Shown piece by piece: positions 1 to 64,000 of a stretch of 64,000 nucleotides of DNA. The translations under genes were made by a program, and so were the position numbers. The stretch's first letter is position 1; each line of letters begins with the position of its first letter. Source of the DNA: Salibacterium aidingense DSM 18341 (GTDB lineage Bacteria > Bacillota > Bacilli > Bacillales > Marinococcaceae); assembly GCF_000429685.1 (NCBI RefSeq), contig NZ_KE386940.1:62001-126000 (forward strand), in the 5' to 3' direction. The notes under the pieces are model-generated. The model had not been told where the DNA came from. It saw only the letters and a program-made list of their open reading frames with translations, and searched no databases.

Positions 1-2
1 AA

Positions 3-434
3 AAATGGAGCCCGTCGTTTGCTTTACAGGAGCAAAGCGGAAGTGCCGTCAGTCGAGAAACTGTGATGCACGACGTATTTGCCGGGCATCTGGCCCCGCT
101 CTGGAGGACAATGAATACTGTCACCCGGGTGCCAATGCCGATGCTCTGGGAAAATACAGCGGTACGCGTATTTTCCCTTTATGAAAAAAAGCTTCCATCA
201 TCGGCGGCAGCACCGCTTGAAAAACAGATCGAAGGGGATTTTCGTTATATGGTGCAGGAAGCCTCCGGGGAACTATTCGGGGAAGCTGCGAATCCGCTTC
301 GTCCCTTTTTTAATTCATCCACGGAAGAGCGAAATAGCAAAAATATACGTGTCCGGAAAACCTGCTGTTTTCTTTACGAGACCGGAGGCGGCCGTTCCTG
401 CTGCTCGACTTGTCCAAAATATCACAACTTCTAA
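3..434 (+). CDS. FhuF-like siderophore-iron reductase, C-terminal part (5' end outside window)
   Basis: The reading frame is open from the first bases of the window, so only the last ~143 residues are present. The end carries two adjacent cysteines, ten residues, two more cysteines, two residues and a final cysteine (RKTCC...RSCCSTCPK). This is the C-terminal [2Fe-2S] signature of FhuF-type ferric-siderophore reductases, which release iron from internalised ferri-siderophores in the cytosol. In many Bacilli the same domain is annotated as an IucA/IucC-family C-terminal or (2Fe-2S)-binding protein. It fits the other iron genes in the window: the Fur-box reductase at 1411 and the siderophore-binding lipoprotein at 31081. 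A rho-independent terminator follows directly. The domain call is fairly firm; the full protein and its start cannot be seen. Confidence 0.75.
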   Translation, partial: KWSPSFALQEQSGSAVSRETVMHDVFAGHLAPLWRTMNTVTRVPMPMLWENTAVRVFSLYEKKLPSSAAAPLEKQIEGDFRYMVQEASGELFGEAANPLRPFFNSSTEERNSKNIRVRKTCCFLYETGGGRSCCSTCPKYHNF

Positions 435-437
435 CAC

Positions 438-466
438 ACCCGGGATAAAGACAACCCGGGTTTTTC
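438..466 (+). terminator. Rho-independent terminator after the FhuF-like gene
   Basis: The 7-bp arms ACCCGGG (438-444) and CCCGGGT (455-461) surround a 10-nt loop and are followed by a run of T. It begins 4 nt after the stop codon. Confidence 0.85.
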
Positions 467-532
467 TATGTTTAGTTTTGGCTGTTTATGTGAATGAAAA
501 CTAAGAAGGCTCTTTATAAGGAGGACGGTACG

Positions 533-1090
533 ATGCTTACAGAAGCTCAAATAAATAGATTAAATGAAAAGCTGAACGAGCAAAAGATGGAAAACGAAAA
601 AGTGCTGCAGGGCGAAAACAGTGAATCTGTTCCCGAAGAAGGCACGGGCGAATTATCAAGTTATGACAATCATCCGGCGGACCGGGCAACCGAGCTTTCC
701 GAAAGGGAGACGGATGCGGCGCTGAATAATCAGGCCCAAGCACAGAACGAACAAATTGAGAAAGCGCTCCAAGCTATCAAAAATGGAACGTACGGCATCT
801 GCGAAGTCTGTGGAAAAGAGATTCCATATGAACGCCTGGAATTGGTTCCGGAAACCCTGCGCTGTACAGATCACGCGGAAGCAGACGTTCAGGATGACGT
901 GGAAACAGCGGAGGAAGATGTGCTTGATCCCGGCATCGGCGCCGACCGCGGCAATGAAGAAGAAGTCATTTATGACAAAGAAGATACCTGGGAATCCATA
1001 AGCGGCCATGGCACCTCCCAGACGCCGTCTGACGTGCCGGAGGAAGAGCGCGTTTACCATGAAACAAATAATGGGCCGGATAAAGCCTGA
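533..1090 (+). CDS. YteA-like DksA/TraR-type zinc-finger protein
   Basis: This is a 185-residue, very acidic protein. The start at 533 is chosen because AAGGAGG lies at 518-524; an in-frame ATG at 494 has no such site. The N-terminal half is a charged helical region. Around the middle is YGICEVCGKEIPYERL...LRCTDH, a C-x2-C-x17-C-x2-H finger like that of DksA/TraR proteins and Bacillus YteA, with His in the fourth ligand place. The last ~60 residues are rich in Glu and Asp. DksA-like proteins bind RNA polymerase through its secondary channel. YteA is usually described as sporulation-associated, but its action is not well defined, so a transcription-related role here is inference. The gene is monocistronic, with terminators on both sides. 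Confidence 0.8.
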   Translation: MLTEAQINRLNEKLNEQKMENEKVLQGENSESVPEEGTGELSSYDNHPADRATELSERETDAALNNQAQAQNEQIEKALQAIKNGTYGICEVCGKEIPYERLELVPETLRCTDHAEADVQDDVETAEEDVLDPGIGADRGNEEEVIYDKEDTWESISGHGTSQTPSDVPEEERVYHETNNGPDKA

Positions 1091-1098
1091 CAGAAGAA

Positions 1099-1128
1099 AT
1101 GCTTCCTGAAAGCGGGGAGCATTTTTTT
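1099..1128 (+). terminator. Rho-independent terminator after the YteA-like gene
   Basis: AATGCTTCC pairs with GGGAGCATT across a short loop, followed by seven T residues. Confidence 0.85.
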
Positions 1129-1152
1129 AAGATTGGAAAGTGGATAATTTGG

Positions 1153-1258
1153 CGTTTTTGAGATCCAGCTCTGGCGTCCCGAAGCGCGCGAGGTCCACAG
1201 AAAAGCCTGCAGGACGCAGGAGCGGTGTTCGTAGCAGAAGGGCGCTTGTGCTTTTCTT
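1153..1258. repeat. Bacillaceae-type dispersed intergenic repeat (about 100 bp)
   Basis: The stretch runs from GATCCAGCTCTGGCG through CGCGAGGTC to GGGCGCTTGTGCTTTTCTT. It has the layout of a GC-rich non-coding repeat that I recall from many Bacillus-related genomes (TCCAGCTC...CTCGAGGTC...GGGCGCTTGTGCTTTTCTT). No ribosome site or plausible protein is present. There is no second copy in this window, so membership in the family rests on memory. The rest of the 1129-1410 gap holds only the Fur box and the ribosome site of the next gene. Confidence 0.5.
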
Positions 1259-1346
1259 CATGCCAATAGACAACGTTCTCCTGAGGACAGAAGGGAGGAG
1301 AAAATGGCTGATTCAAATGCTCTCTATCGCCCATTTATTTTATCAT

Positions 1347-1361
1347 TGATAATGATTTTCA
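1347..1361 (+). promoter_or_regulatory. Fur box upstream of the ferredoxin-NADP reductase
   Basis: TGATAATGATTTTCA matches the 7-1-7 Fur consensus (TGATAATNATTATCA) with one mismatch, about 50 bp before the gene start. In B. subtilis the homologue ycgT belongs to the Fur regulon, as I recall it, which supports the reading. Confidence 0.75.
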
Positions 1362-1410
1362 ATTTCGGTAGAATGAAGGTAGGAATTAAATGGAACGGGA
1401 GGGCTCACCC

Positions 1411-2460
1411 ATGAAGGATGAAGAACTGTTTGACGTAACGATTATCGGAGGCGGACCGGCAGGGCTGTATTCGGCTTTTTACAGCGGACTGCGTGAGATG
1501 AAGACAAAAATCATAGAATACCAGCCGTACCTGGGCGGGAAAGTTCATGTATATCCTGAAAAGATGATATGGGATGTAGGGGGGCTTGCTCCGACGCCAG
1601 GAGCAAAACTAATAGAACAAATGGTGGAACAAGGGATGACCTTTTCTCCGGAAACCGTCCTCAATGAAAAAGTGGAGACAATGACCAAAAATCGAGCCGG
1701 CCATTTTGTCCTCCAGACCTCTTCCGGCGGGAAACATTATTCAAAAACGGTGATTGTAACTGTGGGCAGCGGTATATTGAATCCGCAGAAGCTGGATATT
1801 GAAGGAGCCGAGAAATTTGAGGTTTCCAACCTTCATTATACCGTCAAGTCACTTGAACGCTTTCAAGGAAAAACAGTCGTTATTTCGGGCGGCGGCAATT
1901 CTGCCATAGACTGGGCCAATGAATTGGAGCCGTTGGCAGAAAAAGTCTATCTTACTTACCGAAAAGGAGATTTAAAGGGCCATGAAGCCCAGATTTCCCA
2001 GCTTTTGAACAGTTCGGCAGATTGTTTTTTTCATACATCCATCAGCAGGCTGCATGCTGATCCATCCCAGGAAGCGATTGAATGCGTCGAGCTGTTGAAC
2101 CATGAAACCGGGGAAACCTCTATCCTTCCTATCGATGATGTGATCGTGAATCACGGGTACGAAAGAGACGCGGATCTGCTCGAGAACAGCCAATTGAACA
2201 TAGATATGATTGATGATTACTTTGTCTCGGGAAATGCCAATAGTGAAGCCTCCGTTGCTGGTTTGTATGCAGCCGGGGACATTTTAAAACATGATGGCAA
2301 ATTGAATCTGATTGCCGGCGCTTTTCAGGATGCAGCGAATGCCGTCAATAAAGCAAAACAGTTTGTCCGGCCGGATGCTGCTGCGGTAGGAATGATCTCT
2401 TCCCACAATGAACGATTCAAGGAACGGAATAAACAATTAATGAAGCAGAAGATGCGATAG
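1411..2460 (+). CDS. Ferredoxin/flavodoxin-NADP reductase (YcgT/YumC type)
   Basis: This 349-residue flavoprotein resembles thioredoxin reductase but lacks its CxxC redox pair. An N-terminal FAD-binding GGGPAGLYSAFY motif is followed by a second Rossmann motif (VVISGGGNSAIDWA) for NADPH and a C-terminal GLYAAGD FAD motif. These features define ferredoxin-NADP(+) reductase type 2, which passes electrons from NADPH to ferredoxin or flavodoxin in the cytosol. The start at 1411 is chosen for GGGAGG at 1398-1403; an in-frame ATG at 1390 is possible but less well placed. The Fur box at 1347 points to iron-starvation control. The likely job is supplying electrons for siderophore iron release or Fe-S repair (inference). 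Confidence 0.88.
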   Translation: MKDEELFDVTIIGGGPAGLYSAFYSGLREMKTKIIEYQPYLGGKVHVYPEKMIWDVGGLAPTPGAKLIEQMVEQGMTFSPETVLNEKVETMTKNRAGHFVLQTSSGGKHYSKTVIVTVGSGILNPQKLDIEGAEKFEVSNLHYTVKSLERFQGKTVVISGGGNSAIDWANELEPLAEKVYLTYRKGDLKGHEAQISQLLNSSADCFFHTSISRLHADPSQEAIECVELLNHETGETSILPIDDVIVNHGYERDADLLENSQLNIDMIDDYFVSGNANSEASVAGLYAAGDILKHDGKLNLIAGAFQDAANAVNKAKQFVRPDAAAVGMISSHNERFKERNKQLMKQKMR

Positions 2461-2467
2461 TAAAAAC

Positions 2468-2508
2468 AAGCGGACAACAGGGGTCTCCCTCTTGTCCGCT
2501 TATTTTAT
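2468..2508 (+). terminator. Terminator after the ferredoxin-NADP reductase
   Basis: The 10-bp arms AAGCGGACAA (2468-2477) and TTGTCCGCTT (2492-2501) form a long stem, followed by a T-rich stretch. Confidence 0.85.
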
Positions 2509-2571
2509 TATGTTGAAAAGTATAAGAAGAAAGGAAGCTGCTCTCCTCTTTGCTGTAATCCCTCCAAACCC

Positions 2572-2613
2572 AAAAAGACGGATCTCAGGCGTTTTTCCCC
2601 AAGATCCGTCTTT
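2572..2613 (-). terminator. Terminator of the desaturase gene
   Basis: The 12-bp arms AAAGACGGATCT (2574-2585) and AGATCCGTCTTT (2602-2613) lie just past the stop codon of the leftward gene. On that strand the stem ends in a run of T. Confidence 0.85.
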
Positions 2614-2614
2614 C

Positions 2615-3667
2615 TTACTTCCTCCAAGGACGACTTTTAACTTTTTTGGGATTGAGCCCGTTTCCGAGGGAGCCGTACGATTGATTACTGTAAGGTTCCA
2701 CTAATTCGTTTTGATTAAAATAAACACGCGGCGTTTGCCATAGTGCTTTCAATGCCCGGCTCATCGGCATTTCATGATATCGATCCGGCCACATTTTTTT
2801 TATCTGTTCCTTGACCAGCGGGTAATATTTTGAACTCATGCCGGGAAACAAATGATGTTCCGTGTGATAGGAGAAATTAAAATGCAGCACATCGACCCAT
2901 TTTGGAACAGTCACCGTCAGACTGTTTGCAAGGGGGTCATTAACGGGAACGAGAGGATTGAGGCGGTGGTTGGTAGAGATATAAGCCATCACGATAAAGT
3001 TCGCAATCAATAGCGGAAGCAGGAAGGCAAACAGCCAATTCTCAAACCCTATGAAAAAAAGTAAGCTGATCCAGCTTGCCCATGGTACAATAGTTTGTAA
3101 TAAAACTTCCGGCTGCTTGCGGGGTTTAAATTCTTTTAAATAGATCCCCAGCATTTTCAGAGAATGAACGGAAAACTGGATACTCAACGACGCGAACGCA
3201 AAAAAGGCTCGGATAAACAAAGGGAGGCGGTAGACGTTTCGGAACCCTTTCATTCTTGATATTTTCTCCAATGTCGGCCAGGCGTCCGGGTCGTGGTCCT
3301 CGTGCTGGGTGTGGACGTGATGAGTAAGGTTGTGCCATTTTCTCCAAATTTTTGGGCTGACACTAAGCGGCCAAAATGCGATGGCTCCCAGTATGTCCCG
3401 CAGCCATGCCTTACGAATAACGGTGCCATGCAGAATTTCATGACCGAGAAACCCTAAAGCCGCGAAACTTGCTCCAATAACGAAAGAAAAGATAAGATTA
3501 ACGATAGGGTGAATAGGGAACAACCCTATCATCAGAAAACAAACGGCAACGACAATCAAATATGCTAAACCGCCAAGTAAACGGGCTGGTGCTGGTTTGA
3601 ATGCTTCTTTTGGTAAATGTTTTTTTACCTGCTTAGCATAAACGGCGAACTTTTCCAAGTCACTCAT
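2615..3667 (-). CDS. Membrane fatty-acid (acyl-lipid) desaturase
   Basis: This 350-residue membrane protein carries all three histidine boxes of the di-iron fatty-acid desaturases: HEILHG at about residues 76-81, HNLTHH at 112-117 and HTEHH at 268-272. Hydrophobic segments precede the first box and lie between the second and third. Such enzymes introduce a double bond into phospholipid acyl chains in the cytoplasmic membrane using O2 and electrons from ferredoxin or flavodoxin. The nearby ferredoxin-NADP reductase could be a donor system (inference). The start at 3667 is chosen for AAGGGGG 7 nt upstream; an in-frame ATG 16 codons earlier has no such site. The gene is monocistronic and probably serves membrane fluidity. 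The position of the double bond cannot be told from sequence. Confidence 0.88.
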   Translation of the reverse strand: MSDLEKFAVYAKQVKKHLPKEAFKPAPARLLGGLAYLIVVAVCFLMIGLFPIHPIVNLIFSFVIGASFAALGFLGHEILHGTVIRKAWLRDILGAIAFWPLSVSPKIWRKWHNLTHHVHTQHEDHDPDAWPTLEKISRMKGFRNVYRLPLFIRAFFAFASLSIQFSVHSLKMLGIYLKEFKPRKQPEVLLQTIVPWASWISLLFFIGFENWLFAFLLPLLIANFIVMAYISTNHRLNPLVPVNDPLANSLTVTVPKWVDVLHFNFSYHTEHHLFPGMSSKYYPLVKEQIKKMWPDRYHEMPMSRALKALWQTPRVYFNQNELVEPYSNQSYGSLGNGLNPKKVKSRPWRK

Positions 3668-3810
3668 GGTAAAGCCCCCTTCATTATTATGGATGCCTCT
3701 CAACCTTACAGACATCCAGCCGAAAAAGCAATGGATATTATTGTCTGATCTTGATAAACGAGAAAAGATCTATAAATCTACTAGCGGAAAATTAGGAAGG
3801 AGACGAATAC

Positions 3811-4458
3811 ATGACGGAACCTTTCATTCGGAATCACCACTTAAATGTGATAAAGAATCAAGGCAGGTATATTCAACATTGTTTCAGAGATGTCGAAGAT
3901 TCCAATGTCATGCAGGCCGTAAAAGGACAGGCAGCCGACCATGTGAAGGATGCTTTTTCTGCATTAAAGGAAGAGGAAGCGGCTGTCATTGAACCCATTT
4001 CAGAGGTCACTACAAGTATTGGGGTAGAAGCGTTCATTGGCTCCGTCTACCCGTATGTTCAACCATTTCCTTCACTGGACAAAGAACAGGTCCGGCAATT
4101 ATTTCCCCACCACAAAAAAATGCAGCTCCCTGATTTGGAAGCTGTTGATTTTTCCCAGAGAACGTATCTAGGCTGGAATGATCCCGGCCATCGAAAAAAG
4201 TTTATAGTGTATGAACTCGATGGGAAACTCATTGGCCTGGAAGGACGCTACACTCCCTCCAAAAAACGGGACTACTGCTTTTTCTGCCAGGAATTAATGC
4301 CGGTCACGCTGGTTAGTTTTGAAACGAATGATACAGATGAAGGCAATCCGGAATTCTACCGGGCCATCGGCCAGCATATTTGCATCGACAGCGGGCAATG
4401 CAATAAAAACATCACCGACGTCTCCCGACTCGAGCATTTTGTAAGGAGAGTGGTGTGA
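3811..4458 (+). CDS. FusB/FusC-family EF-G-binding protein
   Basis: This 215-residue protein has an N-terminal helical half and a C-terminal treble-clef zinc finger: YCFFCQ near residue 150 and HICIDSGQCNKNITDVSRLEHF near the end give four cysteines. That layout is typical of FusB/FusC-family proteins, which bind the C-terminal part of elongation factor G and promote its release from the ribosome. Acquired FusB confers fusidic acid resistance in staphylococci, while many Bacilli carry chromosomal relatives of unknown benefit. AAGGAGA precedes the ATG. The gene stands alone and ends in a hairpin shared with the convergent permease gene. Family call good; resistance is not implied. Confidence 0.8.
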   Translation: MTEPFIRNHHLNVIKNQGRYIQHCFRDVEDSNVMQAVKGQAADHVKDAFSALKEEEAAVIEPISEVTTSIGVEAFIGSVYPYVQPFPSLDKEQVRQLFPHHKKMQLPDLEAVDFSQRTYLGWNDPGHRKKFIVYELDGKLIGLEGRYTPSKKRDYCFFCQELMPVTLVSFETNDTDEGNPEFYRAIGQHICIDSGQCNKNITDVSRLEHFVRRVV

Positions 4459-4488
4459 AAAGGGAAGATTTTAATGTCTTCCCTTTTC
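4458..4488. terminator. Bidirectional terminator between EF-G-binding protein and permease genes
   Basis: AAAAGGGAAGA (4458-4468) pairs with TCTTCCCTTTT (4477-4487). The hairpin overlaps the stop codons of both convergent genes and is T-rich on either strand. Confidence 0.75.
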
Positions 4489-5826
4489 TCCTGTTTTAGT
4501 TATATATACTGGTTTGTCAATTTCCTTTTCAAAAGAGTTGCTTAATTCTGAAAAGTGATTTGGTTTTATTTTAGCCTGAATTTTCATTGCAGCAATATAA
4601 ACAACCATAGATATTAATAATGATTGTATGGCGGGAATACCTATAGGAAAGGTATATTGTGTTAAATAGCCAACGCCAACACCGATTACCATGCTTAAGG
4701 TAGCTATCCAATTCCATCCCTGTTTATCCACCCATGTTTGTTTGCGTATGAAGAAAAAATCAGCAAACATAATTCCTGCTATAGCCGGATAAATGACTGC
4801 TAATATGATGAGAAACGCTTGAAAGAAATTTAATATCCCAATTAACGCCAGTAATACCCCGAATAAGGAACCAATTAATGTTAATATCGCTCTTCCTTTT
4901 CCGGAGTTGATATTGAACATATTTGCTGCTGCCAGACCTATGGAATAACTAGCCACCAATTGACTTGTCCATAGTGCCACAAATAATATAATAAATCCCC
5001 AGAAAGGAAATCCTAGTTCTTGCATGACATTAACGATGTCTGCCTCTCCAATGCCAACAGACATAACAGCGCCAGTGAAAAAGAAAAACAAACCAATGAC
5101 TACTATACCTAAGGGAATTAATGACTGATCTTTAATTGTAGGCCTTGAGTATCTGGTATAGTCGGAGGCTATCAGCCATTGGGCAACATTCGCACCAAGT
5201 ACAAGACTAATCCCTCCATAAATAGTCATTGAGGAATCAGGGTTCCAGGAAAATATTCCTTCCCATCCCGTGGTGCTGAGAGCAAAATAGACTCCTGATC
5301 CTATTAAAATTAATCCGGCAGGGACGGCAAAATAATCTGTCCATTTCATGGAACTATAGCCAATGACAGCTGGTAAGGAGAATATTACTCCTGCGATTAA
5401 TGTAAGTACAGACCATATCAACCATTGTTCATTATAATCGATTCCTACTACCGCAGATATCGCATTGCCTGCTGTAGCTGTATTTATACCAAACCAACCC
5501 ATGTTTAATACAACAAGTGCCAATCCAACGATAAATCTAGCTTGAATCGCTCCGAAGCTTGTTCTGGCAATAACAGAGGCGGGACGGCCTGTTTTAGCTC
5601 CCAAATACCCCTGTAAGGCATTTCCTATCCATTGGACCACAACCAACCCGACCAAAAGAATAAAAAAGACTTCAAGAAGTCCGAAGCTTCCGGCTAATGT
5701 AGCTCCGACCATAATCACTGGAACCGCAAATTCCAGACCGCCAAAAACGGTAGCCGGACCTAACCAATGACTTCTTTCTGACTCTGGTACTGGAGTGAAC
5801 ACCGTATCATTATCCATGTTACTCAT
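4471..5826 (-). CDS. NCS1-family permease (cytosine/hydantoin/allantoin type), module 1
   Basis: This 451-residue protein has about twelve hydrophobic segments and NCS1-family features: an N-terminal soluble tail ending in SERSHWLGPATVFGG, then a permease core with NALQGYLGAKTGRPASVIARTSFG. NCS1 carriers take up nucleobases, allantoin, hydantoins or thiamine with H+ or Na+. It lies 13 nt downstream of hyuB at the end of a leftward operon, so uptake of the substrate of HyuAB is the likely role (inference). AGGTGA precedes the ATG at 5826. A second NCS1 gene sits next to the second HyuA gene at 57863, so permease plus hydantoinase-like enzymes recur as a unit. Substrate unknown. Confidence 0.85.
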   Translation of the reverse strand: MSNMDNDTVFTPVPESERSHWLGPATVFGGLEFAVPVIMVGATLAGSFGLLEVFFILLVGLVVVQWIGNALQGYLGAKTGRPASVIARTSFGAIQARFIVGLALVVLNMGWFGINTATAGNAISAVVGIDYNEQWLIWSVLTLIAGVIFSLPAVIGYSSMKWTDYFAVPAGLILIGSGVYFALSTTGWEGIFSWNPDSSMTIYGGISLVLGANVAQWLIASDYTRYSRPTIKDQSLIPLGIVVIGLFFFFTGAVMSVGIGEADIVNVMQELGFPFWGFIILFVALWTSQLVASYSIGLAAANMFNINSGKGRAILTLIGSLFGVLLALIGILNFFQAFLIILAVIYPAIAGIMFADFFFIRKQTWVDKQGWNWIATLSMVIGVGVGYLTQYTFPIGIPAIQSLLISMVVYIAAMKIQAKIKPNHFSELSNSFEKEIDKPVYITKTGEKGRH

Positions 5827-5839
5827 AGTACGTCACCTC

Positions 5840-7576
5840 TTATTTTAAATTTGTTTGCCTATGGTAATGGGTTTGTTCCTCATCAAGGTCCAGTTTTTCA
5901 TTAAGAACAACTCCATATTTCTGAAAAGCTTCTTCTACATCAATGTAACCGTCTTTCACATCATCGAGCACGGTATTTGGAGAACGATCAAATGGATGAC
6001 CAAAACCACCGCCCCCGCCAGTTTCCACCTTCACTTTATCCCCCTTGTTCAATAAATAACCGTTTGTTTTTAGCATTGATTGACTTGACTCTACTTTTTG
6101 TACAGTAACGTTTGGAGGAGCGCCCGCTTCTCCATTAAAGAGCCCCCATGCGGGCGTTAAAGAGCGTTCAAACCATAAATTAAGTAATACGTTATCCGTG
6201 CATATTTCATATTCTTTTAATATTCCTAAGCCCCCTCGATTTTTTCCAGCTCCTCCTGAATTTTGGCGCAAACTGTACGTATTTACTTTTAAAGGGTATT
6301 TAGATTCTAATACTTCTACAGGCATATTTTTAAAATCACCATTCGCATTATTTATCAGTCCGGACTGCCCGTCATTTGCTGAAAATCCACCCCAGCCCCC
6401 CGCGGTGGGTTCCACGTATAAAAATGGTTTATGTTCTTTAGAATCAAATCCAGACAAATTAATAACCATTGAATCTCCATAATGGGCAGCAGCACATTGA
6501 TCCTGTAAAACATTTGATAGTGCTTTTATAATCAGGTCTATTAATAAACCTAGCGAGGAAAAATACCATCCACAAGCCGCTGGTTCTTGTGCACTCAATA
6601 TTGTTTTATCTGGGACAAAAATATTCATTGTTTTAAAGTTTCCACCAGTAACCGGAGTCTTTGAACCAATTAAATGTTTGAAGGCCACACGGCAGGCAGA
6701 TATGGTCTGTGCTTTTCCGCAGTTTGTCATCCCTTGACGTTGTAAGCTGGTTCCAGTTAAATTAATGTCCAGATTTTCTCCATAAATGGTTAGTTTTACT
6801 TTTATAAGAACAGGTTCATCACTTACCCCATCATTGTCTAAATAACCTTTCTCTTCATAAATCCCATCAGGTATGCTGGCAATATTTTCCCGATCAATCA
6901 TTTCTGACTGTTTAAAGATGTCGAGCACTGCATTGTTTACGGTCGTCAAACCGTGATTTTCAATAATTTCAACGTACCGTTTTTCTCCTGTTTTACATGC
7001 AGCTATTTGGGCATTCAAATCTCCCAGCGATGATTCTTGAAATCGTCCATTCATCGTAATAAGGTCAATGACATCTTTTCTAGGGCGCCCCTGTTCATAA
7101 ATTCTTGTAGGGGGGATCCGTATCCCTTCTTGATATATTTCGGTGGCATTCATCGAAGAACCCGGATCTTTTGCGCCGACATCCATCCAATGGGCACGCG
7201 TGGCAGAAAATCCAACAATTTTATTGTGGTAAAAAATAGGGGATATTATTGTTATATCATTTAGGTGGGTACCTGCCAGATAGGAATCATTCATTAAATA
7301 GATATCTCCTGGCTTGTAATTTTCTTCTCCTCCTATATATTCGCTGGTGAGTTTAATACATTCGTCCAAATTCCCTAAAAACATTGGAAGCCCGGAAGAT
7401 TGACCTAACAGTTCAGCCTTTTCATTAAAAATGCCTACACTACAATCTTTCATTTCATAAATGATAGGGGAAAAAGAACTTCTCGCTAAACTTTCATTCA
7501 TTTCTTCCGCAGCTGAAACAAAGGCGTTGCGAATAATCTCGGTTGTTACTGGGTTTTCTGAGAATATTTGATTCAT
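5840..7576 (-). CDS. Hydantoinase B/oxoprolinase-family subunit, module 1
   Basis: This 578-residue HyuB-family protein has the family pattern GDIYLMNDSYLAGTHLNDITIISPIF near residues 95-120 and, further on, the GRPRKDVIDLI and NGRFQESSLGDLNAQIAA segments. Its end holds the glycine-rich GGGGGFGHPFDRSP stretch. With HyuA it forms ATP-dependent enzymes that open cyclic amides (N-methylhydantoinase, 5-oxoprolinase) or carboxylases of the acetone/acetophenone type. It overlaps hyuA by 4 nt (ATGA), so the two are translationally coupled. AAGGAGG precedes the start. The block looks more AT-rich than the genes to the right. The reaction cannot be fixed from sequence. Confidence 0.88.
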   Translation of the reverse strand: MNQIFSENPVTTEIIRNAFVSAAEEMNESLARSSFSPIIYEMKDCSVGIFNEKAELLGQSSGLPMFLGNLDECIKLTSEYIGGEENYKPGDIYLMNDSYLAGTHLNDITIISPIFYHNKIVGFSATRAHWMDVGAKDPGSSMNATEIYQEGIRIPPTRIYEQGRPRKDVIDLITMNGRFQESSLGDLNAQIAACKTGEKRYVEIIENHGLTTVNNAVLDIFKQSEMIDRENIASIPDGIYEEKGYLDNDGVSDEPVLIKVKLTIYGENLDINLTGTSLQRQGMTNCGKAQTISACRVAFKHLIGSKTPVTGGNFKTMNIFVPDKTILSAQEPAACGWYFSSLGLLIDLIIKALSNVLQDQCAAAHYGDSMVINLSGFDSKEHKPFLYVEPTAGGWGGFSANDGQSGLINNANGDFKNMPVEVLESKYPLKVNTYSLRQNSGGAGKNRGGLGILKEYEICTDNVLLNLWFERSLTPAWGLFNGEAGAPPNVTVQKVESSQSMLKTNGYLLNKGDKVKVETGGGGGFGHPFDRSPNTVLDDVKDGYIDVEEAFQKYGVVLNEKLDLDEEQTHYHRQTNLK

Positions 7577-9612
7577 GTATGATTCCTCCTTGTAATTTCA
7601 AGACTTCCAGAACTATCAAGCACCACGTTGAAGTCTTCAGGAACTACTACGGTAGAACTTGATGTTTCAATAATCATTGGACCGAGTGCCGATTTATTTG
7701 GAGTTAAATCGAAAATGGAATAAATCGTGGTTTCTTTTTCTACAGACTTCCAAATGACGGGTTTTGACCTCGGGGAGCTGGCCCTCCCGTTCTTATTGTC
7801 TATTCCCTTACTTCGTTGTTCCTTCTTTAACAATCCCTTGCCAGTCAGTCGAAGATTTACGATTTCCACCTGGCCTTCGGGGTTATTATGACCATATATA
7901 TTTAAATGTTTTTCGTGAAAATCTGTTATTAAATGTTTAAGGTTTTGGTTTGTTACTTCATTAGAACTTAGGGGGACCGTTACCGTATATTCCTGACCAG
8001 CATATCTAAGATCGGATAAATAGGTAAAAACCCTGTCTTTTTCACTAATTTTTTGTTGATTGAGAATTTTATCCGTGTCTGTTTTCATTTCGTGATATAG
8101 TCGATTCATTATCCCGTTGTCACACTCTTCCATTGTGGAAACGTAAGTTCTTACATCATCATGGCGAATATCCGTTTGCAGCATTCCCCAAGCTGAAAAA
8201 GTTCCGGCCATGGAAGGTATCATAATTTTATTTATCCCAAGTTTTTCCGCAATGAACATTGCATGCATGGGTCCGGCGCCGCCAAAAGCTACCAATGCAA
8301 AGTCCCGGGGATCGATTCCTTTACTAATGGTCAATGTACGAATAGCGTCTGCCATTTTGGCGTTAGCTATATCGCAAATACCTTCGGCAGTTTCAACCAC
8401 GCTTAAGTCTAATTTCTCAGCCACTTTTTCGATAACGTTGTAAGCACTTCTGTAATCCAACTGCATATCGCTGCTGGAAAATCCTTCTGAATCGATTCTT
8501 CCAAGTACCAGATTGGCATCAGTCACCGTTGCTTCTTTGCCGTTATTACCATAACAGGCCGGACCGGGATTGGAACCCGCACTTTCAGGACCGACTCTTA
8601 AACCGCCGCCTTCAACCCAGGCAATCGAACCGCCTCCAGCCCCAATCGTATGAATATTTACCATCGGAGTCATGATAGGGAATTTTTCCAGCTTCGCTTC
8701 TGATGTGACATCCGGCTGGCCATTTACTATCATGCTTACATCGAAGCTTGTTCCCCCCATATCGACACATATAAGGTGTTGCAGTTTATTAGTTTGGCCT
8801 ATTTCTGTTCCGCCGATGGTTCCTCCTACAGGACCGGACATCATCGTTTGAATAGGTATTTTTTTTGCGATTTCCGCAGTCATTACACCTCCATTAGATT
8901 GCATGATATAAAGTTCCGAATCTAAATCCTTTTTTTTCGTTTCATCATCGAGTTTCTTTAGATACCTTTCAACTATCGGGGCTATATATGCATTGATGAT
9001 CGTTGTGCTTGTTCTTTCGTACTCCCGCCATTCTCTGACAATTTCATGGGATAAAGATACGGAAACATGAGGCAGATATTCGTTTATCCAATGTCTTATT
9101 TGTTTTTCATGTTCAGGGTTATTGTAAGCATGCAGCAAACAAATCGATACGGAATTCAATCCGCGTTCTGTAATTGTATCTATTATTTTCAACACTTCTT
9201 CCTCATTCAAGGGAGTGTCGACACTGCCATCGGCTAACATTCTTTCATTTACTTCAAACACATCGCGTCTTTCAATTAATCGTTTTGGCTGTCGATATTG
9301 AATATTATAGATTTCCGGCCGATTAGCCCTGCCGATTTCGTATATGTCCTTAAATCCTTTTGTCAAAATTAAAGACATGTCAGCTCCTTTTCTTTCTAGA
9401 AATGCATTTAATCCGGCAGTCGTCCCATGAACAAAAAAGTCCACATCTTTTAAATTGGAAATAAGCTTATTGACTCCATTAAGAACACCCAAAGACAGGT
9501 CCTCAGGGGTGGAAGGAGATTTAGCTGTTTGGTACTTGCCTGTTTGTTTGTCATATAAAACAACGTCAGTAAAAGTGCCTCCGATATCAGCTGCTATACG
9601 GTACCTACTCAT
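7573..9612 (-). CDS. Hydantoinase A/oxoprolinase-family subunit, module 1
   Basis: This 679-residue HyuA-family protein belongs to the ASKHA ATPase fold. It shows the N-terminal phosphate loop ADIGGTFTDVVLYD, the second loop DMGGTSFDVSM and the HTIGAGGGSIAW signature, and ends with the small hydantoinase C-terminal domain. HyuA binds and cleaves ATP to activate a lactam, hydantoin or ketone that HyuB then processes. AAGGAGGG lies upstream of the start. It is 25 nt from the M24 peptidase gene and overlaps hyuB by 4 nt. Because the operon may start at the sigma-54 promoter of the hydroxyproline genes, a cyclic product of proline- or hydroxyproline-containing peptides is a possible substrate. 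This is inference only. Confidence 0.88.
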   Translation of the reverse strand: MSRYRIAADIGGTFTDVVLYDKQTGKYQTAKSPSTPEDLSLGVLNGVNKLISNLKDVDFFVHGTTAGLNAFLERKGADMSLILTKGFKDIYEIGRANRPEIYNIQYRQPKRLIERRDVFEVNERMLADGSVDTPLNEEEVLKIIDTITERGLNSVSICLLHAYNNPEHEKQIRHWINEYLPHVSVSLSHEIVREWREYERTSTTIINAYIAPIVERYLKKLDDETKKKDLDSELYIMQSNGGVMTAEIAKKIPIQTMMSGPVGGTIGGTEIGQTNKLQHLICVDMGGTSFDVSMIVNGQPDVTSEAKLEKFPIMTPMVNIHTIGAGGGSIAWVEGGGLRVGPESAGSNPGPACYGNNGKEATVTDANLVLGRIDSEGFSSSDMQLDYRSAYNVIEKVAEKLDLSVVETAEGICDIANAKMADAIRTLTISKGIDPRDFALVAFGGAGPMHAMFIAEKLGINKIMIPSMAGTFSAWGMLQTDIRHDDVRTYVSTMEECDNGIMNRLYHEMKTDTDKILNQQKISEKDRVFTYLSDLRYAGQEYTVTVPLSSNEVTNQNLKHLITDFHEKHLNIYGHNNPEGQVEIVNLRLTGKGLLKKEQRSKGIDNKNGRASSPRSKPVIWKSVEKETTIYSIFDLTPNKSALGPMIIETSSSTVVVPEDFNVVLDSSGSLEITRRNHT

Positions 9613-9637
9613 CGTTTTGGTCCCTCCTTGTGGTAAA

Positions 9638-10750
9638 TCACTTATTTAATGTGATAAGATCTTTTGGAAATGTTGTTAAAATCTCAATGTCCCCATTGGC
9701 CTTTACGTACACGTCATCTTCGATTCTTACTCCGCCCAGGGAAGGAATATATATTCCAGGTTCAATAGTAAATACCATCCCTGTTTCCATTTTTTCTTGA
9801 TTTTGTTCATGAATAGAGGGGGCTTCATGAACTTCCAGGCCAAGACCATGTCCCACTCGGTTATTAAAATAGTCTCCATATCCGCACGCATGGATGTGAT
9901 TCCGGGCTGCTTTATCAATGTTTCCTAAAGATTGGTTGACCTCTACCGCATTGATCGCCAGTTCATTAGCTTTCAGAACTGTGTTATAAATGTTTTTCAT
10001 TTCTTTGCTTTCTTCGCCAATAAAAAAGGTTCTGGAAATATCAGAACAATATCCCCCCACTTTTACTCCCATATCCACTAATAACGGGCAGCCCCTTTGT
10101 ATTGGATTATCACCAGGAGTACCATGCGGGAGGGAGGAATTTGAACCAGCGAGTACAATGGTTGAAAAAGCAGGGGCCTCTGCTCCTTTCAATCGCATCA
10201 AATATTCAAACTCTGCCACGAGCTCATTTTCTGTCATGCCTATTGATACTTTTTTAAGACCCTCTTCTAATACGTTTTCAATCACTTTAATAGCCTGTTT
10301 TACTTGCTTTATTTCTGAATCAGATTTTCGAAGGCGCAATGAGGTTAATATCTTTTCAATATTTATGAATTGGCCATGTGGATAAATTTTTATTAAATTC
10401 TCATATCGTTCCACATTTAATTCTTTTTTTTCAATTCCAATTTGATTTGCAAAAGTTTGGTTATTTTGTTCGATAACGGAAAAAGGAGATTCGTCGTCAG
10501 AAATAGGAATAATGGAATGGATTGTTTCATTTTCTCGTGCGGCTTCAAAATCTAAGGATGGGACATACAATGAATCCTCCTCAGAAGTTCGATCAATCAC
10601 TAATGCCAGCAAACGTTCATGGGGCTCTGAGTAGAAACCTGTAAGGTAATAAATGTTGACTGGTGAAGTTATAAAGCTTAGATTCACATTATTTTCATCT
10701 AATTTTTGTTTCAACTGAGCTAATCTCGATTCATATTCTGAAACCATCAT
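9638..10750 (-). CDS. M24-family metallopeptidase (Xaa-Pro dipeptidase/aminopeptidase-like)
   Basis: The 370-residue protein has a creatinase-type N-terminal domain (NVNLSFITSPVNIYYLTGF) and a C-terminal pita-bread metallopeptidase domain. All five metal ligands are seen: Asp in LVDMGVKVGG and YCSDISRTF, His in GHGLGLEVHEAP, Glu in FTIEPGIY and Glu in VRIEDDVYV. Enzymes of this group cut X-Pro bonds; related creatinases hydrolyse creatine. The position between hyuA and the hydroxyproline genes favours release of proline or hydroxyproline from dipeptides, though a creatinase-like role beside a hydantoinase is an alternative. Two ATG codons in tandem at 10750 and 10747 follow AGGTG, and either may be used. 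Confidence 0.85.
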   Translation of the reverse strand: MMVSEYESRLAQLKQKLDENNVNLSFITSPVNIYYLTGFYSEPHERLLALVIDRTSEEDSLYVPSLDFEAARENETIHSIIPISDDESPFSVIEQNNQTFANQIGIEKKELNVERYENLIKIYPHGQFINIEKILTSLRLRKSDSEIKQVKQAIKVIENVLEEGLKKVSIGMTENELVAEFEYLMRLKGAEAPAFSTIVLAGSNSSLPHGTPGDNPIQRGCPLLVDMGVKVGGYCSDISRTFFIGEESKEMKNIYNTVLKANELAINAVEVNQSLGNIDKAARNHIHACGYGDYFNNRVGHGLGLEVHEAPSIHEQNQEKMETGMVFTIEPGIYIPSLGGVRIEDDVYVKANGDIEILTTFPKDLITLNK

Positions 10751-10820
10751 TTAACACCTCTTTTATTTATGCAGGCTGATGTAAATATAGTTAAACGTGT
10801 AGGGAACTTACTCAAAAATA

Positions 10821-12251
10821 TTACACTTGAGCTACATTTTTTTCATTGTCATAATTTTCGGAATCAGAATCATCTGCTGTGTACCAGATGAATTTACCTG
10901 TAAAACCATAGATAAGCGTGATGATGATGACGAGGAAGTGAAACCATAAAAAGGGGAGATAAGCCATGGTGGATACTCCCAGCGTGGTGGCCATGAATAC
11001 ACCGCCGTCCGACCAGGGGACCATTGGTGTCGTGATCGTTCCGCCGGCTTCCGTATTTCTTGACAGTACCCGCCGGTCAATATTCAGGCGGTCGTAGTTT
11101 TCTTCTGTGATTTTGCTCCCGGTAATAACGGATACATACGCGGCCCCGCCGAAAAAGTTCCCGAAAAAGGCAGCAATTATAGTAGATAGTGTAACTTTGC
11201 CGGCGTTATCTGCCCAGTTCAGCAGTGTCGTGCAAATCACCTGCAAAATTCCTGTCACTTCCATTAATCCGCCCAGCCCAAGGGCCAGCAGTATCAGAAG
11301 GATGACCTCAAGCATCGATACCATTCCGCCGGTGTTCAACAGCGTATCCATAAATTCTACCCCGGAATCGATGGAATAGCCGGCATAAGAAGTTTGAATC
11401 GCATCAAGAAATGGCAGCCCCTGAAAGGCAAACCCCCAGACTGCCCCCAACAATGCTCCAAACGTGATAGTGGGGATAGACGGTTGTTTCATGGCGAGCA
11501 GCACAATAACGATCACAGGAGGGATGAGCATATACCAGGCAATGTTAAACTGCTCCCGCAGCGCTGCCATCGCTGTTTCGGCCTGGGTAAGGTCAACATT
11601 GGCTCCTACATAGAAGAAACCCACCAGTAAAAATAACAGACAAGCTATGATGAAAGCAGGAGTACTCACCCGGAGCATGGATTTAATGTGTTCAATAATA
11701 TTTACTTTGGTTAACGAAGAGGTCATCACCGTCGTATCGGATAACGGAGACAATTTATCTCCGACGTAGGCACCGGAAATAACAGCCCCGGCGACCAGCG
11801 GCAGTGGAATACCAAATCCCTGTCCTATTCCGATCATGGCAATCCCGGCTGTTCCTACAGTACCAAAAGAGGTGCCGGTCGCTAAGGAGGTCAAAGTACA
11901 TATAAGCACGGTGGCGAATAAAAATATGCTCGGGTTTATAACTGCCAGACCGTAATAGATAATGCTTGGGACGATGCCGCCGGCGACCCAGGTTCCGATA
12001 AGAGCTCCGACGGTAATCAATATCAGGACAGCTTCCATTCCGTTGGAAATCCCCTGCAGCAGGCCTTCCTGGAGTTTTTTATAATGAAAACCAAGCCATA
12101 TCCCAAGTCCGATCACCATAAACCACGACGTGAAGAGGGCCAGTTGAATCGGCAGTTCCAATATATTAATGAAACTGAACATAATAATAATAAAGAGAAT
12201 AAGAACCCCAACCACTTCTGCGGCTGTCGGGAGACGAGGATCTTTTGTCAT
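10821..12251 (-). CDS. NhaC-family Na+/H+ antiporter or amino-acid-coupled carrier
   Basis: This 476-residue membrane protein has about a dozen hydrophobic segments and NhaC-family motifs, among them TGTSFGTVGTAGIAMIGIG and SGAYVGDKLSPLSDTTVM. NhaC proteins exchange Na+ for H+. Some relatives (MleN, a malate-2H+/Na+-lactate antiporter) move organic solutes, and NhaC genes are often found in amino-acid catabolic operons. Here it lies 32 nt downstream of the hydroxyproline epimerase gene, so carriage of hydroxyproline or its product, or Na+ extrusion after Na+-coupled uptake, is plausible (inference). AAGGGTGG precedes the ATG. A 70-nt gap without a visible terminator separates it from the peptidase gene. 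Confidence 0.82.
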   Translation of the reverse strand: MTKDPRLPTAAEVVGVLILFIIIMFSFINILELPIQLALFTSWFMVIGLGIWLGFHYKKLQEGLLQGISNGMEAVLILITVGALIGTWVAGGIVPSIIYYGLAVINPSIFLFATVLICTLTSLATGTSFGTVGTAGIAMIGIGQGFGIPLPLVAGAVISGAYVGDKLSPLSDTTVMTSSLTKVNIIEHIKSMLRVSTPAFIIACLLFLLVGFFYVGANVDLTQAETAMAALREQFNIAWYMLIPPVIVIVLLAMKQPSIPTITFGALLGAVWGFAFQGLPFLDAIQTSYAGYSIDSGVEFMDTLLNTGGMVSMLEVILLILLALGLGGLMEVTGILQVICTTLLNWADNAGKVTLSTIIAAFFGNFFGGAAYVSVITGSKITEENYDRLNIDRRVLSRNTEAGGTITTPMVPWSDGGVFMATTLGVSTMAYLPFLWFHFLVIIITLIYGFTGKFIWYTADDSDSENYDNEKNVAQV

Positions 12252-12283
12252 AAAATAACCACCCTTTTTAATATTTAAAATTT

Positions 12284-13309
12284 TTAATGTTCTTCCATTT
12301 CCGGGATCAACAGAAATCCTTCCTCCAGTGGATCTTTTGGATCGATAAAAAACTGGTGCATGCCGGTGATCCAGGCTGATCCGGTGATCCTGGTTTCAAC
12401 AGCTGTCCCTGTTTCCATCTGAATTTCATCTGTGACTTCTCCTTGAAACACACTTCCTACAATGCTTTCATGTCCAAATCGTTCGTTTTTTTCTATTTCT
12501 TTTTTTGCATACAATGCTGCCAGCTTTGCGGAGGTTCCGGTACCGCACGGCGAACGGTCTATTCCACCGGGAGGGACAACGACCGTGTTTTTAATAGAAG
12601 CCTCAGGGGCTTCTGCCTGGCTGAAAAATTCAATGTGGGTCAACCCTTTGATAAAGGGTTTTTCTGGATGTTGGATCGTGTGATTTTCGTTTATTTTCTC
12701 TCGCAGGCTGACTGCTTTCTTTATGATGCGCGGAGCATTTTCCGGGTGAAGCTCCAGACCCAACGGCCGGGCATCGATAATGCCGTAAAAGTTTCCCCCG
12801 TAGGCAATATCGCAGGAAACCGTCGTATCCGCCGCTTCGTCTTCGATCTGGATGGTTTGAAGAAAGAAAGAAGGAACATTGGTAAAGGAGACCTCCTGGG
12901 CGCGTCCGTTTTCCACCTGTATGTCTACCTTCACCAGTCCGGCGGGGGTTTCCAGCGTCAGGGTGGTGATAGGTTCCACGGCCTCGATTTTTCCGGATTC
13001 TATTAATGCGGTACAGAATCCAATGGTATCGTGCCCGCACATTGGGAGGTATCCGCCGGTTTCTATATAGATGACTCCTACATCAGCATCAGGGTGGCAG
13101 GCTTCGAGCAGCACGGCCCCGGACATGACATCGTGGCCTCTCGGCTCAAACATTAATAGCTTACGGATCCAGTCATGATTCTTTTTCATATCGAGCATTT
13201 TTTCTTCGATCGTAGTCCCCTGTAATAATGGAATGCCGCTGACAATAGTCCTTGTTGGATTCCCCCCGGTATGCGTATCGATCGTGTGAAATATATGCCT
13301 GGTGTTCAT
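12284..13309 (-). CDS. 4-hydroxyproline 2-epimerase (proline racemase family)
   Basis: This 341-residue enzyme has both catalytic cysteines of the proline racemase family: Cys91 in LPMCGHDTIG and Cys255 in DRSPCGTGTSA. Enzymes with both cysteines racemise or epimerise; dehydratases of the family have Thr in place of one. The N-terminal IDTHTGGNPTR motif is also typical. In the known pathway trans-4-hydroxy-L-proline becomes cis-4-hydroxy-D-proline. The surrounding oxidoreductases, deaminase and aldehyde dehydrogenase supply every later step, which is why hydroxyproline rather than proline is favoured. It overlaps the DAO-type flavoprotein gene by 4 nt, and AAAGGAGG precedes its ATG. It corresponds to lhpA/hypE in other bacteria. 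Confidence 0.88.
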   Translation of the reverse strand: MNTRHIFHTIDTHTGGNPTRTIVSGIPLLQGTTIEEKMLDMKKNHDWIRKLLMFEPRGHDVMSGAVLLEACHPDADVGVIYIETGGYLPMCGHDTIGFCTALIESGKIEAVEPITTLTLETPAGLVKVDIQVENGRAQEVSFTNVPSFFLQTIQIEDEAADTTVSCDIAYGGNFYGIIDARPLGLELHPENAPRIIKKAVSLREKINENHTIQHPEKPFIKGLTHIEFFSQAEAPEASIKNTVVVPPGGIDRSPCGTGTSAKLAALYAKKEIEKNERFGHESIVGSVFQGEVTDEIQMETGTAVETRITGSAWITGMHQFFIDPKDPLEEGFLLIPEMEEH

Positions 13310-14496
13310 GGATGGACCTCCTTTTGTTGAAATCGCTGCAGGGATAATGGGGTAGTGGGAATGATGGTTTCCGGTGCCTCCTCTATCAATTCCTGAATCA
13401 GTTTTCCGGTTACAGCAGCCAGGCTGATGCCATCCCCTTCATGTCCCGCTGCCACATAAAACCCTGGATAGTCCACTGCTTCAGAGACGATAGGCAGATG
13501 ATCGGGGGTCCAGGGGCGCAAACCTGCATAACTTCGAATCATGAGCATGTCTTTCAATTCTGGATAAAAACGGGCCGCGCGCCTGGCGATATTTTGAACC
13601 ACCCTGAAATTAACTTTTGTATCAAATCCATTGAATTCCCGGCTGCTGCCGATAAGAAAATTCTGGCTCACCGTGGGTTCGAATACAAGGGCGGCGCCAT
13701 TCCTGTCTGTTTCTTCATCTACTGTGCGTTCCCCTCCGAATTTTGAAATTAAATACCCGAACTCCATTACTTTCCGCATCCCGACCGGCATTTCGCGGGA
13801 CGCGACAATAATATGTCCCTTTCTGGGATGAATGGGAATATCCATTGTCTCATCCAGCAAGTTACCGATGAAGGGCGCCCATACTCCTGCGGCATTGACG
13901 ACTTTATCGGCGTATATCCGCCCCCTGCCGGTTTCTACCTTATACTGATATTCCTCCTGCAGGAAGGTGAGATTTGTCACTTCGGTATGAGCATGAAAAA
14001 CAGCTCCATGCTTTTCGGCACCATGAATGAGGGAATAGGTCATCAAATAAGGGTTGACGGTGGCGTCACTTTCACATTCCAATCCTCCCGGGAGATCATC
14101 CGCAAAATACTTTGATTCCTGCTTCAGATCCTGCCGATCCAGCATTCGGAAAGGAAGCCCCTCCCGTTTCTGCTGGGTCACCCATTTTTGCGCGGCTTCC
14201 ATTTCTTCCTCTGTTTCACAAACTAAAATACTGCCCGGATTTCTGTATTCAAAGGGGATTGTTAGTTCTTCCTGCAGCTCATGAACCAGTTGCTGGCTGA
14301 CCAGGGACATTTTGCTGTCAAACCCTGGGTCTTTATCGATGGCAAGGATATTACCGTCACATTTAGATGAGGTGCCTGCGGCAAATTCTCCTTTGTCTAT
14401 CAACATGACATCATGACCGGTTTTCGCTGTGTAGTAAGCTATCGCACTGCCAATTATCCCTCCTCCAATAATCAGAACTTCGCAACTTGTTTTCAT
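13306..14496 (-). CDS. DAO-family FAD oxidoreductase, probable D-hydroxyproline dehydrogenase beta subunit
   Basis: This 396-residue protein has the N-terminal dinucleotide-binding motif VLIIGGGIIGSAIAYYTA and the glycine/D-amino-acid oxidase fold, ending in GFYVAAGHEGDGISLA. It resembles the beta (substrate-oxidising) subunits of multi-subunit D-hydroxyproline or proline dehydrogenases and opine oxidases. Its partners, two [2Fe-2S] proteins and a Pyr_redox flavoprotein, are encoded divergently from 14710. It should oxidise cis-4-hydroxy-D-proline to 1-pyrroline-4-hydroxy-2-carboxylate. The start at 14496 is chosen for AGGGGG 6 nt upstream; an in-frame start 25 codons earlier would run into the promoter. 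It is the first gene of the leftward sigma-54 operon. Confidence 0.85.
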   Translation of the reverse strand: MKTSCEVLIIGGGIIGSAIAYYTAKTGHDVMLIDKGEFAAGTSSKCDGNILAIDKDPGFDSKMSLVSQQLVHELQEELTIPFEYRNPGSILVCETEEEMEAAQKWVTQQKREGLPFRMLDRQDLKQESKYFADDLPGGLECESDATVNPYLMTYSLIHGAEKHGAVFHAHTEVTNLTFLQEEYQYKVETGRGRIYADKVVNAAGVWAPFIGNLLDETMDIPIHPRKGHIIVASREMPVGMRKVMEFGYLISKFGGERTVDEETDRNGAALVFEPTVSQNFLIGSSREFNGFDTKVNFRVVQNIARRAARFYPELKDMLMIRSYAGLRPWTPDHLPIVSEAVDYPGFYVAAGHEGDGISLAAVTGKLIQELIEEAPETIIPTTPLSLQRFQQKEVHP

Positions 14497-14528
14497 AGGA
14501 ACCCCCTTTCTGCTTCTTTCCTTCTTAA

Positions 14529-14546
14529 ATGCAAACAATATGCCAA
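14529..14546 (-). promoter_or_regulatory. Sigma-54 (-24/-12) promoter, leftward hydroxyproline operon
   Basis: On the minus strand the sequence reads TTGGCATATTGTTTGCAT, with GG and GC exactly 10 nt apart. This matches the sigma-54 consensus TTGGCAC-N5-TTGC. It lies ~35 bp upstream of the flavoprotein start and faces away from the promoter at 14664. Confidence 0.82.
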
Positions 14547-14588
14547 CCATGGAAAACGTACTCATCTTCAAAAGCAGAAGTAAAAACT

Positions 14589-14625
14589 GTCAAGAAGTTT
14601 AGAAAGTGAGTCTAAAAATTTAGAC
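14589..14625. promoter_or_regulatory. Tandem inverted-repeat activator site (UAS) shared by divergent sigma-54 promoters
   Basis: An inverted repeat with 7-bp arms GTCTAAA and TTTAGAC around AA lies at 14610-14625. A degenerate copy matching 12 of 16 positions (14589-14604) sits 21 bp, or two helical turns, away. The pair is between the two divergent -24/-12 promoters, at typical enhancer distance from both. It is the best candidate binding site of the sigma-54 activator encoded at 19004. Confidence 0.65.
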
Positions 14626-14663
14626 AATTGGAAGAGGAGACAGCGGGGAACCCGTTTAAAATG

Positions 14664-14680
14664 TTGGCTGGATTTTTGCA
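14664..14680 (+). promoter_or_regulatory. Sigma-54 (-24/-12) promoter, rightward hydroxyproline operon
   Basis: TTGGCTGGATTTTTGCA has GG (14666-14667) and GC (14678-14679) 10 nt apart, as sigma-54 requires. It ends 29 bp before the first rightward gene. Confidence 0.82.
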
Positions 14681-14709
14681 TATATAAAGAAGGAAAGGAG
14701 GAACTCATT

Positions 14710-14976
14710 ATGATGGATCGAGAGACGATCATTTGCCGATGTGAAGAAGTAACCTATGAAGAATTAATAACTACAGCAGACTCCTACCACTGTTCGGCAC
14801 GGGAATTAAAACTTCGGACACGTGCTGGAATGGGAATATGCGGCGGAAGAACCTGTCGTTTTTTAATAGAAGATGCAGCAGAGGAAAGCAAAGAGAAAGT
14901 TTATGAAAATATTCCGTTAAAATATCAGCCTCCGGTACGCCCTATGAGGTTTGATGAAGGAGGAAAAAATAAATGA
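14710..14976 (+). CDS. BFD-like [2Fe-2S]-binding protein, dehydrogenase small subunit
   Basis: This 88-residue protein has the cysteine pattern of bacterioferritin-associated-ferredoxin-like domains: IICRCEEV near the N-terminus and GMGICGGRTC near residue 48. These ligate one [2Fe-2S] cluster. The same domain is fused to the alpha subunit in some opine/D-hydroxyproline dehydrogenases; here it is a separate gene. AAAGGAGG precedes tandem ATG codons at 14710 and 14713. It overlaps the next gene by 4 nt, and transcription should come from the sigma-54 promoter at 14664. Confidence 0.82.
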   Translation: MMDRETIICRCEEVTYEELITTADSYHCSARELKLRTRAGMGICGGRTCRFLIEDAAEESKEKVYENIPLKYQPPVRPMRFDEGGKNK

Positions 14977-15302
14977 ATAGAATTACCGATCATCCTGTGT
15001 TAGGCCGAACGGAGAAAAAATGTATCGAGTTTTTCCTGGACGATACAAAAATGACAGCACGAAGCGGGGAAACGATTGCGGCTGCCTTGCTTGCCAATAA
15101 CATACGGACCTTAAGATATCATGAAGCTTCGGGATCACCTCGGGGGATTTACTGTAACATCGGCCACTGTTTTGAATGCAGGGTCGAGGTGGACGGAAAG
15201 ACCGGAGTGCGGGCATGTATGACCGAAGTCTGCAGCGGGATGCGGGTATACCGGCAGCAGCAGCTTCCCCGCCCTTTTCAGGAAGGGGGGAGGGAAAGAT
15301 GA
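14973..15302 (+). CDS. Ferredoxin-like [2Fe-2S] protein (Fer2_4), dehydrogenase subunit
   Basis: The 109-residue protein has YCNIGHCFECRVEVDG followed by RACMTEV, giving the four cysteines of a plant-ferredoxin-like [2Fe-2S] site. Such Fer2_4 proteins are the gamma subunits (HcnA/OoxA-N type) of multi-subunit flavin dehydrogenases acting on cyclic amino acids and opines. AAGGAGG precedes the start. Both ends overlap neighbouring genes by 4 nt (ATGA), so stoichiometric translation of the complex is likely. Confidence 0.85.
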   Translation: MNRITDHPVLGRTEKKCIEFFLDDTKMTARSGETIAAALLANNIRTLRYHEASGSPRGIYCNIGHCFECRVEVDGKTGVRACMTEVCSGMRVYRQQQLPRPFQEGGRER

Positions 15303-16531
15303 ACGAAGCGGAAGTCGTTATTATCGGCGCAGGGCCTGCCGGTTTAAGCGCGGCAATTCAATCAGCCCGCTGCGGTTTGCGTGTGACAGTATTGGATGAA
15401 TTCATGAAACCGGGAGGACGCCTGCTTGGCCAGCTGCATGAAGAGAAGAAAGGAGTATGGTGGAACGGGATTGAGGAAGCTGATCGATTATATGAGGACG
15501 CGGTAAACAGCGGGGTCCATATACGTTTAGGAACAACCGTTTATCATATCGAAAAGGAAAACCGGTGGGTGACAGAAACATCGGAAGGAACCTGGGAATC
15601 ACGCTGCTTACTGCTTGCTGCCGGCGCGGCTGAAACACCGCTTCCGATAAGCGGATGGACTCTGCCGGGCGTCATGTCTATTGGAGCTGCGCAGGTCATG
15701 ACGAATGTGCACCGGGTGACACCGGGCAATAAAGGAATCATTATAGGGATTAATCCGTTGACGATGGCAATCGCAAGAGAACTGCAGCTCGCCGGCGTGG
15801 AGATAGAAGGTATTTATATTCCTCCCTATGAAAAGAAGTTCCGGCAGATGGAAACTCCTGAACAGATACTCGCCGGTATGCAGCGCATGGCCCATTTGGC
15901 TCCTTCCTTTCTCCTGAGGGTGGGAAGCAGATTTCTGGTGAACCAATGGACGAGGCAGAAAGCTATTCAATTTTATCCCAAAAAAGGGTTGTCTGTCTGG
16001 GGCATTCCCATTCATTTTGATAAAACGGTCACAAAGATTATTGGGGAGAACGAGGTGAAGGGCGGATTTATTTCGTCCATCAACGCGGAAGGAATTATTA
16101 AGGAAGAGGAGCAGTACAGGAAAGAGGTGGATTTTGTCTGTATTTCCGGCGGATTATATCCCCTGGTGGAACTGGCAGCGGTGGCAGGCTGTCCGTTTTA
16201 TCTTATTCCGGAACTGGGCGGACATATCCCGCTTCACAACCAAACGATGCATACGCCGGTGGAGGGATTGTTTGTTGCAGGAAATATTACCGGGATTGAA
16301 TCGGCGAAAATAGCGATGGTCCAAGGGGAAACGGCTGGCTTATCAATGGGGAAAGCTGTAAACGGTACTTCCAGGGACATAGAGGAGAAACTGCACCAGA
16401 GTGTGCAAAATGAAAAACGGATCAGGGCGGAAGCGCTCATTCAGTTTCACCCGGAGGTTAAAAAGGGAAGAGAAAAAATGCACGAGCTGTGGCAGAATTA
16501 TGTCAAAGAATCAGCAGCGGCAAAGGAATAG
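15299..16531 (+). CDS. Pyridine-nucleotide-disulphide-type FAD oxidoreductase, probable D-hydroxyproline dehydrogenase alpha subunit
   Basis: This 410-residue flavoprotein begins with VVIIGAGPAGLSAAIQSARCG, has a second Rossmann segment (NKGIIIGINPLTMAIARELQ) and a C-terminal GLFVAGNITGIESAKIA FAD motif. It resembles HcnB/OoxA and alpha subunits of heteromeric D-hydroxyproline/proline dehydrogenases, which pass electrons from the beta flavoprotein through Fe-S clusters to the respiratory chain. The start at 15299 is set by the 4-nt overlap with the previous gene and GGGGGGAGG upstream; a longer frame from 15176 would lie inside that gene. The final residues do not carry the Cys-rich BFD domain, which is here a separate gene at 14710. 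Confidence 0.85.
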   Translation: MNEAEVVIIGAGPAGLSAAIQSARCGLRVTVLDEFMKPGGRLLGQLHEEKKGVWWNGIEEADRLYEDAVNSGVHIRLGTTVYHIEKENRWVTETSEGTWESRCLLLAAGAAETPLPISGWTLPGVMSIGAAQVMTNVHRVTPGNKGIIIGINPLTMAIARELQLAGVEIEGIYIPPYEKKFRQMETPEQILAGMQRMAHLAPSFLLRVGSRFLVNQWTRQKAIQFYPKKGLSVWGIPIHFDKTVTKIIGENEVKGGFISSINAEGIIKEEEQYRKEVDFVCISGGLYPLVELAAVAGCPFYLIPELGGHIPLHNQTMHTPVEGLFVAGNITGIESAKIAMVQGETAGLSMGKAVNGTSRDIEEKLHQSVQNEKRIRAEALIQFHPEVKKGREKMHELWQNYVKESAAAKE

Positions 16532-16533
16532 AT

Positions 16534-16573
16534 AAAAAGGGCAGTCCCTGCAAGACAGGGGCTGCCCTTTTTT
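16534..16573. terminator. Bidirectional terminator between convergent hydroxyproline operons
   Basis: AAAAAGGGCAG-CCCTG pairs with CAGGG-CTGCCCTTTTT around a short loop. There are A/T tracts on both sides, so it serves both strands. Confidence 0.9.
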
Positions 16574-18014
16574 ACAGCTGCCATCCGTAGTTGACAGCGC
16601 AGGTCTTGGTTTCACTGTAGAAAGACAGGGCCGCCTGTCCCTGTTCTCTCGTATGGGAACTGGATTCTTTCATGCCTCCAAAAGGAGCCTGATATTCGAC
16701 ACCGGCGGTTTCCTGGTTGACCCGCACCATACCGGCATTTGTTTCCTCGAGGAAGCGGTGGGCTTCTGATAGATTGTTGGTGAAAACAGAAGCGCTTAAA
16801 CCAAATACTGTATCATTGCTAAGGGAAATGGCCTCGTGGGTATCCGACGCCGAAACAAGCACGATAATAGGACCAAATGTTTCCTCCCGCCAGAGCTCAT
16901 GACTGGTGTCGATGGCTTCTACAATAAGCGGAGAAATAAAGTAGCCGTGCTGGCTTGGAATATCTGCTTCTGCGATCACGTTTCCATCTTTTTTGGCGAG
17001 CGCGTGGTAATGCCTGACCTTTTCAAACTGTTCCTTTGAAGCCACAGGGCCGGAATAGGCTTCTTCCTCTCGGGCTGGTTTAACCTGCACATGCTGCATT
17101 TCCTGAAGCAGAGCTTCTTTCAGTTTTTCTTTTACACCCTCTTCCACAATGACCCGGCTGGTGGCGGTACATTTCTGCCCGGCAGAACGGAAGGCGCCAC
17201 TGAGAAGGGCTGCAGCTGTTTTTTTCATATCTGCATCTTTTAATACAATCGCTGGATTTTTCCCGCCCATTTCTGTTTGATACTTAATATTGCGTGCTGC
17301 GCACGTTTTCGCTGCCTTTCTGCCAACCTCGGTAGAGCCGGTGAAGCTGAGGGCATCTATGGAGGCCTCCTCCAGGAGGTGCTGCCCAACTTCCCGGCCT
17401 CGGCCGATAAGGAGATTAATCAGACCATCCGGCACTCCGGCTTCTTTAAACACTTCCATCATTTTATATGCAGTTAATGATGCGTTTTCTGCCGGCTTCC
17501 AGATTACAGCGTTCCCACAAATCAAGGCCGGGGCTATTTTCCATACAGGGATCGCTGCCGGGAAGTTCCATGGGGTAATCACGCCGACAACACCCAGTGG
17601 GACACGTTTTGCATATTGGAGCACGTGCGGGGCGCTGGATGGTATCGTATCTCCATCGGGACGGACACCTTCCGCCGCGTAATATTTGAAAAGTTGAACA
17701 GCCCGCTGTACCTCTCCTTTCATTTCCGTGATCGGCTTTCCCATTTCGTCACTTCCGGCTGCAGCGATTTCCGCGGCATGGGTACTGATGGCATCCGCCA
17801 GTTGATAGAGCAGCTGGCTTTTTTGCGCGCCAGTTTTTGCGCCCCATTCTTTCTGGGCAGAAACGGCAGCCTGTTCCGCCTTCCTTACTGATTCTTTTGG
17901 ACTGTACATGATGGTTCCTACTTGGCTGGTGAGATCGGACGGGTTCCATACTTGTTTTTCACCAACGGTTTCCTGCATTTCTTTTCCGTTTATTATACTG
18001 ACGGCTGTAATCAT
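16572..18014 (-). CDS. Aldehyde dehydrogenase, probable 2-oxoglutarate semialdehyde dehydrogenase
   Basis: This 480-residue NAD(P)-dependent aldehyde dehydrogenase carries the family motifs: PWNFPAAIPVWKIAPAL, FTGSTEVG, the catalytic glutamate in TEMGGKNP and the nucleophile cysteine in SAGQKCTATSR. In hydroxyproline degradation this position is held by 2-oxoglutarate (alpha-ketoglutaric) semialdehyde dehydrogenase, which feeds 2-oxoglutarate into the TCA cycle. Its upstream neighbour is the deaminase that makes the semialdehyde. The gap to that gene is 12 nt, and AAGGAGG precedes the ATG. The substrate is inferred from context. Confidence 0.88.
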   Translation of the reverse strand: MITAVSIINGKEMQETVGEKQVWNPSDLTSQVGTIMYSPKESVRKAEQAAVSAQKEWGAKTGAQKSQLLYQLADAISTHAAEIAAAGSDEMGKPITEMKGEVQRAVQLFKYYAAEGVRPDGDTIPSSAPHVLQYAKRVPLGVVGVITPWNFPAAIPVWKIAPALICGNAVIWKPAENASLTAYKMMEVFKEAGVPDGLINLLIGRGREVGQHLLEEASIDALSFTGSTEVGRKAAKTCAARNIKYQTEMGGKNPAIVLKDADMKKTAAALLSGAFRSAGQKCTATSRVIVEEGVKEKLKEALLQEMQHVQVKPAREEEAYSGPVASKEQFEKVRHYHALAKKDGNVIAEADIPSQHGYFISPLIVEAIDTSHELWREETFGPIIVLVSASDTHEAISLSNDTVFGLSASVFTNNLSEAHRFLEETNAGMVRVNQETAGVEYQAPFGGMKESSSHTREQGQAALSFYSETKTCAVNYGWQL

Positions 18015-18026
18015 TAAGAAACCTCC

Positions 18027-18911
18027 TTACTGAGAGATGGTTGTTCCTTTTGCATAATGGAAATCTGCTTTGATGGAGGCATAGTAGTCATCCGGGAGCG
18101 GCAGACGCGGCGGGCGTGTCGGGCCGCAGTCCTGTCCGGCAAGTTTTGCCATGTATTTGATGGACTGAACGAGCTGCGGATTGGCATCATAATGAAACAA
18201 CGGCAATAATTTTCGATACAGAGCCAGCCCTTTTTCGATTTCCCCTTTTCTGCCATAGTGGAATAGCTCGCAGCCTTCCACTGGCAGGGCATTGGGGACG
18301 CCTGAAATCCAGCCGGTGGCTCCGGATAACGCTCCTTCAAAGGCTAAATCATCTACGCCGATCATTACCTCCAGATTTGTTTTTTCTAAGATGTCGTGCA
18401 CGCGCCGGACGTCACCGGAAAATTCCTTAACCCCAACAATATTTTCAAATTGACCGATTTCTTTCAGCAATTCCGGTGTGAGATCTGTCGGGTAATCGTG
18501 AGGATTGTTATAGGCTATAACGGGCAGGCCGACATCAGACAGGGCTTCATAGTGAGCGAGTATTTCGTGTTTCATCGGGTTATAGTTGATGGGCGGAAGT
18601 GCCATCAGGCCGGCCGCTCCTGCATCTTTGGCGTGGCGGGCCCACTTCGTCACCTGCCTGGTTGAAGGAGCGCCGGTCCCCACCATAACAGGGACACGGC
18701 CGGCAGCAGCTTCAATTACTGTTTCAACCACCTTAACCCGTTCTGTTTCTTCGAGGGTGGCGTACTCGCCAAGTGATCCTCCCGGAATTAAACCATCCAC
18801 CCCCTGATCAATTAACCATTTGCAGAATGTCTGCAGTCGTTGATAATCGACTTCTTGATTCTCGTCAAAAGGAGTAATCAAGGCAATATATACTCCGTCG
18901 AAATAAGCCAT
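18027..18911 (-). CDS. DHDPS-family lyase, probable 1-pyrroline-4-hydroxy-2-carboxylate deaminase
   Basis: This 294-residue class I aldolase-fold protein has the Schiff-base lysine (Lys162 in IVGVKEFSG), the tyrosine in VIAYNNPHD (Tyr134) and a GSLGEY motif near residue 45. Members of the dihydrodipicolinate synthase family in hydroxyproline clusters deaminate and dehydrate 1-pyrroline-4-hydroxy-2-carboxylate to 2-oxoglutarate semialdehyde. The gene context (epimerase, D-hydroxyproline dehydrogenase, aldehyde dehydrogenase) makes this more likely than lysine biosynthesis or sialic-acid lyase. The start at 18911 gives the normal family N-terminus (MAYFDGVYIALITPF). Its promoter is the -24/-12 element at 18952. 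Confidence 0.85.
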   Translation of the reverse strand: MAYFDGVYIALITPFDENQEVDYQRLQTFCKWLIDQGVDGLIPGGSLGEYATLEETERVKVVETVIEAAAGRVPVMVGTGAPSTRQVTKWARHAKDAGAAGLMALPPINYNPMKHEILAHYEALSDVGLPVIAYNNPHDYPTDLTPELLKEIGQFENIVGVKEFSGDVRRVHDILEKTNLEVMIGVDDLAFEGALSGATGWISGVPNALPVEGCELFHYGRKGEIEKGLALYRKLLPLFHYDANPQLVQSIKYMAKLAGQDCGPTRPPRLPLPDDYYASIKADFHYAKGTTISQ

Positions 18912-18951
18912 CCCTTTCTCATCCTTTCTATAATGGGTCTGCCTATTTTTA

Positions 18952-18969
18952 ATGCAAAAATGATGCCAC
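18952..18969 (-). promoter_or_regulatory. Sigma-54 (-24/-12) promoter of the deaminase-aldehyde dehydrogenase operon
   Basis: On the minus strand the sequence reads GTGGCATCATTTTTGCAT, with GG and GC separated by exactly 10 nt. It is ~40 bp upstream of the deaminase start. No copy of the tandem UAS was found near it. Confidence 0.78.
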
Positions 18970-18989
18970 ATCTGTAGGACAGATGCGGC
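18957..18989 (-). terminator. Probable terminator of the sigma-54 activator gene, overlapping the next promoter
   Basis: Arms GCCACATCTGT (18965-18975) and ACAGATGCGGC (18979-18989) match at 10 of 11 positions around a 3-nt loop. On the minus strand they are followed by ATTTTT. The stem ends 15 nt after the activator stop codon and overlaps the -24 element of the deaminase promoter. Confidence 0.55.
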
Positions 18990-19003
18990 TCGATCTATGT
19001 GTA

Positions 19004-20752
19004 TTATAAATGTTCCAGATGATGCCGGTTTAATTTATTGTACAGGGTGGCCCTGGAGACCCCCAGTGTTTTCGCAGCCATGTTGCGGCTGCCCTGTTCT
19101 TTTTCGAGAGCTTTGCGGATAATCGATTTTTCATGTCGTTCCATTTCTTCCTTCAGGGACAGCAGAGGAACTGAAGGTGCTTTGCTGTTTTCTTCCATAG
19201 AAGGAGAGGTAGGTCCAGGATTCTGGTGCAGCCGGTCAGGAAGATCTCTTGGTTCGACGACTTGATTGGAGCTGAATACGACAATGTGCTCGATCACATT
19301 TTTCAGTTCTCTTATGTTACCGGGCCAGGAATATTCCATTAACAGCTGCATAGCTTCCGGGGAGATCAGTTCGATCTGCCGCTGATATTTACTGGCTATT
19401 TCATACAGGTATAAATGAGCGATGTCTACAATATCATCCCGACGTTCCCGCAGCGGCGGTATCGTTAATGGAATGGTGTTGAGCCGGTAATACAGATCTT
19501 CCCGGAACCTGCCATCATCCACTAACTTTTCAAGATTCTTGTTAGTGGCTGCCACAATACGGCAGTCTACTTTTAACTCTTTTGTTCCGCCTACGGGAAA
19601 ATAATAATTTTCCTGCAGCACTCTTAAAAATTTCACCTGCATGTCAAACGGAAGTTCTCCGATTTCATCAAGAAACAGGGTGCCGCCTTTAGCCAGCTCA
19701 ATTTTTCCCGCCTTTCCTTTATTTAAGGCACCGGAAAAAGCGCCCTTTTCATACCCAAACAGCTCACTTTCAAACAAGGTCGGGGAAATGGCCCCGCAGT
19801 TAATAGCAATAAAGGGAGCTGATTTTGGTTCCCTGATTTGGTGAACGGCCTTAGCGAATAACTCTTTCCCTACCCCCGTTTCTCCGTAAATAAGGATCGT
19901 TGCTTCCGTAGAAGATACCTTTTTAATTTTTTCTTTCACCTCATCCAGTTCCTTGCTATTGCCATTAATCATCATAAAGGGATCAGGTTCAGCGTTCAGA
20001 TTCTGCATTTTCTGCTCCAAATCGCTGATTTTCTGGTTCGCCTGAAACAATTCCCGGTGAAGCTGCACATGACTGGTGACATCCACCTCAGCAGCAACCG
20101 CTCCGACGATGTCTTCATGTAAATAAATAGGTTTGGCATTGATAAGTACAAATAAATCGGGGCGGGGCTGGTGCTGAAATCGTTGATAGGATTTTCCGGA
20201 ATAGAGAGAATCTCGGCATTTTAACATGGATTCCTGGAAAAATTCCGTCATCGGCTTCCCCAGAATGTCTTCTTTTTTAATGGAAAATATCTGTTCCGCC
20301 CCGGACGTCCAGACGACGGTCCGTTCGTGTTCATCAATCATTGAAATAGAGGCATCCATTGTGTCTATCATCGTATCGAAATATGCCTTCAGATAGGAGT
20401 AGGAATGGTGAAAAGCAAAGAGAGCCTGTTTGATATCCAATATTCCTTCTGTTTGGCCGAACTTATTTATTACCACAGCTTTTTCCGATGTTTTGCATAC
20501 AGAAAGAAGTTCTTCTAAAGAAGCGGACGAAGTTAATACAGGCAGTTTTGTAGAAAAAGTCAAAATGATTTCCTTTGTCAGCTGTACATTTGTTGAGCCC
20601 CCGCAGAGACATACATAATAGGTTTCATTATAAAAATAAATGATTTCCCGATAATGTCCCTCACGAAAAGCAGATCGAATGTCTTCCCAAGTCGTGAAGA
20701 TTTGCACGTTTTCATCAACGAGTTCCCGCAGTTCAGGAAGATGATGCCGCAT
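19004..20752 (-). CDS. Sigma-54-dependent transcriptional activator of hydroxyproline catabolism
   Basis: This 582-residue activator has an N-terminal sensory region of ~120 residues without a firm family call (a CBS-like GILDIKQAL segment is near 103-111) and a PAS domain at about 125-230. The AAA+ domain spans about 262-500: Walker A GETGVGKE at 290-297, GAFSGA at 337-342 (a variant of GAFTGA), Walker B GGTLFLDE at 356-363 and arginine finger region RFREDLYYR. A Fis-type helix-turn-helix (SRNMAAKTLGVSRATLYNKL) ends the protein. Such proteins bind distant sites and drive sigma-54 RNA polymerase. Three sigma-54 promoters surround it. AGAAGGAGC precedes the start. PrdR-like activators of proline metabolism are the nearest concept known to me. 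Confidence 0.9.
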   Translation of the reverse strand: MRHHLPELRELVDENVQIFTTWEDIRSAFREGHYREIIYFYNETYYVCLCGGSTNVQLTKEIILTFSTKLPVLTSSASLEELLSVCKTSEKAVVINKFGQTEGILDIKQALFAFHHSYSYLKAYFDTMIDTMDASISMIDEHERTVVWTSGAEQIFSIKKEDILGKPMTEFFQESMLKCRDSLYSGKSYQRFQHQPRPDLFVLINAKPIYLHEDIVGAVAAEVDVTSHVQLHRELFQANQKISDLEQKMQNLNAEPDPFMMINGNSKELDEVKEKIKKVSSTEATILIYGETGVGKELFAKAVHQIREPKSAPFIAINCGAISPTLFESELFGYEKGAFSGALNKGKAGKIELAKGGTLFLDEIGELPFDMQVKFLRVLQENYYFPVGGTKELKVDCRIVAATNKNLEKLVDDGRFREDLYYRLNTIPLTIPPLRERRDDIVDIAHLYLYEIASKYQRQIELISPEAMQLLMEYSWPGNIRELKNVIEHIVVFSSNQVVEPRDLPDRLHQNPGPTSPSMEENSKAPSVPLLSLKEEMERHEKSIIRKALEKEQGSRNMAAKTLGVSRATLYNKLNRHHLEHL

Positions 20753-20787
20753 AGATAGGATGCTCCTTCTGTATAAGTGTTTAGATA

Positions 20788-20816
20788 ATTTTACAGTAGT
20801 TATAGAAAAGTGTAAA
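20788..20816 (-). promoter_or_regulatory. Sigma-A promoter of the sigma-54 activator gene
   Basis: On the minus strand a -35 TTTACA (20811-20816) and a -10 TAAAAT (20788-20793) are 17 bp apart, ~36 bp upstream of the start codon. Confidence 0.55.
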
Positions 20817-20826
20817 ATATTTTAGA
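20811..20826. promoter_or_regulatory. UAS-like inverted repeat over the activator promoter
   Basis: TGTAAAATATTTTAGA is a near-perfect inverted repeat (arms TGTAAAA and TTTTAGA). It resembles the GTCTAAA/TTTAGAC site at 14610 and overlaps the -35 box, so it could mediate autoregulation. Confidence 0.35.
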
Positions 20827-21207
20827 ATTTTTTGTATTCCTATCAGGAATGGGGATGCTTTCACAAAGAAGTCAAAAGTCCCAGAATTGAAGAAGTGGAA
20901 AATTGGGAATACAATAGCTGCTTAAATACAGAGAAGTTCCAATGTTTTCTGACATGGATCCCAGTGATACAGGGGATGTTTTCTCATTTAAGGGGGCTGC
21001 AGCACGTGAATCGATATATCAATGAGATAAAACAACTGCTGAAAAACACTGCAGGTGTCAGGTGGAGCCGAAGACGGGCATCCCTCAGACTTGTGTTCCG
21101 GAGCTTTCTTTACGAAAAATTAGAGTAAATTAAATAATATATTTATAATCTCTTCACATTCTTTTCTTACAATGCAGGGAGATGCTAGGAAAAGGATGTG
21201 AAGGGTA
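20827..21207. other. Intergenic region without a recognised gene
   Basis: The only long open frame here (from a TTG near 20832) has no ribosome site and no familiar sequence. A TATAAT at 21144-21149, ~60 bp before the S-layer-type gene, may be its -10 box; no convincing -35 was found. The stretch may hold remnants of a lost gene, but nothing can be named. Confidence 0.4.
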
Positions 21208-23391
21208 ATGAAAAAATCATTTTTAAGGTTTACGGCAGCAGGCAGTCTCCTGCTGACAGCCGTTTCCCCTTCCGCTGTACTTGCGGAAACGTCTTCCTTT
21301 TTTCAGTATGGAGAGGAAGAACTTAGTGTTTCACAAATCGCCCAGTATGACAGTATGGCAGGGGAGGGCGGTACAGAAATAATGGCCTATGATGCTGGAT
21401 CGGAAAAAGCATTCATTACGAATGGAGCCGAAGCAGGACTTGATATTGTTTCTTTTTCTTCGTTAGGCTCCGGACAATATCAGCAGCTTGAATCAAGGAA
21501 GCGGATTCAGGTGTCGGAGTTTGGGCTAGAACAAGTCGACGATATTACGAGTGTGGCCGCTCATCCAAACGAAGACTTGATCGCCTTATCCGTGGTCAGT
21601 GCCCCGAAAACAGATCCCGGCTATGTCGTGTTTTTGACAAAGGATGGAGAATACATAAAAGCGGTGCAGGCCGGAGCGCTGCCGGATATGGTAACGTTTA
21701 CTCCGGATGGCACGAAACTTCTCGCTGCGAATGAAGGAGAACCGAGTGATGATTACAGGGTGGATCCGGAAGGGTCGATTTCTATCATTGATATTATGGA
21801 GGGAAGTCCGGCGGCTGAAGCGAAAACCCTATCTTTTTCAGAGGACAAACTGGATGAAAGTGTAAGGACGAGTTCAAGAGGAACCGTGCTGCAGCAGTTG
21901 GAGCCGGAATATATCACGATAACGGAGGACAGCCGTACGGCTTATGCCGCTTTGCAGGAAAACAACGCCATCGCTGAAATCAATCTTGAAACCGAAACAA
22001 TAGACAGCGTGAAAGGGCTTGGTGTGAAAGATCATTCGGTGCCCGGCAATGAGCTGGATGGGGTGGAAAACGGCAGCATGGAAATCGAAACCCTTCCGCT
22101 GCTGGGACTGTATATGCCGGACGCCATCGATACATTTACAGCAGACGGGCAGACTTATATTGTCACACCGAATGAAGGAGACGCCCGGGATTATGAGGCC
22201 TATTCGGAAGAGGTGGAAATCGGAGATATTATAGACTCGATAGACTTGAATGCCGATCATTATGAAGGATACACCCAGGAAGAGCTGGATGAGAGGATCG
22301 AAAACGGGCTTCTCGAAAAAATGGAAGATACCGAAATCACTGCAGAAAACGGAGAAGTGGATGGCACGTACGAAGCACTTTATTCTTACGGTGCCCGCAG
22401 TTTTTCCATTTTTGACGCAGAAACGATGGATCTTGTTTATGACAGCGGCTCGGAGATAGAAGAAATTACAGCGGAAGCGCTGCCGGAGCATTTTAATACC
22501 AACAACGATGAATTAGAATTTAACGGGCGCAGTGATGCGAAAGGCCCGGAACCGGAGACGACCGTGACCGGAGAGGTGGATGGAACAACCTATGCATTTA
22601 CCGCGCTGGAACGCTTCAGTGCCGTGATGGTCTATGATATAACGGATCCGGCGGATGCTTCGTTTGTTACGATGATGTCAAGCCGTGATTTCTCCGAGGA
22701 TATAGCCGGTGATGTGGCTCCGGAGGGATTAACCTTTATTTCTGCTTCTGACAGCTCTACGGGAGAAGCACTGCTGGCAGCGACTCACGAAATGTCCGGA
22801 ACCATCGCGGTGTATGAATTGTCCGGAAAGACTGGAGAAAACGGGTCGGTCTTTCAGGATATCGACAAAGATTACTGGGCCTATCCCCATATTAAAGAAC
22901 TTCAGGAAAATGGCATTGTAACCGGCCGGACGGATGGCACATTTGCTCCTTCCGAAGAGGTAACGCGGGCTCAGTTCGCGGTCATGCTCAGCCGGGCGCT
23001 CGACCTGGAACAGGATTCGGACCGGGATGGCGTTTTTGAAGACGTGCCGGAATGGGCGGCAGATGAAGTAAAGGCGGTGTATGAGGCCGGAATTGCGACC
23101 GGAAAAACAAACGGAAGATTTGTCCCGCAGGATTCCATCACCAGAGAGCAGATGGCGGCTATGCTGGTACGTGCTTACGAATACCAAACCGGGGAAACTG
23201 CAGAAGCAGCGGAGATTTCTTATAACGATAGAGACAGCATCAGCAGCTATGCTCATGATTCGGTGGAAAAAGCAGCCGGTCTCGAATGGATGACAGGCAC
23301 CGGGGACGGAATGTTTCAGCCTAAAGAAGCAAGCACCCGGGCCCAGGCGGCAAAAGTAATTTCTATGTTAAAGCATGATCTGGAGGAATAA
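21208..23391 (+). CDS. S-layer-anchored choice-of-anchor I family protein
   Basis: This 727-residue secreted protein starts with a signal peptide (MKKSFLRFTAAGSLLLTAVSPSAVLAE, cleavage near residue 26). Residues ~35-545 form a beta-propeller-like region with segments such as LPDMVTFTPDGTKLLAANEGEPS and TYIVTPNEGDARDY, typical of the choice-of-anchor I family often fused to phosphatase or nuclease domains. No such enzyme domain is seen. The last ~170 residues hold three SLH domains that bind pyruvylated secondary cell-wall polymer. The protein is strongly acidic, as expected of an exposed protein in a salt-adapted cell. A GAAGGG ribosome site precedes the ATG. Its molecular function is unknown. 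Confidence 0.82.
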   Translation: MKKSFLRFTAAGSLLLTAVSPSAVLAETSSFFQYGEEELSVSQIAQYDSMAGEGGTEIMAYDAGSEKAFITNGAEAGLDIVSFSSLGSGQYQQLESRKRIQVSEFGLEQVDDITSVAAHPNEDLIALSVVSAPKTDPGYVVFLTKDGEYIKAVQAGALPDMVTFTPDGTKLLAANEGEPSDDYRVDPEGSISIIDIMEGSPAAEAKTLSFSEDKLDESVRTSSRGTVLQQLEPEYITITEDSRTAYAALQENNAIAEINLETETIDSVKGLGVKDHSVPGNELDGVENGSMEIETLPLLGLYMPDAIDTFTADGQTYIVTPNEGDARDYEAYSEEVEIGDIIDSIDLNADHYEGYTQEELDERIENGLLEKMEDTEITAENGEVDGTYEALYSYGARSFSIFDAETMDLVYDSGSEIEEITAEALPEHFNTNNDELEFNGRSDAKGPEPETTVTGEVDGTTYAFTALERFSAVMVYDITDPADASFVTMMSSRDFSEDIAGDVAPEGLTFISASDSSTGEALLAATHEMSGTIAVYELSGKTGENGSVFQDIDKDYWAYPHIKELQENGIVTGRTDGTFAPSEEVTRAQFAVMLSRALDLEQDSDRDGVFEDVPEWAADEVKAVYEAGIATGKTNGRFVPQDSITREQMAAMLVRAYEYQTGETAEAAEISYNDRDSISSYAHDSVEKAAGLEWMTGTGDGMFQPKEASTRAQAAKVISMLKHDLEE

Positions 23392-23481
23392 CTATTTGAT
23401 CTAATCCGGGCCGAGGAGGAAATCGATCGCTCCAAAGATGACACCTTCTTCTGCGGACAAGATCTCCGAACGAATTTTCAA

Positions 23482-23520
23482 AGGGCTGCTCCATTTGTGG
23501 AGGAGCTCCTTTTTTTCTTT
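23482..23520 (+). terminator. Terminator downstream of the SLH protein gene
   Basis: An imperfect stem (GGGCTGCTCCA with TGGAGGAGCTCC) around TTTG is followed by seven T residues. It lies ~90 nt past the stop codon. Confidence 0.7.
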
Positions 23521-23528
23521 TGAAATTC

Positions 23529-23556
23529 TTGACATAGCCGCAGGAATCGTTAAAAT
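23529..23556 (+). promoter_or_regulatory. Sigma-A promoter of htpG
   Basis: TTGACA at 23529-23534 and TAAAAT at 23551-23556 are separated by 16 bp. The expected start of transcription is just before the CIRCE element. Confidence 0.75.
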
Positions 23557-23570
23557 ATGAATTGGGTTAA

Positions 23571-23597
23571 TTAGCACTCGGACAAGCAGAGTGCTAA
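23571..23597 (+). promoter_or_regulatory. CIRCE element (HrcA operator) upstream of htpG
   Basis: TTAGCACTC, nine bases, GAGTGCTAA: a perfect match to the CIRCE consensus bound by the heat-shock repressor HrcA. It lies between the promoter and the ribosome site. Confidence 0.95.
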
Positions 23598-23632
23598 AAA
23601 ATTGTCGGAATTTGCAAGGAGGGACTATTCTC

Positions 23633-25312
23633 ATGACAGCAACAAAGCAATTTGAAGCGGAATCGAAACGTCTGCTCGATATTATGATTAACTCGATTTA
23701 TTCGCAGAAGGAAATTTTCCTGCGGGAATTAATTTCCAATGCCAGTGATGCGATTGACAAAATGTATTATAAAGCCTTGACCGACGATTCTATCACCTTT
23801 AACCCGGATGATTTTTACATAAAGGTGAGTACGGATCAGGAGAACCGTATCCTGAAAATCGAGGATACCGGAGTGGGCATGACCCGGGAGGAACTTGAAG
23901 AAAACCTTGGAACCATTGCAAAGAGCGGATCACTCGCATTTAAAAATGAAAATGAAATTGAAGACGGGCACGACATCATCGGCCAGTTCGGTGTCGGTTT
24001 TTATTCTGCATTTATGGTAGCTGATACGGTGACGGTGTATACAAAATCGGCCGACAGCGGAGAAGCCTTTAAATGGGAATCCAACGGTGCAGAAGGATAC
24101 ACGATCGATCCGGCGGACAAAGGAACGCATGGGACAGAAATTTATATAAAAGTTAAAGAAAACTCGGAAGAAGAAAGCTATGATGAATTCCTGGATGACA
24201 ACCGGCTTCAGTCTATTATCAAAAAATATTCCGACTACATCCGTTATCCAATTAAAATGGAAGTAACCGAGCAGCAGCCGCAGGAGGATACGGAAGAAGA
24301 AACTGTGGAAGTGACGGAAGAAAAAACGATCAACAATATGATCCCGCTCTGGAAAAAGAACAAGGACGAGCTGACTGAGGAAGATTATGAGGCCTTTTAT
24401 TCCGAAAAGCATTACGGTTTTGATAAACCGCTGAAGCATATTCATCTTAATATTGACGGTCAGGTCCGCTACCAGGCGCTTCTATTTATTCCGGAACAGC
24501 CGCCGTTTGATTATTACACCCATGATTATGAAAAGGGCCTGGAGTTGTACTCCAACGGTGTGTTGATTATGGAGAAATGTGCTGATCTGCTTCCTGATTA
24601 TTTCAGCTTTGTCAAAGGAATTGTGGACTCTGAAGACTTATCGCTGAATATTTCCCGGGAAATGCTGCAGCATGACCGGCAGCTCCGTCTGATTGCGAAA
24701 AATATTAAAAATAAGATTCGTAAAGAGCTGCAGGGCATGCTCAAAAACGAACGCGAAAACTATGAGAAATTCTTCCAATCTTTCGGCCGGCAGCTGAAAT
24801 TCGGGGTTCAGATGGACTTCGGCAGTCATAAAGATGACTTAAAGGACCTGCTGCTTTTCTATTCCTCGAAGGAAAAGAAAATGGTCAGTCTTGCTGAATA
24901 TGTGGAAAGAATGCCGGAAGATCAGCAGTATATCTATTATGCTACCGGAGATTCCATCGACCGTATCGAGAAACTGCCGCAGACCGAAATGGTCCGGGAC
25001 AAAGGGTATGAAATCCTCTATTTCACAGAGGACATCGATGAATTTGCAATTAAAACAATGATGTCCTATGATGACAAGCAATTCAAGTCCGTGGCCAGTG
25101 GTGATCTTGGTATTGAAGATGAGGAAGAGGAAGAACAGGAAAAGTCCGAGCAGGAAGAAAATAAGAGTCTGTTCGAAGAAATGAAGAATCAGCTTGACGG
25201 CAAAGTGAAAGACATTCGTGCTTCTAAGCGTCTGAAAAGTCATCCCGTCTGCCTTGCCGCCGACGGAGAAGTATCCATTGAAATGGAGAAAATCCTCCAG
25301 CATGCCGGATAA
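23633..25312 (+). CDS. htpG: HtpG (Hsp90 chaperone), reading frame interrupted near the 3' end
   Basis: This 559-residue product has the Hsp90 GHKL ATPase domain ([45 protein letters not shown]), the middle domain ([25 protein letters not shown]) and part of the C-terminal dimerisation domain. AAGGAGG and the normal family N-terminus ([15 protein letters not shown]) fix the start at 23633. The frame stops after [10 protein letters not shown], where homologues continue; the missing ~65 residues are encoded in the +1 frame from 25302. One extra base near 25295-25302 would explain this. HtpG assists folding and protects from heat stress; without its C-terminus it should dimerise poorly. The CIRCE element indicates HrcA control. 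Confidence 0.93.
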
Positions 25313-25514
25313 TCAAAACATCAAAGCCGACAAAGTACTGGAAATCAATATTAATCACGATGTCTACAGTTCTCTCAAAGAGGCGTATGATAACGACAAA
25401 GAGAAGTTGAAACTCTATACCAATCTTCTCTACAACCAGGCCCTGTTGATCGAAGGCCTGCCTGTAGAAGATCCCGTCGCCTTTACCAATGACATGTGCA
25501 AAGTAATGGATTAA
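25302..25514 (+). CDS. C-terminal piece of HtpG in the shifted frame
   Basis: The 70 codons from the ATG at 25302 read [18 protein letters not shown] and continue to [24 protein letters not shown]. They match the end of HtpG, including the conserved LLYxQALLIEG helix of the dimerisation domain. The ATG overlaps the end of the main htpG frame by 11 nt, so re-initiation could make it as a separate peptide, but its GGAG is 13 nt away and weak. A sequencing or assembly error, a natural mutation, or a frameshift signal are all possible. Confidence 0.85.
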
Positions 25515-25529
25515 AAAATAGCATCTCTA

Positions 25530-25561
25530 GTCTCTTTCCATACGGAAGGAGACTTTTTTTG
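25530..25561 (+). terminator. Terminator of htpG
   Basis: AGTCTC(TTTCC) pairs with (GGAAG)GAGACT around ATAC, followed by seven T residues. Confidence 0.88.
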
Positions 25562-25602
25562 TTCCTAAAATGAGAAGGGTGTTCTCTAAATGATAGGAAT
25601 GA

Positions 25603-25618
25603 TTGCAACCGCTTCAAA
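25603..25618 (+). promoter_or_regulatory. cre-like site upstream of the TRAP transporter genes
   Basis: TGCAACCGCTTCAA matches the CcpA cre consensus TGNAANCGNWNNCA with one mismatch. It lies just upstream of a TATAAT (25638-25643), so carbon catabolite control of the TRAP genes is plausible. Confidence 0.5.
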
Positions 25619-25676
25619 ATAGAATGTCTATTAAAGATATAATCTCTTTAGTAGAGGGATGGGAGGGAGAGTTGTC

Positions 25677-26723
25677 ATGAAAAGAGTTGGTATGTTTGCG
25701 GTGAGCGCCGTACTGCTGCTTGGCTTAACGGCCTGCGGGGAAGAGAGCAGCGGCGGAGAGAAGCAGGAGGACGGAAACGGAAGCAGTGCGGAAGGAGAGA
25801 CATCCGCCGAAGCAGAATACGAAATTACCTTTGGGCATGTAGTATCACCAAATACTGCAAAAGGACAGGCGGCAGAGCATTTTGGAGAACTGTTGGAGGA
25901 AAAAACAGGCGGCCACATAGAAGTGGAAGTCCTTCCGGATTCTCAGCTGGGAAGTGACCGGGAGATTATTGAACAAATGCAGTCCGGGACCGTGGAGATG
26001 AACGCTCCATTTACGGGAGTACTTCCTTCCTTTGCCCCGGAATACCAAGTATTTGATCTGCCTTATCTATTTGAAGACAAGGATCATGCGTTTGATGCCA
26101 TGCACGGAGAACTGGGAGAAAAATTAAATGGCTACATTCAGGAAGCCGGAGTGAAAGTACTGGGATACTGGGACGGGGGCTTTAAACATTTTACCAATTC
26201 CGAGCGCCCGATTGAAACACCGGACGATATGAATGGGTTAAAAATGAGAGCATCGCAGAGCCCGTTAATTTCGGCGCAGTTTGATGCCTTAAACGCCGGC
26301 GGCGTATCGATTGATTTTTCGGAATTGTACACTTCCCTGCAGCAGGGGACGGTAGATGGACAGGAAAATCCATTATCCAATATCGTGACCCAGAATTTTT
26401 ACGAAGTCCAGGATTATATGACGTACAGCGGGCATGGGTACATGGGTTACGTTCTGATGATCAGTGATCAATTTTATCAAGAACTGCCCGAAGAGCTGCA
26501 GCAGGCGGTGGATGAGGCAGCGGAGGAAACAACCGAGTGGCAGTGGGAGAAAGCAGCAGAGGACGAAGAGGAATATCGCCAGGTGGTGGAAGAATCCGAT
26601 ATGGAAATTACGGAGTTGACAGAAGAGCAGAAACAGCAGTTTATGGAAGCGACAGAAGAAGTATATGACGTGTATAGGGAAGAAGTAGAAGATGCGGATG
26701 ACATTATTGAATTAGTAGAGTAG
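25677..26723 (+). CDS. TRAP transporter substrate-binding lipoprotein (DctP family)
   Basis: This 348-residue lipoprotein has a signal peptide with lipobox LTAC near residue 20 and an acidic linker. The DctP domain shows AEYEITFGHVVSPNTAKGQAAEHF, VEVLPDSQLGSDREIIEQMQSG, the conserved MRASQSPL segment with the arginine that usually holds the substrate carboxylate, and QENPLSNI. It captures a carboxylate outside the membrane and hands it to the DctQM permease encoded next. GGGAGGGAG sets the start at 25677. The C-terminal 60 residues are very rich in Glu. Substrate unknown. Confidence 0.9.
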   Translation: MKRVGMFAVSAVLLLGLTACGEESSGGEKQEDGNGSSAEGETSAEAEYEITFGHVVSPNTAKGQAAEHFGELLEEKTGGHIEVEVLPDSQLGSDREIIEQMQSGTVEMNAPFTGVLPSFAPEYQVFDLPYLFEDKDHAFDAMHGELGEKLNGYIQEAGVKVLGYWDGGFKHFTNSERPIETPDDMNGLKMRASQSPLISAQFDALNAGGVSIDFSELYTSLQQGTVDGQENPLSNIVTQNFYEVQDYMTYSGHGYMGYVLMISDQFYQELPEELQQAVDEAAEETTEWQWEKAAEDEEEYRQVVEESDMEITELTEEQKQQFMEATEEVYDVYREEVEDADDIIELVE

Positions 26724-26726
26724 TAC

Positions 26727-26802
26727 GGGAAGGGCTTCACTAAGGGAAGCGGACGTCCATGCTGTCGACGGAAGAGAAGTGATGTCCGGCTTTCCCCTTC
26801 CC
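26727..26802 (+). promoter_or_regulatory. Intercistronic stem-loop between dctP-like and dctQ-like genes
   Basis: GGGAAGG (26727-26733) pairs with CCTTCCC (26796-26802). Inside, GGGAAGCGGAC (26744-26754) pairs imperfectly with GTCCGGCTTTCC. No T-run follows, so it probably stabilises the binding-protein message or causes partial termination, which are common in such operons. Confidence 0.5.
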
Positions 26803-26876
26803 TATTAAAATATTCTTAAAGCCCCAGACTGACAGCTGCAGGACGTTAGCCCTTTTGAAATAGAATAGGAGCGGTC

Positions 26877-27392
26877 ATGATGCGTACATGCAATAAGTTA
26901 CTAAATCATGCAGAAGAATATTTTGGTTTTGTCACGTTACTCGGAGCCACCTTTTTAGTGTTTGTACAAGTTGTTCTTCGTTATGTCTTCAATTATTCTC
27001 TTATTTGGACCGAAGAAATGGCAAGGTATTTAATCATATGGTTTATTTTTATAGGAAGCAGTATTGCAGTAAGAGAACGAGCTCATGCGAAAGTGGACGT
27101 GCTCTTTTCCTATGTTCCTCCCCGGATCAAAAAAATGCTATCTATTTCTGCTTCCTCCATGGGTATCCTTTTTTGTGTGCTGATTACTGTCTCAGGGTGG
27201 CAGATGATAAAAAACGTGACGCAATATATGAATGTTACTCCAGCCCTCGAAATTCCTATGTATATTCCCTATCTGGCTATCCCAATCGGCGGCCTGTTGA
27301 TGGGTCTACGTTTTTTGCAATTGCTGCTCGAAGATTGGAAAAAAGTCTCCTTAAGTAAGGAAGAGGGTATGGAAGGGGAGAAACGTTTATGA
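26877..27392 (+). CDS. TRAP transporter small membrane subunit (DctQ family)
   Basis: This 171-residue protein has four hydrophobic segments and the DctQ motif RYVFNYSLIWTEEMARYLIIWFIFIGSS at about 35-62, followed by RERAHAKVDVLF. It links the binding protein to the DctM channel, using a Na+ gradient. Tandem ATGs lie at 26877 and 26880; AGGAG spacing favours the second slightly. It overlaps the dctM-like gene by 4 nt. Confidence 0.9.
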   Translation: MMRTCNKLLNHAEEYFGFVTLLGATFLVFVQVVLRYVFNYSLIWTEEMARYLIIWFIFIGSSIAVRERAHAKVDVLFSYVPPRIKKMLSISASSMGILFCVLITVSGWQMIKNVTQYMNVTPALEIPMYIPYLAIPIGGLLMGLRFLQLLLEDWKKVSLSKEEGMEGEKRL

Positions 27393-28657
27393 TAACTATC
27401 TTCATCTTTCTTGTCCTGCTGCTGATAAGTACCCCGATAGCGGCAGCCCTCGGCCTTACAAGTATTTATGCGGTATTGCAGGCCGGGAATTCACTCGATA
27501 ATGTAGCACGGACCATGTTTGCCGGGATTGATTCGTTTTCTCTGATGGCGATCCCTTTTTTCATCTTTGCCGGTGATTTAATGCTGGCCGGAGGAACGTC
27601 AAAGCGTTTAATTGAAATGGCAAGAAAACTGGTAGGCTGGACGACGGGAGGTCTGCCGATAGCTGGTGTTATCTCCTCGATGTTTTTTGCCGCGCTGTCC
27701 GGTTCTAGTCCTGCCACCGTGGCTGCCATAGGCGGCGTGATGATTCCATCTCTTCGCGACTCCGGGTACTCCGGCAGATTCTCGGTGGGGTTAATGTGTG
27801 CCGCAGGCTCTCTTGGTATTATCATCCCGCCGAGCATTACCCTGTTAGTGTATGGGGTCATCGCAGAAGTATCCATCAGCGAGCTATTCATGGCCGGGGT
27901 GATTCCAGGATTGTTTATCGGGCTGAGTTTGATTGTGGTCAGTTACTATATTGCGAAAAAAGAAGGCCATACGCCGGATAAAAAACCACATTTTAAAGAA
28001 GTCGCTGCTGCTGTTAAAAATGCGGTATGGGGTATTTTTATGCCTCTGATTGTTCTGGGCGGTATCTATTTTGGCATATTTACACCGACAGAAGCTGCTG
28101 TGGTCGCGATTGTTTATAGCTTATTGATTGGATTCTTTATTTATCGTGAATTAAATCTGAAAACCTTGTTCGCTGTAACCAAGCGATCGGTCGTCATCGC
28201 ATCGATGGTGATGCTTGTTATCTCCAGTGCCAAAGTATTCAGCTGGTATTTAACAATGGAACAGATACCAAATCAAATAGCGTCAACGATTCTGGAAGTT
28301 GCGGAAAATCCTGTGCTTGTTATTCTATTGATCACGGCTGTTCTGCTGGTGGTGGGGATGTTTATGGATCCAAGTGCAGCCGTTTTGGTAATGGCTCCGC
28401 TGTTTCTGCCGATGGTAATGGAGATAGGAATCAGTCCAGTTCATTTTGGGATTATTATGATTGTGAACCTGGCCATAGGGATGCTGACACCACCGTTTGG
28501 CTTGAACCTATTTGTAGCTGCCGGTATCAGTGACTTGCCGCTGACCAATGTGATAAAAGGAACCTTGCCTTTTGTTCTCGTTTTGATTACAGCCCTTTTA
28601 GTCATAACGTTTGCTCCTTCATTGTCTACCTATTTACCGAGTATGATATATGACTAA
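27389..28657 (+). CDS. TRAP transporter large membrane subunit (DctM family)
   Basis: This 422-residue permease with about twelve membrane segments has DctM features: ALSGSSPATVAAIGGVMIPSL, GLMCAAGSLGIIIPPSITLLVYG and a duplicated fold ending in NLAIGMLTPPFGLNLFVAAGI. It forms the Na+-coupled transport channel of the TRAP system with the two preceding proteins. The three subunits are in standard P-Q-M order and end at a strong terminator. Confidence 0.92.
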   Translation: MITIFIFLVLLLISTPIAAALGLTSIYAVLQAGNSLDNVARTMFAGIDSFSLMAIPFFIFAGDLMLAGGTSKRLIEMARKLVGWTTGGLPIAGVISSMFFAALSGSSPATVAAIGGVMIPSLRDSGYSGRFSVGLMCAAGSLGIIIPPSITLLVYGVIAEVSISELFMAGVIPGLFIGLSLIVVSYYIAKKEGHTPDKKPHFKEVAAAVKNAVWGIFMPLIVLGGIYFGIFTPTEAAVVAIVYSLLIGFFIYRELNLKTLFAVTKRSVVIASMVMLVISSAKVFSWYLTMEQIPNQIASTILEVAENPVLVILLITAVLLVVGMFMDPSAAVLVMAPLFLPMVMEIGISPVHFGIIMIVNLAIGMLTPPFGLNLFVAAGISDLPLTNVIKGTLPFVLVLITALLVITFAPSLSTYLPSMIYD

Positions 28658-28681
28658 GGATCCTATCATGAAACCCTTTTT

Positions 28682-28716
28682 AATCTTCCAGACTTAGACA
28701 GGCTGGAAGATTTTTT
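28682..28716 (+). terminator. Terminator after the TRAP operon
   Basis: The 10-bp arms AATCTTCCAG (28682-28691) and CTGGAAGATT (28703-28712) are followed by a T-run. Confidence 0.88.
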
Positions 28717-28790
28717 GTTGTGAAGTTGTAAAAGAGCAGGTCAAGTTAAGATTAATATAGGGGATCAATGTTATATGAACATTTCTTCAA

Positions 28791-29378
28791 TTACATTCTA
28801 TATCCATTGAGCAGGGTTTGTAGAGTATCCATCGATTCTTGAATGGTTTTCGGACGATTTGAACTTTCAGCAATCCAAAGTGCCGCTTCGTTCATAGCAC
28901 CGGAAAGACAATGGGTCAAAGCATCAATGGAGGAGACGGGACTGATTATCCCTTCTTCTAACAAAAGCTGCAAATGTTCTTTTAACGAGTTCATCGCATA
29001 TTCTTGATCCATTTTTCTAAAGGTATCCCAGCCTAACACGGCGGGTCCATCTATTAACAATATCCTCTGATTTTGTGTTTCCGAGGCGGATACAAGAAAG
29101 GCCCGGCAGCCGTTTAAGAGTTGTTCCCACAAATCATCACTTTTCATAGCTTCTATTTCTATTTGTTTTCCTATATCTTTTTGCACCTCTTCAAACACTG
29201 CCAAAAAGAGCCCTTTTTTATTCGAGAAGTGATGATAAATCACGCCCCTTGTTAATTGAGCTTCGTTTACAATTTCCTCTAATGCCACATTTGCATACCC
29301 TTTTTCCGTGAATTGTTGCCTGGATATCTCTATAACACGTTGTATTGTCTGGTTGGTTTCCGTTCTGGTTTTCTTCAA
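28791..29378 (-). CDS. TetR-family regulator
   Basis: This 195-residue TetR-family repressor has an N-terminal helix-turn-helix (FTEKGYANVALEEIVNEAQLTRGVIYHHFSNKKGLF) and a helical ligand domain. A TTG start at 29378 is chosen because AAAGGAG lies 7 nt upstream; an upstream in-frame TTG at 29399 overlaps the previous gene. It is the last gene of a leftward operon with a VOC protein and an AlkD-like protein, and the palindrome at 30647 before the operon is its likely operator. The ligand is unknown. Confidence 0.85.
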   Translation of the reverse strand: MKKTRTETNQTIQRVIEISRQQFTEKGYANVALEEIVNEAQLTRGVIYHHFSNKKGLFLAVFEEVQKDIGKQIEIEAMKSDDLWEQLLNGCRAFLVSASETQNQRILLIDGPAVLGWDTFRKMDQEYAMNSLKEHLQLLLEEGIISPVSSIDALTHCLSGAMNEAALWIAESSNRPKTIQESMDTLQTLLNGYRM

Positions 29379-29395
29379 AAGTTTACTCCTTTGGT

Positions 29396-30181
29396 TCAAT
29401 AAATTTCCAACATGGCCATAAGCTTCATGGCCTCCATGTCCTTTTTCTTGATCAATGTTCTTAATCCATGTTTCATGACGTGACTATTCATTTTTTTATG
29501 TTGGCTGCATTTTTTGATCCAATTTATTGCCACATCAGGATAGTCTTTGGTGATGTCATTGATGTGGTTAGAAACAGATTTTTGTACGTATGGGGAGGGG
29601 TCATCCAATAAATTTTCTAATAAATACAGATTGTGATGAGGATCATTATTAATAGGAGATATCCTTTTTGCCCAAGGCAGCCGTGGCCGGGTCCCTTCGC
29701 TGACCAGCCTCCTGACGTGAGCATTGGAATCTGTTATCCATTCATCAAAATACAGAAGGCATCGCTTAATGTCCAGTGATAAATAAGGCCGTATCGCGTA
29801 TTCAGATGTATGGCGTTTGGTGATTTCAACCATTGCCTGCATGGACGTGTCAAAGTGATGAAGACCATATCGCTCCACAAAGAAAGCAACAGGCATGAGA
29901 AAATATCCCTTTGTAAACATTCCTTCTTCTGTTTCATTTTCCGGGCCTAATACATGTAATAAAATGGCCAAGGCTTCTTTATAGTCATGAGGAAGATGGT
30001 TTTTAAGTTCGTCTGCGAATACTTCCACCCTGGCCTTTAATTCTTTGTCCTGCACCTCTCTTGAAACATTGAAGAGGAAAGAATCTGTGGGAAAATGTGG
30101 GTCATAAGGCTTTATTAATTGAGATAAACGCACAGCTAATTGTTCATCAAAATACAATTTCAGTGGAATATATTTACCCAA
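29396..30181 (-). CDS. AlkD-like DNA alkylation repair (HEAT-repeat) protein
   Basis: This 261-residue all-helical protein resembles DNA alkylation repair proteins of the AlkC/AlkD superfamily: PLKLYFDEQLAVRLSQLIKPYDPHF at the start, then HEAT-like repeats with WITDSNAHVRRLVSEGTRPRLPWA and LLDDPSPYVQKSVSNHINDITKDYP. Relatives remove alkylated purines from DNA. A TTG start at 30181 is proposed: GAGGAAG is 6 nt upstream, it gives the expected N-terminus, and it leaves a 13-nt gap after the VOC gene. A longer frame from 30232 would overlap that gene. Catalytic activity cannot be confirmed from sequence. Confidence 0.78.
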   Translation of the reverse strand: MGKYIPLKLYFDEQLAVRLSQLIKPYDPHFPTDSFLFNVSREVQDKELKARVEVFADELKNHLPHDYKEALAILLHVLGPENETEEGMFTKGYFLMPVAFFVERYGLHHFDTSMQAMVEITKRHTSEYAIRPYLSLDIKRCLLYFDEWITDSNAHVRRLVSEGTRPRLPWAKRISPINNDPHHNLYLLENLLDDPSPYVQKSVSNHINDITKDYPDVAINWIKKCSQHKKMNSHVMKHGLRTLIKKKDMEAMKLMAMLEIY

Positions 30182-30194
30182 TGTATTCTTCCTC

Positions 30195-30611
30195 TCATAC
30201 CCTTTCTCGGTATTGATCCGCAAACGATTCACTTGGTGGAATAACTGTGATTACATCAATCAGTACCCCGTTTGGATCACTTGTAACAAAGTGCCGCTGA
30301 CCAAAAGGTTCATTACGAATATCCAGGAGTAATGGTAATTCCATTTCTTGTATGAATGTTTTGTAGAGCTGATCAACATCATCAACCTCGAAATTAAGAA
30401 TCAGGCCTTGAGCATGCTTTCCAAAGCCTGCTGGTATTGTCTCATGGTTCTGGTCCAGAATTGCTAATTCGTGGTTCGACCCTTCCATTTTTAAGCTCAT
30501 ATACCAATCTGCTTCAAAAACAACGGAATAATCAAAATATGTCCGGTAAAAACCAGCTGTTCTCTCAACATCCTCTGTCATAATGACTGGATAAATACTA
30601 TTCACTTTCAT
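30195..30611 (-). CDS. VOC-superfamily (glyoxalase/bleomycin-resistance-like) protein
   Basis: The 138-residue protein has two beta-alpha-beta-beta-beta modules of the vicinal oxygen chelate fold: [29 protein letters not shown] at the start and a second module ending in [18 protein letters not shown]. Members bind metals and act as glyoxalases, dioxygenases or drug-binding resistance proteins. It is the first gene after the TetR palindrome, so exposure to some toxic ligand may induce it. AAGGGGTG precedes the ATG. Specific activity unknown. Confidence 0.82.
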
Positions 30612-30646
30612 TCAGCACACCCCTTATTCATCTTTACACTACAATA

Positions 30647-30667
30647 ACATACATACTGTATGTATGT
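30647..30667. promoter_or_regulatory. Palindromic TetR-type operator
   Basis: The 9-bp arms ACATACATA and TATGTATGT surround CTG, a perfect palindrome of the AcrR/TetR operator type. It lies ~36 bp upstream of the VOC gene start, whose operon ends with a tetR-like gene. Confidence 0.75.
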
Positions 30668-30779
30668 AAATAATGTATAAATATACGCCTTTTGCTTTAC
30701 CATATAAAGGAATGGAAAAGGGTTCTATAGGAGGGGGCATTAGTGATCAAAGCGCTAATCTCCTCTTCTTTTTCGTTGG

Positions 30780-30895
30780 ACGGAGCCGTTTGCTCGACTC
30801 CAGCGGGAGAAGCGTCAGCCGAAGATCACCGGGTGGTTTTCCCGGTAGCTGAGGCGACGCCCGCGGAAAGCGAGCAAGAAAGGCGGAGTCAAACA
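30780..30895. repeat. Structured GC-rich dispersed repeat (Bacillaceae type)
   Basis: GCTCGACTCCAGCGGG...AGCGTCAGCC is mirrored by GAGGCGACGCCCGCGG...AGCGAGC, and the centre is an ACCGGG/CCCGGT hairpin. The whole folds into one long stem-loop. I recall a very similar sequence as a multi-copy intergenic repeat in many Bacillaceae genomes. It has no coding potential and lies within the 30668-31033 gene-free stretch, which otherwise shows nothing recognisable. Confidence 0.6.
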
Positions 30896-31033
30896 AAAGC
30901 GCTTCTTATATTTGGGTAATCAACAGCCGTGATATAAATACTTTTTTGTAAAATAGGAAAAGACGTGCAAATCTATCGTGCTATTCCCCCCTTTGACTTT
31001 TCTTTAAGAAAGTGATAACTTTATTTATGAAAA

Positions 31034-31048
31034 TGATAATCATTATCA
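31034..31048 (+). promoter_or_regulatory. Perfect Fur box before the siderophore-binding lipoprotein gene
   Basis: TGATAATCATTATCA is a perfect 7-1-7 palindrome of the Fur consensus, 32 bp upstream of the start codon. Confidence 0.92.
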
Positions 31049-31080
31049 TTATAATAACGCGGTTTAAGGGGGAGAAAAGC

Positions 31081-32093
31081 ATGCAGCTTACTCGGTTGAT
31101 AATTTTGGGTGTTTTGATACTGCTGTTTGTCAGTGGGTGCGGCAGCGAAAACGGGGAAACCAGTGAATCAGGGAGCAGTGCGGAATCAGAGGACAACAAG
31201 CAGGAAACAGTGGAGGACAATAAGGTGCAGGACGAACAAACCCGTGTGTACGAAACAGACAAAGGAGAGGTAACTATCCCGGAAAATCCAGAGCGTGTGG
31301 CTGTGGCGGTGCAGGATTTTATGTCGGTTATGTGCTCGCGCTGGGAATAGAGCCGGGTGGTGCTGCGGGATGGGTCTTTGATGTGCCTTATTATGAAGAG
31401 GATTTAGAGAATACGGAGGCTGTCGGAGATAAAGAAAGTGTTTCCGTTGAAAAAATGGTGGAAGTGAATCCGGATATCATATTTACATATATGGAGGACA
31501 GTTACGATCAGTTGTCGCAAATTGCTCCAACGGTATACATTCCATTTGGCAGCTATAACTACCGTGACCTGTTATTGGAGATGGGGGATATTTTAAACAG
31601 GGAGGAAGAAGCAGAAGACTGGCTGGATTCATTTGATGAAACAGTGGCTGCGAAAAAAAAGGAATTGTTTGATCATATCGGAGAAGATGAAACAGTGGCT
31701 CTCATAGAACTGAGTGAAAAAGATGTATTTTTGTATGGAGATTCCTACGGCCGCGGCGGTGAAATTCTATACAATGAACTTGGGCTAAACGCTCCCGAAC
31801 CAGTGGAAGAGATTGCTTTTGAGGAAGGATGGGCAAAAATCTCCATGGAGACGATTCCAGAATACTTGGGAGACGCTGATCACATCTTTCTTGGAGTAAG
31901 AGGAGAATCTGTAGGAGAAGGAGATGGTGGTCAGCGTAAAGACGAATTAGAATCTCTTGATGTCTGGAATAGCTTGAAGGCCGTGGAAAACGGCAACGTG
32001 TATGAATATGATGTCGATACGTATTATTTCAGTGATCCACTGGCGCTCGACACACAGCTCGATGAAATCGTTGATGCTCTGATTGAAAAATAA
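31081..32093 (+). pseudogene. Iron-siderophore ABC substrate-binding lipoprotein, frameshifted
   Basis: The first frame starts at 31081 after AAGGGGGAG, with a signal peptide and lipobox VSGC, an acidic linker and the domain start VYETDKGEVTIPENPERVAVAVQDF. It then runs to a stop at 31348. From about 31322 another frame continues the same fold: VGYVLALGIEPGGAAGWVFD, VSVEKMVEVNPDIIF, through DPLALDTQLDEIVDALIEK at 32091. One missing T in the TTTT run near 31317-31320 would join them. The intact protein would bind a ferri-siderophore outside the membrane for an ABC importer; no permease or ATPase gene is adjacent. A sequencing error is as possible as a real mutation. Confidence 0.85.
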
Positions 32094-32253
32094 TCACAGC
32101 TATCGGTCGTTCTATCTTATGGCGATATTAAAGGAAGAAATACCGATTCCCTATTATGTGGATGTTCTTCACTATGAAGCCTTTCCCAATGACAAGCTGA
32201 AAGCTCATATTGAACGGGAAGGACTGGCTTTTTATGAAAAAGCTTCAGTGTGA
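32092..32253 (+). pseudogene. Fragment of a nucleotidyltransferase (MNT-like) gene
   Basis: A short open frame reads AILKEEIPIPYYVDVLHYEAF and then LKAHIEREGLAFYEK. This resembles the C-terminal end of small nucleotidyltransferase-domain proteins (MntA-type antitoxins: IPYxVDVVD...LKEHIexxGxxIYEK). The N-terminal part with the GSR...D.D catalytic motif is missing, and no ribosome site is seen. It directly abuts the frameshifted binding-protein gene, suggesting local decay. Moderate confidence only. Confidence 0.5.
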
Positions 32254-32275
32254 GAGAGGAGCTTGACTCTGCTTC

Positions 32276-33523
32276 CTACGTTATTCCTTCTTTCCCCGCT
32301 TTCGATAAAGGAAAGTCTCCTTTGAAAACGTGTTCTACCCATAACGTAGCAGCTCCGAGAACGTCCGCTTTCGCCCCCAGTCCGGATGTTGTAATTTCGA
32401 AATCCTCCACATTTGTCTTTAATGCATGGGTGTAAAAGGATTCAATCAGCGGGTCCATCACCGATTGTTTTCCCCGCAGGATCCCTCCCGTAATAATAAT
32501 TTTTTCGGGATTGAACACATTGGCTAAGGTGGAAAGGCCGATCCCCAAATACCGCGAAGCTTCTTCGAGTATATTGGAGGCGAGTTTGTCATTGTTGTGG
32601 GCAGCGTCATAGATGTCCGTTATGGTTACATGGTTCACATCAGTATAACGTTCCTTCAGAAGACTGGGGAAACCTTGCTTTATTTTACTCCTTGCCTGGC
32701 CGGCGATGGAGAGTTCACTGGACAGGGTTTCTAAACATCCATAATTTCCGCAGGAGCAAAGGGGGCCGTTATCCTGAATAATGGTATGGCCGATCTGGCC
32801 CGCTCCGTAATTTCTGCCGTGAAAAAGCTGGCTGTCAATCATAATGCCGGCCCCCACTCCATAATCCACGTTAATCGTAATAAATGAGTTTAAATTTTCT
32901 CCTTTTCCAAACCAATATTCCGCCAGGGTCAATGAATTACAGTCGTTATCAACAAGTACGGGCAATTTTGTTTTATTTTCCAGTAACTGCCGGATAGGCA
33001 CGTTTTCCCATTGTAAATGAGGCGGATAAACAGAAATGCCTTCCATTGGATTAACGATTCCGTGCATACCCAGACCTATTCCTAATATATTTAAACTGCC
33101 GACCTCATATTTCTGTATCACAACTTGGATGACTTCATTCACTCTCTCCATCATTGTTTCAGGGTCGGTATTTTCCGGTAGAGCAGTTTCCGTGTACGCC
33201 ATCGTTTCGCCTAAAATATTATATAACCCTACCCGGATGGATTCAGAACGAATCGAAACCCCAATCACGTGAAAAACCTCTTTTTTCAGTTGGAACAGAG
33301 TGGGGAACCGGCCCCTTTTAATTCTGGATTCCCCAAGATTTTCGATGACCTGATAAAGTTCCAGTTCTGTCATGATGTCGGTTATAGCTGGAAGAGTCAG
33401 CCCGGTTATTTTAGAAAGCTCTGATTTGGAAGCAGAGCCCTTTTCTTTTAATATGCGGAGAACTAATTTCTGATTCATTTGTTTCATCATATCCTTGCTT
33501 ATTTTTTGAGCGGGATTATACAT
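32276..33523 (-). CDS. ROK-family transcriptional repressor (XylR-like)
   Basis: This 415-residue protein has an N-terminal winged helix-turn-helix (VLRILKEKGSASKSELSKITGLTLPAITDIMTELE) followed by a ROK sugar-kinase-like domain. The latter has GIGLGMHGIVNP, VDNDCNSLTLAEYWFGKG and the zinc-binding CSCGNYGCLE motif. Such repressors sense a sugar and control a neighbouring sugar operon, here the divergent genes from 33743. A perfect palindrome lies 46 bp upstream of its own start. The inducing sugar cannot be named. Confidence 0.9.
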   Translation of the reverse strand: MYNPAQKISKDMMKQMNQKLVLRILKEKGSASKSELSKITGLTLPAITDIMTELELYQVIENLGESRIKRGRFPTLFQLKKEVFHVIGVSIRSESIRVGLYNILGETMAYTETALPENTDPETMMERVNEVIQVVIQKYEVGSLNILGIGLGMHGIVNPMEGISVYPPHLQWENVPIRQLLENKTKLPVLVDNDCNSLTLAEYWFGKGENLNSFITINVDYGVGAGIMIDSQLFHGRNYGAGQIGHTIIQDNGPLCSCGNYGCLETLSSELSIAGQARSKIKQGFPSLLKERYTDVNHVTITDIYDAAHNNDKLASNILEEASRYLGIGLSTLANVFNPEKIIITGGILRGKQSVMDPLIESFYTHALKTNVEDFEITTSGLGAKADVLGAATLWVEHVFKGDFPLSKAGKEGIT

Positions 33524-33569
33524 GATATATTTCTCTCCTTTAGATTAGGCTGGCTATTTTGTAAAGTAA

Positions 33570-33585
33570 GTTTATTATAATAAAC
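33570..33585. promoter_or_regulatory. Palindromic operator, probably bound by the ROK repressor
   Basis: GTTTATTATAATAAAC is a perfect 16-bp palindrome in the divergent promoter region. A related TTTATTA...TAATAAA pair (14-nt spacing, from 33641) overlaps the rightward promoter. Confidence 0.6.
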
Positions 33586-33635
33586 AAAACACCAAAAAAC
33601 AAATGGGATTTATTCACTTATTTTTTAAAAAAACA

Positions 33636-33665
33636 TTGACTTTATTAAAGTGAGTTAACTATAAT
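33636..33665 (+). promoter_or_regulatory. Sigma-A promoter of the sugar operon
   Basis: -35 TTGACT (33636-33641) and a perfect -10 TATAAT (33660-33665), 18 bp apart. Confidence 0.75.
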
Positions 33666-33674
33666 AAAAATAAC

Positions 33675-33690
33675 ATAAAGCGCTTTCAAA
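33675..33690 (+). promoter_or_regulatory. cre site (CcpA) just downstream of the sugar-operon promoter
   Basis: ATAAAGCGCTTTCAAA contains the symmetric AAAGCGCTTT core. In reverse it reads TGAAAGCGCTTTAT, close to the cre consensus. Its place ~10 bp after the -10 box suits a transcription roadblock. Confidence 0.7.
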
Positions 33691-33742
33691 TTAAAGACAG
33701 ATAACATGCGCCGGATTGCAAGGAGAATGGAGGGGCTTGGTT

Positions 33743-34528
33743 TTGAGACGATTGGAGAACCGGACAGCTATTATAACAGGAGCAGGGAGGGGGATTGGCA
33801 GAGGCATTGCAGAATGTTTTCTGAAAGAAGGAGCCAACATTATTATAGCTGATTGTAACCAGGAAGAAGGAGTCAAGACCCAGGAAGAATTAAGGCAGCA
33901 AAGTGAAAACGTATATTTTATCCAAACCGACGTGAAATCAGAGGACAGCATTAAAAATATGGTAAACCGAACCGTTGATATTTTTGAAAGAATCGATATC
34001 CTGGTTAACAATGCCGGAATAACCGTTTTTGAGACGTTGGAGAATGCAACCATTGAGGACTGGGACAATTTAATTAATATAGATCTAAGAGGACCGTTTT
34101 TGTGCAGTAAACATGTCCTTCCTTATATGAAAAAACAAAAGAAAGGTTCTATTATAAACATTTCCTCCAATCATGCAGTGGCCACTTTGCCGGACACAGA
34201 AATTTATGCCGCGGCAAAAGGGGGGGTGAACGCGATGACTCGAAGCCTTGCGTTGAGTTTGGGGAGATATGGGATTCGCGTTAATGCTATTTGTCCAGGA
34301 TTTACCGATACTCCGCATTATAGACAATGGCTGGAAGACTCAAACAATAAGGAAAGAGTGGAAAGGGAGGTGAAAAACCTGCATGCCCTGAAAACGTATT
34401 GCACTCCTGAAGATATAGGAAACCTTGCCGTATATTTAGGTACAGAAGGGGCCGGCATGATGACGGGTGAAAACATAGTTTTAGATGGAGGGGTAGCAGC
34501 CCGGCTGTATCACTCAAAATATTGCTGA
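33743..34528 (+). CDS. Short-chain dehydrogenase/reductase (SDR)
   Basis: This 261-residue classical SDR has the cofactor motif TGAGRGIGRGIA near residue 12, NNAG near 90, a catalytic serine in NISSNHAVA and the YAAAK pair, and ends with the usual GENIVLDGG. It probably oxidises or reduces a sugar or sugar acid released by the downstream glycosidase (inference from operon order). A TTG start at 33743 is chosen: GGAGGGG lies 7 nt upstream and the protein then begins normally for the family. An earlier TTG at 33716 is possible. Confidence 0.87.
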   Translation: MRRLENRTAIITGAGRGIGRGIAECFLKEGANIIIADCNQEEGVKTQEELRQQSENVYFIQTDVKSEDSIKNMVNRTVDIFERIDILVNNAGITVFETLENATIEDWDNLINIDLRGPFLCSKHVLPYMKKQKKGSIINISSNHAVATLPDTEIYAAAKGGVNAMTRSLALSLGRYGIRVNAICPGFTDTPHYRQWLEDSNNKERVEREVKNLHALKTYCTPEDIGNLAVYLGTEGAGMMTGENIVLDGGVAARLYHSKYC

Positions 34529-34557
34529 TTTAGTTCTTGGAACAGGAGGCAGGCAAA

Positions 34558-37365
34558 ATGAAAGAAGAAGCAGACATTTTACAACTCAACGGGGAATGGT
34601 ATTTTTCTTTAGATCCGGATCTTTGTAAGGATTGGCATCAGAGACCTGCAGAAAAACCGGAGAATACGATCCAGATTCCAGGTTCCTGGGAAGAGCAGGG
34701 GTTTGGGGAGACGTCCGATCACGATCCGATTGGAACGTGGAAGAAAGACAGGGAATATGAGGGGACAGCCTGGTACGTAAAAGAGATAGACATTCCCCAA
34801 GGATGGAAGAAAGAAAACCACCGTTATCTTGTCATAAAAGGGGTCCGCTGGTTTACGGAATTGTTTGTGGATGGAAAATCAGCAGGCACGAATGACAGTC
34901 TCATCACCCCGCATTGTTTTGATATATCTTCTCTTATTCACCCCGGCCGCCGTCATCATATTGTGATTAAAGTCGATAATTCGATGGCGCTGCGCCTGCA
35001 TGAAAGCCATATTCATTCTTATCATACCTCTACGTACTGGGGCGGGATTACCGGTGGAATTGAAATTAGGGAACAGCCGCCATTTTCTTTTCAAACAGAA
35101 TTGATTCGTTCTGATTTTTCCCGTCATGCAATTACATTTGACTGCTCTTTTTCTATGGAAACTTTTCATCAGGAAGGATGGTCTCTGCAGGCAGAGGTTT
35201 TTCAGGAGGATGGTCAGATTGCTGCTGAGAACAGAATTCCATTGACCCATTCTCGTGCATCAATCGAGGTCTATCTAGGACAGAACGCGGTGTCCTGGTC
35301 ACCGGCACAACCTTATCTATACCACGTAAAACTTACATTACTCAAAAATGAAATCCCTTACACGACAAAGCAGTTTCAAACAGGATTTCGAGAAATAAAA
35401 ACAGACAGCGAATGTTTCTTATTAAATGATATCCCTGTTTTTCTAGCCGGTTATGTGGATTGCTGTGTTTTTCCGAATACTGGTTATCCTGTATGGGATA
35501 AGAGTCATTATAGATATCAATTTCGAAAAGCGAAGCAGTTTGGATTCAACCACGTGCGTTTACATGGATGGACGCCGCCGGAACCATTCTGGGAAGCGGC
35601 GGATGAAGAGGGCATGCTCGTTCAGGCGGAACTGCCTCATTGGAGCAGGTATTACCTGAATAGAAAAAAGAAGGCTCCTGCTGAAGTCCAGTCCTTTTTG
35701 AAAAGCGAATTGGAAAATGTATTAACTCTTTTAACACGACACCCCTCCTTTGTCATGTTTTCGATGGGAAATGAACTTATAGGAGAAGATGGTCATGAAG
35801 AGTTAAATGAGCTGGTGCGTTATGGCAGAGAACTTGATAGTACAAGAATCTACACGGATAATACAGGGTTTGGCCAGCTTCCCGCAAATGACCGGGAAGG
35901 AGACTTTTTCATTCCCACCCTAAACTGGCATCCCCCTTATAATATTGATCATGCAGCTGGTCCGGAGACCACAATGGATTACCGTGAGGTCACAAGGCTT
36001 GAACACAAACCATTAATCGCCCATGAACATGGGCAGTTCACGATGTATCTGAATCCGGCAGAAGAAGAAAAATATCAGGGTGTCTTAAAACCAAACTGGC
36101 TGAAAACGACGATAGAGACATTGAAAGCAAAAAATCTTGAACACAGGGTGGATGAATTTATAGAGGCTTCCGGTGTCCATCTGGTACGATCCCTGAAAGA
36201 AACGATGGAAAAAGCACGCAGAACGCCAGGATTGTCCGGAATTCAACTGCTCGATATCCGCGATTTTCCTGGACAGGGCCATGCTACTGTCGGTATTTTG
36301 GATGTTTTTTGGGACGATAAAAAGGTTGTTTCAGCGGAAGAGTTCAGGCAATTTAATGACCAAACAGTGCTGCTCATGCAAAGCGGCAGCCGGACCTATT
36401 ATAATGGAGAACACTTTCAGGCTGGGTTAGAGGTTTCCCATTTCGGAAGTAACGTGGAAACAGCGGAAGTGAGATGGAGGATAATTTCCGAGAAAGGAAA
36501 AACAGTATGTGAAGAAAAACGCGGGGAACTACGCATCAGCGGAAAGGGTCTTACCAGACTGGCTGATATCAAGTGGGAGATACCGGAGGGCCGCAGCTTT
36601 AAATGGCAGCTTAAAGCAGAATTAAGGATCGGCGCCAGGACCTATTATAATGACTGGGATTTTTGGTCCTACCCAAGGCTGCCGCTGCCTGAAACACAGC
36701 ATATCTGGACGAATATTCCTGACTTACGGTCCATATTATACGATGCCCGGGTAGAAGATACGATCGGGATTAATGAACACAGCTTTCAGGCAGAAAACAA
36801 TGTCGATGCAGCTGTAACAAATCAGTTATCTCGGGATGTCCTGCAATACTTGATAGACGGGGGATCTGTTTGGATGATGGCGGAGAAAAACAATCAGCAT
36901 GGGGAAATTCCCACGAGATATCTCCCTACTTTCTGGAATTATGTGTGGTTCCCAGAACAAACCGGGACCACAATGGGAATAATAAATCATCCTCATCCGG
37001 CGTTTCGGAATTTTTCTCTTGATCCATTCTCAAACTGGAATTGGTTTTATCTTGTGGATAACACACCGGCTATCAGTCTGGATCTCACGCCGCAGGTGGA
37101 TCCAATCATAGAAGTGATTGACAATTTTAATCGTGCCAAAAGACTTGCTTATGCTTTTGAAGGAAGAGTTGGAAAAGGGAAGTTGTTTGTGACAACGTTT
37201 AATCTGACGGATATCAAACTGATCAAAAAGCCCGAATTCCGCTATTTGATTATAACCATCCTGCACTATTTGAACAGCAGGGAATTTCAGCCAACTGCTT
37301 TCCTAACGGTAGGTGAATTATTAGGTATTTTTAAAGTGAGATCACTAATTAAAATGCGTTATTAA
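34558..37365 (+). CDS. Glycoside hydrolase family 2 enzyme
   Basis: The 935-residue enzyme has the GH2 layout. A jelly-roll sugar-binding domain (LNGEWYFSLDPD, GSWEEQGFGE, RWFTELFVDG) is followed by an immunoglobulin-like domain and a TIM barrel with the acid/base glutamate Glu406 in FSMGNELIG and the probable nucleophile Glu490 in IAHEHGQF. A long C-terminal extension of ~350 residues follows. There is no signal peptide, so it should act in the cytosol on imported oligosaccharides. GH2 covers beta-galactosidases, glucuronidases, mannosidases and arabinosidases; the specificity is not clear from motifs. AGGAGG precedes the ATG at 34558. Confidence 0.85.
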   Translation: MKEEADILQLNGEWYFSLDPDLCKDWHQRPAEKPENTIQIPGSWEEQGFGETSDHDPIGTWKKDREYEGTAWYVKEIDIPQGWKKENHRYLVIKGVRWFTELFVDGKSAGTNDSLITPHCFDISSLIHPGRRHHIVIKVDNSMALRLHESHIHSYHTSTYWGGITGGIEIREQPPFSFQTELIRSDFSRHAITFDCSFSMETFHQEGWSLQAEVFQEDGQIAAENRIPLTHSRASIEVYLGQNAVSWSPAQPYLYHVKLTLLKNEIPYTTKQFQTGFREIKTDSECFLLNDIPVFLAGYVDCCVFPNTGYPVWDKSHYRYQFRKAKQFGFNHVRLHGWTPPEPFWEAADEEGMLVQAELPHWSRYYLNRKKKAPAEVQSFLKSELENVLTLLTRHPSFVMFSMGNELIGEDGHEELNELVRYGRELDSTRIYTDNTGFGQLPANDREGDFFIPTLNWHPPYNIDHAAGPETTMDYREVTRLEHKPLIAHEHGQFTMYLNPAEEEKYQGVLKPNWLKTTIETLKAKNLEHRVDEFIEASGVHLVRSLKETMEKARRTPGLSGIQLLDIRDFPGQGHATVGILDVFWDDKKVVSAEEFRQFNDQTVLLMQSGSRTYYNGEHFQAGLEVSHFGSNVETAEVRWRIISEKGKTVCEEKRGELRISGKGLTRLADIKWEIPEGRSFKWQLKAELRIGARTYYNDWDFWSYPRLPLPETQHIWTNIPDLRSILYDARVEDTIGINEHSFQAENNVDAAVTNQLSRDVLQYLIDGGSVWMMAEKNNQHGEIPTRYLPTFWNYVWFPEQTGTTMGIINHPHPAFRNFSLDPFSNWNWFYLVDNTPAISLDLTPQVDPIIEVIDNFNRAKRLAYAFEGRVGKGKLFVTTFNLTDIKLIKKPEFRYLIITILHYLNSREFQPTAFLTVGELLGIFKVRSLIKMRY

Positions 37366-37380
37366 AATGGAGGGACAAAG

Positions 37381-38667
37381 ATGAAAAAAATTTTGTTTAC
37401 AGGCATTATCAGCATGGTTGGGTTGACGTTGATGGCATGTTCAGGAAGCGGCAGTTCTGAAGGCAGTTCCTCAGATGATGGGAAGGAAGAAATAACAGTT
37501 TGGACGTGGCCTAATAATGATCAAACCTTCGAAAACATTACCATTCCAATGTTTGAGGAAGAGCATCCCGATATTAACGTAAAGGTAGAAGCTTTCGGAT
37601 CAGAAGAATACCCTCAAAAACTTAGGACTTCTTTAACAGCCGGAGAAGGGCCGGATGTAGCAATGGTTGAAATAGCAAACGTTTCTGATTTCAGAGAAAT
37701 GGGAACATTCGAAAATTTAAATCAAGAGCCATATAATGCCGCTGAATTAAAGGCAGACTACGTTGATTATACCTGGGAGTATGTAGAAGGTGATGATGGA
37801 AGTGTCTTCGCTTTGCCAAAAAATACGGCTCCTGCAGCTATGTTTTATAATAAAAAAGCATTTTCAGAGGCTGGACTTCCCACAGACCCGGACGAGGTCC
37901 ATGAATTAATGAAAACATGGGATGATTATGTGGAAGCGGCAGGTGAGTTATCCACGTCTGGAGAAAAGTGGGCCATCTCCACGCCCAATCAAGTAAAAGA
38001 TACGATTATTCAGCAGAACGGCACTCCCTACTATGATGAAGAGGGGAACCTCCAGATTAATAATGAAACATTCATGGATGCCTATGATTATGTAGAGCAG
38101 CTGGATGAAATGGATGCTTTCTCTCCGTATGTGGAATTTTCATCAGAATGGAATGGAGCGATTCAGAATGGTTCGGTAGCGACCTATTTTCACGGAAACT
38201 GGTTTGAAGCGTATTTGAAAAATAATTCCCCGGAAGGAGAAGGGAACTGGGGGGTGACGTATGCTCCGGAGTACAAAGGACAGAGTGCATTTAATGACGG
38301 CGGGGACTTTATTGGAATTGTCAAGGACAGCGAAAAGAAAGAGACAGGCTGGGAATTTGTTCAGTTTGTATCCCAGAATAGTGAAAACTTAGAAAAAATG
38401 TATACCCAGGATGCCCTTTATCCTGCCTATGAAGAGGCATTAAGCAATGAATGGATGAATCAGGAAAATGAATTTTTTGGCGGGCAGGTAACGAATGAGA
38501 TTTTTGCAGAGGTTGCCGATAATATGGAGGCTCCTTCTATTTCAGTGAACGACCCTGTCGCCGAAAGCGGAGTAAACGATCTGTTAAGTAATATTACTGA
38601 GTCGGATAGAAGTCTAAATGAAGCGTTGGAGCAGGCTGTCAGTGAGATTGAAGCAAGACAGGAATAA
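37381..38667 (+). CDS. ABC sugar transporter substrate-binding lipoprotein (GH2 operon)
   Basis: This 428-residue lipoprotein has a signal peptide with lipobox LMAC near residue 20, a Ser/Gly linker and the family 1 solute-binding fold: EITVWTWPNNDQTFENITIPMFEEEHPDINVKVE, SLTAGEGPDVAMVEIANV and, later, GGDFIGIVKDSEKKETGWEFVQFV. It should capture oligosaccharides for the two permeases encoded next. GGAGGGACAAAG precedes the ATG. A GC-rich hairpin follows the gene. The protein is acidic. Confidence 0.92.
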   Translation: MKKILFTGIISMVGLTLMACSGSGSSEGSSSDDGKEEITVWTWPNNDQTFENITIPMFEEEHPDINVKVEAFGSEEYPQKLRTSLTAGEGPDVAMVEIANVSDFREMGTFENLNQEPYNAAELKADYVDYTWEYVEGDDGSVFALPKNTAPAAMFYNKKAFSEAGLPTDPDEVHELMKTWDDYVEAAGELSTSGEKWAISTPNQVKDTIIQQNGTPYYDEEGNLQINNETFMDAYDYVEQLDEMDAFSPYVEFSSEWNGAIQNGSVATYFHGNWFEAYLKNNSPEGEGNWGVTYAPEYKGQSAFNDGGDFIGIVKDSEKKETGWEFVQFVSQNSENLEKMYTQDALYPAYEEALSNEWMNQENEFFGGQVTNEIFAEVADNMEAPSISVNDPVAESGVNDLLSNITESDRSLNEALEQAVSEIEARQE

Positions 38668-38682
38668 AGAGTAGAAACTCGG

Positions 38683-38700
38683 GGGAGGGAACTTCCTCCC
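38683..38700 (+). promoter_or_regulatory. Intercistronic hairpin after the binding-protein gene
   Basis: GGGAGG (38683-38688) pairs with CCTCCC (38695-38700). No T-run follows. It probably lets binding-protein message outnumber permease message. Confidence 0.45.
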
Positions 38701-38730
38701 TGACATTTTCCGTTGTAGGAGTGGTCCGTA

Positions 38731-39654
38731 ATGACTATACAAAAACACGGTTCTTCTCCCGTTCAAAAGAATACGTGGAGAAAAATTAAAAACAATAAAG
38801 CGTTTTACATTTGTATTGCTCCTTTTATGATTCTATTTTTATTGTTCAGCGCTTTTCCGATTGTTTCCTCTTTTTTTCTTGGCTTCACAAAGTGGAATGG
38901 GGCGGGACTGCCCGCTTTTGCAGGGGTAGACAACTATGTTCAATTGTTTCAGGATCCTTTGTTTCTGCAGTCCATCTATAACACGATTTACATGTGGTTT
39001 TTTTCCACTTTATTCACCCTTGGATTGGCCTTTATCCTGGCTTATTTAGTAAATTATTATATTAAAAAGGCAAAGGGATTTTACCGGGTGGTGTTTCTGT
39101 TTCCATTGTTAGTGGCCCCGGCCTTAACAGCTATTATCATCAGTGTTGTGTTTTCCACCAATTCCGGGGCGGTGAATTCAGTCATCAGCTTATTGATGGA
39201 GGGTAGATTCACCCAGGAATGGCTTCGCTCCGAGTTTTGGATCAAACCACTGATTGTACTCATCATTGTGTGGAGATGGACCGGTTACCATTTCATCTTA
39301 TATATCGCCGGATTGCAGACAATTCCTGATGAATTATACGAAGCGGCCAGAATCGATGGAGCGAATCCATTGCAGATGATAAAAAATATAACCCTTCCGC
39401 TTATGCTTCCGATCATACTAGTTAGTTCCATCACAGCAACGGTAGGGGCGATTCAGTTATTCGATGAACCGTATGTTTTAACGGATGGCACCGGAGGGGT
39501 AGGAAATGCTGGTTTGAGCATGGGCATGTATTTGTATGAAACGGCTTTTGAATATTTTGATTTTGGATTGGCTGCGGCCCAGTCGTATGTCTTGTTTGCA
39601 ATGATACTGGCGGTCACATTGGTGAATGCCAGGCTGCTCCGTAGAAGAACGTAA
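38731..39654 (+). CDS. ABC sugar transporter permease 1 (MalF/UgpA type)
   Basis: This 307-residue permease has six predicted membrane segments and the EAA loop YEAARIDGANPLQMIKNITLPLM near residue 205, where the ATPase docks. It pairs with the permease encoded next. No ATPase gene is in the cluster, so a shared MsmX-type ATPase elsewhere is likely, as in B. subtilis sugar importers. Confidence 0.92.
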   Translation: MTIQKHGSSPVQKNTWRKIKNNKAFYICIAPFMILFLLFSAFPIVSSFFLGFTKWNGAGLPAFAGVDNYVQLFQDPLFLQSIYNTIYMWFFSTLFTLGLAFILAYLVNYYIKKAKGFYRVVFLFPLLVAPALTAIIISVVFSTNSGAVNSVISLLMEGRFTQEWLRSEFWIKPLIVLIIVWRWTGYHFILYIAGLQTIPDELYEAARIDGANPLQMIKNITLPLMLPIILVSSITATVGAIQLFDEPYVLTDGTGGVGNAGLSMGMYLYETAFEYFDFGLAAAQSYVLFAMILAVTLVNARLLRRRT

Positions 39655-39669
39655 GAGGAGGATGACGGC

Positions 39670-40494
39670 ATGAAAAATATCAAAAAGTACTTTGCTCAAA
39701 CGATAGTGTTTATGATCATGTTGATTTTTATATTTCCGTTAATATGGATGTTTATTCTCTCAACGAATTCTCAGCCGGATGTTTCGGGGTTTCCTCCCCC
39801 TATACTTCCAGGAGCCGAACTGGTAGAGAATTTTCAACGGCTGACGGATCAGATCCCTTTCTTTATTAATTTATGGAACAGTATTTATGTCGGCCTGAGC
39901 AATACCCTCTTGATCTTGTTTGTATGTTCCCTTGCAGCATATGGATTTGCAAGGTTTTCTCAAGCCCCGGGACATAAGTGGTTTTTTTATCTAGTAATGG
40001 TGGCTATTATGATACCGCCGTTAGCCGGTATTGTTCCATGGTTTTTGGAAATGAGCTGGTTCGGATGGCTGGATACACATTGGCCGTTGATTATCCCGAC
40101 AGCCGCATATCCGTTTGGGGTTTTCTGGATGTATCAATTTATCAGGCAGGCGATTCCGGAGGAAATCTATGAATCAGCGACATTAGACGGAGCCTCAGAG
40201 TTCAGAGTTTACTGGCAGATTGTTGTACCTTTAATCAGACCGGGATTGGCAGCTTTAGCGACATTATCTTTTTTAAATTCATGGCAGAATTTCCAGATGC
40301 CTCTGATTGTGTTGAACAGTACCGATAGGTTTACGATCCCGCTTGCCCTGACGAATTTAACTACTCTTTATGGAAATGACATCCCTGCTATAATGCTTGG
40401 GACCTCATTAAGTGTACTTCCGGTATTAGCAGCCTTTATGTTAATCACGAGACATTTCATTTCCGGGTTAACAAATGGAGCAGTGAAGTCGTAA
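39670..40494 (+). CDS. ABC sugar transporter permease 2 (MalG/UgpE type)
   Basis: This 274-residue permease has six membrane segments and an EAA loop (YESATLDGASEFRVYWQIVVPLIRPGLAAL). It is the last gene of the GH2 sugar operon. Only 2 nt separate its stop from the stop of the convergent DoxX-like gene, and no terminator hairpin is visible between them, so transcripts may overlap. AGGAGG precedes the ATG. Confidence 0.92.
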   Translation: MKNIKKYFAQTIVFMIMLIFIFPLIWMFILSTNSQPDVSGFPPPILPGAELVENFQRLTDQIPFFINLWNSIYVGLSNTLLILFVCSLAAYGFARFSQAPGHKWFFYLVMVAIMIPPLAGIVPWFLEMSWFGWLDTHWPLIIPTAAYPFGVFWMYQFIRQAIPEEIYESATLDGASEFRVYWQIVVPLIRPGLAALATLSFLNSWQNFQMPLIVLNSTDRFTIPLALTNLTTLYGNDIPAIMLGTSLSVLPVLAAFMLITRHFISGLTNGAVKS

Positions 40495-40496
40495 GT

Positions 40497-40850
40497 TCAG
40501 GGGTGTTTGTAGTAGAGCAGTGCCAACAGACCAAGTATTACGATATCAAGCCGGGCTTCAAATAAAAAGGTCAATATGCCGTTGTCGAGCAGTGGGATTT
40601 TAGTCAGCAGGATCGCGCCCAGAATAATAATAATCAACGGAATCACGGCATTTTTTACCTGCTGGTTAATAGCAAGGAGAACCCCGCAGAATATTTCCAC
40701 CAGCGCTGCAGCCATCATGATGTTTAGGGAAAAGGGTAGATCTACGCCGTTTAATATTTCCGGATGGATGATTTTCATAAGGCCTGAAACAATAAAGACA
40801 AAAGCCGTAAGACAGCGGATAATACGTAACGCCGATAACGCGCCGGCCAT
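40497..40850 (-). CDS. DoxX-family membrane protein
   Basis: The 117-residue protein has four hydrophobic segments and the DoxX/MauE-like start IIRCLTAFVFIVSGLMKIIHPE. DoxX-like proteins are small inner-membrane proteins linked to redox or oxidative stress systems in a few organisms; their general function is unclear. GGAGGGG precedes the ATG. It converges on the sugar operon. Confidence 0.75.
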   Translation of the reverse strand: MAGALSALRIIRCLTAFVFIVSGLMKIIHPEILNGVDLPFSLNIMMAAALVEIFCGVLLAINQQVKNAVIPLIIIILGAILLTKIPLLDNGILTFLFEARLDIVILGLLALLYYKHP

Positions 40851-40912
40851 ACTTGTCCCCTCCTTTTTTACTCATTCTATGAGAAAAGAAAGAGACTATA
40901 ACCTTTGAGGTA

Positions 40913-40943
40913 CAAAAAAAGACCTGTTCGGGGGAACAGGTCT
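40913..40943 (-). terminator. Terminator of the glutamate dehydrogenase gene
   Basis: The 10-bp arms AGACCTGTTC and GAACAGGTCT surround GGGG. On the minus strand a T-run (40914-40920 complement) follows. Confidence 0.9.
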
Positions 40944-40944
40944 G

Positions 40945-42375
<1,431 letters not shown>

Positions 42376-42511
42376 TTAGCCGCTGAAAAATCTGTTAGGT
42401 TGTATTTTATAATTTAGATCTAGAGAGAAACAATATAAAGTGGAGATTGGTTTCATGCCATAATGAGATGATAGAGAGGGAGAGGAGGTGTATGTAAGAA
42501 AAGCTGTAAAA

Positions 42512-42525
42512 AAACCGGCCGGTTT
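42512..42525 (-). terminator. Weak terminator of the 50-residue gene
   Basis: AAACC and GGTTT pair around GGCC; on the minus strand a T-run follows. The stem is short. Confidence 0.45.
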
Positions 42526-42544
42526 AACCTATAAACATTCAACT

Positions 42545-42697
42545 CTATTTTCTTGAAACCTTTGGAAGGTAAAAACCCTGATATTTCCTATTAATTTGTT
42601 CCATTTTCTTTCTGCGGTGGTTTTCTGCTATTTCTGGTTTCGTGTATTCTTCCTGAATGACGCGTTCCTGCCAAAATCTCCAGCCTGTCTTTTTCAT
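42545..42697 (-). CDS. Small hypothetical protein (50 residues), very basic
   Basis: This short gene has a strong ribosome site (AGGGGGGAG, 4 nt from the ATG). The product MKKTGWRFWQERVIQEEY... is rich in Lys, Arg, Glu and Trp and has no membrane segment. It lies between gdhA and the gltC-like gene on the same strand as gdhA. I do not recognise a family. The ribosome site and conserved-looking composition suggest a real gene. Confidence 0.55.
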   Translation of the reverse strand: MKKTGWRFWQERVIQEEYTKPEIAENHRRKKMEQINRKYQGFYLPKVSRK

Positions 42698-42840
42698 TGT
42701 CTCCCCCCTTTCCTCATGGAAACACTGCAATGTTTGTAAAATAAACAATATACATGTATTTTAAAAGGTGGGAATCATTCTGATCAATATAAATAAACGA
42801 TAAAAAACATATCAAAATGCGATGAATGGAGAGGGACGAA

Positions 42841-43728
42841 TTGGAGATACGTCAGTTGCACTATTTTATGGAAGTTGCAAAACGGGAGCATATAACGGAA
42901 GCTGCAGAAACCCTGCATGTGGCTCAGTCTGCGGTAAGCCGTCAGATCGGAAATCTAGAAACCGAACTGGGGGTGGATTTATTTGTGAGGCAGGGAAGAA
43001 GGGTAAGGTTAACACCGATCGGAAGAGTTTTTTTAGAAAGCACGAAACAGGTAATACAAATGCTTGACAGCGCCACACAGGAAGTTCAGGAATATTTGCA
43101 GCCGGAGCGGGGGACCATTCGTATAACGTATCCGATCAGTATGGCTGCTTACACACTGCCAACAGCTATATCCTCTTTTCGGCAGGAATATCCAAATGCG
43201 AATTTTCAGCTGAAGCAGAATATTTATTATGATGTAATTGAAGAAGTGATCAATGGTGAATTTAACATGGGCCTCCTAGCTCCGGTACCGGTAGAGGTAG
43301 ATAAAGTAGAAGGACATGTATTATTTACGGAAAACGTGATTGCTCTTCTTCCGAAGGATCATGCCTTTGCAAAAGCAAAAGACGTAAGATTGGAGCAGCT
43401 GCGGGACGAATCCTTTATTCTGCTTCCGGAAGGGATGCATTTTCGGGAATTAGTTATTCAGGCATGTGCCGAGGCAGGATTTGAACCGAATATAGCGTTT
43501 GAAGGAGATGACGTGGATGCATTGAAGGGGCTTGTTTCTGCCGGTCTTGGGATTGCTTTAATTCCTGAAATAACACTTGTGGACACGACCCCGCGTTTCA
43601 CTGTGAAGAAAAAAATCAAGCAGCCTCAGGTCACGCGTACCGTTGGTATCATTACACCGGCAGACCGTCAGCTGCTGCCTACAGAAAAAATATTTTATAA
43701 CTTTTTATACGATTTTTTTCGACATTAA
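42841..43728 (+). CDS. gltC: LysR-family regulator, GltC-like
   Basis: This 295-residue LysR protein matches my memory of Bacillus GltC along its length: EIRQLHYFMEVAKREHITEAAETLHVAQSAVSRQIGNLE in the helix-turn-helix, YLQPERGTIRITYPISMAAYTLPTAISSFRQEYP at the start of the effector domain, and DVDALKGLVSAGLGIALIPE and TTPRFTVKKKI near the end. In B. subtilis GltC activates gltAB and is inhibited by the catabolic glutamate dehydrogenase RocG. Here the neighbour is a GdhA-type enzyme, so it may control that gene (inference). TTG at 42841 is preferred because GGAGAGG lies 6 nt upstream; the ATG at 42826 has none. Confidence 0.82.
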   Translation: MEIRQLHYFMEVAKREHITEAAETLHVAQSAVSRQIGNLETELGVDLFVRQGRRVRLTPIGRVFLESTKQVIQMLDSATQEVQEYLQPERGTIRITYPISMAAYTLPTAISSFRQEYPNANFQLKQNIYYDVIEEVINGEFNMGLLAPVPVEVDKVEGHVLFTENVIALLPKDHAFAKAKDVRLEQLRDESFILLPEGMHFRELVIQACAEAGFEPNIAFEGDDVDALKGLVSAGLGIALIPEITLVDTTPRFTVKKKIKQPQVTRTVGIITPADRQLLPTEKIFYNFLYDFFRH

Positions 43729-43762
43729 AGAGAACGAGAAAAACCAATAAGAGAACGGCGTC

Positions 43763-44173
43763 TTATGATTGCTGCCTATTCAGATCCCAGGTTACGCCAA
43801 AGGGATCCTGGACTTTCGCATATACCGCCCTCCAAAACGTTTCCTGCAGCTCCATATGCACGATGCCTTCTTCTGCCAGCGCGTAGTACACGGTTTTCTG
43901 TTCGTCCTCGGTGTCAAAATCGAGGGCAAGGGTAAAATTATTTCCTTTCTCCACCGCCTGGCCGGGAAAGGAATCGGATACATAGACGAGCATATGGCCC
44001 TTTTGAAAACGAGCATGAATGATTCGTTCGTCCGCTTCCGGCGGAGTGGGAAAATCAGCTTCGCCAAACGTCTGTACCTCAAATACCTCTGCTCCAAACA
44101 CTTTCTCATAATATTTCAGCGCCGCCTGAGCTTCTCCGTCGAACGTTAAATAAGGAATTGTCTGCTTGATCAT
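43763..44173 (-). CDS. PhnB-like VOC protein
   Basis: The 136-residue protein begins TIPYLTFDGEAQAALKYYEKVFGAEV and ends VQDPFGVTWDLN, the pattern of the PhnB/3-demethylubiquinone-9 3-methyltransferase-like branch of the VOC superfamily. Function in this branch is mostly unknown. AGGAGG lies 7 nt before the ATG. It converges on the GltC gene. Confidence 0.82.
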   Translation of the reverse strand: MIKQTIPYLTFDGEAQAALKYYEKVFGAEVFEVQTFGEADFPTPPEADERIIHARFQKGHMLVYVSDSFPGQAVEKGNNFTLALDFDTEDEQKTVYYALAEEGIVHMELQETFWRAVYAKVQDPFGVTWDLNRQQS

Positions 44174-44330
44174 TGGAAGCCTCCTAATACCAGTCTACTA
44201 CAATCTTTCGATACTCCCCTTTTCCTTTCCTCTATTATTCTCTAATAGATCTACCTGCAGGAAATAAGACAATTATCGAGAAGTGTTTTAACAGAAATAA
44301 TTTTACAAATATAGAAAGAAGGCATCTTAG

Positions 44331-45206
44331 ATGGGTCGGATTTTAGGGAAATACTATTTTGAAGACGGGGCCGTGATGGAATATACAATTGCGGGAAGCG
44401 GTCCGCCGGTGCTGATGATGCATGGAGGACATTCGAACAGCCTGGAGGACTTCGGCTATGACGCTATCCTTGCTGCAGGTTATTCTGTGCTGACCCCGTC
44501 CCGGCCGGGATATGGGGAAACCTCGGTCTGCATTGGTGAAACGCTAAGATCGGCGGTAGAAGCTTACAGGAAACTGCTGGATTTTCTGGATATCGCAAAA
44601 GTTGATGTCCTCGCGATGTCGGCCGGCGGTCCCAGCGGGATTCAGTTTGCTTCGCTTTTTCCGGAACGGGTTCGCTCTCTTACTTTGCAGTCAGCTGTCA
44701 CTAAGCCATGGATGAGCAGCACCGATAGGGAATATGCGGCAGCGCGGCTGCTTTTCCATCCGTTGATTGAAAAAGGGACTTGGCGAATCATAACAGCGAT
44801 GGCACGCTTTTCACCTTCCTTGGTTTTTCGACTGATGGCTTCTTCGTTCAGCATGCTTCCGTATTCAGCCATAGGAGCCGTTTTTACCCGGAATCACTTG
44901 GAACAGTTTCATGACATGTTAAAGCGCCAGCGCTCTCAGGCCGGCTTTCTTCTGGATATTGAACAAACTCAAGCGGTGATGACGGAGGAGCTGAAAAACA
45001 TCAGCTGCCCTATGTTGATTCTGCACAGCAGACATGACAATTCGGTACCGCCAGCCCATGCGTTTCATGCGAAAAAACTGGCGCCGCATGCGGAACTGCA
45101 AGTGCTGGATCATTGGGGGCATCTCCTGTGGATTGGGCCGGAATCCGAAAACGTCAACCGAATGATAATATCCTTTCTGCGAACAGGAGGACGGGGACAT
45201 GATTGA
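44331..45206 (+). CDS. Alpha/beta-hydrolase
   Basis: This 291-residue alpha/beta-hydrolase has the oxyanion HGG near residue 27, the nucleophile elbow AMSAGGPSG, the acid in LHSRHDNSVPP and the histidine in DHWGHLLW. Substrate unknown. Its 3' end overlaps the TatD-like gene by 8 nt, so the two are co-translated. AAGAAGG precedes the ATG. Confidence 0.85.
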   Translation: MGRILGKYYFEDGAVMEYTIAGSGPPVLMMHGGHSNSLEDFGYDAILAAGYSVLTPSRPGYGETSVCIGETLRSAVEAYRKLLDFLDIAKVDVLAMSAGGPSGIQFASLFPERVRSLTLQSAVTKPWMSSTDREYAAARLLFHPLIEKGTWRIITAMARFSPSLVFRLMASSFSMLPYSAIGAVFTRNHLEQFHDMLKRQRSQAGFLLDIEQTQAVMTEELKNISCPMLILHSRHDNSVPPAHAFHAKKLAPHAELQVLDHWGHLLWIGPESENVNRMIISFLRTGGRGHD

Positions 45207-45969
45207 TGCTCATATCCATCTGGAACAATATGATCATGTGCCGGAGCGGATATCTGAATGGCAGCGTGCCGGGGTGAGGCAGGTAACAGCCGTGTCCAAC
45301 GATCTTGCTTCTTCCTACCGGACACTTGAATTAAAGGATAAATTTCCTGATTTCGTACTGGCTGGATGCGGTTTTCACCCGGAAAAACCACTGCCGGCCA
45401 CAGCAGAATGGGAAGAATGGAAACAGCTTGTAAAGCTGGAAAGAGACCGAATCTCCTGTATCGGAGAAATTGGACTGCCGCATTACGAGTTGGACCATCT
45501 TCCCTCGCCGCTTGACGTTTATAAAGAGTTTCTTGCTGAATGTCTGGCTTTTGCCTCAGATTTGGAGCTTCCCGTCGCCCTTCATGCTGTTCATGACCAA
45601 GCCGGAATGGTTTACGATATCCTTCAAAGAGAAGCTCCAATGCTCCCAGCCCATTTCCACTGGCTGAAAGCCCCGGCAGAGGTGGTGCAGCATATAACGG
45701 AAGCCGGATACATGATTTCTGTTACCCCGGAAGTCTGTTACCGGGAGCGGGACCAGCATTTAGCAGCGATGGTTCCGGATGAACAGCTTTTAATAGAAAC
45801 GGATGGTCCATGGCCCTTTCAAGGTCCATTTGAAGGGGCAGAGACATCGCCTCTTCTGCTGGAAGCTGTACTTGATGTTCTTGCAGCACAAAGAACAGAG
45901 AAGAAGGAAGATCTGCGGAAAAAGACGGCGCGGAATGCCACACGTTTATATGGGAGGGACCAAACATGA
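45199..45969 (+). CDS. TatD-family metal-dependent hydrolase
   Basis: This 256-residue protein has an N-terminal IDAHIHLEQY (metal-binding HxH), CGFHPEK, a glutamate in CIGEIGLP, and later HAVHDQAG, AHFHWL and ETDGPWPF, covering the ligand set of TatD-like TIM-barrel hydrolases. TatD proteins have DNase activity; many relatives are uncharacterised. It overlaps both neighbours, 8 nt before and 4 nt after. Confidence 0.85.
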   Translation: MIDAHIHLEQYDHVPERISEWQRAGVRQVTAVSNDLASSYRTLELKDKFPDFVLAGCGFHPEKPLPATAEWEEWKQLVKLERDRISCIGEIGLPHYELDHLPSPLDVYKEFLAECLAFASDLELPVALHAVHDQAGMVYDILQREAPMLPAHFHWLKAPAEVVQHITEAGYMISVTPEVCYRERDQHLAAMVPDEQLLIETDGPWPFQGPFEGAETSPLLLEAVLDVLAAQRTEKKEDLRKKTARNATRLYGRDQT

Positions 45970-46433
45970 AACAATCACCCCCAAAACTGCCGCTCACGCG
46001 TAAGGAACGTTCGGCGCTGAGAAAGCATCATGTAGTACTCGCTGACATACATACACGCCGGGTTGAAGAACTGCAGAAAATGCTGGACTGCCCGAAGGAT
46101 CGGGCAGAGCGGCTTCACGCCCTGGCATTGTTTCAACAGATACCTTCCATTGGAGAAAAGGGGGCGACACAAATGGTCGATGGGCTCGGTGTTCGGACAT
46201 TCGAAGAGGTGACTTCTAAAAACGGGGCGCAGTGGCTGGATCAATTAGAACAAAGGCTTGGCGTCTGGACGGATCCATGCGTTGAAGATCAGCTTCGCTG
46301 TATCGTCTACCATGCAGGGAATCCGGGAAGCTCCCGGCAGTGGTTTGATTTTACAGAAGAAAGAAAAGTTTACCGGGAAATGGAAGGATACCCCGCAGAC
46401 CGTCCAACATTACCCTGGTACGAAGAAAAGTGA
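45966..46433 (+). CDS. Helix-hairpin-helix protein (Cdd1/pathogenicity-locus family)
   Basis: The 155-residue protein has ALALFQQIPSIGEKGATQMVDGLGVRTFEEV, a helix-hairpin-helix like that of DNA-binding Cdd1-family proteins, and a C-terminal PCVEDQLRCIVYHAGNPGSSRQWFDFTEERK segment typical of the family. Such small proteins are widespread but unassigned. Its overlap with a TatD-type hydrolase gene suggests a nucleic-acid role (inference). Confidence 0.75.
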   Translation: MKQSPPKLPLTRKERSALRKHHVVLADIHTRRVEELQKMLDCPKDRAERLHALALFQQIPSIGEKGATQMVDGLGVRTFEEVTSKNGAQWLDQLEQRLGVWTDPCVEDQLRCIVYHAGNPGSSRQWFDFTEERKVYREMEGYPADRPTLPWYEEK

Positions 46434-46469
46434 CGATATAAAAAGCTGAACAGAAAGGGTGAAGCCACG

Positions 46470-46647
46470 TTGGACATTTGTTCCGTTATTTCTTCTATTT
46501 CACCCAGTTTCAAGGGGGAACTGGACATTTATTCCGTTAATCACCATTTTCAGCATAAAAAAAGCGTCCAAAGCCCGGATAGCGGAACAAATGTCCAAAA
46601 AAACTGCCAAAGGACCTTTAATCAGCCATATAAGGGAATAAATGTCC
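46470..46647. repeat. Four-copy interleaved repeat (two direct, two inverted)
   Basis: Two direct copies, TGGACATTTGTTCCG (from 46471) and TGGACATTTATTCCG (from 46522), are followed by two inverted copies, CGGAACAAATGTCCA (46583-46597) and GGGAATAAATGTCC (46634-46647). Copy 1 is the exact complement of copy 3 and copy 2 of copy 4 over 15 and 13 bp; the one differing base covaries. It may be a dispersed intergenic element. There is no credible gene in 46434-46714. Confidence 0.7.
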
Positions 46648-46659
46648 GAAGATAGTATA

Positions 46660-46697
46660 AAGAAAACAGGCATAATGAGCGATTCATCATGCCTGTT
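46660..46697 (-). terminator. Terminator of the MetE-like gene
   Basis: AACAGGCAT (46665-46673) pairs with ATGCCTGTT (46689-46697). The minus-strand stem ends in TTTTCTTT. Confidence 0.8.
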
Positions 46698-46714
46698 GTG
46701 CCGGCTGCCCCGGT

Positions 46715-47821
46715 TCAGCTTCCCCATACCTCTTCTGCGATGCGCACCACATGGCGGAGTTTCTCCCACTGCTCGTCCTCGGTCAAAATGTTCCCTTCTT
46801 CGGTGGAGGCAAAGCCGCACTGCGGACTAAGGCTGAGCTGATCCAGGTTCACATATTCCGCCGCTTCATGGATCCGCTTTTTCACTTCTTCAGCATCTTC
46901 AAGTTCCCCGAATTTCGACGTTATCAAACCGAGCACAATGCTGAGATCCGGACGATTCACGTAACGGAGCGGTTCAAAGCCACCGGCACGGTCGGTGTCG
47001 TATTCTAAAAACAGCCCATCCACATTCAGTTTTTGAAAGATGGTTTCGGCCACTGGTTCATATCCGCCGGATGCGATCCAGGTGGAGCGGAAATTGCCTC
47101 GGCAGATGTGCATCGTGATCTTCATATCCTCTGGTTTATCAGCCATAGCGTCATTAATGGTTTTGGCGTACCAGCTTTTGATCTCTTCCGGATCCACCCC
47201 TTGGCCGAGGACTTCCTCCGGCTGGTCTTCCGAGCAGAAGTACGCCCAGGACGTATCATCCAGCTGAAGGTAACGGCAGCCTTCTTCATAAAAAGCATGG
47301 ATGGCTTTTTTATATACGGCGGCCAGGTCATGGAAAAAGGAAGCACGATCCTCATATACGCCGCCGGCAAATTCAGTGCGGAAATGAAGCATACTTGGAC
47401 TTGGGATGGTCATTTTCGCTGTATGGTCCCCGGCGATGCTTTTCAGGAAACGAAAATCATCGATCATCGGATGGCTGGTGAAATCAAGTTTTCCAGTGAT
47501 ACGGAGGGCACGGGCTTTCGTTTCTACTCCTTCAAACTGAATCCCGGTCTCGGCCTCATATTCTTCTACGCCATCCAGCCCGCTCAAAAAGTCAAAGTGC
47601 CACCAGCTCCGGCGGAATTCGCCGTCTGTGACAGCTTCAAGGCCTGCTTCTTTCTGCTTCTCTACAATACGGGTGATTTCCAAATCTTCTATGTCCCGCA
47701 GCCGCAGTTTGTCGATTTCGCCGTTTTCAAATTGGCGCCGTGCTTTTTTAATCTCCTCGGACCGGAGCAGGCTTCCTACATGATCAGCCCGGAACGGGGC
47801 TTGTTTTTGTTCTCCACTCAT
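46715..47821 (-). CDS. Cobalamin-independent methionine synthase C-terminal-like protein (YxjG/YxjH type)
   Basis: The 368-residue protein corresponds to the C-terminal catalytic barrel of MetE. The start APFRADHVGSLLR, the zinc ligands in MHICRGN and SLSPQCGF, and FLEYDTDRAGGFEPL match the YxjG/YxjH group. These may transfer a methyl group to homocysteine, though their donor is not settled. No S-box riboswitch precedes it, unlike yxjG/yxjH of B. subtilis as I recall. It follows the AraC-type gene on the same strand after 54 nt. GAAGGAAT precedes the ATG. Confidence 0.85.
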   Translation of the reverse strand: MSGEQKQAPFRADHVGSLLRSEEIKKARRQFENGEIDKLRLRDIEDLEITRIVEKQKEAGLEAVTDGEFRRSWWHFDFLSGLDGVEEYEAETGIQFEGVETKARALRITGKLDFTSHPMIDDFRFLKSIAGDHTAKMTIPSPSMLHFRTEFAGGVYEDRASFFHDLAAVYKKAIHAFYEEGCRYLQLDDTSWAYFCSEDQPEEVLGQGVDPEEIKSWYAKTINDAMADKPEDMKITMHICRGNFRSTWIASGGYEPVAETIFQKLNVDGLFLEYDTDRAGGFEPLRYVNRPDLSIVLGLITSKFGELEDAEEVKKRIHEAAEYVNLDQLSLSPQCGFASTEEGNILTEDEQWEKLRHVVRIAEEVWGS

Positions 47822-47875
47822 ATTCCATTCCTTCTTTCTGTGTAAATGTTAGGTCAGTTGGTTTCTAGTATAACA

Positions 47876-48766
47876 TTACTTATTATTCATATGGGTCCGG
47901 TAAAACGCTTTTCTGAATTCAGTCGGGGTCAAATTTTCATAGTTTTTAAACAGTTTCATGAAGTATTTTTCGTCCTCCATTCCTATGGCAGCTGCCACTT
48001 CTTTGACACTGCTGCTTGTACGGCTGAGCAGCTCCTTAGCTTTGGAAATTTTAAGCAGATGAATATACTCGCTTACATTCATACCCGTTTTGGTTTTAAA
48101 CAGTCTTGATAAGTAATCTTTGTTGTAATTAAATTCTTCCGCTACTTTTCTTAATGTAAGGTCCTCCAAAGCATGGATTCTTGTCCACTCCATAATTTTT
48201 ACTAAATGATGATCGAGCTGGTTTTCATGATGATCATAATAAAAATTCGTTATATTCTGTTCGGATAATTCAATTAATAAAGACGTCAATAAATAGTGCA
48301 CACTGGAGGACGTGTAATAATTGGAGTTATCGACGTGCAGGAGCTGCTGGAAAAGAATATTAACGCGGTCCGATACTGTTAAATTAAAATATCCAGGTAG
48401 ATAAATGTCTGTAATAGCATTCTGGGTGTCAGGATTTCTTCGCAAATGTGATATTTCATGATCCATTTCTTCATCACTTATTTGATACATCGGAGCCGGG
48501 GATAAAAAATGGACCCAGTAAAAAGATAAGTTTGGAGGACAGTCTGCATACCCTTCGTGCGTCTGCTCCGGCAGCACAAGCATGGTCTGACCGGGTTCAA
48601 TACTATATTTCTGTTCGGCCTGTTTCATATAGAGGGTATGGTTCACCCCAATGATAAGCTCATAACTGTCAATCACTCTCTTTTCATGTCTCCAAGACTT
48701 ATCTGAAACAAACTGTCCGGCAGAGATAAATTCCAGAGGCTCTTTAATACTGGTTTTTATATGCAC
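47876..48766 (-). CDS. AraC-family regulator
   Basis: This 296-residue protein has an N-terminal cupin-like sensor (YELIIGVNHTLYMKQAEQKYSIEPGQTMLVLPEQTHEG) and a C-terminal pair of helix-turn-helix motifs (LTLRKVAEEFNYNKDYLSRLFKTKTGMNVSEYI and VKEVAAAIGMEDEKYFMKLFKNYENLTPTEFRK). Such regulators usually activate sugar-use genes; the divergent GH127/ABC operon is the likely target. GTG at 48766 is chosen as start because AGGAGG lies 8 nt upstream. Confidence 0.87.
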   Translation of the reverse strand: MHIKTSIKEPLEFISAGQFVSDKSWRHEKRVIDSYELIIGVNHTLYMKQAEQKYSIEPGQTMLVLPEQTHEGYADCPPNLSFYWVHFLSPAPMYQISDEEMDHEISHLRRNPDTQNAITDIYLPGYFNLTVSDRVNILFQQLLHVDNSNYYTSSSVHYLLTSLLIELSEQNITNFYYDHHENQLDHHLVKIMEWTRIHALEDLTLRKVAEEFNYNKDYLSRLFKTKTGMNVSEYIHLLKISKAKELLSRTSSSVKEVAAAIGMEDEKYFMKLFKNYENLTPTEFRKAFYRTHMNNK

Positions 48767-48990
48767 GTCCAACACCTCCTTCAAAAATATAGGTCAGTAT
48801 TCTACACCCATTCTTTCTTTTTAACTACCGACAGCCTATAGAGCGAATGATATGATTTAGGTAATAAGCTAATTGCTCTTTTTATTATAACAAAATAAAT
48901 ACCAATATAGAACGATAAGAAGAGGGATGAATAAGAGATGATTGAATTATTGGAAGGAACAATAGAGACAGTTTTAAAATGCTATAGTCA

Positions 48991-49015
48991 TTATATTACA
49001 CTTATTCTAATATAA
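48991..49015. promoter_or_regulatory. Inverted repeat upstream of the GH127 gene
   Basis: TTATATTA and TAATATAA form perfect 8-bp arms around 9 nt, 40 bp before the GH127 start and in the region between the divergent AraC and GH127 genes. It is a candidate operator or promoter element. The rest of 48767-49054 shows nothing else definite. Confidence 0.4.
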
Positions 49016-49054
49016 ACTACACGTTGTAAAAGAAGGGGAAAGGGGATTTTAAAA

Positions 49055-50989
49055 ATGACTAAAATGACAGCGCTTCCATTATCGAATATCCAACTGAAAG
49101 ACCAATTTTGGAAGAAACGGCAGGAACTTGTGAGATACTCCGTCATCCCTTATCAATGGAAAACGTTGAATGACAATATTCCTGGCGTGGAGCCGAGTCA
49201 TACGCTCGAAAATTTCCGAGTCGCGGCTGGGCTGTCGAATCATTCTTACTATGGCATGGTTTTTCAGGACAGTGACTTATATAAATGGCTGGAAACCGCA
49301 TCGTATTCGTTATCTATAACACGAGAAGAGGGACTGGAACAAAAAACAGATGAGGCAGTTGCGGTTATCGAAGCAGCCCAGGAGGCAGATGGATATCTTC
49401 ACACCTATCATCAATGCGTCCACCCTGACCGCAAATGGACCAATTTACGGGATGACCACGAATTGTACTGTGCGGGCCATTTAATAGAAGCCGCGGTGGG
49501 GTATTTTGAAGCAACTGGAAAAAATCAATTGTTAAAAGTGGCGTGCCGGTTGGTAGATCTTATTGCTGAAGTGTTTGGGCCGGAAAAAGAGAAACGAAGG
49601 GGCTACCCGGGCCACCCTGAAATAGAGCTGGCTCTTTTAAAACTATATAAAACCACAGAAAATAAAAAATATTTAAACCTGTGTAAATTTTTTGTTAATG
49701 AAAGAGGAAGAGAACCGCACTATTTTGAATGGGAAGCGGAAGAACGGGAAGAGAAAAAACGGAAGGAACATTCTTATTCCCAATCCCATCTTCCTATCAG
49801 AGAGCAGACAAGTATAGAAGGACACGCGGTACGGGCGGTATATCTCTACAGTGCCGCCGCTGAGCTTGCTGCAGAATGCAAAGACGAAGAATTGGCAGCT
49901 GCGTGCAAAAGACTGTGGGAGAACATGGTATTAAAAAGAATGTATATCACAGGAGGCATTGGTTCTTCTCACTATCACGAATCGTTCACCTTTGATTATG
50001 ATCTTCCAAACGACAGAGCTTACACTGAAACATGTGCTTCGGTCGGATTGGTCTTCTGGGCCTGGCGGATGATCATGATTGATGCAGACTCTTCTTATGC
50101 AGATGCTATGGAAAGGACCATTTATAACGGCCTTATTTCCGGGATGTCGCTGGATGGAACGAAATATTTTTACGTCAATCCATTAGAAGTATGGCCGGAA
50201 GCAGTCCAGAAGAGAAATGACTTATCAGATACAGAGGTAACTAGGCAGGGGTGGTTTGTATGTGCCTGCTGCCCGCCAAATATTGCCCGGTTTCTAAGTT
50301 CATTTGGCCAATATATGTTTACCCTGAATGAAAAAGCCAAAGAGCTCTATGTTCATCTATACGCAGGAAGTGAAACCAATTTAATTATTAATAATCAGCC
50401 CATTACACTTACCCAGACTACCGATTACCCTTGGAAGGACACCGTATCATTCAAGATCGATTCGGAAAAAGAGGGGGTGGAATGGACACTGGCCCTGCGT
50501 CTTCCTGGATGGTGCCAGGATCCAAACATACAGATTAATGGAGAGGTGGTAATTCTGAATGAGGTCACAGAAAAAGGATATGCCAAATTGAAAAGAGCCT
50601 GGCATACGGGAGATGAAATCGTACTCACGCTGCCGATGAAGCTCCATTTCCTAAGAGCAGATACCAGGCTGCGGGAGAATACAGGAAAAGTGGCGCTGCA
50701 GCGGGGACCCATCGTGTACTGTGTGGAAGAAGCGGACAATGGAAGAAACCTTCAAGAAATCCTTGTTTCGGATGAAACTAGTTTACAGGCAGAATATGAA
50801 GAGCTGCTTGATGGAATGGTGATTCTTCATGGAAGAGCATACCGGGAAACTATGCCATTAAGCAGCGAATTATATACGACGAGGAAGCCGGAACAAGTCA
50901 CGGTCGACTTGAAAGCGATTCCGTATTATGCCTGGGCCAATAGAGAACCCGGTGAAATGAGAATTTGGCTCAGAGAAGCATGCAGATAA
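49055..50989 (+). CDS. GH127 beta-L-arabinofuranosidase (HypBA1-like)
   Basis: This 644-residue enzyme has the (alpha/alpha)6 barrel of GH127 and its zinc-thiolate active site: HES (Glu309), ETC (Glu325, Cys327) and CACCPPN (Cys405, Cys406). These match the Glu322, Glu338, Cys340, Cys417 and Cys418 set of Bifidobacterium HypBA1, in which Cys417 is the nucleophile. HypBA1 removes beta-L-arabinofuranose from hydroxyproline-linked arabino-oligosaccharides of plant extensins. No signal peptide is present, so it works in the cytosol on imported material. AAGGGG precedes the ATG. The hydroxyproline link to the island at 10-20 kb is suggestive. Confidence 0.9.
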   Translation: MTKMTALPLSNIQLKDQFWKKRQELVRYSVIPYQWKTLNDNIPGVEPSHTLENFRVAAGLSNHSYYGMVFQDSDLYKWLETASYSLSITREEGLEQKTDEAVAVIEAAQEADGYLHTYHQCVHPDRKWTNLRDDHELYCAGHLIEAAVGYFEATGKNQLLKVACRLVDLIAEVFGPEKEKRRGYPGHPEIELALLKLYKTTENKKYLNLCKFFVNERGREPHYFEWEAEEREEKKRKEHSYSQSHLPIREQTSIEGHAVRAVYLYSAAAELAAECKDEELAAACKRLWENMVLKRMYITGGIGSSHYHESFTFDYDLPNDRAYTETCASVGLVFWAWRMIMIDADSSYADAMERTIYNGLISGMSLDGTKYFYVNPLEVWPEAVQKRNDLSDTEVTRQGWFVCACCPPNIARFLSSFGQYMFTLNEKAKELYVHLYAGSETNLIINNQPITLTQTTDYPWKDTVSFKIDSEKEGVEWTLALRLPGWCQDPNIQINGEVVILNEVTEKGYAKLKRAWHTGDEIVLTLPMKLHFLRADTRLRENTGKVALQRGPIVYCVEEADNGRNLQEILVSDETSLQAEYEELLDGMVILHGRAYRETMPLSSELYTTRKPEQVTVDLKAIPYYAWANREPGEMRIWLREACR

Positions 50990-51008
50990 TTTTGAGGAGG
51001 GGATTCAT

Positions 51009-52313
51009 ATGAAAGGTAATGTGGCATTACGGGTAGGTATCGTCTGTATTACTGCCATTTTTCTGGTAAGCGCTTGTTCTTCAGGGACCTCCGATTCGGG
51101 GGAAGAAGCAAATGGAGGGAGTGAAGGAAATAGTGATGCGGTAACGCTTCATATGGCTAAACTGGAGAGTGATCCGAATGGAATGATGGAAGATGCACGC
51201 CAAAGGTTCAATGAGGAACATGAAGATATTAAGGTAGAATTCGTCGAAATGTCCAATAATGCTTCAGAAATGCACGATCAGACGGTGACGCAGTTAACAG
51301 CAGAATCTGATAATTTAGATATCGTTAATTTAGATGTGGTATGGGTGGCTGAATTTGCAGAAGCAGGCTGGCTGAAACCATTGGATGACATGTTTACCGA
51401 AGATATGCAGGGCAATTATATTGCACGGCAGGTAGATGCGATGAAATATGATGACAACATTTGGGCTGTTCCGTGGTTCAACGACCTTCATCCTATGTGG
51501 TACCGGGAAGATTTGCTCGAAAAATATGAGCGGAGTGTTCCGGAAACGTATGAAGAAGCTGTAGAAACGGCTCAGCTGATTCAAGAAGAAGAAGGCGTGC
51601 AGGGATTTTCCATGCACTGGGGCCGGTCGGAACAGCTGATTGTCAGCTTCACCGAATTTTTACATGCGAAAGGCGGCAATTTCTTCGATGAGGAAGGAAA
51701 TGTAACGATTAACAGTCCAGAAGCAGTGGAGGCCCTGCAATTCATGGTGGACATGGTTGATGAATATGAAGTAGTTTCCGCCTCTGCGATTGGGAATGCC
51801 ACACCGGATGATGCCCGGATTCCATTTACTCAGGGGCAGGCTTTGTTCCATCCAAACTGGGGGTACGTATACAGTGTGAATCAGGCAGACGACTCGCCGG
51901 TAAAAGGTAAAACTTGGGTAGCCAGTAATCCTGGATTTGAAGGCGGCCAGAAAGCAAATGCCGTAGGCGGATGGAACTTTGCGATTGCTGATCACACTGA
52001 ACATGCCGAGGAAGCGTGGGACGTGATCAAATGGTTTACAACTTTTGAAAATCAGAAAACCGTATTAATGGGAGGCGGCCAGGTAGGGACGCATCTCGAT
52101 CTGTATGAAGACGAAGAGGTACTAGAAGCAAATCCGTACCTGGAAGAATATCTTACCGTTTTTGATGATGCCTCTGTCAGACCGACGCACCCGCAGTACG
52201 CCCAATTGTCTGATATGGCACAATCCCATATTCATGAAGCATTAAATGGAGACGTGTCTCCGCAGGAAGCTCTGGATGCACTGGCTTCGGAAATAAAAGG
52301 TTTGAATGATTGA
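51009..52313 (+). CDS. ABC sugar transporter substrate-binding lipoprotein (GH127 operon)
   Basis: This 434-residue lipoprotein has lipobox VSAC near residue 22, an acidic linker, and the solute-binding fold 1: TLHMAKLESDPNGMMEDARQRFNEEHEDIKVEFVEMS, NLDIVNLDVVWVAEFAEAGWLKPLDD and NAVGGWNFAIADHTEHAEEAWDVIKWF. It probably binds arabino-oligosaccharides or arabinose-decorated glycopeptides (from operon partner). GAGGAGGGG precedes the ATG. Confidence 0.92.
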   Translation: MKGNVALRVGIVCITAIFLVSACSSGTSDSGEEANGGSEGNSDAVTLHMAKLESDPNGMMEDARQRFNEEHEDIKVEFVEMSNNASEMHDQTVTQLTAESDNLDIVNLDVVWVAEFAEAGWLKPLDDMFTEDMQGNYIARQVDAMKYDDNIWAVPWFNDLHPMWYREDLLEKYERSVPETYEEAVETAQLIQEEEGVQGFSMHWGRSEQLIVSFTEFLHAKGGNFFDEEGNVTINSPEAVEALQFMVDMVDEYEVVSASAIGNATPDDARIPFTQGQALFHPNWGYVYSVNQADDSPVKGKTWVASNPGFEGGQKANAVGGWNFAIADHTEHAEEAWDVIKWFTTFENQKTVLMGGGQVGTHLDLYEDEEVLEANPYLEEYLTVFDDASVRPTHPQYAQLSDMAQSHIHEALNGDVSPQEALDALASEIKGLND

Positions 52314-52331
52314 TTATTATTAAATGAATAA

Positions 52332-52357
52332 CCGCCGGGTAAGCGTAATCCTGGCGG
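52332..52357 (+). promoter_or_regulatory. Intercistronic hairpin after the binding-protein gene (GH127 operon)
   Basis: CCGCCGGG (52332-52339) pairs with CCTGGCGG (52350-52357) with one G-T pair. No T-run follows; likely message stabilisation or partial termination. Confidence 0.5.
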
Positions 52358-52373
52358 GACCGGGGGGTTCCAG

Positions 52374-53249
52374 GTGCGAAACAAATATTTGCCTTATTTC
52401 TTGCTGATTCCGATGTTTATCATGATTATTGTCATTGTATTTATCCCGCTTCTTACCACCGTTTTTTACAGTTTTCAATCTTATCAGCTGTCGGATCCCG
52501 ATGCGCAGAATACGTTTATCGGACTGGATAATTACGCTGCGCTATTTCAAAGTGAGAGATTCCGTTCTTCTATTATAACCAGTCTTATTTACATTTTGGG
52601 CAGTGTAACCGGCATGCTGCTGTTTGCCCTCATTACTTCACAGATCGCAAATCAATCATTTAGAGGGCGGGCTTTTTTCCGGGCATCGATCCTGCTTCCC
52701 TGGGCTGTGGCTCCTGTTGTGGCTGCCCAGGCTTGGAAATTCATGTATGATACGGATTTTGGGGTTATTAATTTTATCCTGAAAAAGATAGGGGTCATAG
52801 AGCGAAGTATCCCGTGGCTCGTTTCAGATCATTATGCCATGTTAAGCGTCATAACGACGAATGTATGGAAAACAACTCCGCTGCTGACTTTGATTGTTAT
52901 ATCCGGTCTTCAGACAATTTCAAAGGATCTTTACGAAAGCGCAGATATGGATGGATCGAATGCCTGGCAGAAATATTTTTATATCACGCTGCCCCTGATC
53001 AAACCTTTTATTCTTTTAGGTTTAATATTTACGACCCTGCAGACTATTAACGTGATTGATATCGTTTATATTATGACGGGAGGAGGCCCAGGGGAAGCCA
53101 CGGAGATTTTCACCCTTTATAATTACAAAGTATTTTTTCAGTATCTCGATTTCGGTTTAGGCGGAGCGATGGCAGTCATTGGGGTCCTCGTAATCGGAGT
53201 ATTAATTTCTTTTTATGTTAGAGGGATGAACAAAAATATGGAGACCTGA
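52374..53249 (+). CDS. ABC sugar transporter permease 1 (GH127 operon)
   Basis: This 291-residue permease has six membrane segments and the EAA loop YESADMDGSNAWQKYFYITLPLIKPF. A GTG start at 52374 follows CGGGGGG at good spacing. It pairs with the next permease; no ATPase gene is nearby. Confidence 0.92.
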   Translation: MRNKYLPYFLLIPMFIMIIVIVFIPLLTTVFYSFQSYQLSDPDAQNTFIGLDNYAALFQSERFRSSIITSLIYILGSVTGMLLFALITSQIANQSFRGRAFFRASILLPWAVAPVVAAQAWKFMYDTDFGVINFILKKIGVIERSIPWLVSDHYAMLSVITTNVWKTTPLLTLIVISGLQTISKDLYESADMDGSNAWQKYFYITLPLIKPFILLGLIFTTLQTINVIDIVYIMTGGGPGEATEIFTLYNYKVFFQYLDFGLGGAMAVIGVLVIGVLISFYVRGMNKNMET

Positions 53250-53262
53250 AAGGAGGTACAGC

Positions 53263-54081
53263 ATGAAACAAAAATCAGGCGTTCTGTTTTGGATATTTTT
53301 TACTCTCCTTGTTCTCATAAATCTTACCCCTTACCTTTGGACCATGCTGACTTCATTCAAGTCCCAGAATGAAATATTCGCGTTAAGTATTGTGCCGAAA
53401 CAGCTTATTATTGATAATTATGTACAGGTTATTTTTGAAAGCGGATTTTTATCAAATATCTGGAATAGTTTCATGGTTTCCGGAATAACTTCCCTTGTCT
53501 GTCTTATTATCGGCGTACCGGCAGCTTATTCTTTTGCAAGGCTGCATTTCCGGTTTAAAAATCCATTATTTATGCTTGTATTGTTTATTACAATTTTTCC
53601 TGGCATTTTCATTATCAGCCCTTTATTTGACTTTTTGAGAAGTATCGGAGCGATTGATACGTACTTTGCGTTGATTCTTCCTTATGTTGCGTATTTCACG
53701 CCATTGGTCGTTTGGATTCTGACAGGCTTTTTCAAGACCATTCATCCTTCGATTGAAGAAGTCGCCATTATGGATGGATGTGGTGTTGTTAAAATGATTA
53801 TGAGAATTTTTCTACCATTGTCTATACCCAGTATTTTAACCGTCGGAATTATTGCGTTTACCCTCGCATGGAATGAGTTTTTGTTTGCATTGATCTTTAC
53901 TTCTTCTGAATCTGCACGAACAGTTCCCGTTGCCATTTCGAGATTTCAGGGGGTGCATTCTCTGGACTGGGGGCAGATGACGGCCGCCGCTGTCACAGCC
54001 ACCATCCCCATTGTCTTAATTTCTGTATTTCTGCAGCGCTATATTATAAGCGGTCTTACCGCAGGAGCGGTGAAAGAATAA
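53263..54081 (+). CDS. ABC sugar transporter permease 2 (GH127 operon)
   Basis: This 272-residue MalG-type permease has the EAA loop IEEVAIMDGCGVVKMIMRIFLPLSIPSIL and the usual C-terminal QRYIISGLTAGAVKE. AAAGGAGG precedes the ATG. It is the last gene of the operon; the two ABC importers of this window share gene order and the lack of an ATPase. Confidence 0.92.
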   Translation: MKQKSGVLFWIFFTLLVLINLTPYLWTMLTSFKSQNEIFALSIVPKQLIIDNYVQVIFESGFLSNIWNSFMVSGITSLVCLIIGVPAAYSFARLHFRFKNPLFMLVLFITIFPGIFIISPLFDFLRSIGAIDTYFALILPYVAYFTPLVVWILTGFFKTIHPSIEEVAIMDGCGVVKMIMRIFLPLSIPSILTVGIIAFTLAWNEFLFALIFTSSESARTVPVAISRFQGVHSLDWGQMTAAAVTATIPIVLISVFLQRYIISGLTAGAVKE

Positions 54082-54103
54082 TAGATACGACAATGTTCAG
54101 AGA

Positions 54104-54242
54104 GGGGCGAGAATCCACGCTCCTACCCTCTGCTATCGAATAAGGAAGAGAAGATATGCTGGATGATTGCTGGCGGCTAAAACAAGAGAGGGAGGAAGGG
54201 CAAGCACAGCGTGGAGGACGCGACCTAAAGAGTCCTCGCCCC
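54104..54242. repeat. Nested inverted-repeat element, about 140 bp
   Basis: GGGGCGAG (54104-54111) pairs with CTCGCCCC (54235-54242) and, inside, CCACGC (54115-54120) with GCGTGG (54209-54214); AGGAC and GTCCT add a third stem. No gene is seen in 54082-54488; an open frame from 54156 has no ribosome site. It may be a dispersed element, an operon-end structure or a structured RNA. Confidence 0.5.
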
Positions 54243-54488
54243 TTATCTCCCCCCAGCCCGGCTTTTGATCCCATCAGCAATAAGAATAGAAGAATTACTG
54301 GCTTCCAAAGGCGCTTTGGGAATACGAACAGGAGAAAACAGAAACGAACGATCCTCCAACCTCCGTATGGGCGCCGGCAGGAAAAAAATCTGTTGTACCG
54401 TCCTCCCATAACCTTGAATAATTTATCGAAGAAGGCAGCAAGGGCCGCACGCTCTGAAAAACAGCGGTTTTACGCTGTTAGTGTTAAT

Positions 54489-54523
54489 AAAAGCCAGCTG
54501 TCCGAATGCGGCAGCTGGCTTTT
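54489..54523. terminator. Terminator of the PfpI-like gene (bidirectional)
   Basis: The 12-bp arms AAAAGCCAGCTG (54489-54500) and CAGCTGGCTTTT (54512-54523) surround an 11-nt loop, with A/T tracts on both sides. Confidence 0.9.
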
Positions 54524-54534
54524 GTTTGTATGGC

Positions 54535-55194
54535 TTAGGATTCGAGTACCTTTACTACTTTTTCTGCAGTACTTCTGCTGGATTGAGGATTTTGTCCGGT
54601 AACAAGATTGCCGTCGCTGACGGAAAAGTCGCTCCAGCTTTCGCCTCGTTCAAAGTTGGCGCCTTTTTCCCGCAGCTTTGACTCCAGCATGAAGGGCATA
54701 TGGGAATCAAGCTGCATTTCGATTTCTTCATCATCGGTGAAGGCCGCTACACGTTTTCCCTTGACGATCGGAGTTTTATCTTGATAGGTTGCGTTCACAA
54801 GACCGGCTGGTCCGTGGCAAACGGCACTGATCACACGTCCTTCTTCTGCAAAATGCTGCAGGACGTTCTGCAAAACCTCACTGTCTGGGAAGTCGAACAT
54901 CGTTCCGTGTCCACCCGGGAGGAAAATCGCGTCATAACCATGTTTGTCTTCTTCGCTTAGTTTTACGGTGTTTTGGAGCACACCCTCTGCCTCTTTCCAT
55001 TCTTCCCGGTCTTCAATACTGTTGGGATCGAGTGGAACTTCACCGCCTTCAATGCTTGTCACTTTTACATCAAATCCATTTTCTTTAAATACATTATACG
55101 GCACCGCGAATTCTTCCAGCCACAGCCCCGTTTTATGATCATCGGTGATGGTAGTATGGTTGGTCACGACCATTAATACCTTTTTGTCTGCCAT
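54535..55194 (-). CDS. DJ-1/PfpI family protein (class I glutamine amidotransferase-like, Hsp31-like)
   Basis: The 219-residue protein has the nucleophile elbow AVCHGPAGL (Cys near residue 125), an upstream glutamate in TGLWLEEF and the GGHGTMFDFP loop. These features mark Hsp31-like members of the DJ-1/PfpI superfamily, which act as glyoxalase III, deglycase-like or chaperone proteins. The true activity is open. AAGGAGG precedes the ATG. Confidence 0.87.
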   Translation of the reverse strand: MADKKVLMVVTNHTTITDDHKTGLWLEEFAVPYNVFKENGFDVKVTSIEGGEVPLDPNSIEDREEWKEAEGVLQNTVKLSEEDKHGYDAIFLPGGHGTMFDFPDSEVLQNVLQHFAEEGRVISAVCHGPAGLVNATYQDKTPIVKGKRVAAFTDDEEIEMQLDSHMPFMLESKLREKGANFERGESWSDFSVSDGNLVTGQNPQSSRSTAEKVVKVLES

Positions 55195-55265
55195 GGTTGC
55201 ATTCCTCCTTCATAAAATACGTTCCCATCGTAATATGATGCGCACCTGAATGTAAAAAATACTGC

Positions 55266-55886
55266 TTATTCTGTGTTCCCTTCCGCTGGAATCGGCGTTT
55301 CCCGGAGCATACGGGAAAAATGGATGAGATTGTATGCCATCATTTTTGTGTTCTTTTTTGTAAATTCACTATTCTGGCCGGCTTCGATGTAGGAAGGACC
55401 GGGCCCTGCTTCTCCGACCCAGTAAGCATCGACGTTTGGCGGTACAGTGAACCCAATATGCTGCAGGGCGTATAATATTGGTTTTGCCGCATTCTTGGCA
55501 CCATCTTCATTACCTGTTACGACCACACCAGCTGTTTTATTGTAATATATGGCCTGGCCTTTCTCATTGGTTTCCCCGCTTGAAGCGTAGAGCCTCTCCA
55601 GGACAAGGGTGGAGAGACTGCTGCGCTCTCCGATCCAAACCGGGGTGCCAATAAGGAGAATGTCTGCCTTCATCACCTTGGATCGAATGGAGGGCCATTC
55701 ATCTCCGTCTCCCATATCCGGCTCCATGCCGGGTAGAATACGGTAATCAGCGATCCGCACCTCTTCCACTGCCACATTTTCTTTTTGCAGCCAGGCTCCG
55801 GCTTTTTCCAGTAAAGCGCTCGTGTTTGACCTTTCTTGTCCTCGTTTTAACGAGGTATTGAGAAACAGAGCTTGTAGTTGAGACAT
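55266..55886 (-). CDS. Flavodoxin-like NAD(P)H-dependent oxidoreductase
   Basis: This 206-residue protein has a flavodoxin-like fold: LFLNTSLKRGQERSNTSALLEK (phosphate loop for FMN), ADILLIGTPVWIGERSSLSTLVLERL and VVVTGNEDGAKNA. It belongs to the NADPH-dependent FMN reductase group; substrate unknown. ATG at 55886 is chosen for AAAGGAG upstream. The gene follows the divergent phosphoesterase start region. Confidence 0.8.
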   Translation of the reverse strand: MSQLQALFLNTSLKRGQERSNTSALLEKAGAWLQKENVAVEEVRIADYRILPGMEPDMGDGDEWPSIRSKVMKADILLIGTPVWIGERSSLSTLVLERLYASSGETNEKGQAIYYNKTAGVVVTGNEDGAKNAAKPILYALQHIGFTVPPNVDAYWVGEAGPGPSYIEAGQNSEFTKKNTKMMAYNLIHFSRMLRETPIPAEGNTE

Positions 55887-56004
55887 AAGAAGACTCCTTT
55901 GCATTCCTGTACTTCCTGTCCTGTGTATTCCTTCTCAGGGTGAGATGTAAACATGCTGCTTCTCCGTTATAATGAAAGCAGGTAGAAGAGGAGGAGGAAG
56001 TCCC

Positions 56005-56487
56005 ATGAAAGTGGTTGTGCTCGGAGATACTCATATAAATAAACCGGAAGTGTCGTTTCCGGAGAAGGTCAAGGAGGAAATGCAATCCGCCGATCATATT
56101 ATCCATACCGGGGACTGGCAGATTCCAGAAGTATATAGAGAACTGAAACGCTTTGGCAAAGTGTCGGGAGTTTATGGAAATGTCGATGGGGAGGAGATAA
56201 CACAACTTGTGCCGGAAAAACAATGGCTGCATTTAGAGAAGTGGAGCGTGGGCGTGGTTCATGGTCACGGTGAAAAGAAAACGACCGAAAAACGTGCACT
56301 CGGAGCGTTTCCGACACCGCCTGACATTTTAATTTTTGGTCATTCCCACATACCGCTGCTGCGTTATTCCGGAAAGACGCTGCTGTTCAACCCCGGATCT
56401 TTGTTATACCGGCGCCGCCTTCCGTATTGTTCGTTCGGCCTCCTTTACCTGGAGCGGACGATTGAAGCGAAACACATATTTCTGTAA
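56005..56487 (+). CDS. Metallophosphoesterase (YfcE/MJ0936-like)
   Basis: This 160-residue calcineurin-fold phosphodiesterase has the motifs in order: VLGDTH, HTGDW, GNVDGEE, VHGHGEK and FGHSHIP. Small members hydrolyse phosphodiester model substrates or nucleotides. AGGAGGAGG precedes the ATG at 56005. Single gene. The 56488-56700 stretch downstream holds only an imperfect inverted repeat (TCCGAAATGTCT at 56547 with AGACATTTTCGGA at 56623). Confidence 0.87.
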   Translation: MKVVVLGDTHINKPEVSFPEKVKEEMQSADHIIHTGDWQIPEVYRELKRFGKVSGVYGNVDGEEITQLVPEKQWLHLEKWSVGVVHGHGEKKTTEKRALGAFPTPPDILIFGHSHIPLLRYSGKTLLFNPGSLLYRRRLPYCSFGLLYLERTIEAKHIFL

Positions 56488-56703
56488 GTATGGCATTATA
56501 AGATCCCGCAGGATATGGAGATAATACAAAAGAGCGATGCAGCAGTTCCGAAATGTCTTCTCCAGCAGGATAGGAGACATAAATCAGCCGAGAAAAGAGA
56601 AAGTCCGATATCCCTGTTTACCAGACATTTTCGGAGACAGAATGTAAATATAAAATAAGCAATTTGTAACGGGAATTAGTATCTATTGTTGCAGGTCAAA
56701 CGA

Positions 56704-56732
56704 TTGACGGTTCGACAGCAAACGATTAAAAT
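56704..56732 (+). promoter_or_regulatory. Sigma-A promoter of the tetR-hyu operon
   Basis: -35 TTGACG (56704-56709) and -10 TAAAAT (56727-56732), 17 bp apart, about 80 bp before the TetR start. Confidence 0.6.
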
Positions 56733-56773
56733 GAAGTAAACATATAGGAATTTGTAAGTATTCATTAAAAAAC

Positions 56774-56791
56774 TGATTGATTAGTCAATCA
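56774..56791. promoter_or_regulatory. TetR-type operator upstream of the second hyu operon
   Basis: TGATTGA and TCAATCA are perfect 7-bp arms around TTAG, 22 bp before the TetR start codon and downstream of the promoter. Autoregulation of the operon is likely. Confidence 0.7.
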
Positions 56792-56813
56792 AAAAAGCTT
56801 CAGGAGTGCATGT

Positions 56814-57476
56814 ATGCAAAACAAGAAGAACAGCAAACCTAACACAGAAGAACGGAAAAGACAGCTGCTGGATGTTGCGTTAGAGCAATTTGCATTAAAC
56901 GGCTACCACAAAACGAAAGTATCTGATGTGGTCCGGGAAGCAGATGTTTCACAAGGTACATTTTACTGGTATTTTCAAAGCAAAGAAGAAGCTGCCCTGG
57001 ATGTTATCAATGAAGGAAAACAAAAGGTGCTGGCAGTCATAGAGCAGGGATACCGCCGGGAAGAAGCTGCTGTGGAAGAAATGGCGGCTTCTACGACAAA
57101 CTTGTTTTATGATTTATTTACTTTTGCCGATGATAACCGCCATTTGATGATCTTACTTTTTATTAAGGGATATGGGGCGGACCTGGCGATCCGGAAGGCT
57201 GTAGCGGAAACGTACAAAGCAATAGAGGAGGCGTTCCGGCGTAATCTGGAGCGTGCCATGGAGCTGGAGCTGCTCCCAAAACAAACGGAGCCTGAGGTAC
57301 AGGCGGCATTGATTACGAATATGATTACTGGAACAATCTCAAGGTGGCTGTTCGGACCTAACCTTGACATTAATTATCAATCACATATAACAGCGGAAAA
57401 AATGGCCCGCTACGCGGCTGAATTTGAATTTTACGGCATTGCCGGAGCCTGGAGCAAAGGCGAAAAGAAAGGATGA
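56814..57476 (+). CDS. TetR-family regulator of the second hyu operon
   Basis: The 220-residue repressor has an N-terminal helix-turn-helix (LEQFALNGYHKTKVSDVVREADVSQGTFYWYFQSKEEAAL) and a helical ligand-binding domain. It is the first gene of the operon TetR, OsmC-like, NCS1 permease, HyuA, HyuB, HyuB, with gaps of ~10 nt or less for the first genes. The ligand may be the hydantoin or lactam imported by the permease (inference). AGGAG lies 7 nt before the ATG. Confidence 0.88.
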   Translation: MQNKKNSKPNTEERKRQLLDVALEQFALNGYHKTKVSDVVREADVSQGTFYWYFQSKEEAALDVINEGKQKVLAVIEQGYRREEAAVEEMAASTTNLFYDLFTFADDNRHLMILLFIKGYGADLAIRKAVAETYKAIEEAFRRNLERAMELELLPKQTEPEVQAALITNMITGTISRWLFGPNLDINYQSHITAEKMARYAAEFEFYGIAGAWSKGEKKG

Positions 57477-57485
57477 ACACAACTT

Positions 57486-57860
57486 TTGATTACCATTCAA
57501 TGGACACAGCAGGAATATTACTTTTACCGCGGGACAGAACAATCCCCTGTGCGGCTTGATGATCTCACTCCGGTGGACTGGCTTGCCGGTTCTCTAGGAT
57601 TTTGTATAATGAAAACATTAGGACAATTAATGAGTCGGGACCAGGTGGAACCAAAAGAGTATCAGATTTCGGTGAATACAAAAAAAGCAGAGCAGGCTCC
57701 ATCCAGAATCGAATCCTTTACCGTGGATATCCAACTCCCGATGTCCTTTACGGATTCATACAGGAAAAAACTTGTTAAAATGGCAGAAAGAGCATGTACT
57801 GTGGGCAACACCCTTCAACAGGGTGCTGATATTTTTCTAAACGAAGGAGAGGGTGGTTAA
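57486..57860 (+). CDS. OsmC-like protein
   Basis: The 124-residue protein has an OsmC/Ohr-type region: LDDLTPVDWLAGSLGFCIMKTLG with a Cys in the expected helix, and a second Cys in MAERACTVGNTL. OsmC/Ohr proteins reduce organic peroxides with this pair of cysteines. Its place in a hydantoinase operon is unusual. The start is a TTG after AAAGGATG, so it could be set slightly differently. Confidence 0.75.
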   Translation: MITIQWTQQEYYFYRGTEQSPVRLDDLTPVDWLAGSLGFCIMKTLGQLMSRDQVEPKEYQISVNTKKAEQAPSRIESFTVDIQLPMSFTDSYRKKLVKMAERACTVGNTLQQGADIFLNEGEGG

Positions 57861-57862
57861 GT

Positions 57863-59203
57863 ATGGAATCTCAACAGAACACAGGGAACAGATTTGAAGA
57901 TTATTCGGTATCCCCTGTACCGGAACAAAAACGCCGCTCGACATTAAATGTGTCTGTGACGAGCTGCGCTTGGGTGATTTCTTTATCTACGATTTTCACT
58001 GGAGGCACTCTAGTGAATGGGCTGACGTTTGGGGAAACGGTCATCGCTGCTTTGTGCGGTATGCTGGTACTGGCTTTGTATGGTTTTTTTCAAGGCTGGA
58101 TGGGGGCTAAATATGGCGTTTCCACAACGATGCTGGCCCGGCAGGCATTTGGCCGTTATGGTGCAAAATTGTTTGGCGTCCTGCTTGCCATTACGATGGG
58201 GATCGGATGGTTCGGCTATCAAATTTCTTTTTTCGGACTAACCATAGCAGAAATGTTCCCCGGGCAGTGGTTTGCCACGCCGCAGGCGGCGATGCTGTGG
58301 GGCGGTATTTTAATGATCCTTACCGCGTTGATCGGCTATAGAGGGCTGGCTGCACTCAGCATGGTTGCCGTTCCACTTGTGGTGCTTTTATCGGTGTGGG
58401 GATTGTTTGAAGCTGTCGCCTACGCTGGCAGCTGGAACGCGTTATATTCATCGGAACCGGCAGGGGAATCAATGACGCTCTTTGCTGGAATAACGATTGT
58501 TGTCGGAAATGCAGCGTTAGGCGCCGTTGTATTCCCGGATGTGACAAGATACGGCAAAACCGCAGCGCGTGGAGCCTTTGGGGCTTCGATCGGCTACGCT
58601 CTGGGCGGTTTATTCTGCACTATAGCCGGAGCGGCAATGGCTCTGGCAGCGCAGGTTCCGGATGTTGGTTCGACGCCGAATATTCCGGCGGCGATGAGTC
58701 AGATCGGCTTAGGCTTTTTTGCTTTTCTTATTCTCGTATTTGCGCAGTGGACCACCAATGACAATAATCTTTATACTGGCTCGCTTGGGCTGCGCAATGC
58801 CATCGCCTTGTCGAAAGCAGTGCTTGTTGGTGCGATGGGGGTTCTTGGTCTATTGATTGCACTGCTTGGCATAGAAGAACAATTTGTTCCATTCCTTAAT
58901 TTCCTCGGTACATATGTACCGCCGATTGCCGGTATTATGATTGCGGACCATTGGATCGTCAGTCCGGCGGTGAGAAAGCAAACGTACCAGTTTTCAAACG
59001 AAGCGGTGTATGCAAAATGGAATGTGGCCGCGATAGTATCGGTCATTTTGGGAGGATGGATTGGATCCGGCCTGGGATTTGGCATTACCGCCATTAATTC
59101 TACGCTGCTGGCTTTTCTTATCTACATCGTGCTGGCATTTCTGTTCCGCACGTTGAATATTCCATTTGAAACTGGAACGATATCCGGGCAGCACGAAAAA
59201 TAA
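57863..59203 (+). CDS. NCS1-family permease (CodB-like), module 2
   Basis: The 446-residue protein has about twelve membrane segments and CodB-like features (MGAKYGVSTTMLARQAFGRYG, FPDVTRYGK, FAQWTTNDNNLYTGSLGLRN). It is a cytosine/purine/hydantoin-type carrier that probably brings in the substrate of the HyuA/HyuB enzymes encoded next. It lies 2 nt downstream of the OsmC-like gene. It is a clearly different sequence from the NCS1 permease at 4471. Confidence 0.88.
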   Translation: MESQQNTGNRFEDYSVSPVPEQKRRSTLNVSVTSCAWVISLSTIFTGGTLVNGLTFGETVIAALCGMLVLALYGFFQGWMGAKYGVSTTMLARQAFGRYGAKLFGVLLAITMGIGWFGYQISFFGLTIAEMFPGQWFATPQAAMLWGGILMILTALIGYRGLAALSMVAVPLVVLLSVWGLFEAVAYAGSWNALYSSEPAGESMTLFAGITIVVGNAALGAVVFPDVTRYGKTAARGAFGASIGYALGGLFCTIAGAAMALAAQVPDVGSTPNIPAAMSQIGLGFFAFLILVFAQWTTNDNNLYTGSLGLRNAIALSKAVLVGAMGVLGLLIALLGIEEQFVPFLNFLGTYVPPIAGIMIADHWIVSPAVRKQTYQFSNEAVYAKWNVAAIVSVILGGWIGSGLGFGITAINSTLLAFLIYIVLAFLFRTLNIPFETGTISGQHEK

Positions 59204-59225
59204 TGAAACAAAGGAGGAGACGTTT

Positions 59226-61340
59226 ATGGCTGTAGGGGAAGAAGCCGGTCCATGGGTGATCGGCGTGGATGTTGGAGGCACATTTACCGACGTCGTCGCG
59301 GTAGATCCAAGAGGAAATATGGTGACCACAAAAACCCCTTCAACACCGGATCAGTCAGATGGCGTTGTCGACGGGATTGAAAAAGTGGCGGAAAAGGCGG
59401 GGGGGACTCTTTCCGGAATGCTTTCCGCCTGTCCGCTTATCGTTCACGGAACGACCGTTGCAACGAACACCCTTTTGGAATATCAGGGGGCAAAAACAGG
59501 ACTGCTTACGACGGAAGGATTCCGCGATGAAATTGAGTTCCGGCGTGCTTATAAAGAAAGTGTTTTTTCTGCACGGCTGCAGTCGCCGTATCAGATCGTG
59601 CCGCGCCGTTTCCGGATCGGCATACCGGAACGTCTTGATCAGGAAGGCAATGTGCTGACAGAACTGGATGAAAATGCCGTCCGCCAGGCGCTGCGTGAAT
59701 TTCAGAAAGAAGGAATAGAAGCGGTGGCGGTCAGCTTTCTGTTCAGTTTTGTCAATTCGGAGCACGAACAACGTGTGTACGAGCTTGTGCAGGAAGAAGC
59801 ACCGGAGATGTTTGTTTCTCTTTCTCATGAAGTACTTCCGCAGATCCGGGAGTTCGAGCGGGTCAGTACCACGGTCGTCAATGCCTATACAGGACCCGGC
59901 ATGCAGTCTTACCTGAATCACCTGGAAACCAGGCTGCGTGGGCATCAGTTCGAGGGAGAACTATTTGTTATGCAGTCGAACGGCGGGGTGCAGAATGTTG
60001 TCCAGAGCGGAAAATTTGCCGCCGGAGGGTTGTTGTCCGGTCCGGCCGGCGGAGTGACCGCCGCGTCCTTTATCGGCGCCCGGTCCGGTCATCCGAACTT
60101 GATAACCGTGGATATGGGCGGTACAAGCTACGACGTATCGGTCATTGAAAACCTGGAACCGACAGTGACAACGGAAAGCTGGATCAGCCGCTACCGGGTC
60201 GCCCTGCCAATGATGGATATTCATACCGTTGGTTCCGGCGGCGGCAGTATTGCCTGGATTGACAACGGCGGTGCCCTGCAGGTGGGACCGAAAAGCGCCG
60301 GTGCCGTACCGGGGCCGGCCTGCTATGCTCAAGGCGGAACAGAACCAACCGTGACCGATGTCAACGTATTTCTCGGCTATATTAATCCCGGCCATTTTCT
60401 CGGCGGGGAAATGAAGCTGGATGCGGACCTTGCGGAAAAAGCGATCCGTACTAATATTGCGGAGCCGCTCGGTCTGTCGACGGTGGAAGCGGCGCTTGCG
60501 ATTTCGGAGATTGTCAACAATGATATGTCAAATGCGGTACGTTTTGTCACAACGCAGCGCGGCTTTGACCCACGCAGCTTTTCTCTGTTGGCCATGGGAG
60601 GCGCTGGTGCCATCCATGCCGGCAGACAGGCGGAAGATTTAGGCATCAATACCGTTGTCATCCCGCTGCAGGCACCTGTTTTCAGTGCACTGGGGGATGT
60701 GGCGGCGAATCTGAAAGTCACCGAGTTAAAAACAAGATTCGAACGCCTGCAGGATATCGATCTGGAAGGCATGAATGCGGATTTTGAAAAAATGGAGAAA
60801 ACCGCCCGGGAAAAACTCGGAGGCGGGGATGTCGTACGACAGTTTGAAGCCCACCGTTATGTGGCGATGCGTTATGCCGGCGAAGTTCATGAAGTGACGG
60901 TGCCCGTACGTTCGCGGACAAAACGGATTACCGCGTTAAATATGGAAGCCACCTTATCCGATTTTCATGCTTTGCATGAACGATTATATGCGCACAAGGA
61001 TTTATCTCAGGACGTGGAGATTTTAAATTTGTCCCTGGATTTAATCGGGGTACGCGAGCGTCTCCCGATGGAAGAGGAAGCATTTGCGGCGGAAGACCCG
61101 GCACCGGCCAAAATCGGGGAGCGGAACATGTACTTCTCCGAAGAGCCGGCCATAGTGCCTTTTTACGACGGCTCCTGGCTTCAGCCAGGCAACCTGATCG
61201 AAGGGCCGGGCGTGATCGAACAATGGGGTACAACGATTGTGGTATATCCGAATCAGGAAGCATTAATCGACGCGTACCGTAACTGTGTGATAGAAGTAAA
61301 ACAGATGGAAAGCGGATTGCAGACGGGGTGGAATACATGA
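59226..61340 (+). CDS. Hydantoinase A/oxoprolinase-family subunit, module 2
   Basis: This 704-residue HyuA has the ATPase motifs GVDVGGTFTDVVAVD, DMGGTSYDVSVI and HTVGSGGGSIAWID. The start at 59226 follows AAAGGAGGAG; an in-frame start at 59166 lies inside the permease gene. It overlaps the first hyuB by 4 nt. The protein should cleave ATP to activate a cyclic amide or ketone. Exact substrate unknown. Confidence 0.9.
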   Translation: MAVGEEAGPWVIGVDVGGTFTDVVAVDPRGNMVTTKTPSTPDQSDGVVDGIEKVAEKAGGTLSGMLSACPLIVHGTTVATNTLLEYQGAKTGLLTTEGFRDEIEFRRAYKESVFSARLQSPYQIVPRRFRIGIPERLDQEGNVLTELDENAVRQALREFQKEGIEAVAVSFLFSFVNSEHEQRVYELVQEEAPEMFVSLSHEVLPQIREFERVSTTVVNAYTGPGMQSYLNHLETRLRGHQFEGELFVMQSNGGVQNVVQSGKFAAGGLLSGPAGGVTAASFIGARSGHPNLITVDMGGTSYDVSVIENLEPTVTTESWISRYRVALPMMDIHTVGSGGGSIAWIDNGGALQVGPKSAGAVPGPACYAQGGTEPTVTDVNVFLGYINPGHFLGGEMKLDADLAEKAIRTNIAEPLGLSTVEAALAISEIVNNDMSNAVRFVTTQRGFDPRSFSLLAMGGAGAIHAGRQAEDLGINTVVIPLQAPVFSALGDVAANLKVTELKTRFERLQDIDLEGMNADFEKMEKTAREKLGGGDVVRQFEAHRYVAMRYAGEVHEVTVPVRSRTKRITALNMEATLSDFHALHERLYAHKDLSQDVEILNLSLDLIGVRERLPMEEEAFAAEDPAPAKIGERNMYFSEEPAIVPFYDGSWLQPGNLIEGPGVIEQWGTTIVVYPNQEALIDAYRNCVIEVKQMESGLQTGWNT

Positions 61341-62821
61341 TTGAAGCACAAGTAGCCTACAGCAAGCTAGAAGCCGTTTCCCGGGAAATGGGGGAACGGT
61401 TTCAGCGGATTTCCCGTTCCCCGCTGATAGCCCAGGACCGGGCTTTTGCAGCGGCTGTGATGACAAGCGACATGGAACTGGCAGCGCAGCATCAATTGGA
61501 AGCTGGTCACCTCTTTGCGTTAAAAGAAAGTGTCGCAGCTCTGTTTGATTATTTTTCGTTTGATATTGCCGAGGGGGATATACTGCTGACGGCGGATCCA
61601 TACAGCGGTGGAACCCAGGCCCAGACCATCACGATGGCAGCTCCCCTGTTTTATGAAGGAGAACTGATTTTATTTCCAGTGCTCCGGGCGCAGATGGCAG
61701 ATATGTCCGGGGAATATCCGGGCGGTTTTCATCCGGATGCTTTTGAAGTGTGGCAGGAAAGTGTAAGGGTCACACCGTTGAAATTATACAAGCAGGGGGT
61801 GAAGCAGCGGGACCTGTGGAACTTCCTGCTGGCGAACACCCGTGCACCATCTGTGCTGGAAGCGGATCTGGAAGCCATGCACGCCTGCCTGCAGACAGCG
61901 CAGAAACAATTGCTGCAGCTCAACGGACAAATACCAGCGGAAAAAATGGAAAATTACCTGGAGGAAATATTTCAATATACCAGACAGCAGGCCTTGCGGG
62001 AGCTTCCTTCAGAATTAGAGCCTGCAGGGCAGGCGTCGGTGTCCTTTCAAGCAGACGGCGAGCCATTGGCAGTAGCGGTCACTATCCAGCAGATCGAAGA
62101 CGGCCTGCATCTCGATTTTTCCGGCACATCCGTACAAACGAATGCACCGTTTAATATGACCAGGGCGTCTGCAAAAGCTTATGCGGTATGGCCGTTGATC
62201 GCCGCTCTTAAAGAAGAGCCTTCGCTTAACGAGGGCCTGTTGTCGGCGTTTACTTTTACCCTTCCCGAGGGCTCCCTTGTGTCCCCAAACCTCCCGGCGG
62301 CAACGGCATTCAGCGGTATCATCACCGGACACTTTACAGCAGAGGCTGTTATGGCAGCCTGTCATGATTTTGAAGGAACCCGTGATATTGATCCGGTACA
62401 CGGCCCCGGCCCGCAGGCGGTTCTGTTTCCACCGATTGGGACCGAAAGAGAAATCGAACCGCTATTTCTCATACCGGGTTATCCTCGCTCTCCTGAAGGA
62501 ATGGGGCCGCCTGCCCTGTTCGGCGGCCGCCGGCTCGTTTCTGCTGAAGAACTGGAAGTTCACTACGGTTTCCGCATGACATCCCGGGAGTGGAAAGAGG
62601 AGGACGGTGGTATGGCCGTATCCATTCAAAATGATGGGCAGGATGTGATGATGAATATTCTAATGCCGGAAGCAGCAAATCGGTATTACGGCCATGTGGA
62701 ACGAACCATGGAAAACCCGTTCACCTTCACCCGGAGCGCCGCTGAAGAACGGTTTGGAACTGGAGAAGAAGTAACGTTTTATTATCCTGGAAAGGGAGGG
62801 GCTGCTGATGAGTCAAAGTGA
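61337..62821 (+). CDS. Divergent hydantoinase B-family subunit, module 2 (first HyuB)
   Basis: The 494-residue protein follows the HyuB pattern (REMGERFQRISRSP, GDILLTADPYSGGTQAQTITMAAPLF, VTPLKLYKQGVKQRDLWNFLLANTRAPSVLEADLEAM) but is shorter than usual (550-600). It has ADPYSGG where HyuB proteins, including the next one, have NDPY.GG followed by an Asp. Its start ATG overlaps the hyuA stop, and its end overlaps the next hyuB by 14 nt. A regulatory or structural partner of the second HyuB is one reading; a diverging duplicate is another. Confidence 0.85.
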   Translation: MIEAQVAYSKLEAVSREMGERFQRISRSPLIAQDRAFAAAVMTSDMELAAQHQLEAGHLFALKESVAALFDYFSFDIAEGDILLTADPYSGGTQAQTITMAAPLFYEGELILFPVLRAQMADMSGEYPGGFHPDAFEVWQESVRVTPLKLYKQGVKQRDLWNFLLANTRAPSVLEADLEAMHACLQTAQKQLLQLNGQIPAEKMENYLEEIFQYTRQQALRELPSELEPAGQASVSFQADGEPLAVAVTIQQIEDGLHLDFSGTSVQTNAPFNMTRASAKAYAVWPLIAALKEEPSLNEGLLSAFTFTLPEGSLVSPNLPAATAFSGIITGHFTAEAVMAACHDFEGTRDIDPVHGPGPQAVLFPPIGTEREIEPLFLIPGYPRSPEGMGPPALFGGRRLVSAEELEVHYGFRMTSREWKEEDGGMAVSIQNDGQDVMMNILMPEAANRYYGHVERTMENPFTFTRSAAEERFGTGEEVTFYYPGKGGAADESK

Positions 62822-64000
62822 TATGATATTATCCCAGGTTGTTGGTGGTTCGCTGGATGCCATTGCAAGAGATATGAGTGAAACCGTGACAAGAACCGCA
62901 CGCTCTCCGCTTTTTAATGAAGCGCACGATTTTACGACCGGGATCTTTGACCTTTCTGGGAAAACATCCCGGCTTGTCGCCCAGGCCCCAGGCTGCACTC
63001 TGCATCTGTATGCGATCGTTGGAGCGGTGAATGAATTGATCGATACCTTCCGTTATGACCTGCATCCGGGGGATATACTGCTAGTCAACGACCCATACCA
63101 TGGCGGTTCCCACAGCCTTGACTGGACGATTGTTACACCGGTGTTTTATAACCGGAAGCCGGTCCTTTTCCCGGCGGTCCGCAGTCATATGGGTGATAAC
63201 GGCGGTCCGGTCGCCGGCGGCTACAATCCGAATTCTAAAGACATTTGGCAGGACGGGCTCCGCATCCCGCCGCTGAAAATTTATGAACGCGGCGAAAAAA
63301 GGGAGGATGCATTTGATCTTATCGTTGCGAACAACCGGCTTTCCCACTGGCTGGAGGGAGATTTAAATGCGATGATTGGTGCCTGCAAAATGGCAGCAGG
63401 CCGCATCCAGGATCTGCTGGACCGCTACTCCGGTGAAAAAGTAGCGAAAGCGATTGATGAACGGATTTCCTATACGGAGCGGAGAGTCCGCAGCGAGATA
63501 AGTTCCTGGCCGGACGGCACCTATTCGGCTGCGACCTATGCCGACCATGATTTTCAGGGCAATCGGGACATTAAAATTCAAGCCAACATTGAAGTGTCAG
63601 GGGAAGAACTGCATATTGATTTCACAGGATCCTCCTCTCAGGCGGAAGGTTTTATCAACAGTCCCTTGTCCAATACGACATCATTTGCGTTTGTTGCGGT
63701 ATCCACCTGTTGTGACGAAGATATTCCGATTAATGAAGGGTACATGAATCCAGTGACAGTCACCGCCCCAAAAGGTACCGTCGTAAACCCGGAACTGCCG
63801 GCACCGTGCGGCCATGCCACTGCCTGTTCGGGAGCCGAGATTGCCGAGGCAGTGCTGCTGGCGTTATCCGAACCAGCCCCAACGCGGGTCGGGGTCAATG
63901 CTCATAAACTTCCGCTGGCCTACAGCAATGGCTATTATGAAGACGGCACCCCGTGGGTGAACCTGAATTTCTTCGGCTATACCGGCGGCGCCGGCGCTGC
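62808..64000 (+). CDS. Hydantoinase B-family subunit, module 2 (second HyuB), cut by window end
   Basis: The open frame begins at ATG 62808 after AAAGGGAGGG and runs off the window after 397 codons. It has the complete canonical N-terminal part: LHPGDILLVNDPYHGGSHSLDWTIVTPVF, the DGLRIPPLKIYERGEKREDAFDLI stretch and NNRLSHWLEGDLNAMIGACKMAAGRI. It appears to be the catalytically normal HyuB of the pair. The 3' end lies outside the window. Confidence 0.88.
   Translation, partial: MSQSDMILSQVVGGSLDAIARDMSETVTRTARSPLFNEAHDFTTGIFDLSGKTSRLVAQAPGCTLHLYAIVGAVNELIDTFRYDLHPGDILLVNDPYHGGSHSLDWTIVTPVFYNRKPVLFPAVRSHMGDNGGPVAGGYNPNSKDIWQDGLRIPPLKIYERGEKREDAFDLIVANNRLSHWLEGDLNAMIGACKMAAGRIQDLLDRYSGEKVAKAIDERISYTERRVRSEISSWPDGTYSAATYADHDFQGNRDIKIQANIEVSGEELHIDFTGSSSQAEGFINSPLSNTTSFAFVAVSTCCDEDIPINEGYMNPVTVTAPKGTVVNPELPAPCGHATACSGAEIAEAVLLALSEPAPTRVGVNAHKLPLAYSNGYYEDGTPWVNLNFFGYTGGAGA

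Follow-up and report, generated by a model that had tools for sequence, protein, structure and literature searches.

The locus described here, in Salibacterium aidingense DSM 18341, is in our judgement highly probable, from its sequence, to be a hydroxyproline-catabolism regulon controlled by a SoxR-type sigma-54 activator. Hydroxyproline is an amino acid of collagen. In the proposed model, the activator (19004-20752) would bind tandem 18-bp boxes of the form TGTnTAAAwwTTTAnACA, and a pair of these boxes at 14588-14626 would loop to the promoters on both of its sides, so that the oxidase subunit, its electron-transfer partners and the epimerase would be made together. A second pair at 20778-20828 would cover the activator's own sigma-A-like promoter, where it probably represses the activator, and would probably also activate a third sigma-54 promoter, P3 (18953-18969), across the activator gene for expression of the deaminase and dehydrogenase. 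P3 would sit inside the terminator of the activator gene, and this terminator would keep read-through transcription out of the last two genes. The system is mostly of a known kind that has been described under another name; its layout is distinct, P3 is unusual, and the locus is real and conserved. The promoter elements, the boxes, their conservation and the hairpin are features of the DNA itself, and from these we infer the substrate, the inducer, the looping and all activity in S. aidingense.

The window, which is the whole 64,000-nucleotide stretch analysed, encodes by family matches each enzyme of the epimerase-type pathway, namely 4-hydroxyproline 2-epimerase (4HypE), D-hydroxyproline oxidation, deaminase and 2-oxoglutarate semialdehyde dehydrogenase. 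These families fit the four-step route from trans-4-hydroxy-L-proline to 2-oxoglutarate given in the accessible text of PMC4113996. On the reverse strand, the DAO-family oxidase/dehydrogenase subunit (13306-14493; PF01266) is predicted to oxidise cis-4-hydroxy-D-proline and is followed by the predicted 4HypE, a proline racemase family protein (12284-13309; PF05544, with Cys91 and Cys255) whose best solved relative is a proline racemase. Also on the reverse strand are a DHDPS-family enzyme (18027-18911; PF00701, with Lys162), the predicted deaminase, and an aldehyde dehydrogenase (16572-18014), the predicted 2-oxoglutarate semialdehyde dehydrogenase, for which NF042993 is the best NCBIfam match at 569 bits, under the cut-off of 770. 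No window protein reached the equivalog cut-off for a hydroxyproline-pathway protein, and the substrate is therefore deduced from the combination of enzymes. The first-pass annotation had claimed that all steps from hydroxy-L-proline to 2-oxoglutarate are encoded together with the activator, and at the level of family matches this is borne out, with hydroxyproline as the implied substrate.

On the forward strand lie genes for a BFD-like [2Fe-2S] protein (14710-14976; PF04324), a Fer2_4 [2Fe-2S] protein (14973-15302; PF13510) and a SoxA/HcnA-like FAD/NAD oxidoreductase subunit (15296-16531; PF07992). The oxidoreductase matches TIGR01372 partially and far under the cut-off; the scores against this model were 87 and 24 bits, with a cut-off of 1164. 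By analogy, the divergent operons would yield the two halves of one oxidase complex. The hydroxyproline dehydrogenase complex of Pseudomonas is reportedly hetero-oligomeric.

Downstream of the epimerase, genes for NhaC, an M24 peptidase, hydantoinase A/B and a cytosine/purine-type permease (4471-12251, reverse strand; PF03553, PF00557, PF01968, PF02538 and PF02133) are separated by short gaps, which suggest that they are probably co-transcribed with the epimerase as the rest of its operon. The permease and hydantoinase genes of locus L105 likewise adjoin its epimerases. Proline racemase and N-methylhydantoinase A are among the sigma-54 genes enriched in Bacilli in a regulon survey (PMC12316311), and their listing fits the operon in the window, but the survey, in its accessible text, is a COG-level prediction that names no locus or activator and makes no link to hydroxyproline. 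In the gap between the NhaC and peptidase genes, two weak box-like sites lie 30 bp apart (10780-10797, 8.8 bits; 10810-10827, 6.9 bits), and scans of this gap for sigma-54 elements found none. TRAP transporter genes of the DctP and DctM families are found downstream of the cluster at 25659-28657 on the forward strand.

The oxidase and BFD genes diverge from a 216-bp gap bounded by their starts at 14493 (reverse) and 14710 (forward). Within it, two outward-facing -24/-12 elements, both with GG-N10-GC, precede the two operons: P_DAO (TTGGCATATTGTTTGCA; 14530-14546, reverse) before the DAO-epimerase operon, and P_BFD (TTGGCTGGATTTTTGCA; 14664-14680, forward) before the BFD-Fer2-oxidoreductase operon. 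Between them is a perfect 16-bp palindrome, GTCTAAA-AA-TTTAGAC (GTCTAAAAATTTAGAC; 14610-14625), and at an offset of 21 bp a second copy with 12/16 identity (GTCAAGAAGTTTAGAA; 14589-14604). The exact spacing of the elements and both repeat copies had been reported in the first-pass annotation, and all were recovered. The repeats form the cores of putative activator boxes A (14609-14626) and B (14588-14605), 21 bp apart; the distance from box A to the P_BFD element is 37 bp, and that from box B to the P_DAO element is 41 bp. The top box score of the gap was reached by none of 2000 dinucleotide shuffles, and the palindrome pattern had no other exact occurrence genome-wide. In the 4.4-Mb genome, the promoter pattern TTGGCN7TTGCW has 29 occurrences compared to 15 for the reversed pattern, and one SigL is encoded. 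Nine of these 29 sites are no more than about 1.3 kb from one or another of the genome's 12 strong PF00158 activators.

Conservation of the two GG-N10-GC elements among relatives, which the first-pass annotation had named as a check, was strong. Relatives were drawn from the family (29 genomes, 9 with a match, own genome included), from the order (397 genomes, 23 with a match, own included) and from a named genome collection (33 loci, of which the 29 close ones were used and the distant L049-L052 were not). An element matching at least 11 of 13 consensus positions was kept before 42 of the 45 oxidase genes that are first in their operon (5/900 in shuffles; the exceptions are L028, L044 and L047) and before all 24 first-gene BFD loci (3/480 in shuffles), where only identical copies were collapsed and close species are thus counted apart. 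For these counts the minimum identity was 55% for oxidases and 45% for BFD proteins, and own copies and refetched loci were excluded; seven oxidase and two BFD loci were left out because the gene is not the first of its operon, and a BFD gene directly after the activator gene was counted as a first gene. Direct oxidase|BFD divergence is common to L007, L009, L037 and L039, with both elements in all four (L101/L104 are apparently the same contig as L039, with an equal length of 530,071). In most other relatives, as in Bacillus thuringiensis (Bt), the activator and oxidase genes diverge from each other.

The putative activator box was defined by EM on regions upstream of oxidase promoters, as the palindromic 18-mer given above. 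The 44 loci with a P_DAO element gave 28 nonredundant regions, 22 of them outside the window's family; loci lacking an element, L033 (upstream region too short) and L086 and L094 (presumed, unchecked copies of L085 and L093) were left out. When the 64 kb were scanned with the motif trained on the 22 regions outside the window's family, the top four sites were boxes A (17.4 bits), C (14.2 bits), D (12.6 bits) and B (12.0 bits), the second and third of which lie upstream of the activator gene. The fifth (20770-20787, 11.5 bits) overlaps box C. In repeated four-fold cross-validation over the 28 regions in five rounds, a held-out box was found in 102/140 tests compared to 87/2800 shuffles, and a held-out tandem pair, 17-24 bp apart and mostly 19, in 65/140 tests compared to 0/2800. 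In the first round, 8 of the 28 regions had no held-out box (L009, L012, L022, L042, L090, L095, L096 and L098). Placed in one register, the DNase I footprint of Bt SoxR, which was outside the training set, spans 15 of the 18 positions of the box; its score there, 13.1 bits, was reached by 5 of 5000 shuffles. Genome-wide, the box pattern with up to two mismatches gave 37 matches compared to 31 for its reverse; with no excess, regulon members beyond the window locus are not callable, and a genome-wide regulon based on the pattern was dropped.

Could the palindrome belong to an unrelated regulator, with the sigma-54 elements used by another activator? The genome encodes 12 strong PF00158 activators. 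According to the accessible text of PMC6615313, many activator groups share sites of the form TGT-N10-12-ACA, which makes the box a new member of a known site class. We regard this possibility as highly improbable, since box pairs occur at the oxidase gene, at the activator gene and at free-standing deaminase genes of the same pathway, since the motif recognises the Bt SoxR footprint as a box, and since the linked activators form one clade. The activator in the window (19004-20752, reverse) is of the PAS-AAA+-Fis type (PF00158, PF02954, PF00989), and together with 14 DAO-linked activators it was grouped with support of 98/99 in a tree of such activators from other Bacillales and of own-genome paralogs. 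The own-genome paralogs, 8 of the 11 other strong activators being in the tree, fall outside this clade, with their long branches flagged. Among the DAO-linked activators read to the C-terminus, [ST]RATLYN is kept in the recognition helix, with variation in L102, L022 and L044. Against the NCBIfam PrdR equivalog, the window activator scored 506.5 bits, below the cut-off of 795. PrdR and other clostridial activators resemble it in domain type and in their upstream inverted TGT...ACA sites, but PrdR serves proline reductase (accessible sections of PMC6615313). We take the boxes to be candidate sites of the SoxR-like activator itself.

A different question is whether the pair at 14588-14626 serves both promoters. 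It may serve one of them or mainly repress, with the other promoter using the boxes upstream of the activator gene. In L102, all three sigma-54 elements are kept and there is no box between P_DAO and P_BFD, and no box is near any of five BFD|XPP divergent sigma-54 pairs of Paenibacillaceae, four of which are separated by 8-44 bp. From these boxless gaps it follows that either activators commonly act from a distance or the motif misses some sites. Against such a division of labour, each box of the pair stands close to a different promoter, the nearest relative, L007, keeps the pair with the same 21-bp spacing, and in the accessible text on Bt, one site serves both promoters. We consider the divided arrangement unlikely and favour a shared tandem enhancer of the divergent sigma-54 promoters. 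The first-pass proposal of such an enhancer is well supported by conservation, the held-out motif and the Bt footprint score. In the boxless gap of L102 (10160-10220), which is syntenic to the box-bearing gap of the window, the two divergent sigma-54 elements are about 20 bp apart. The close-set BFD|XPP promoters, 8-44 bp apart, are those of BFD and M24 peptidase genes in L028, L031, L036 and L047.

Upstream of the activator gene, box C (20778-20795) lies over the -10 and box D (20811-20828) over the -35 of a sigma-A-like promoter, TTTACA-N17-TAAAAT (20788-20816, reverse; 10/12 consensus positions), for which the evidence is weak, as the consensus scan gave 16 sites compared to 12.5 expected. 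In L103, boxes are at -77 and -35 relative to the activator start codon, and in L102 the activator gene is preceded only by weak ones, of 11.1 and 8.6 bits. Because Bt SoxR lowers its own expression in the accessible text of PMC4941409, autorepression would be the natural reading of boxes C and D.

The first-pass annotation had the two divergent promoters controlling the complete pathway. For the oxidase, the epimerase and the partners this agrees with our results, but the DHDPS and aldehyde dehydrogenase genes are on P3, which, like the second box pair, the annotation missed. P3 (18953-18969, reverse; GTGGCATCATTTTTGCA) lies 42 bp before the DHDPS start, between the activator and DHDPS genes and 4.3 kb from the boxes at 14588-14626. 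Its element is kept in L103 and L102, the two other genomes found with the epimerase-to-activator gene order, which argues that the deaminase and dehydrogenase genes have a sigma-54 promoter of their own. A terminator-like hairpin closing the activator gene (18965-18989, reverse) overlaps P3; it has 11 perfect pairs and then ATCATTTTT. The 3' arm of the hairpin and the T-run make up the -24 region and spacer of P3, with the -24 GGC inside the arm. The 46-nt RNA 18955-19000 folds at -19.8 kcal/mol (z -5.9). Hairpins of 12 and 11 pairs are present in L103 and L102, with letters that differ from the window, and none of 100 shuffles for each of the three genomes gave a match.

Hairpin scores at P3 were 17 in the window, 18 in L103 and 16 in L102, compared to at most 10 at all other promoters tested. 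The top scores were 10 (L030) at 14 promoters that separate an activator gene from BFD, 9 at 22 P_DAO, 5 at 11 other P_BFD, 6 at four other P_DHDPS and 7 at a further eight, and 10 at the 29 TTGGC-type sites in S. aidingense itself. A promoter embedded in a terminator is therefore ruled out as a general rule. The only candidate for a local enhancer of P3, at 19027-19044 (8.3-8.4 bits), was also rejected, since the score is only 2.0 in L103 and 4.4 in L102. Among promoters directly downstream of an activator gene, 0 of 17 loci had a box of at least 10 bits within 300 nt, compared to 9 of 10 deaminase promoters elsewhere, the exception, L048, being a promoter after another pathway gene. These contrasting counts, together with the requirement of Bt soxC, downstream of soxR, for a site upstream of soxR (accessible text of PMC4941409), suggest that P3 would most likely be activated from the boxes at 20778-20828, 1.8 kb away across the activator gene. 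Tentatively, and with less than even confidence, the 37 bp at 18953-18989 may form a dual element that serves both as the intrinsic terminator of the activator gene and as a sigma-54 promoter activated from 1.8 kb upstream. If so, leakage of the activator transcript would be stopped exactly where sigma-54 polymerase waits.

The system closest to the window is the Bt HD73 sox locus, as presented in the accessible sections of PMC4941409. It consists of the opposed units soxB/E/F/G/H/I and soxR/C/D/A, described as serving sarcosine utilisation, and includes proline racemase, DHDPS and ALDH genes. The sigma-54 promoters of soxB and soxC were mapped by 5' RACE, SoxR was footprinted, one SoxR site was required by both promoters, and SoxR lowers its own expression; both promoters depend on sigma-54 and SoxR (accessible text of PMC4428206). 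By analogy with Bt, the window locus too may show binding by its SoxR-type activator, dependence on sigma-54, activation across the activator gene and autorepression. The first-pass statement that this arrangement is undescribed in Bacillaceae is accordingly corrected by the two sigma-54 promoters and one SoxR site of this locus. The two loci are alike in their oxidase, proline racemase, DHDPS, ALDH, SoxC/D/A-like partners and PAS-type sigma-54 activator, and in having two sigma-54 promoters served by one activator site whose footprint scores as a box. The -24/-12 promoters of the soxB and soxC counterparts are present in the window. In contrast, the Bt activator gene lies between both promoters, whereas the window promoters diverge across one gap and the activator gene, which has a box pair to itself, lies at a distance of 4.3 kb. 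The Bt DHDPS and ALDH genes lie in the oxidase operon, whereas those of the window have a third sigma-54 promoter.

The gene order of L023-L027, L029 and L030 follows Bt sox, with a second racemase-like gene in place of soxF, which is annotated as hypothetical in the accessible text of PMC4941409. None of the 397 genomes of the order contained the pattern of the Bt SoxR footprint. That the Bt locus is the same as the window locus would rest on gene content, gene order and footprint rather than on alignment, and it is very likely that Bt 'sox' is the hydroxyproline locus, in which case the sarcosine phenotype would be either a side activity or a true second function. Nowhere in the accessible text of PMC4941409 does the word hydroxyproline appear. 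A related strand comes from B. cereus ATCC 14579, which grows on trans-4-hydroxyproline with induction of a predicted 4HypE gene and its neighbours (PMC4113996, accessible text). Its predicted 4HypE, DAAO, DHDPS and ALDH family genes are alike to those of the window, but the accessible parts of that paper hold no promoter, sigma-54 factor or activator analysis. Its primer lists cover BC2832-BC2836 and BC0905-BC0906, and the pairing of locus tags with enzymes was inferred from these lists.

That the locus instead serves sarcosine or secondary amines generally, with hydroxyproline as a side substrate, is a reading we think quite improbable. In its favour, Bt soxB and soxR mutants fail to grow on sarcosine as nitrogen source (accessible text of PMC4941409), and the oxidase partners resemble pieces of SoxA. 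However, genes for the epimerase, the DHDPS-family enzyme and the 2-oxoglutarate-semialdehyde-type dehydrogenase often travel with the oxidase, and they are not known to have a role in sarcosine breakdown. The oxidase scored 70 bits against soxB (TIGR01373), far under the cut-off of 529. Expression of the predicted 4HypE gene of B. cereus, and of the genes next to it, goes up on trans-4-hydroxyproline (PMC4113996, accessible text).

Our searches of the open-access literature, from which subscription journals are largely missing, found no paper linking the sigma-54 'sarcosine' locus with the hydroxyproline genes of B. cereus. New here are the joining of these two strands, a box shared across the lineage, a rearranged gene layout and, in the three genomes found with that gene order, what would be a sigma-54 promoter within the terminator hairpin of an activator gene. 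P3 would thereby provide a natural test of a sigma-54 promoter doubling as a terminator and of an enhancer acting across a gene. The box TGTnTAAAwwTTTAnACA is usable for reading such loci. Together, these results predict that hydroxyproline is the natural substrate of the sox-type regulon across Bacillaceae and Paenibacillaceae.
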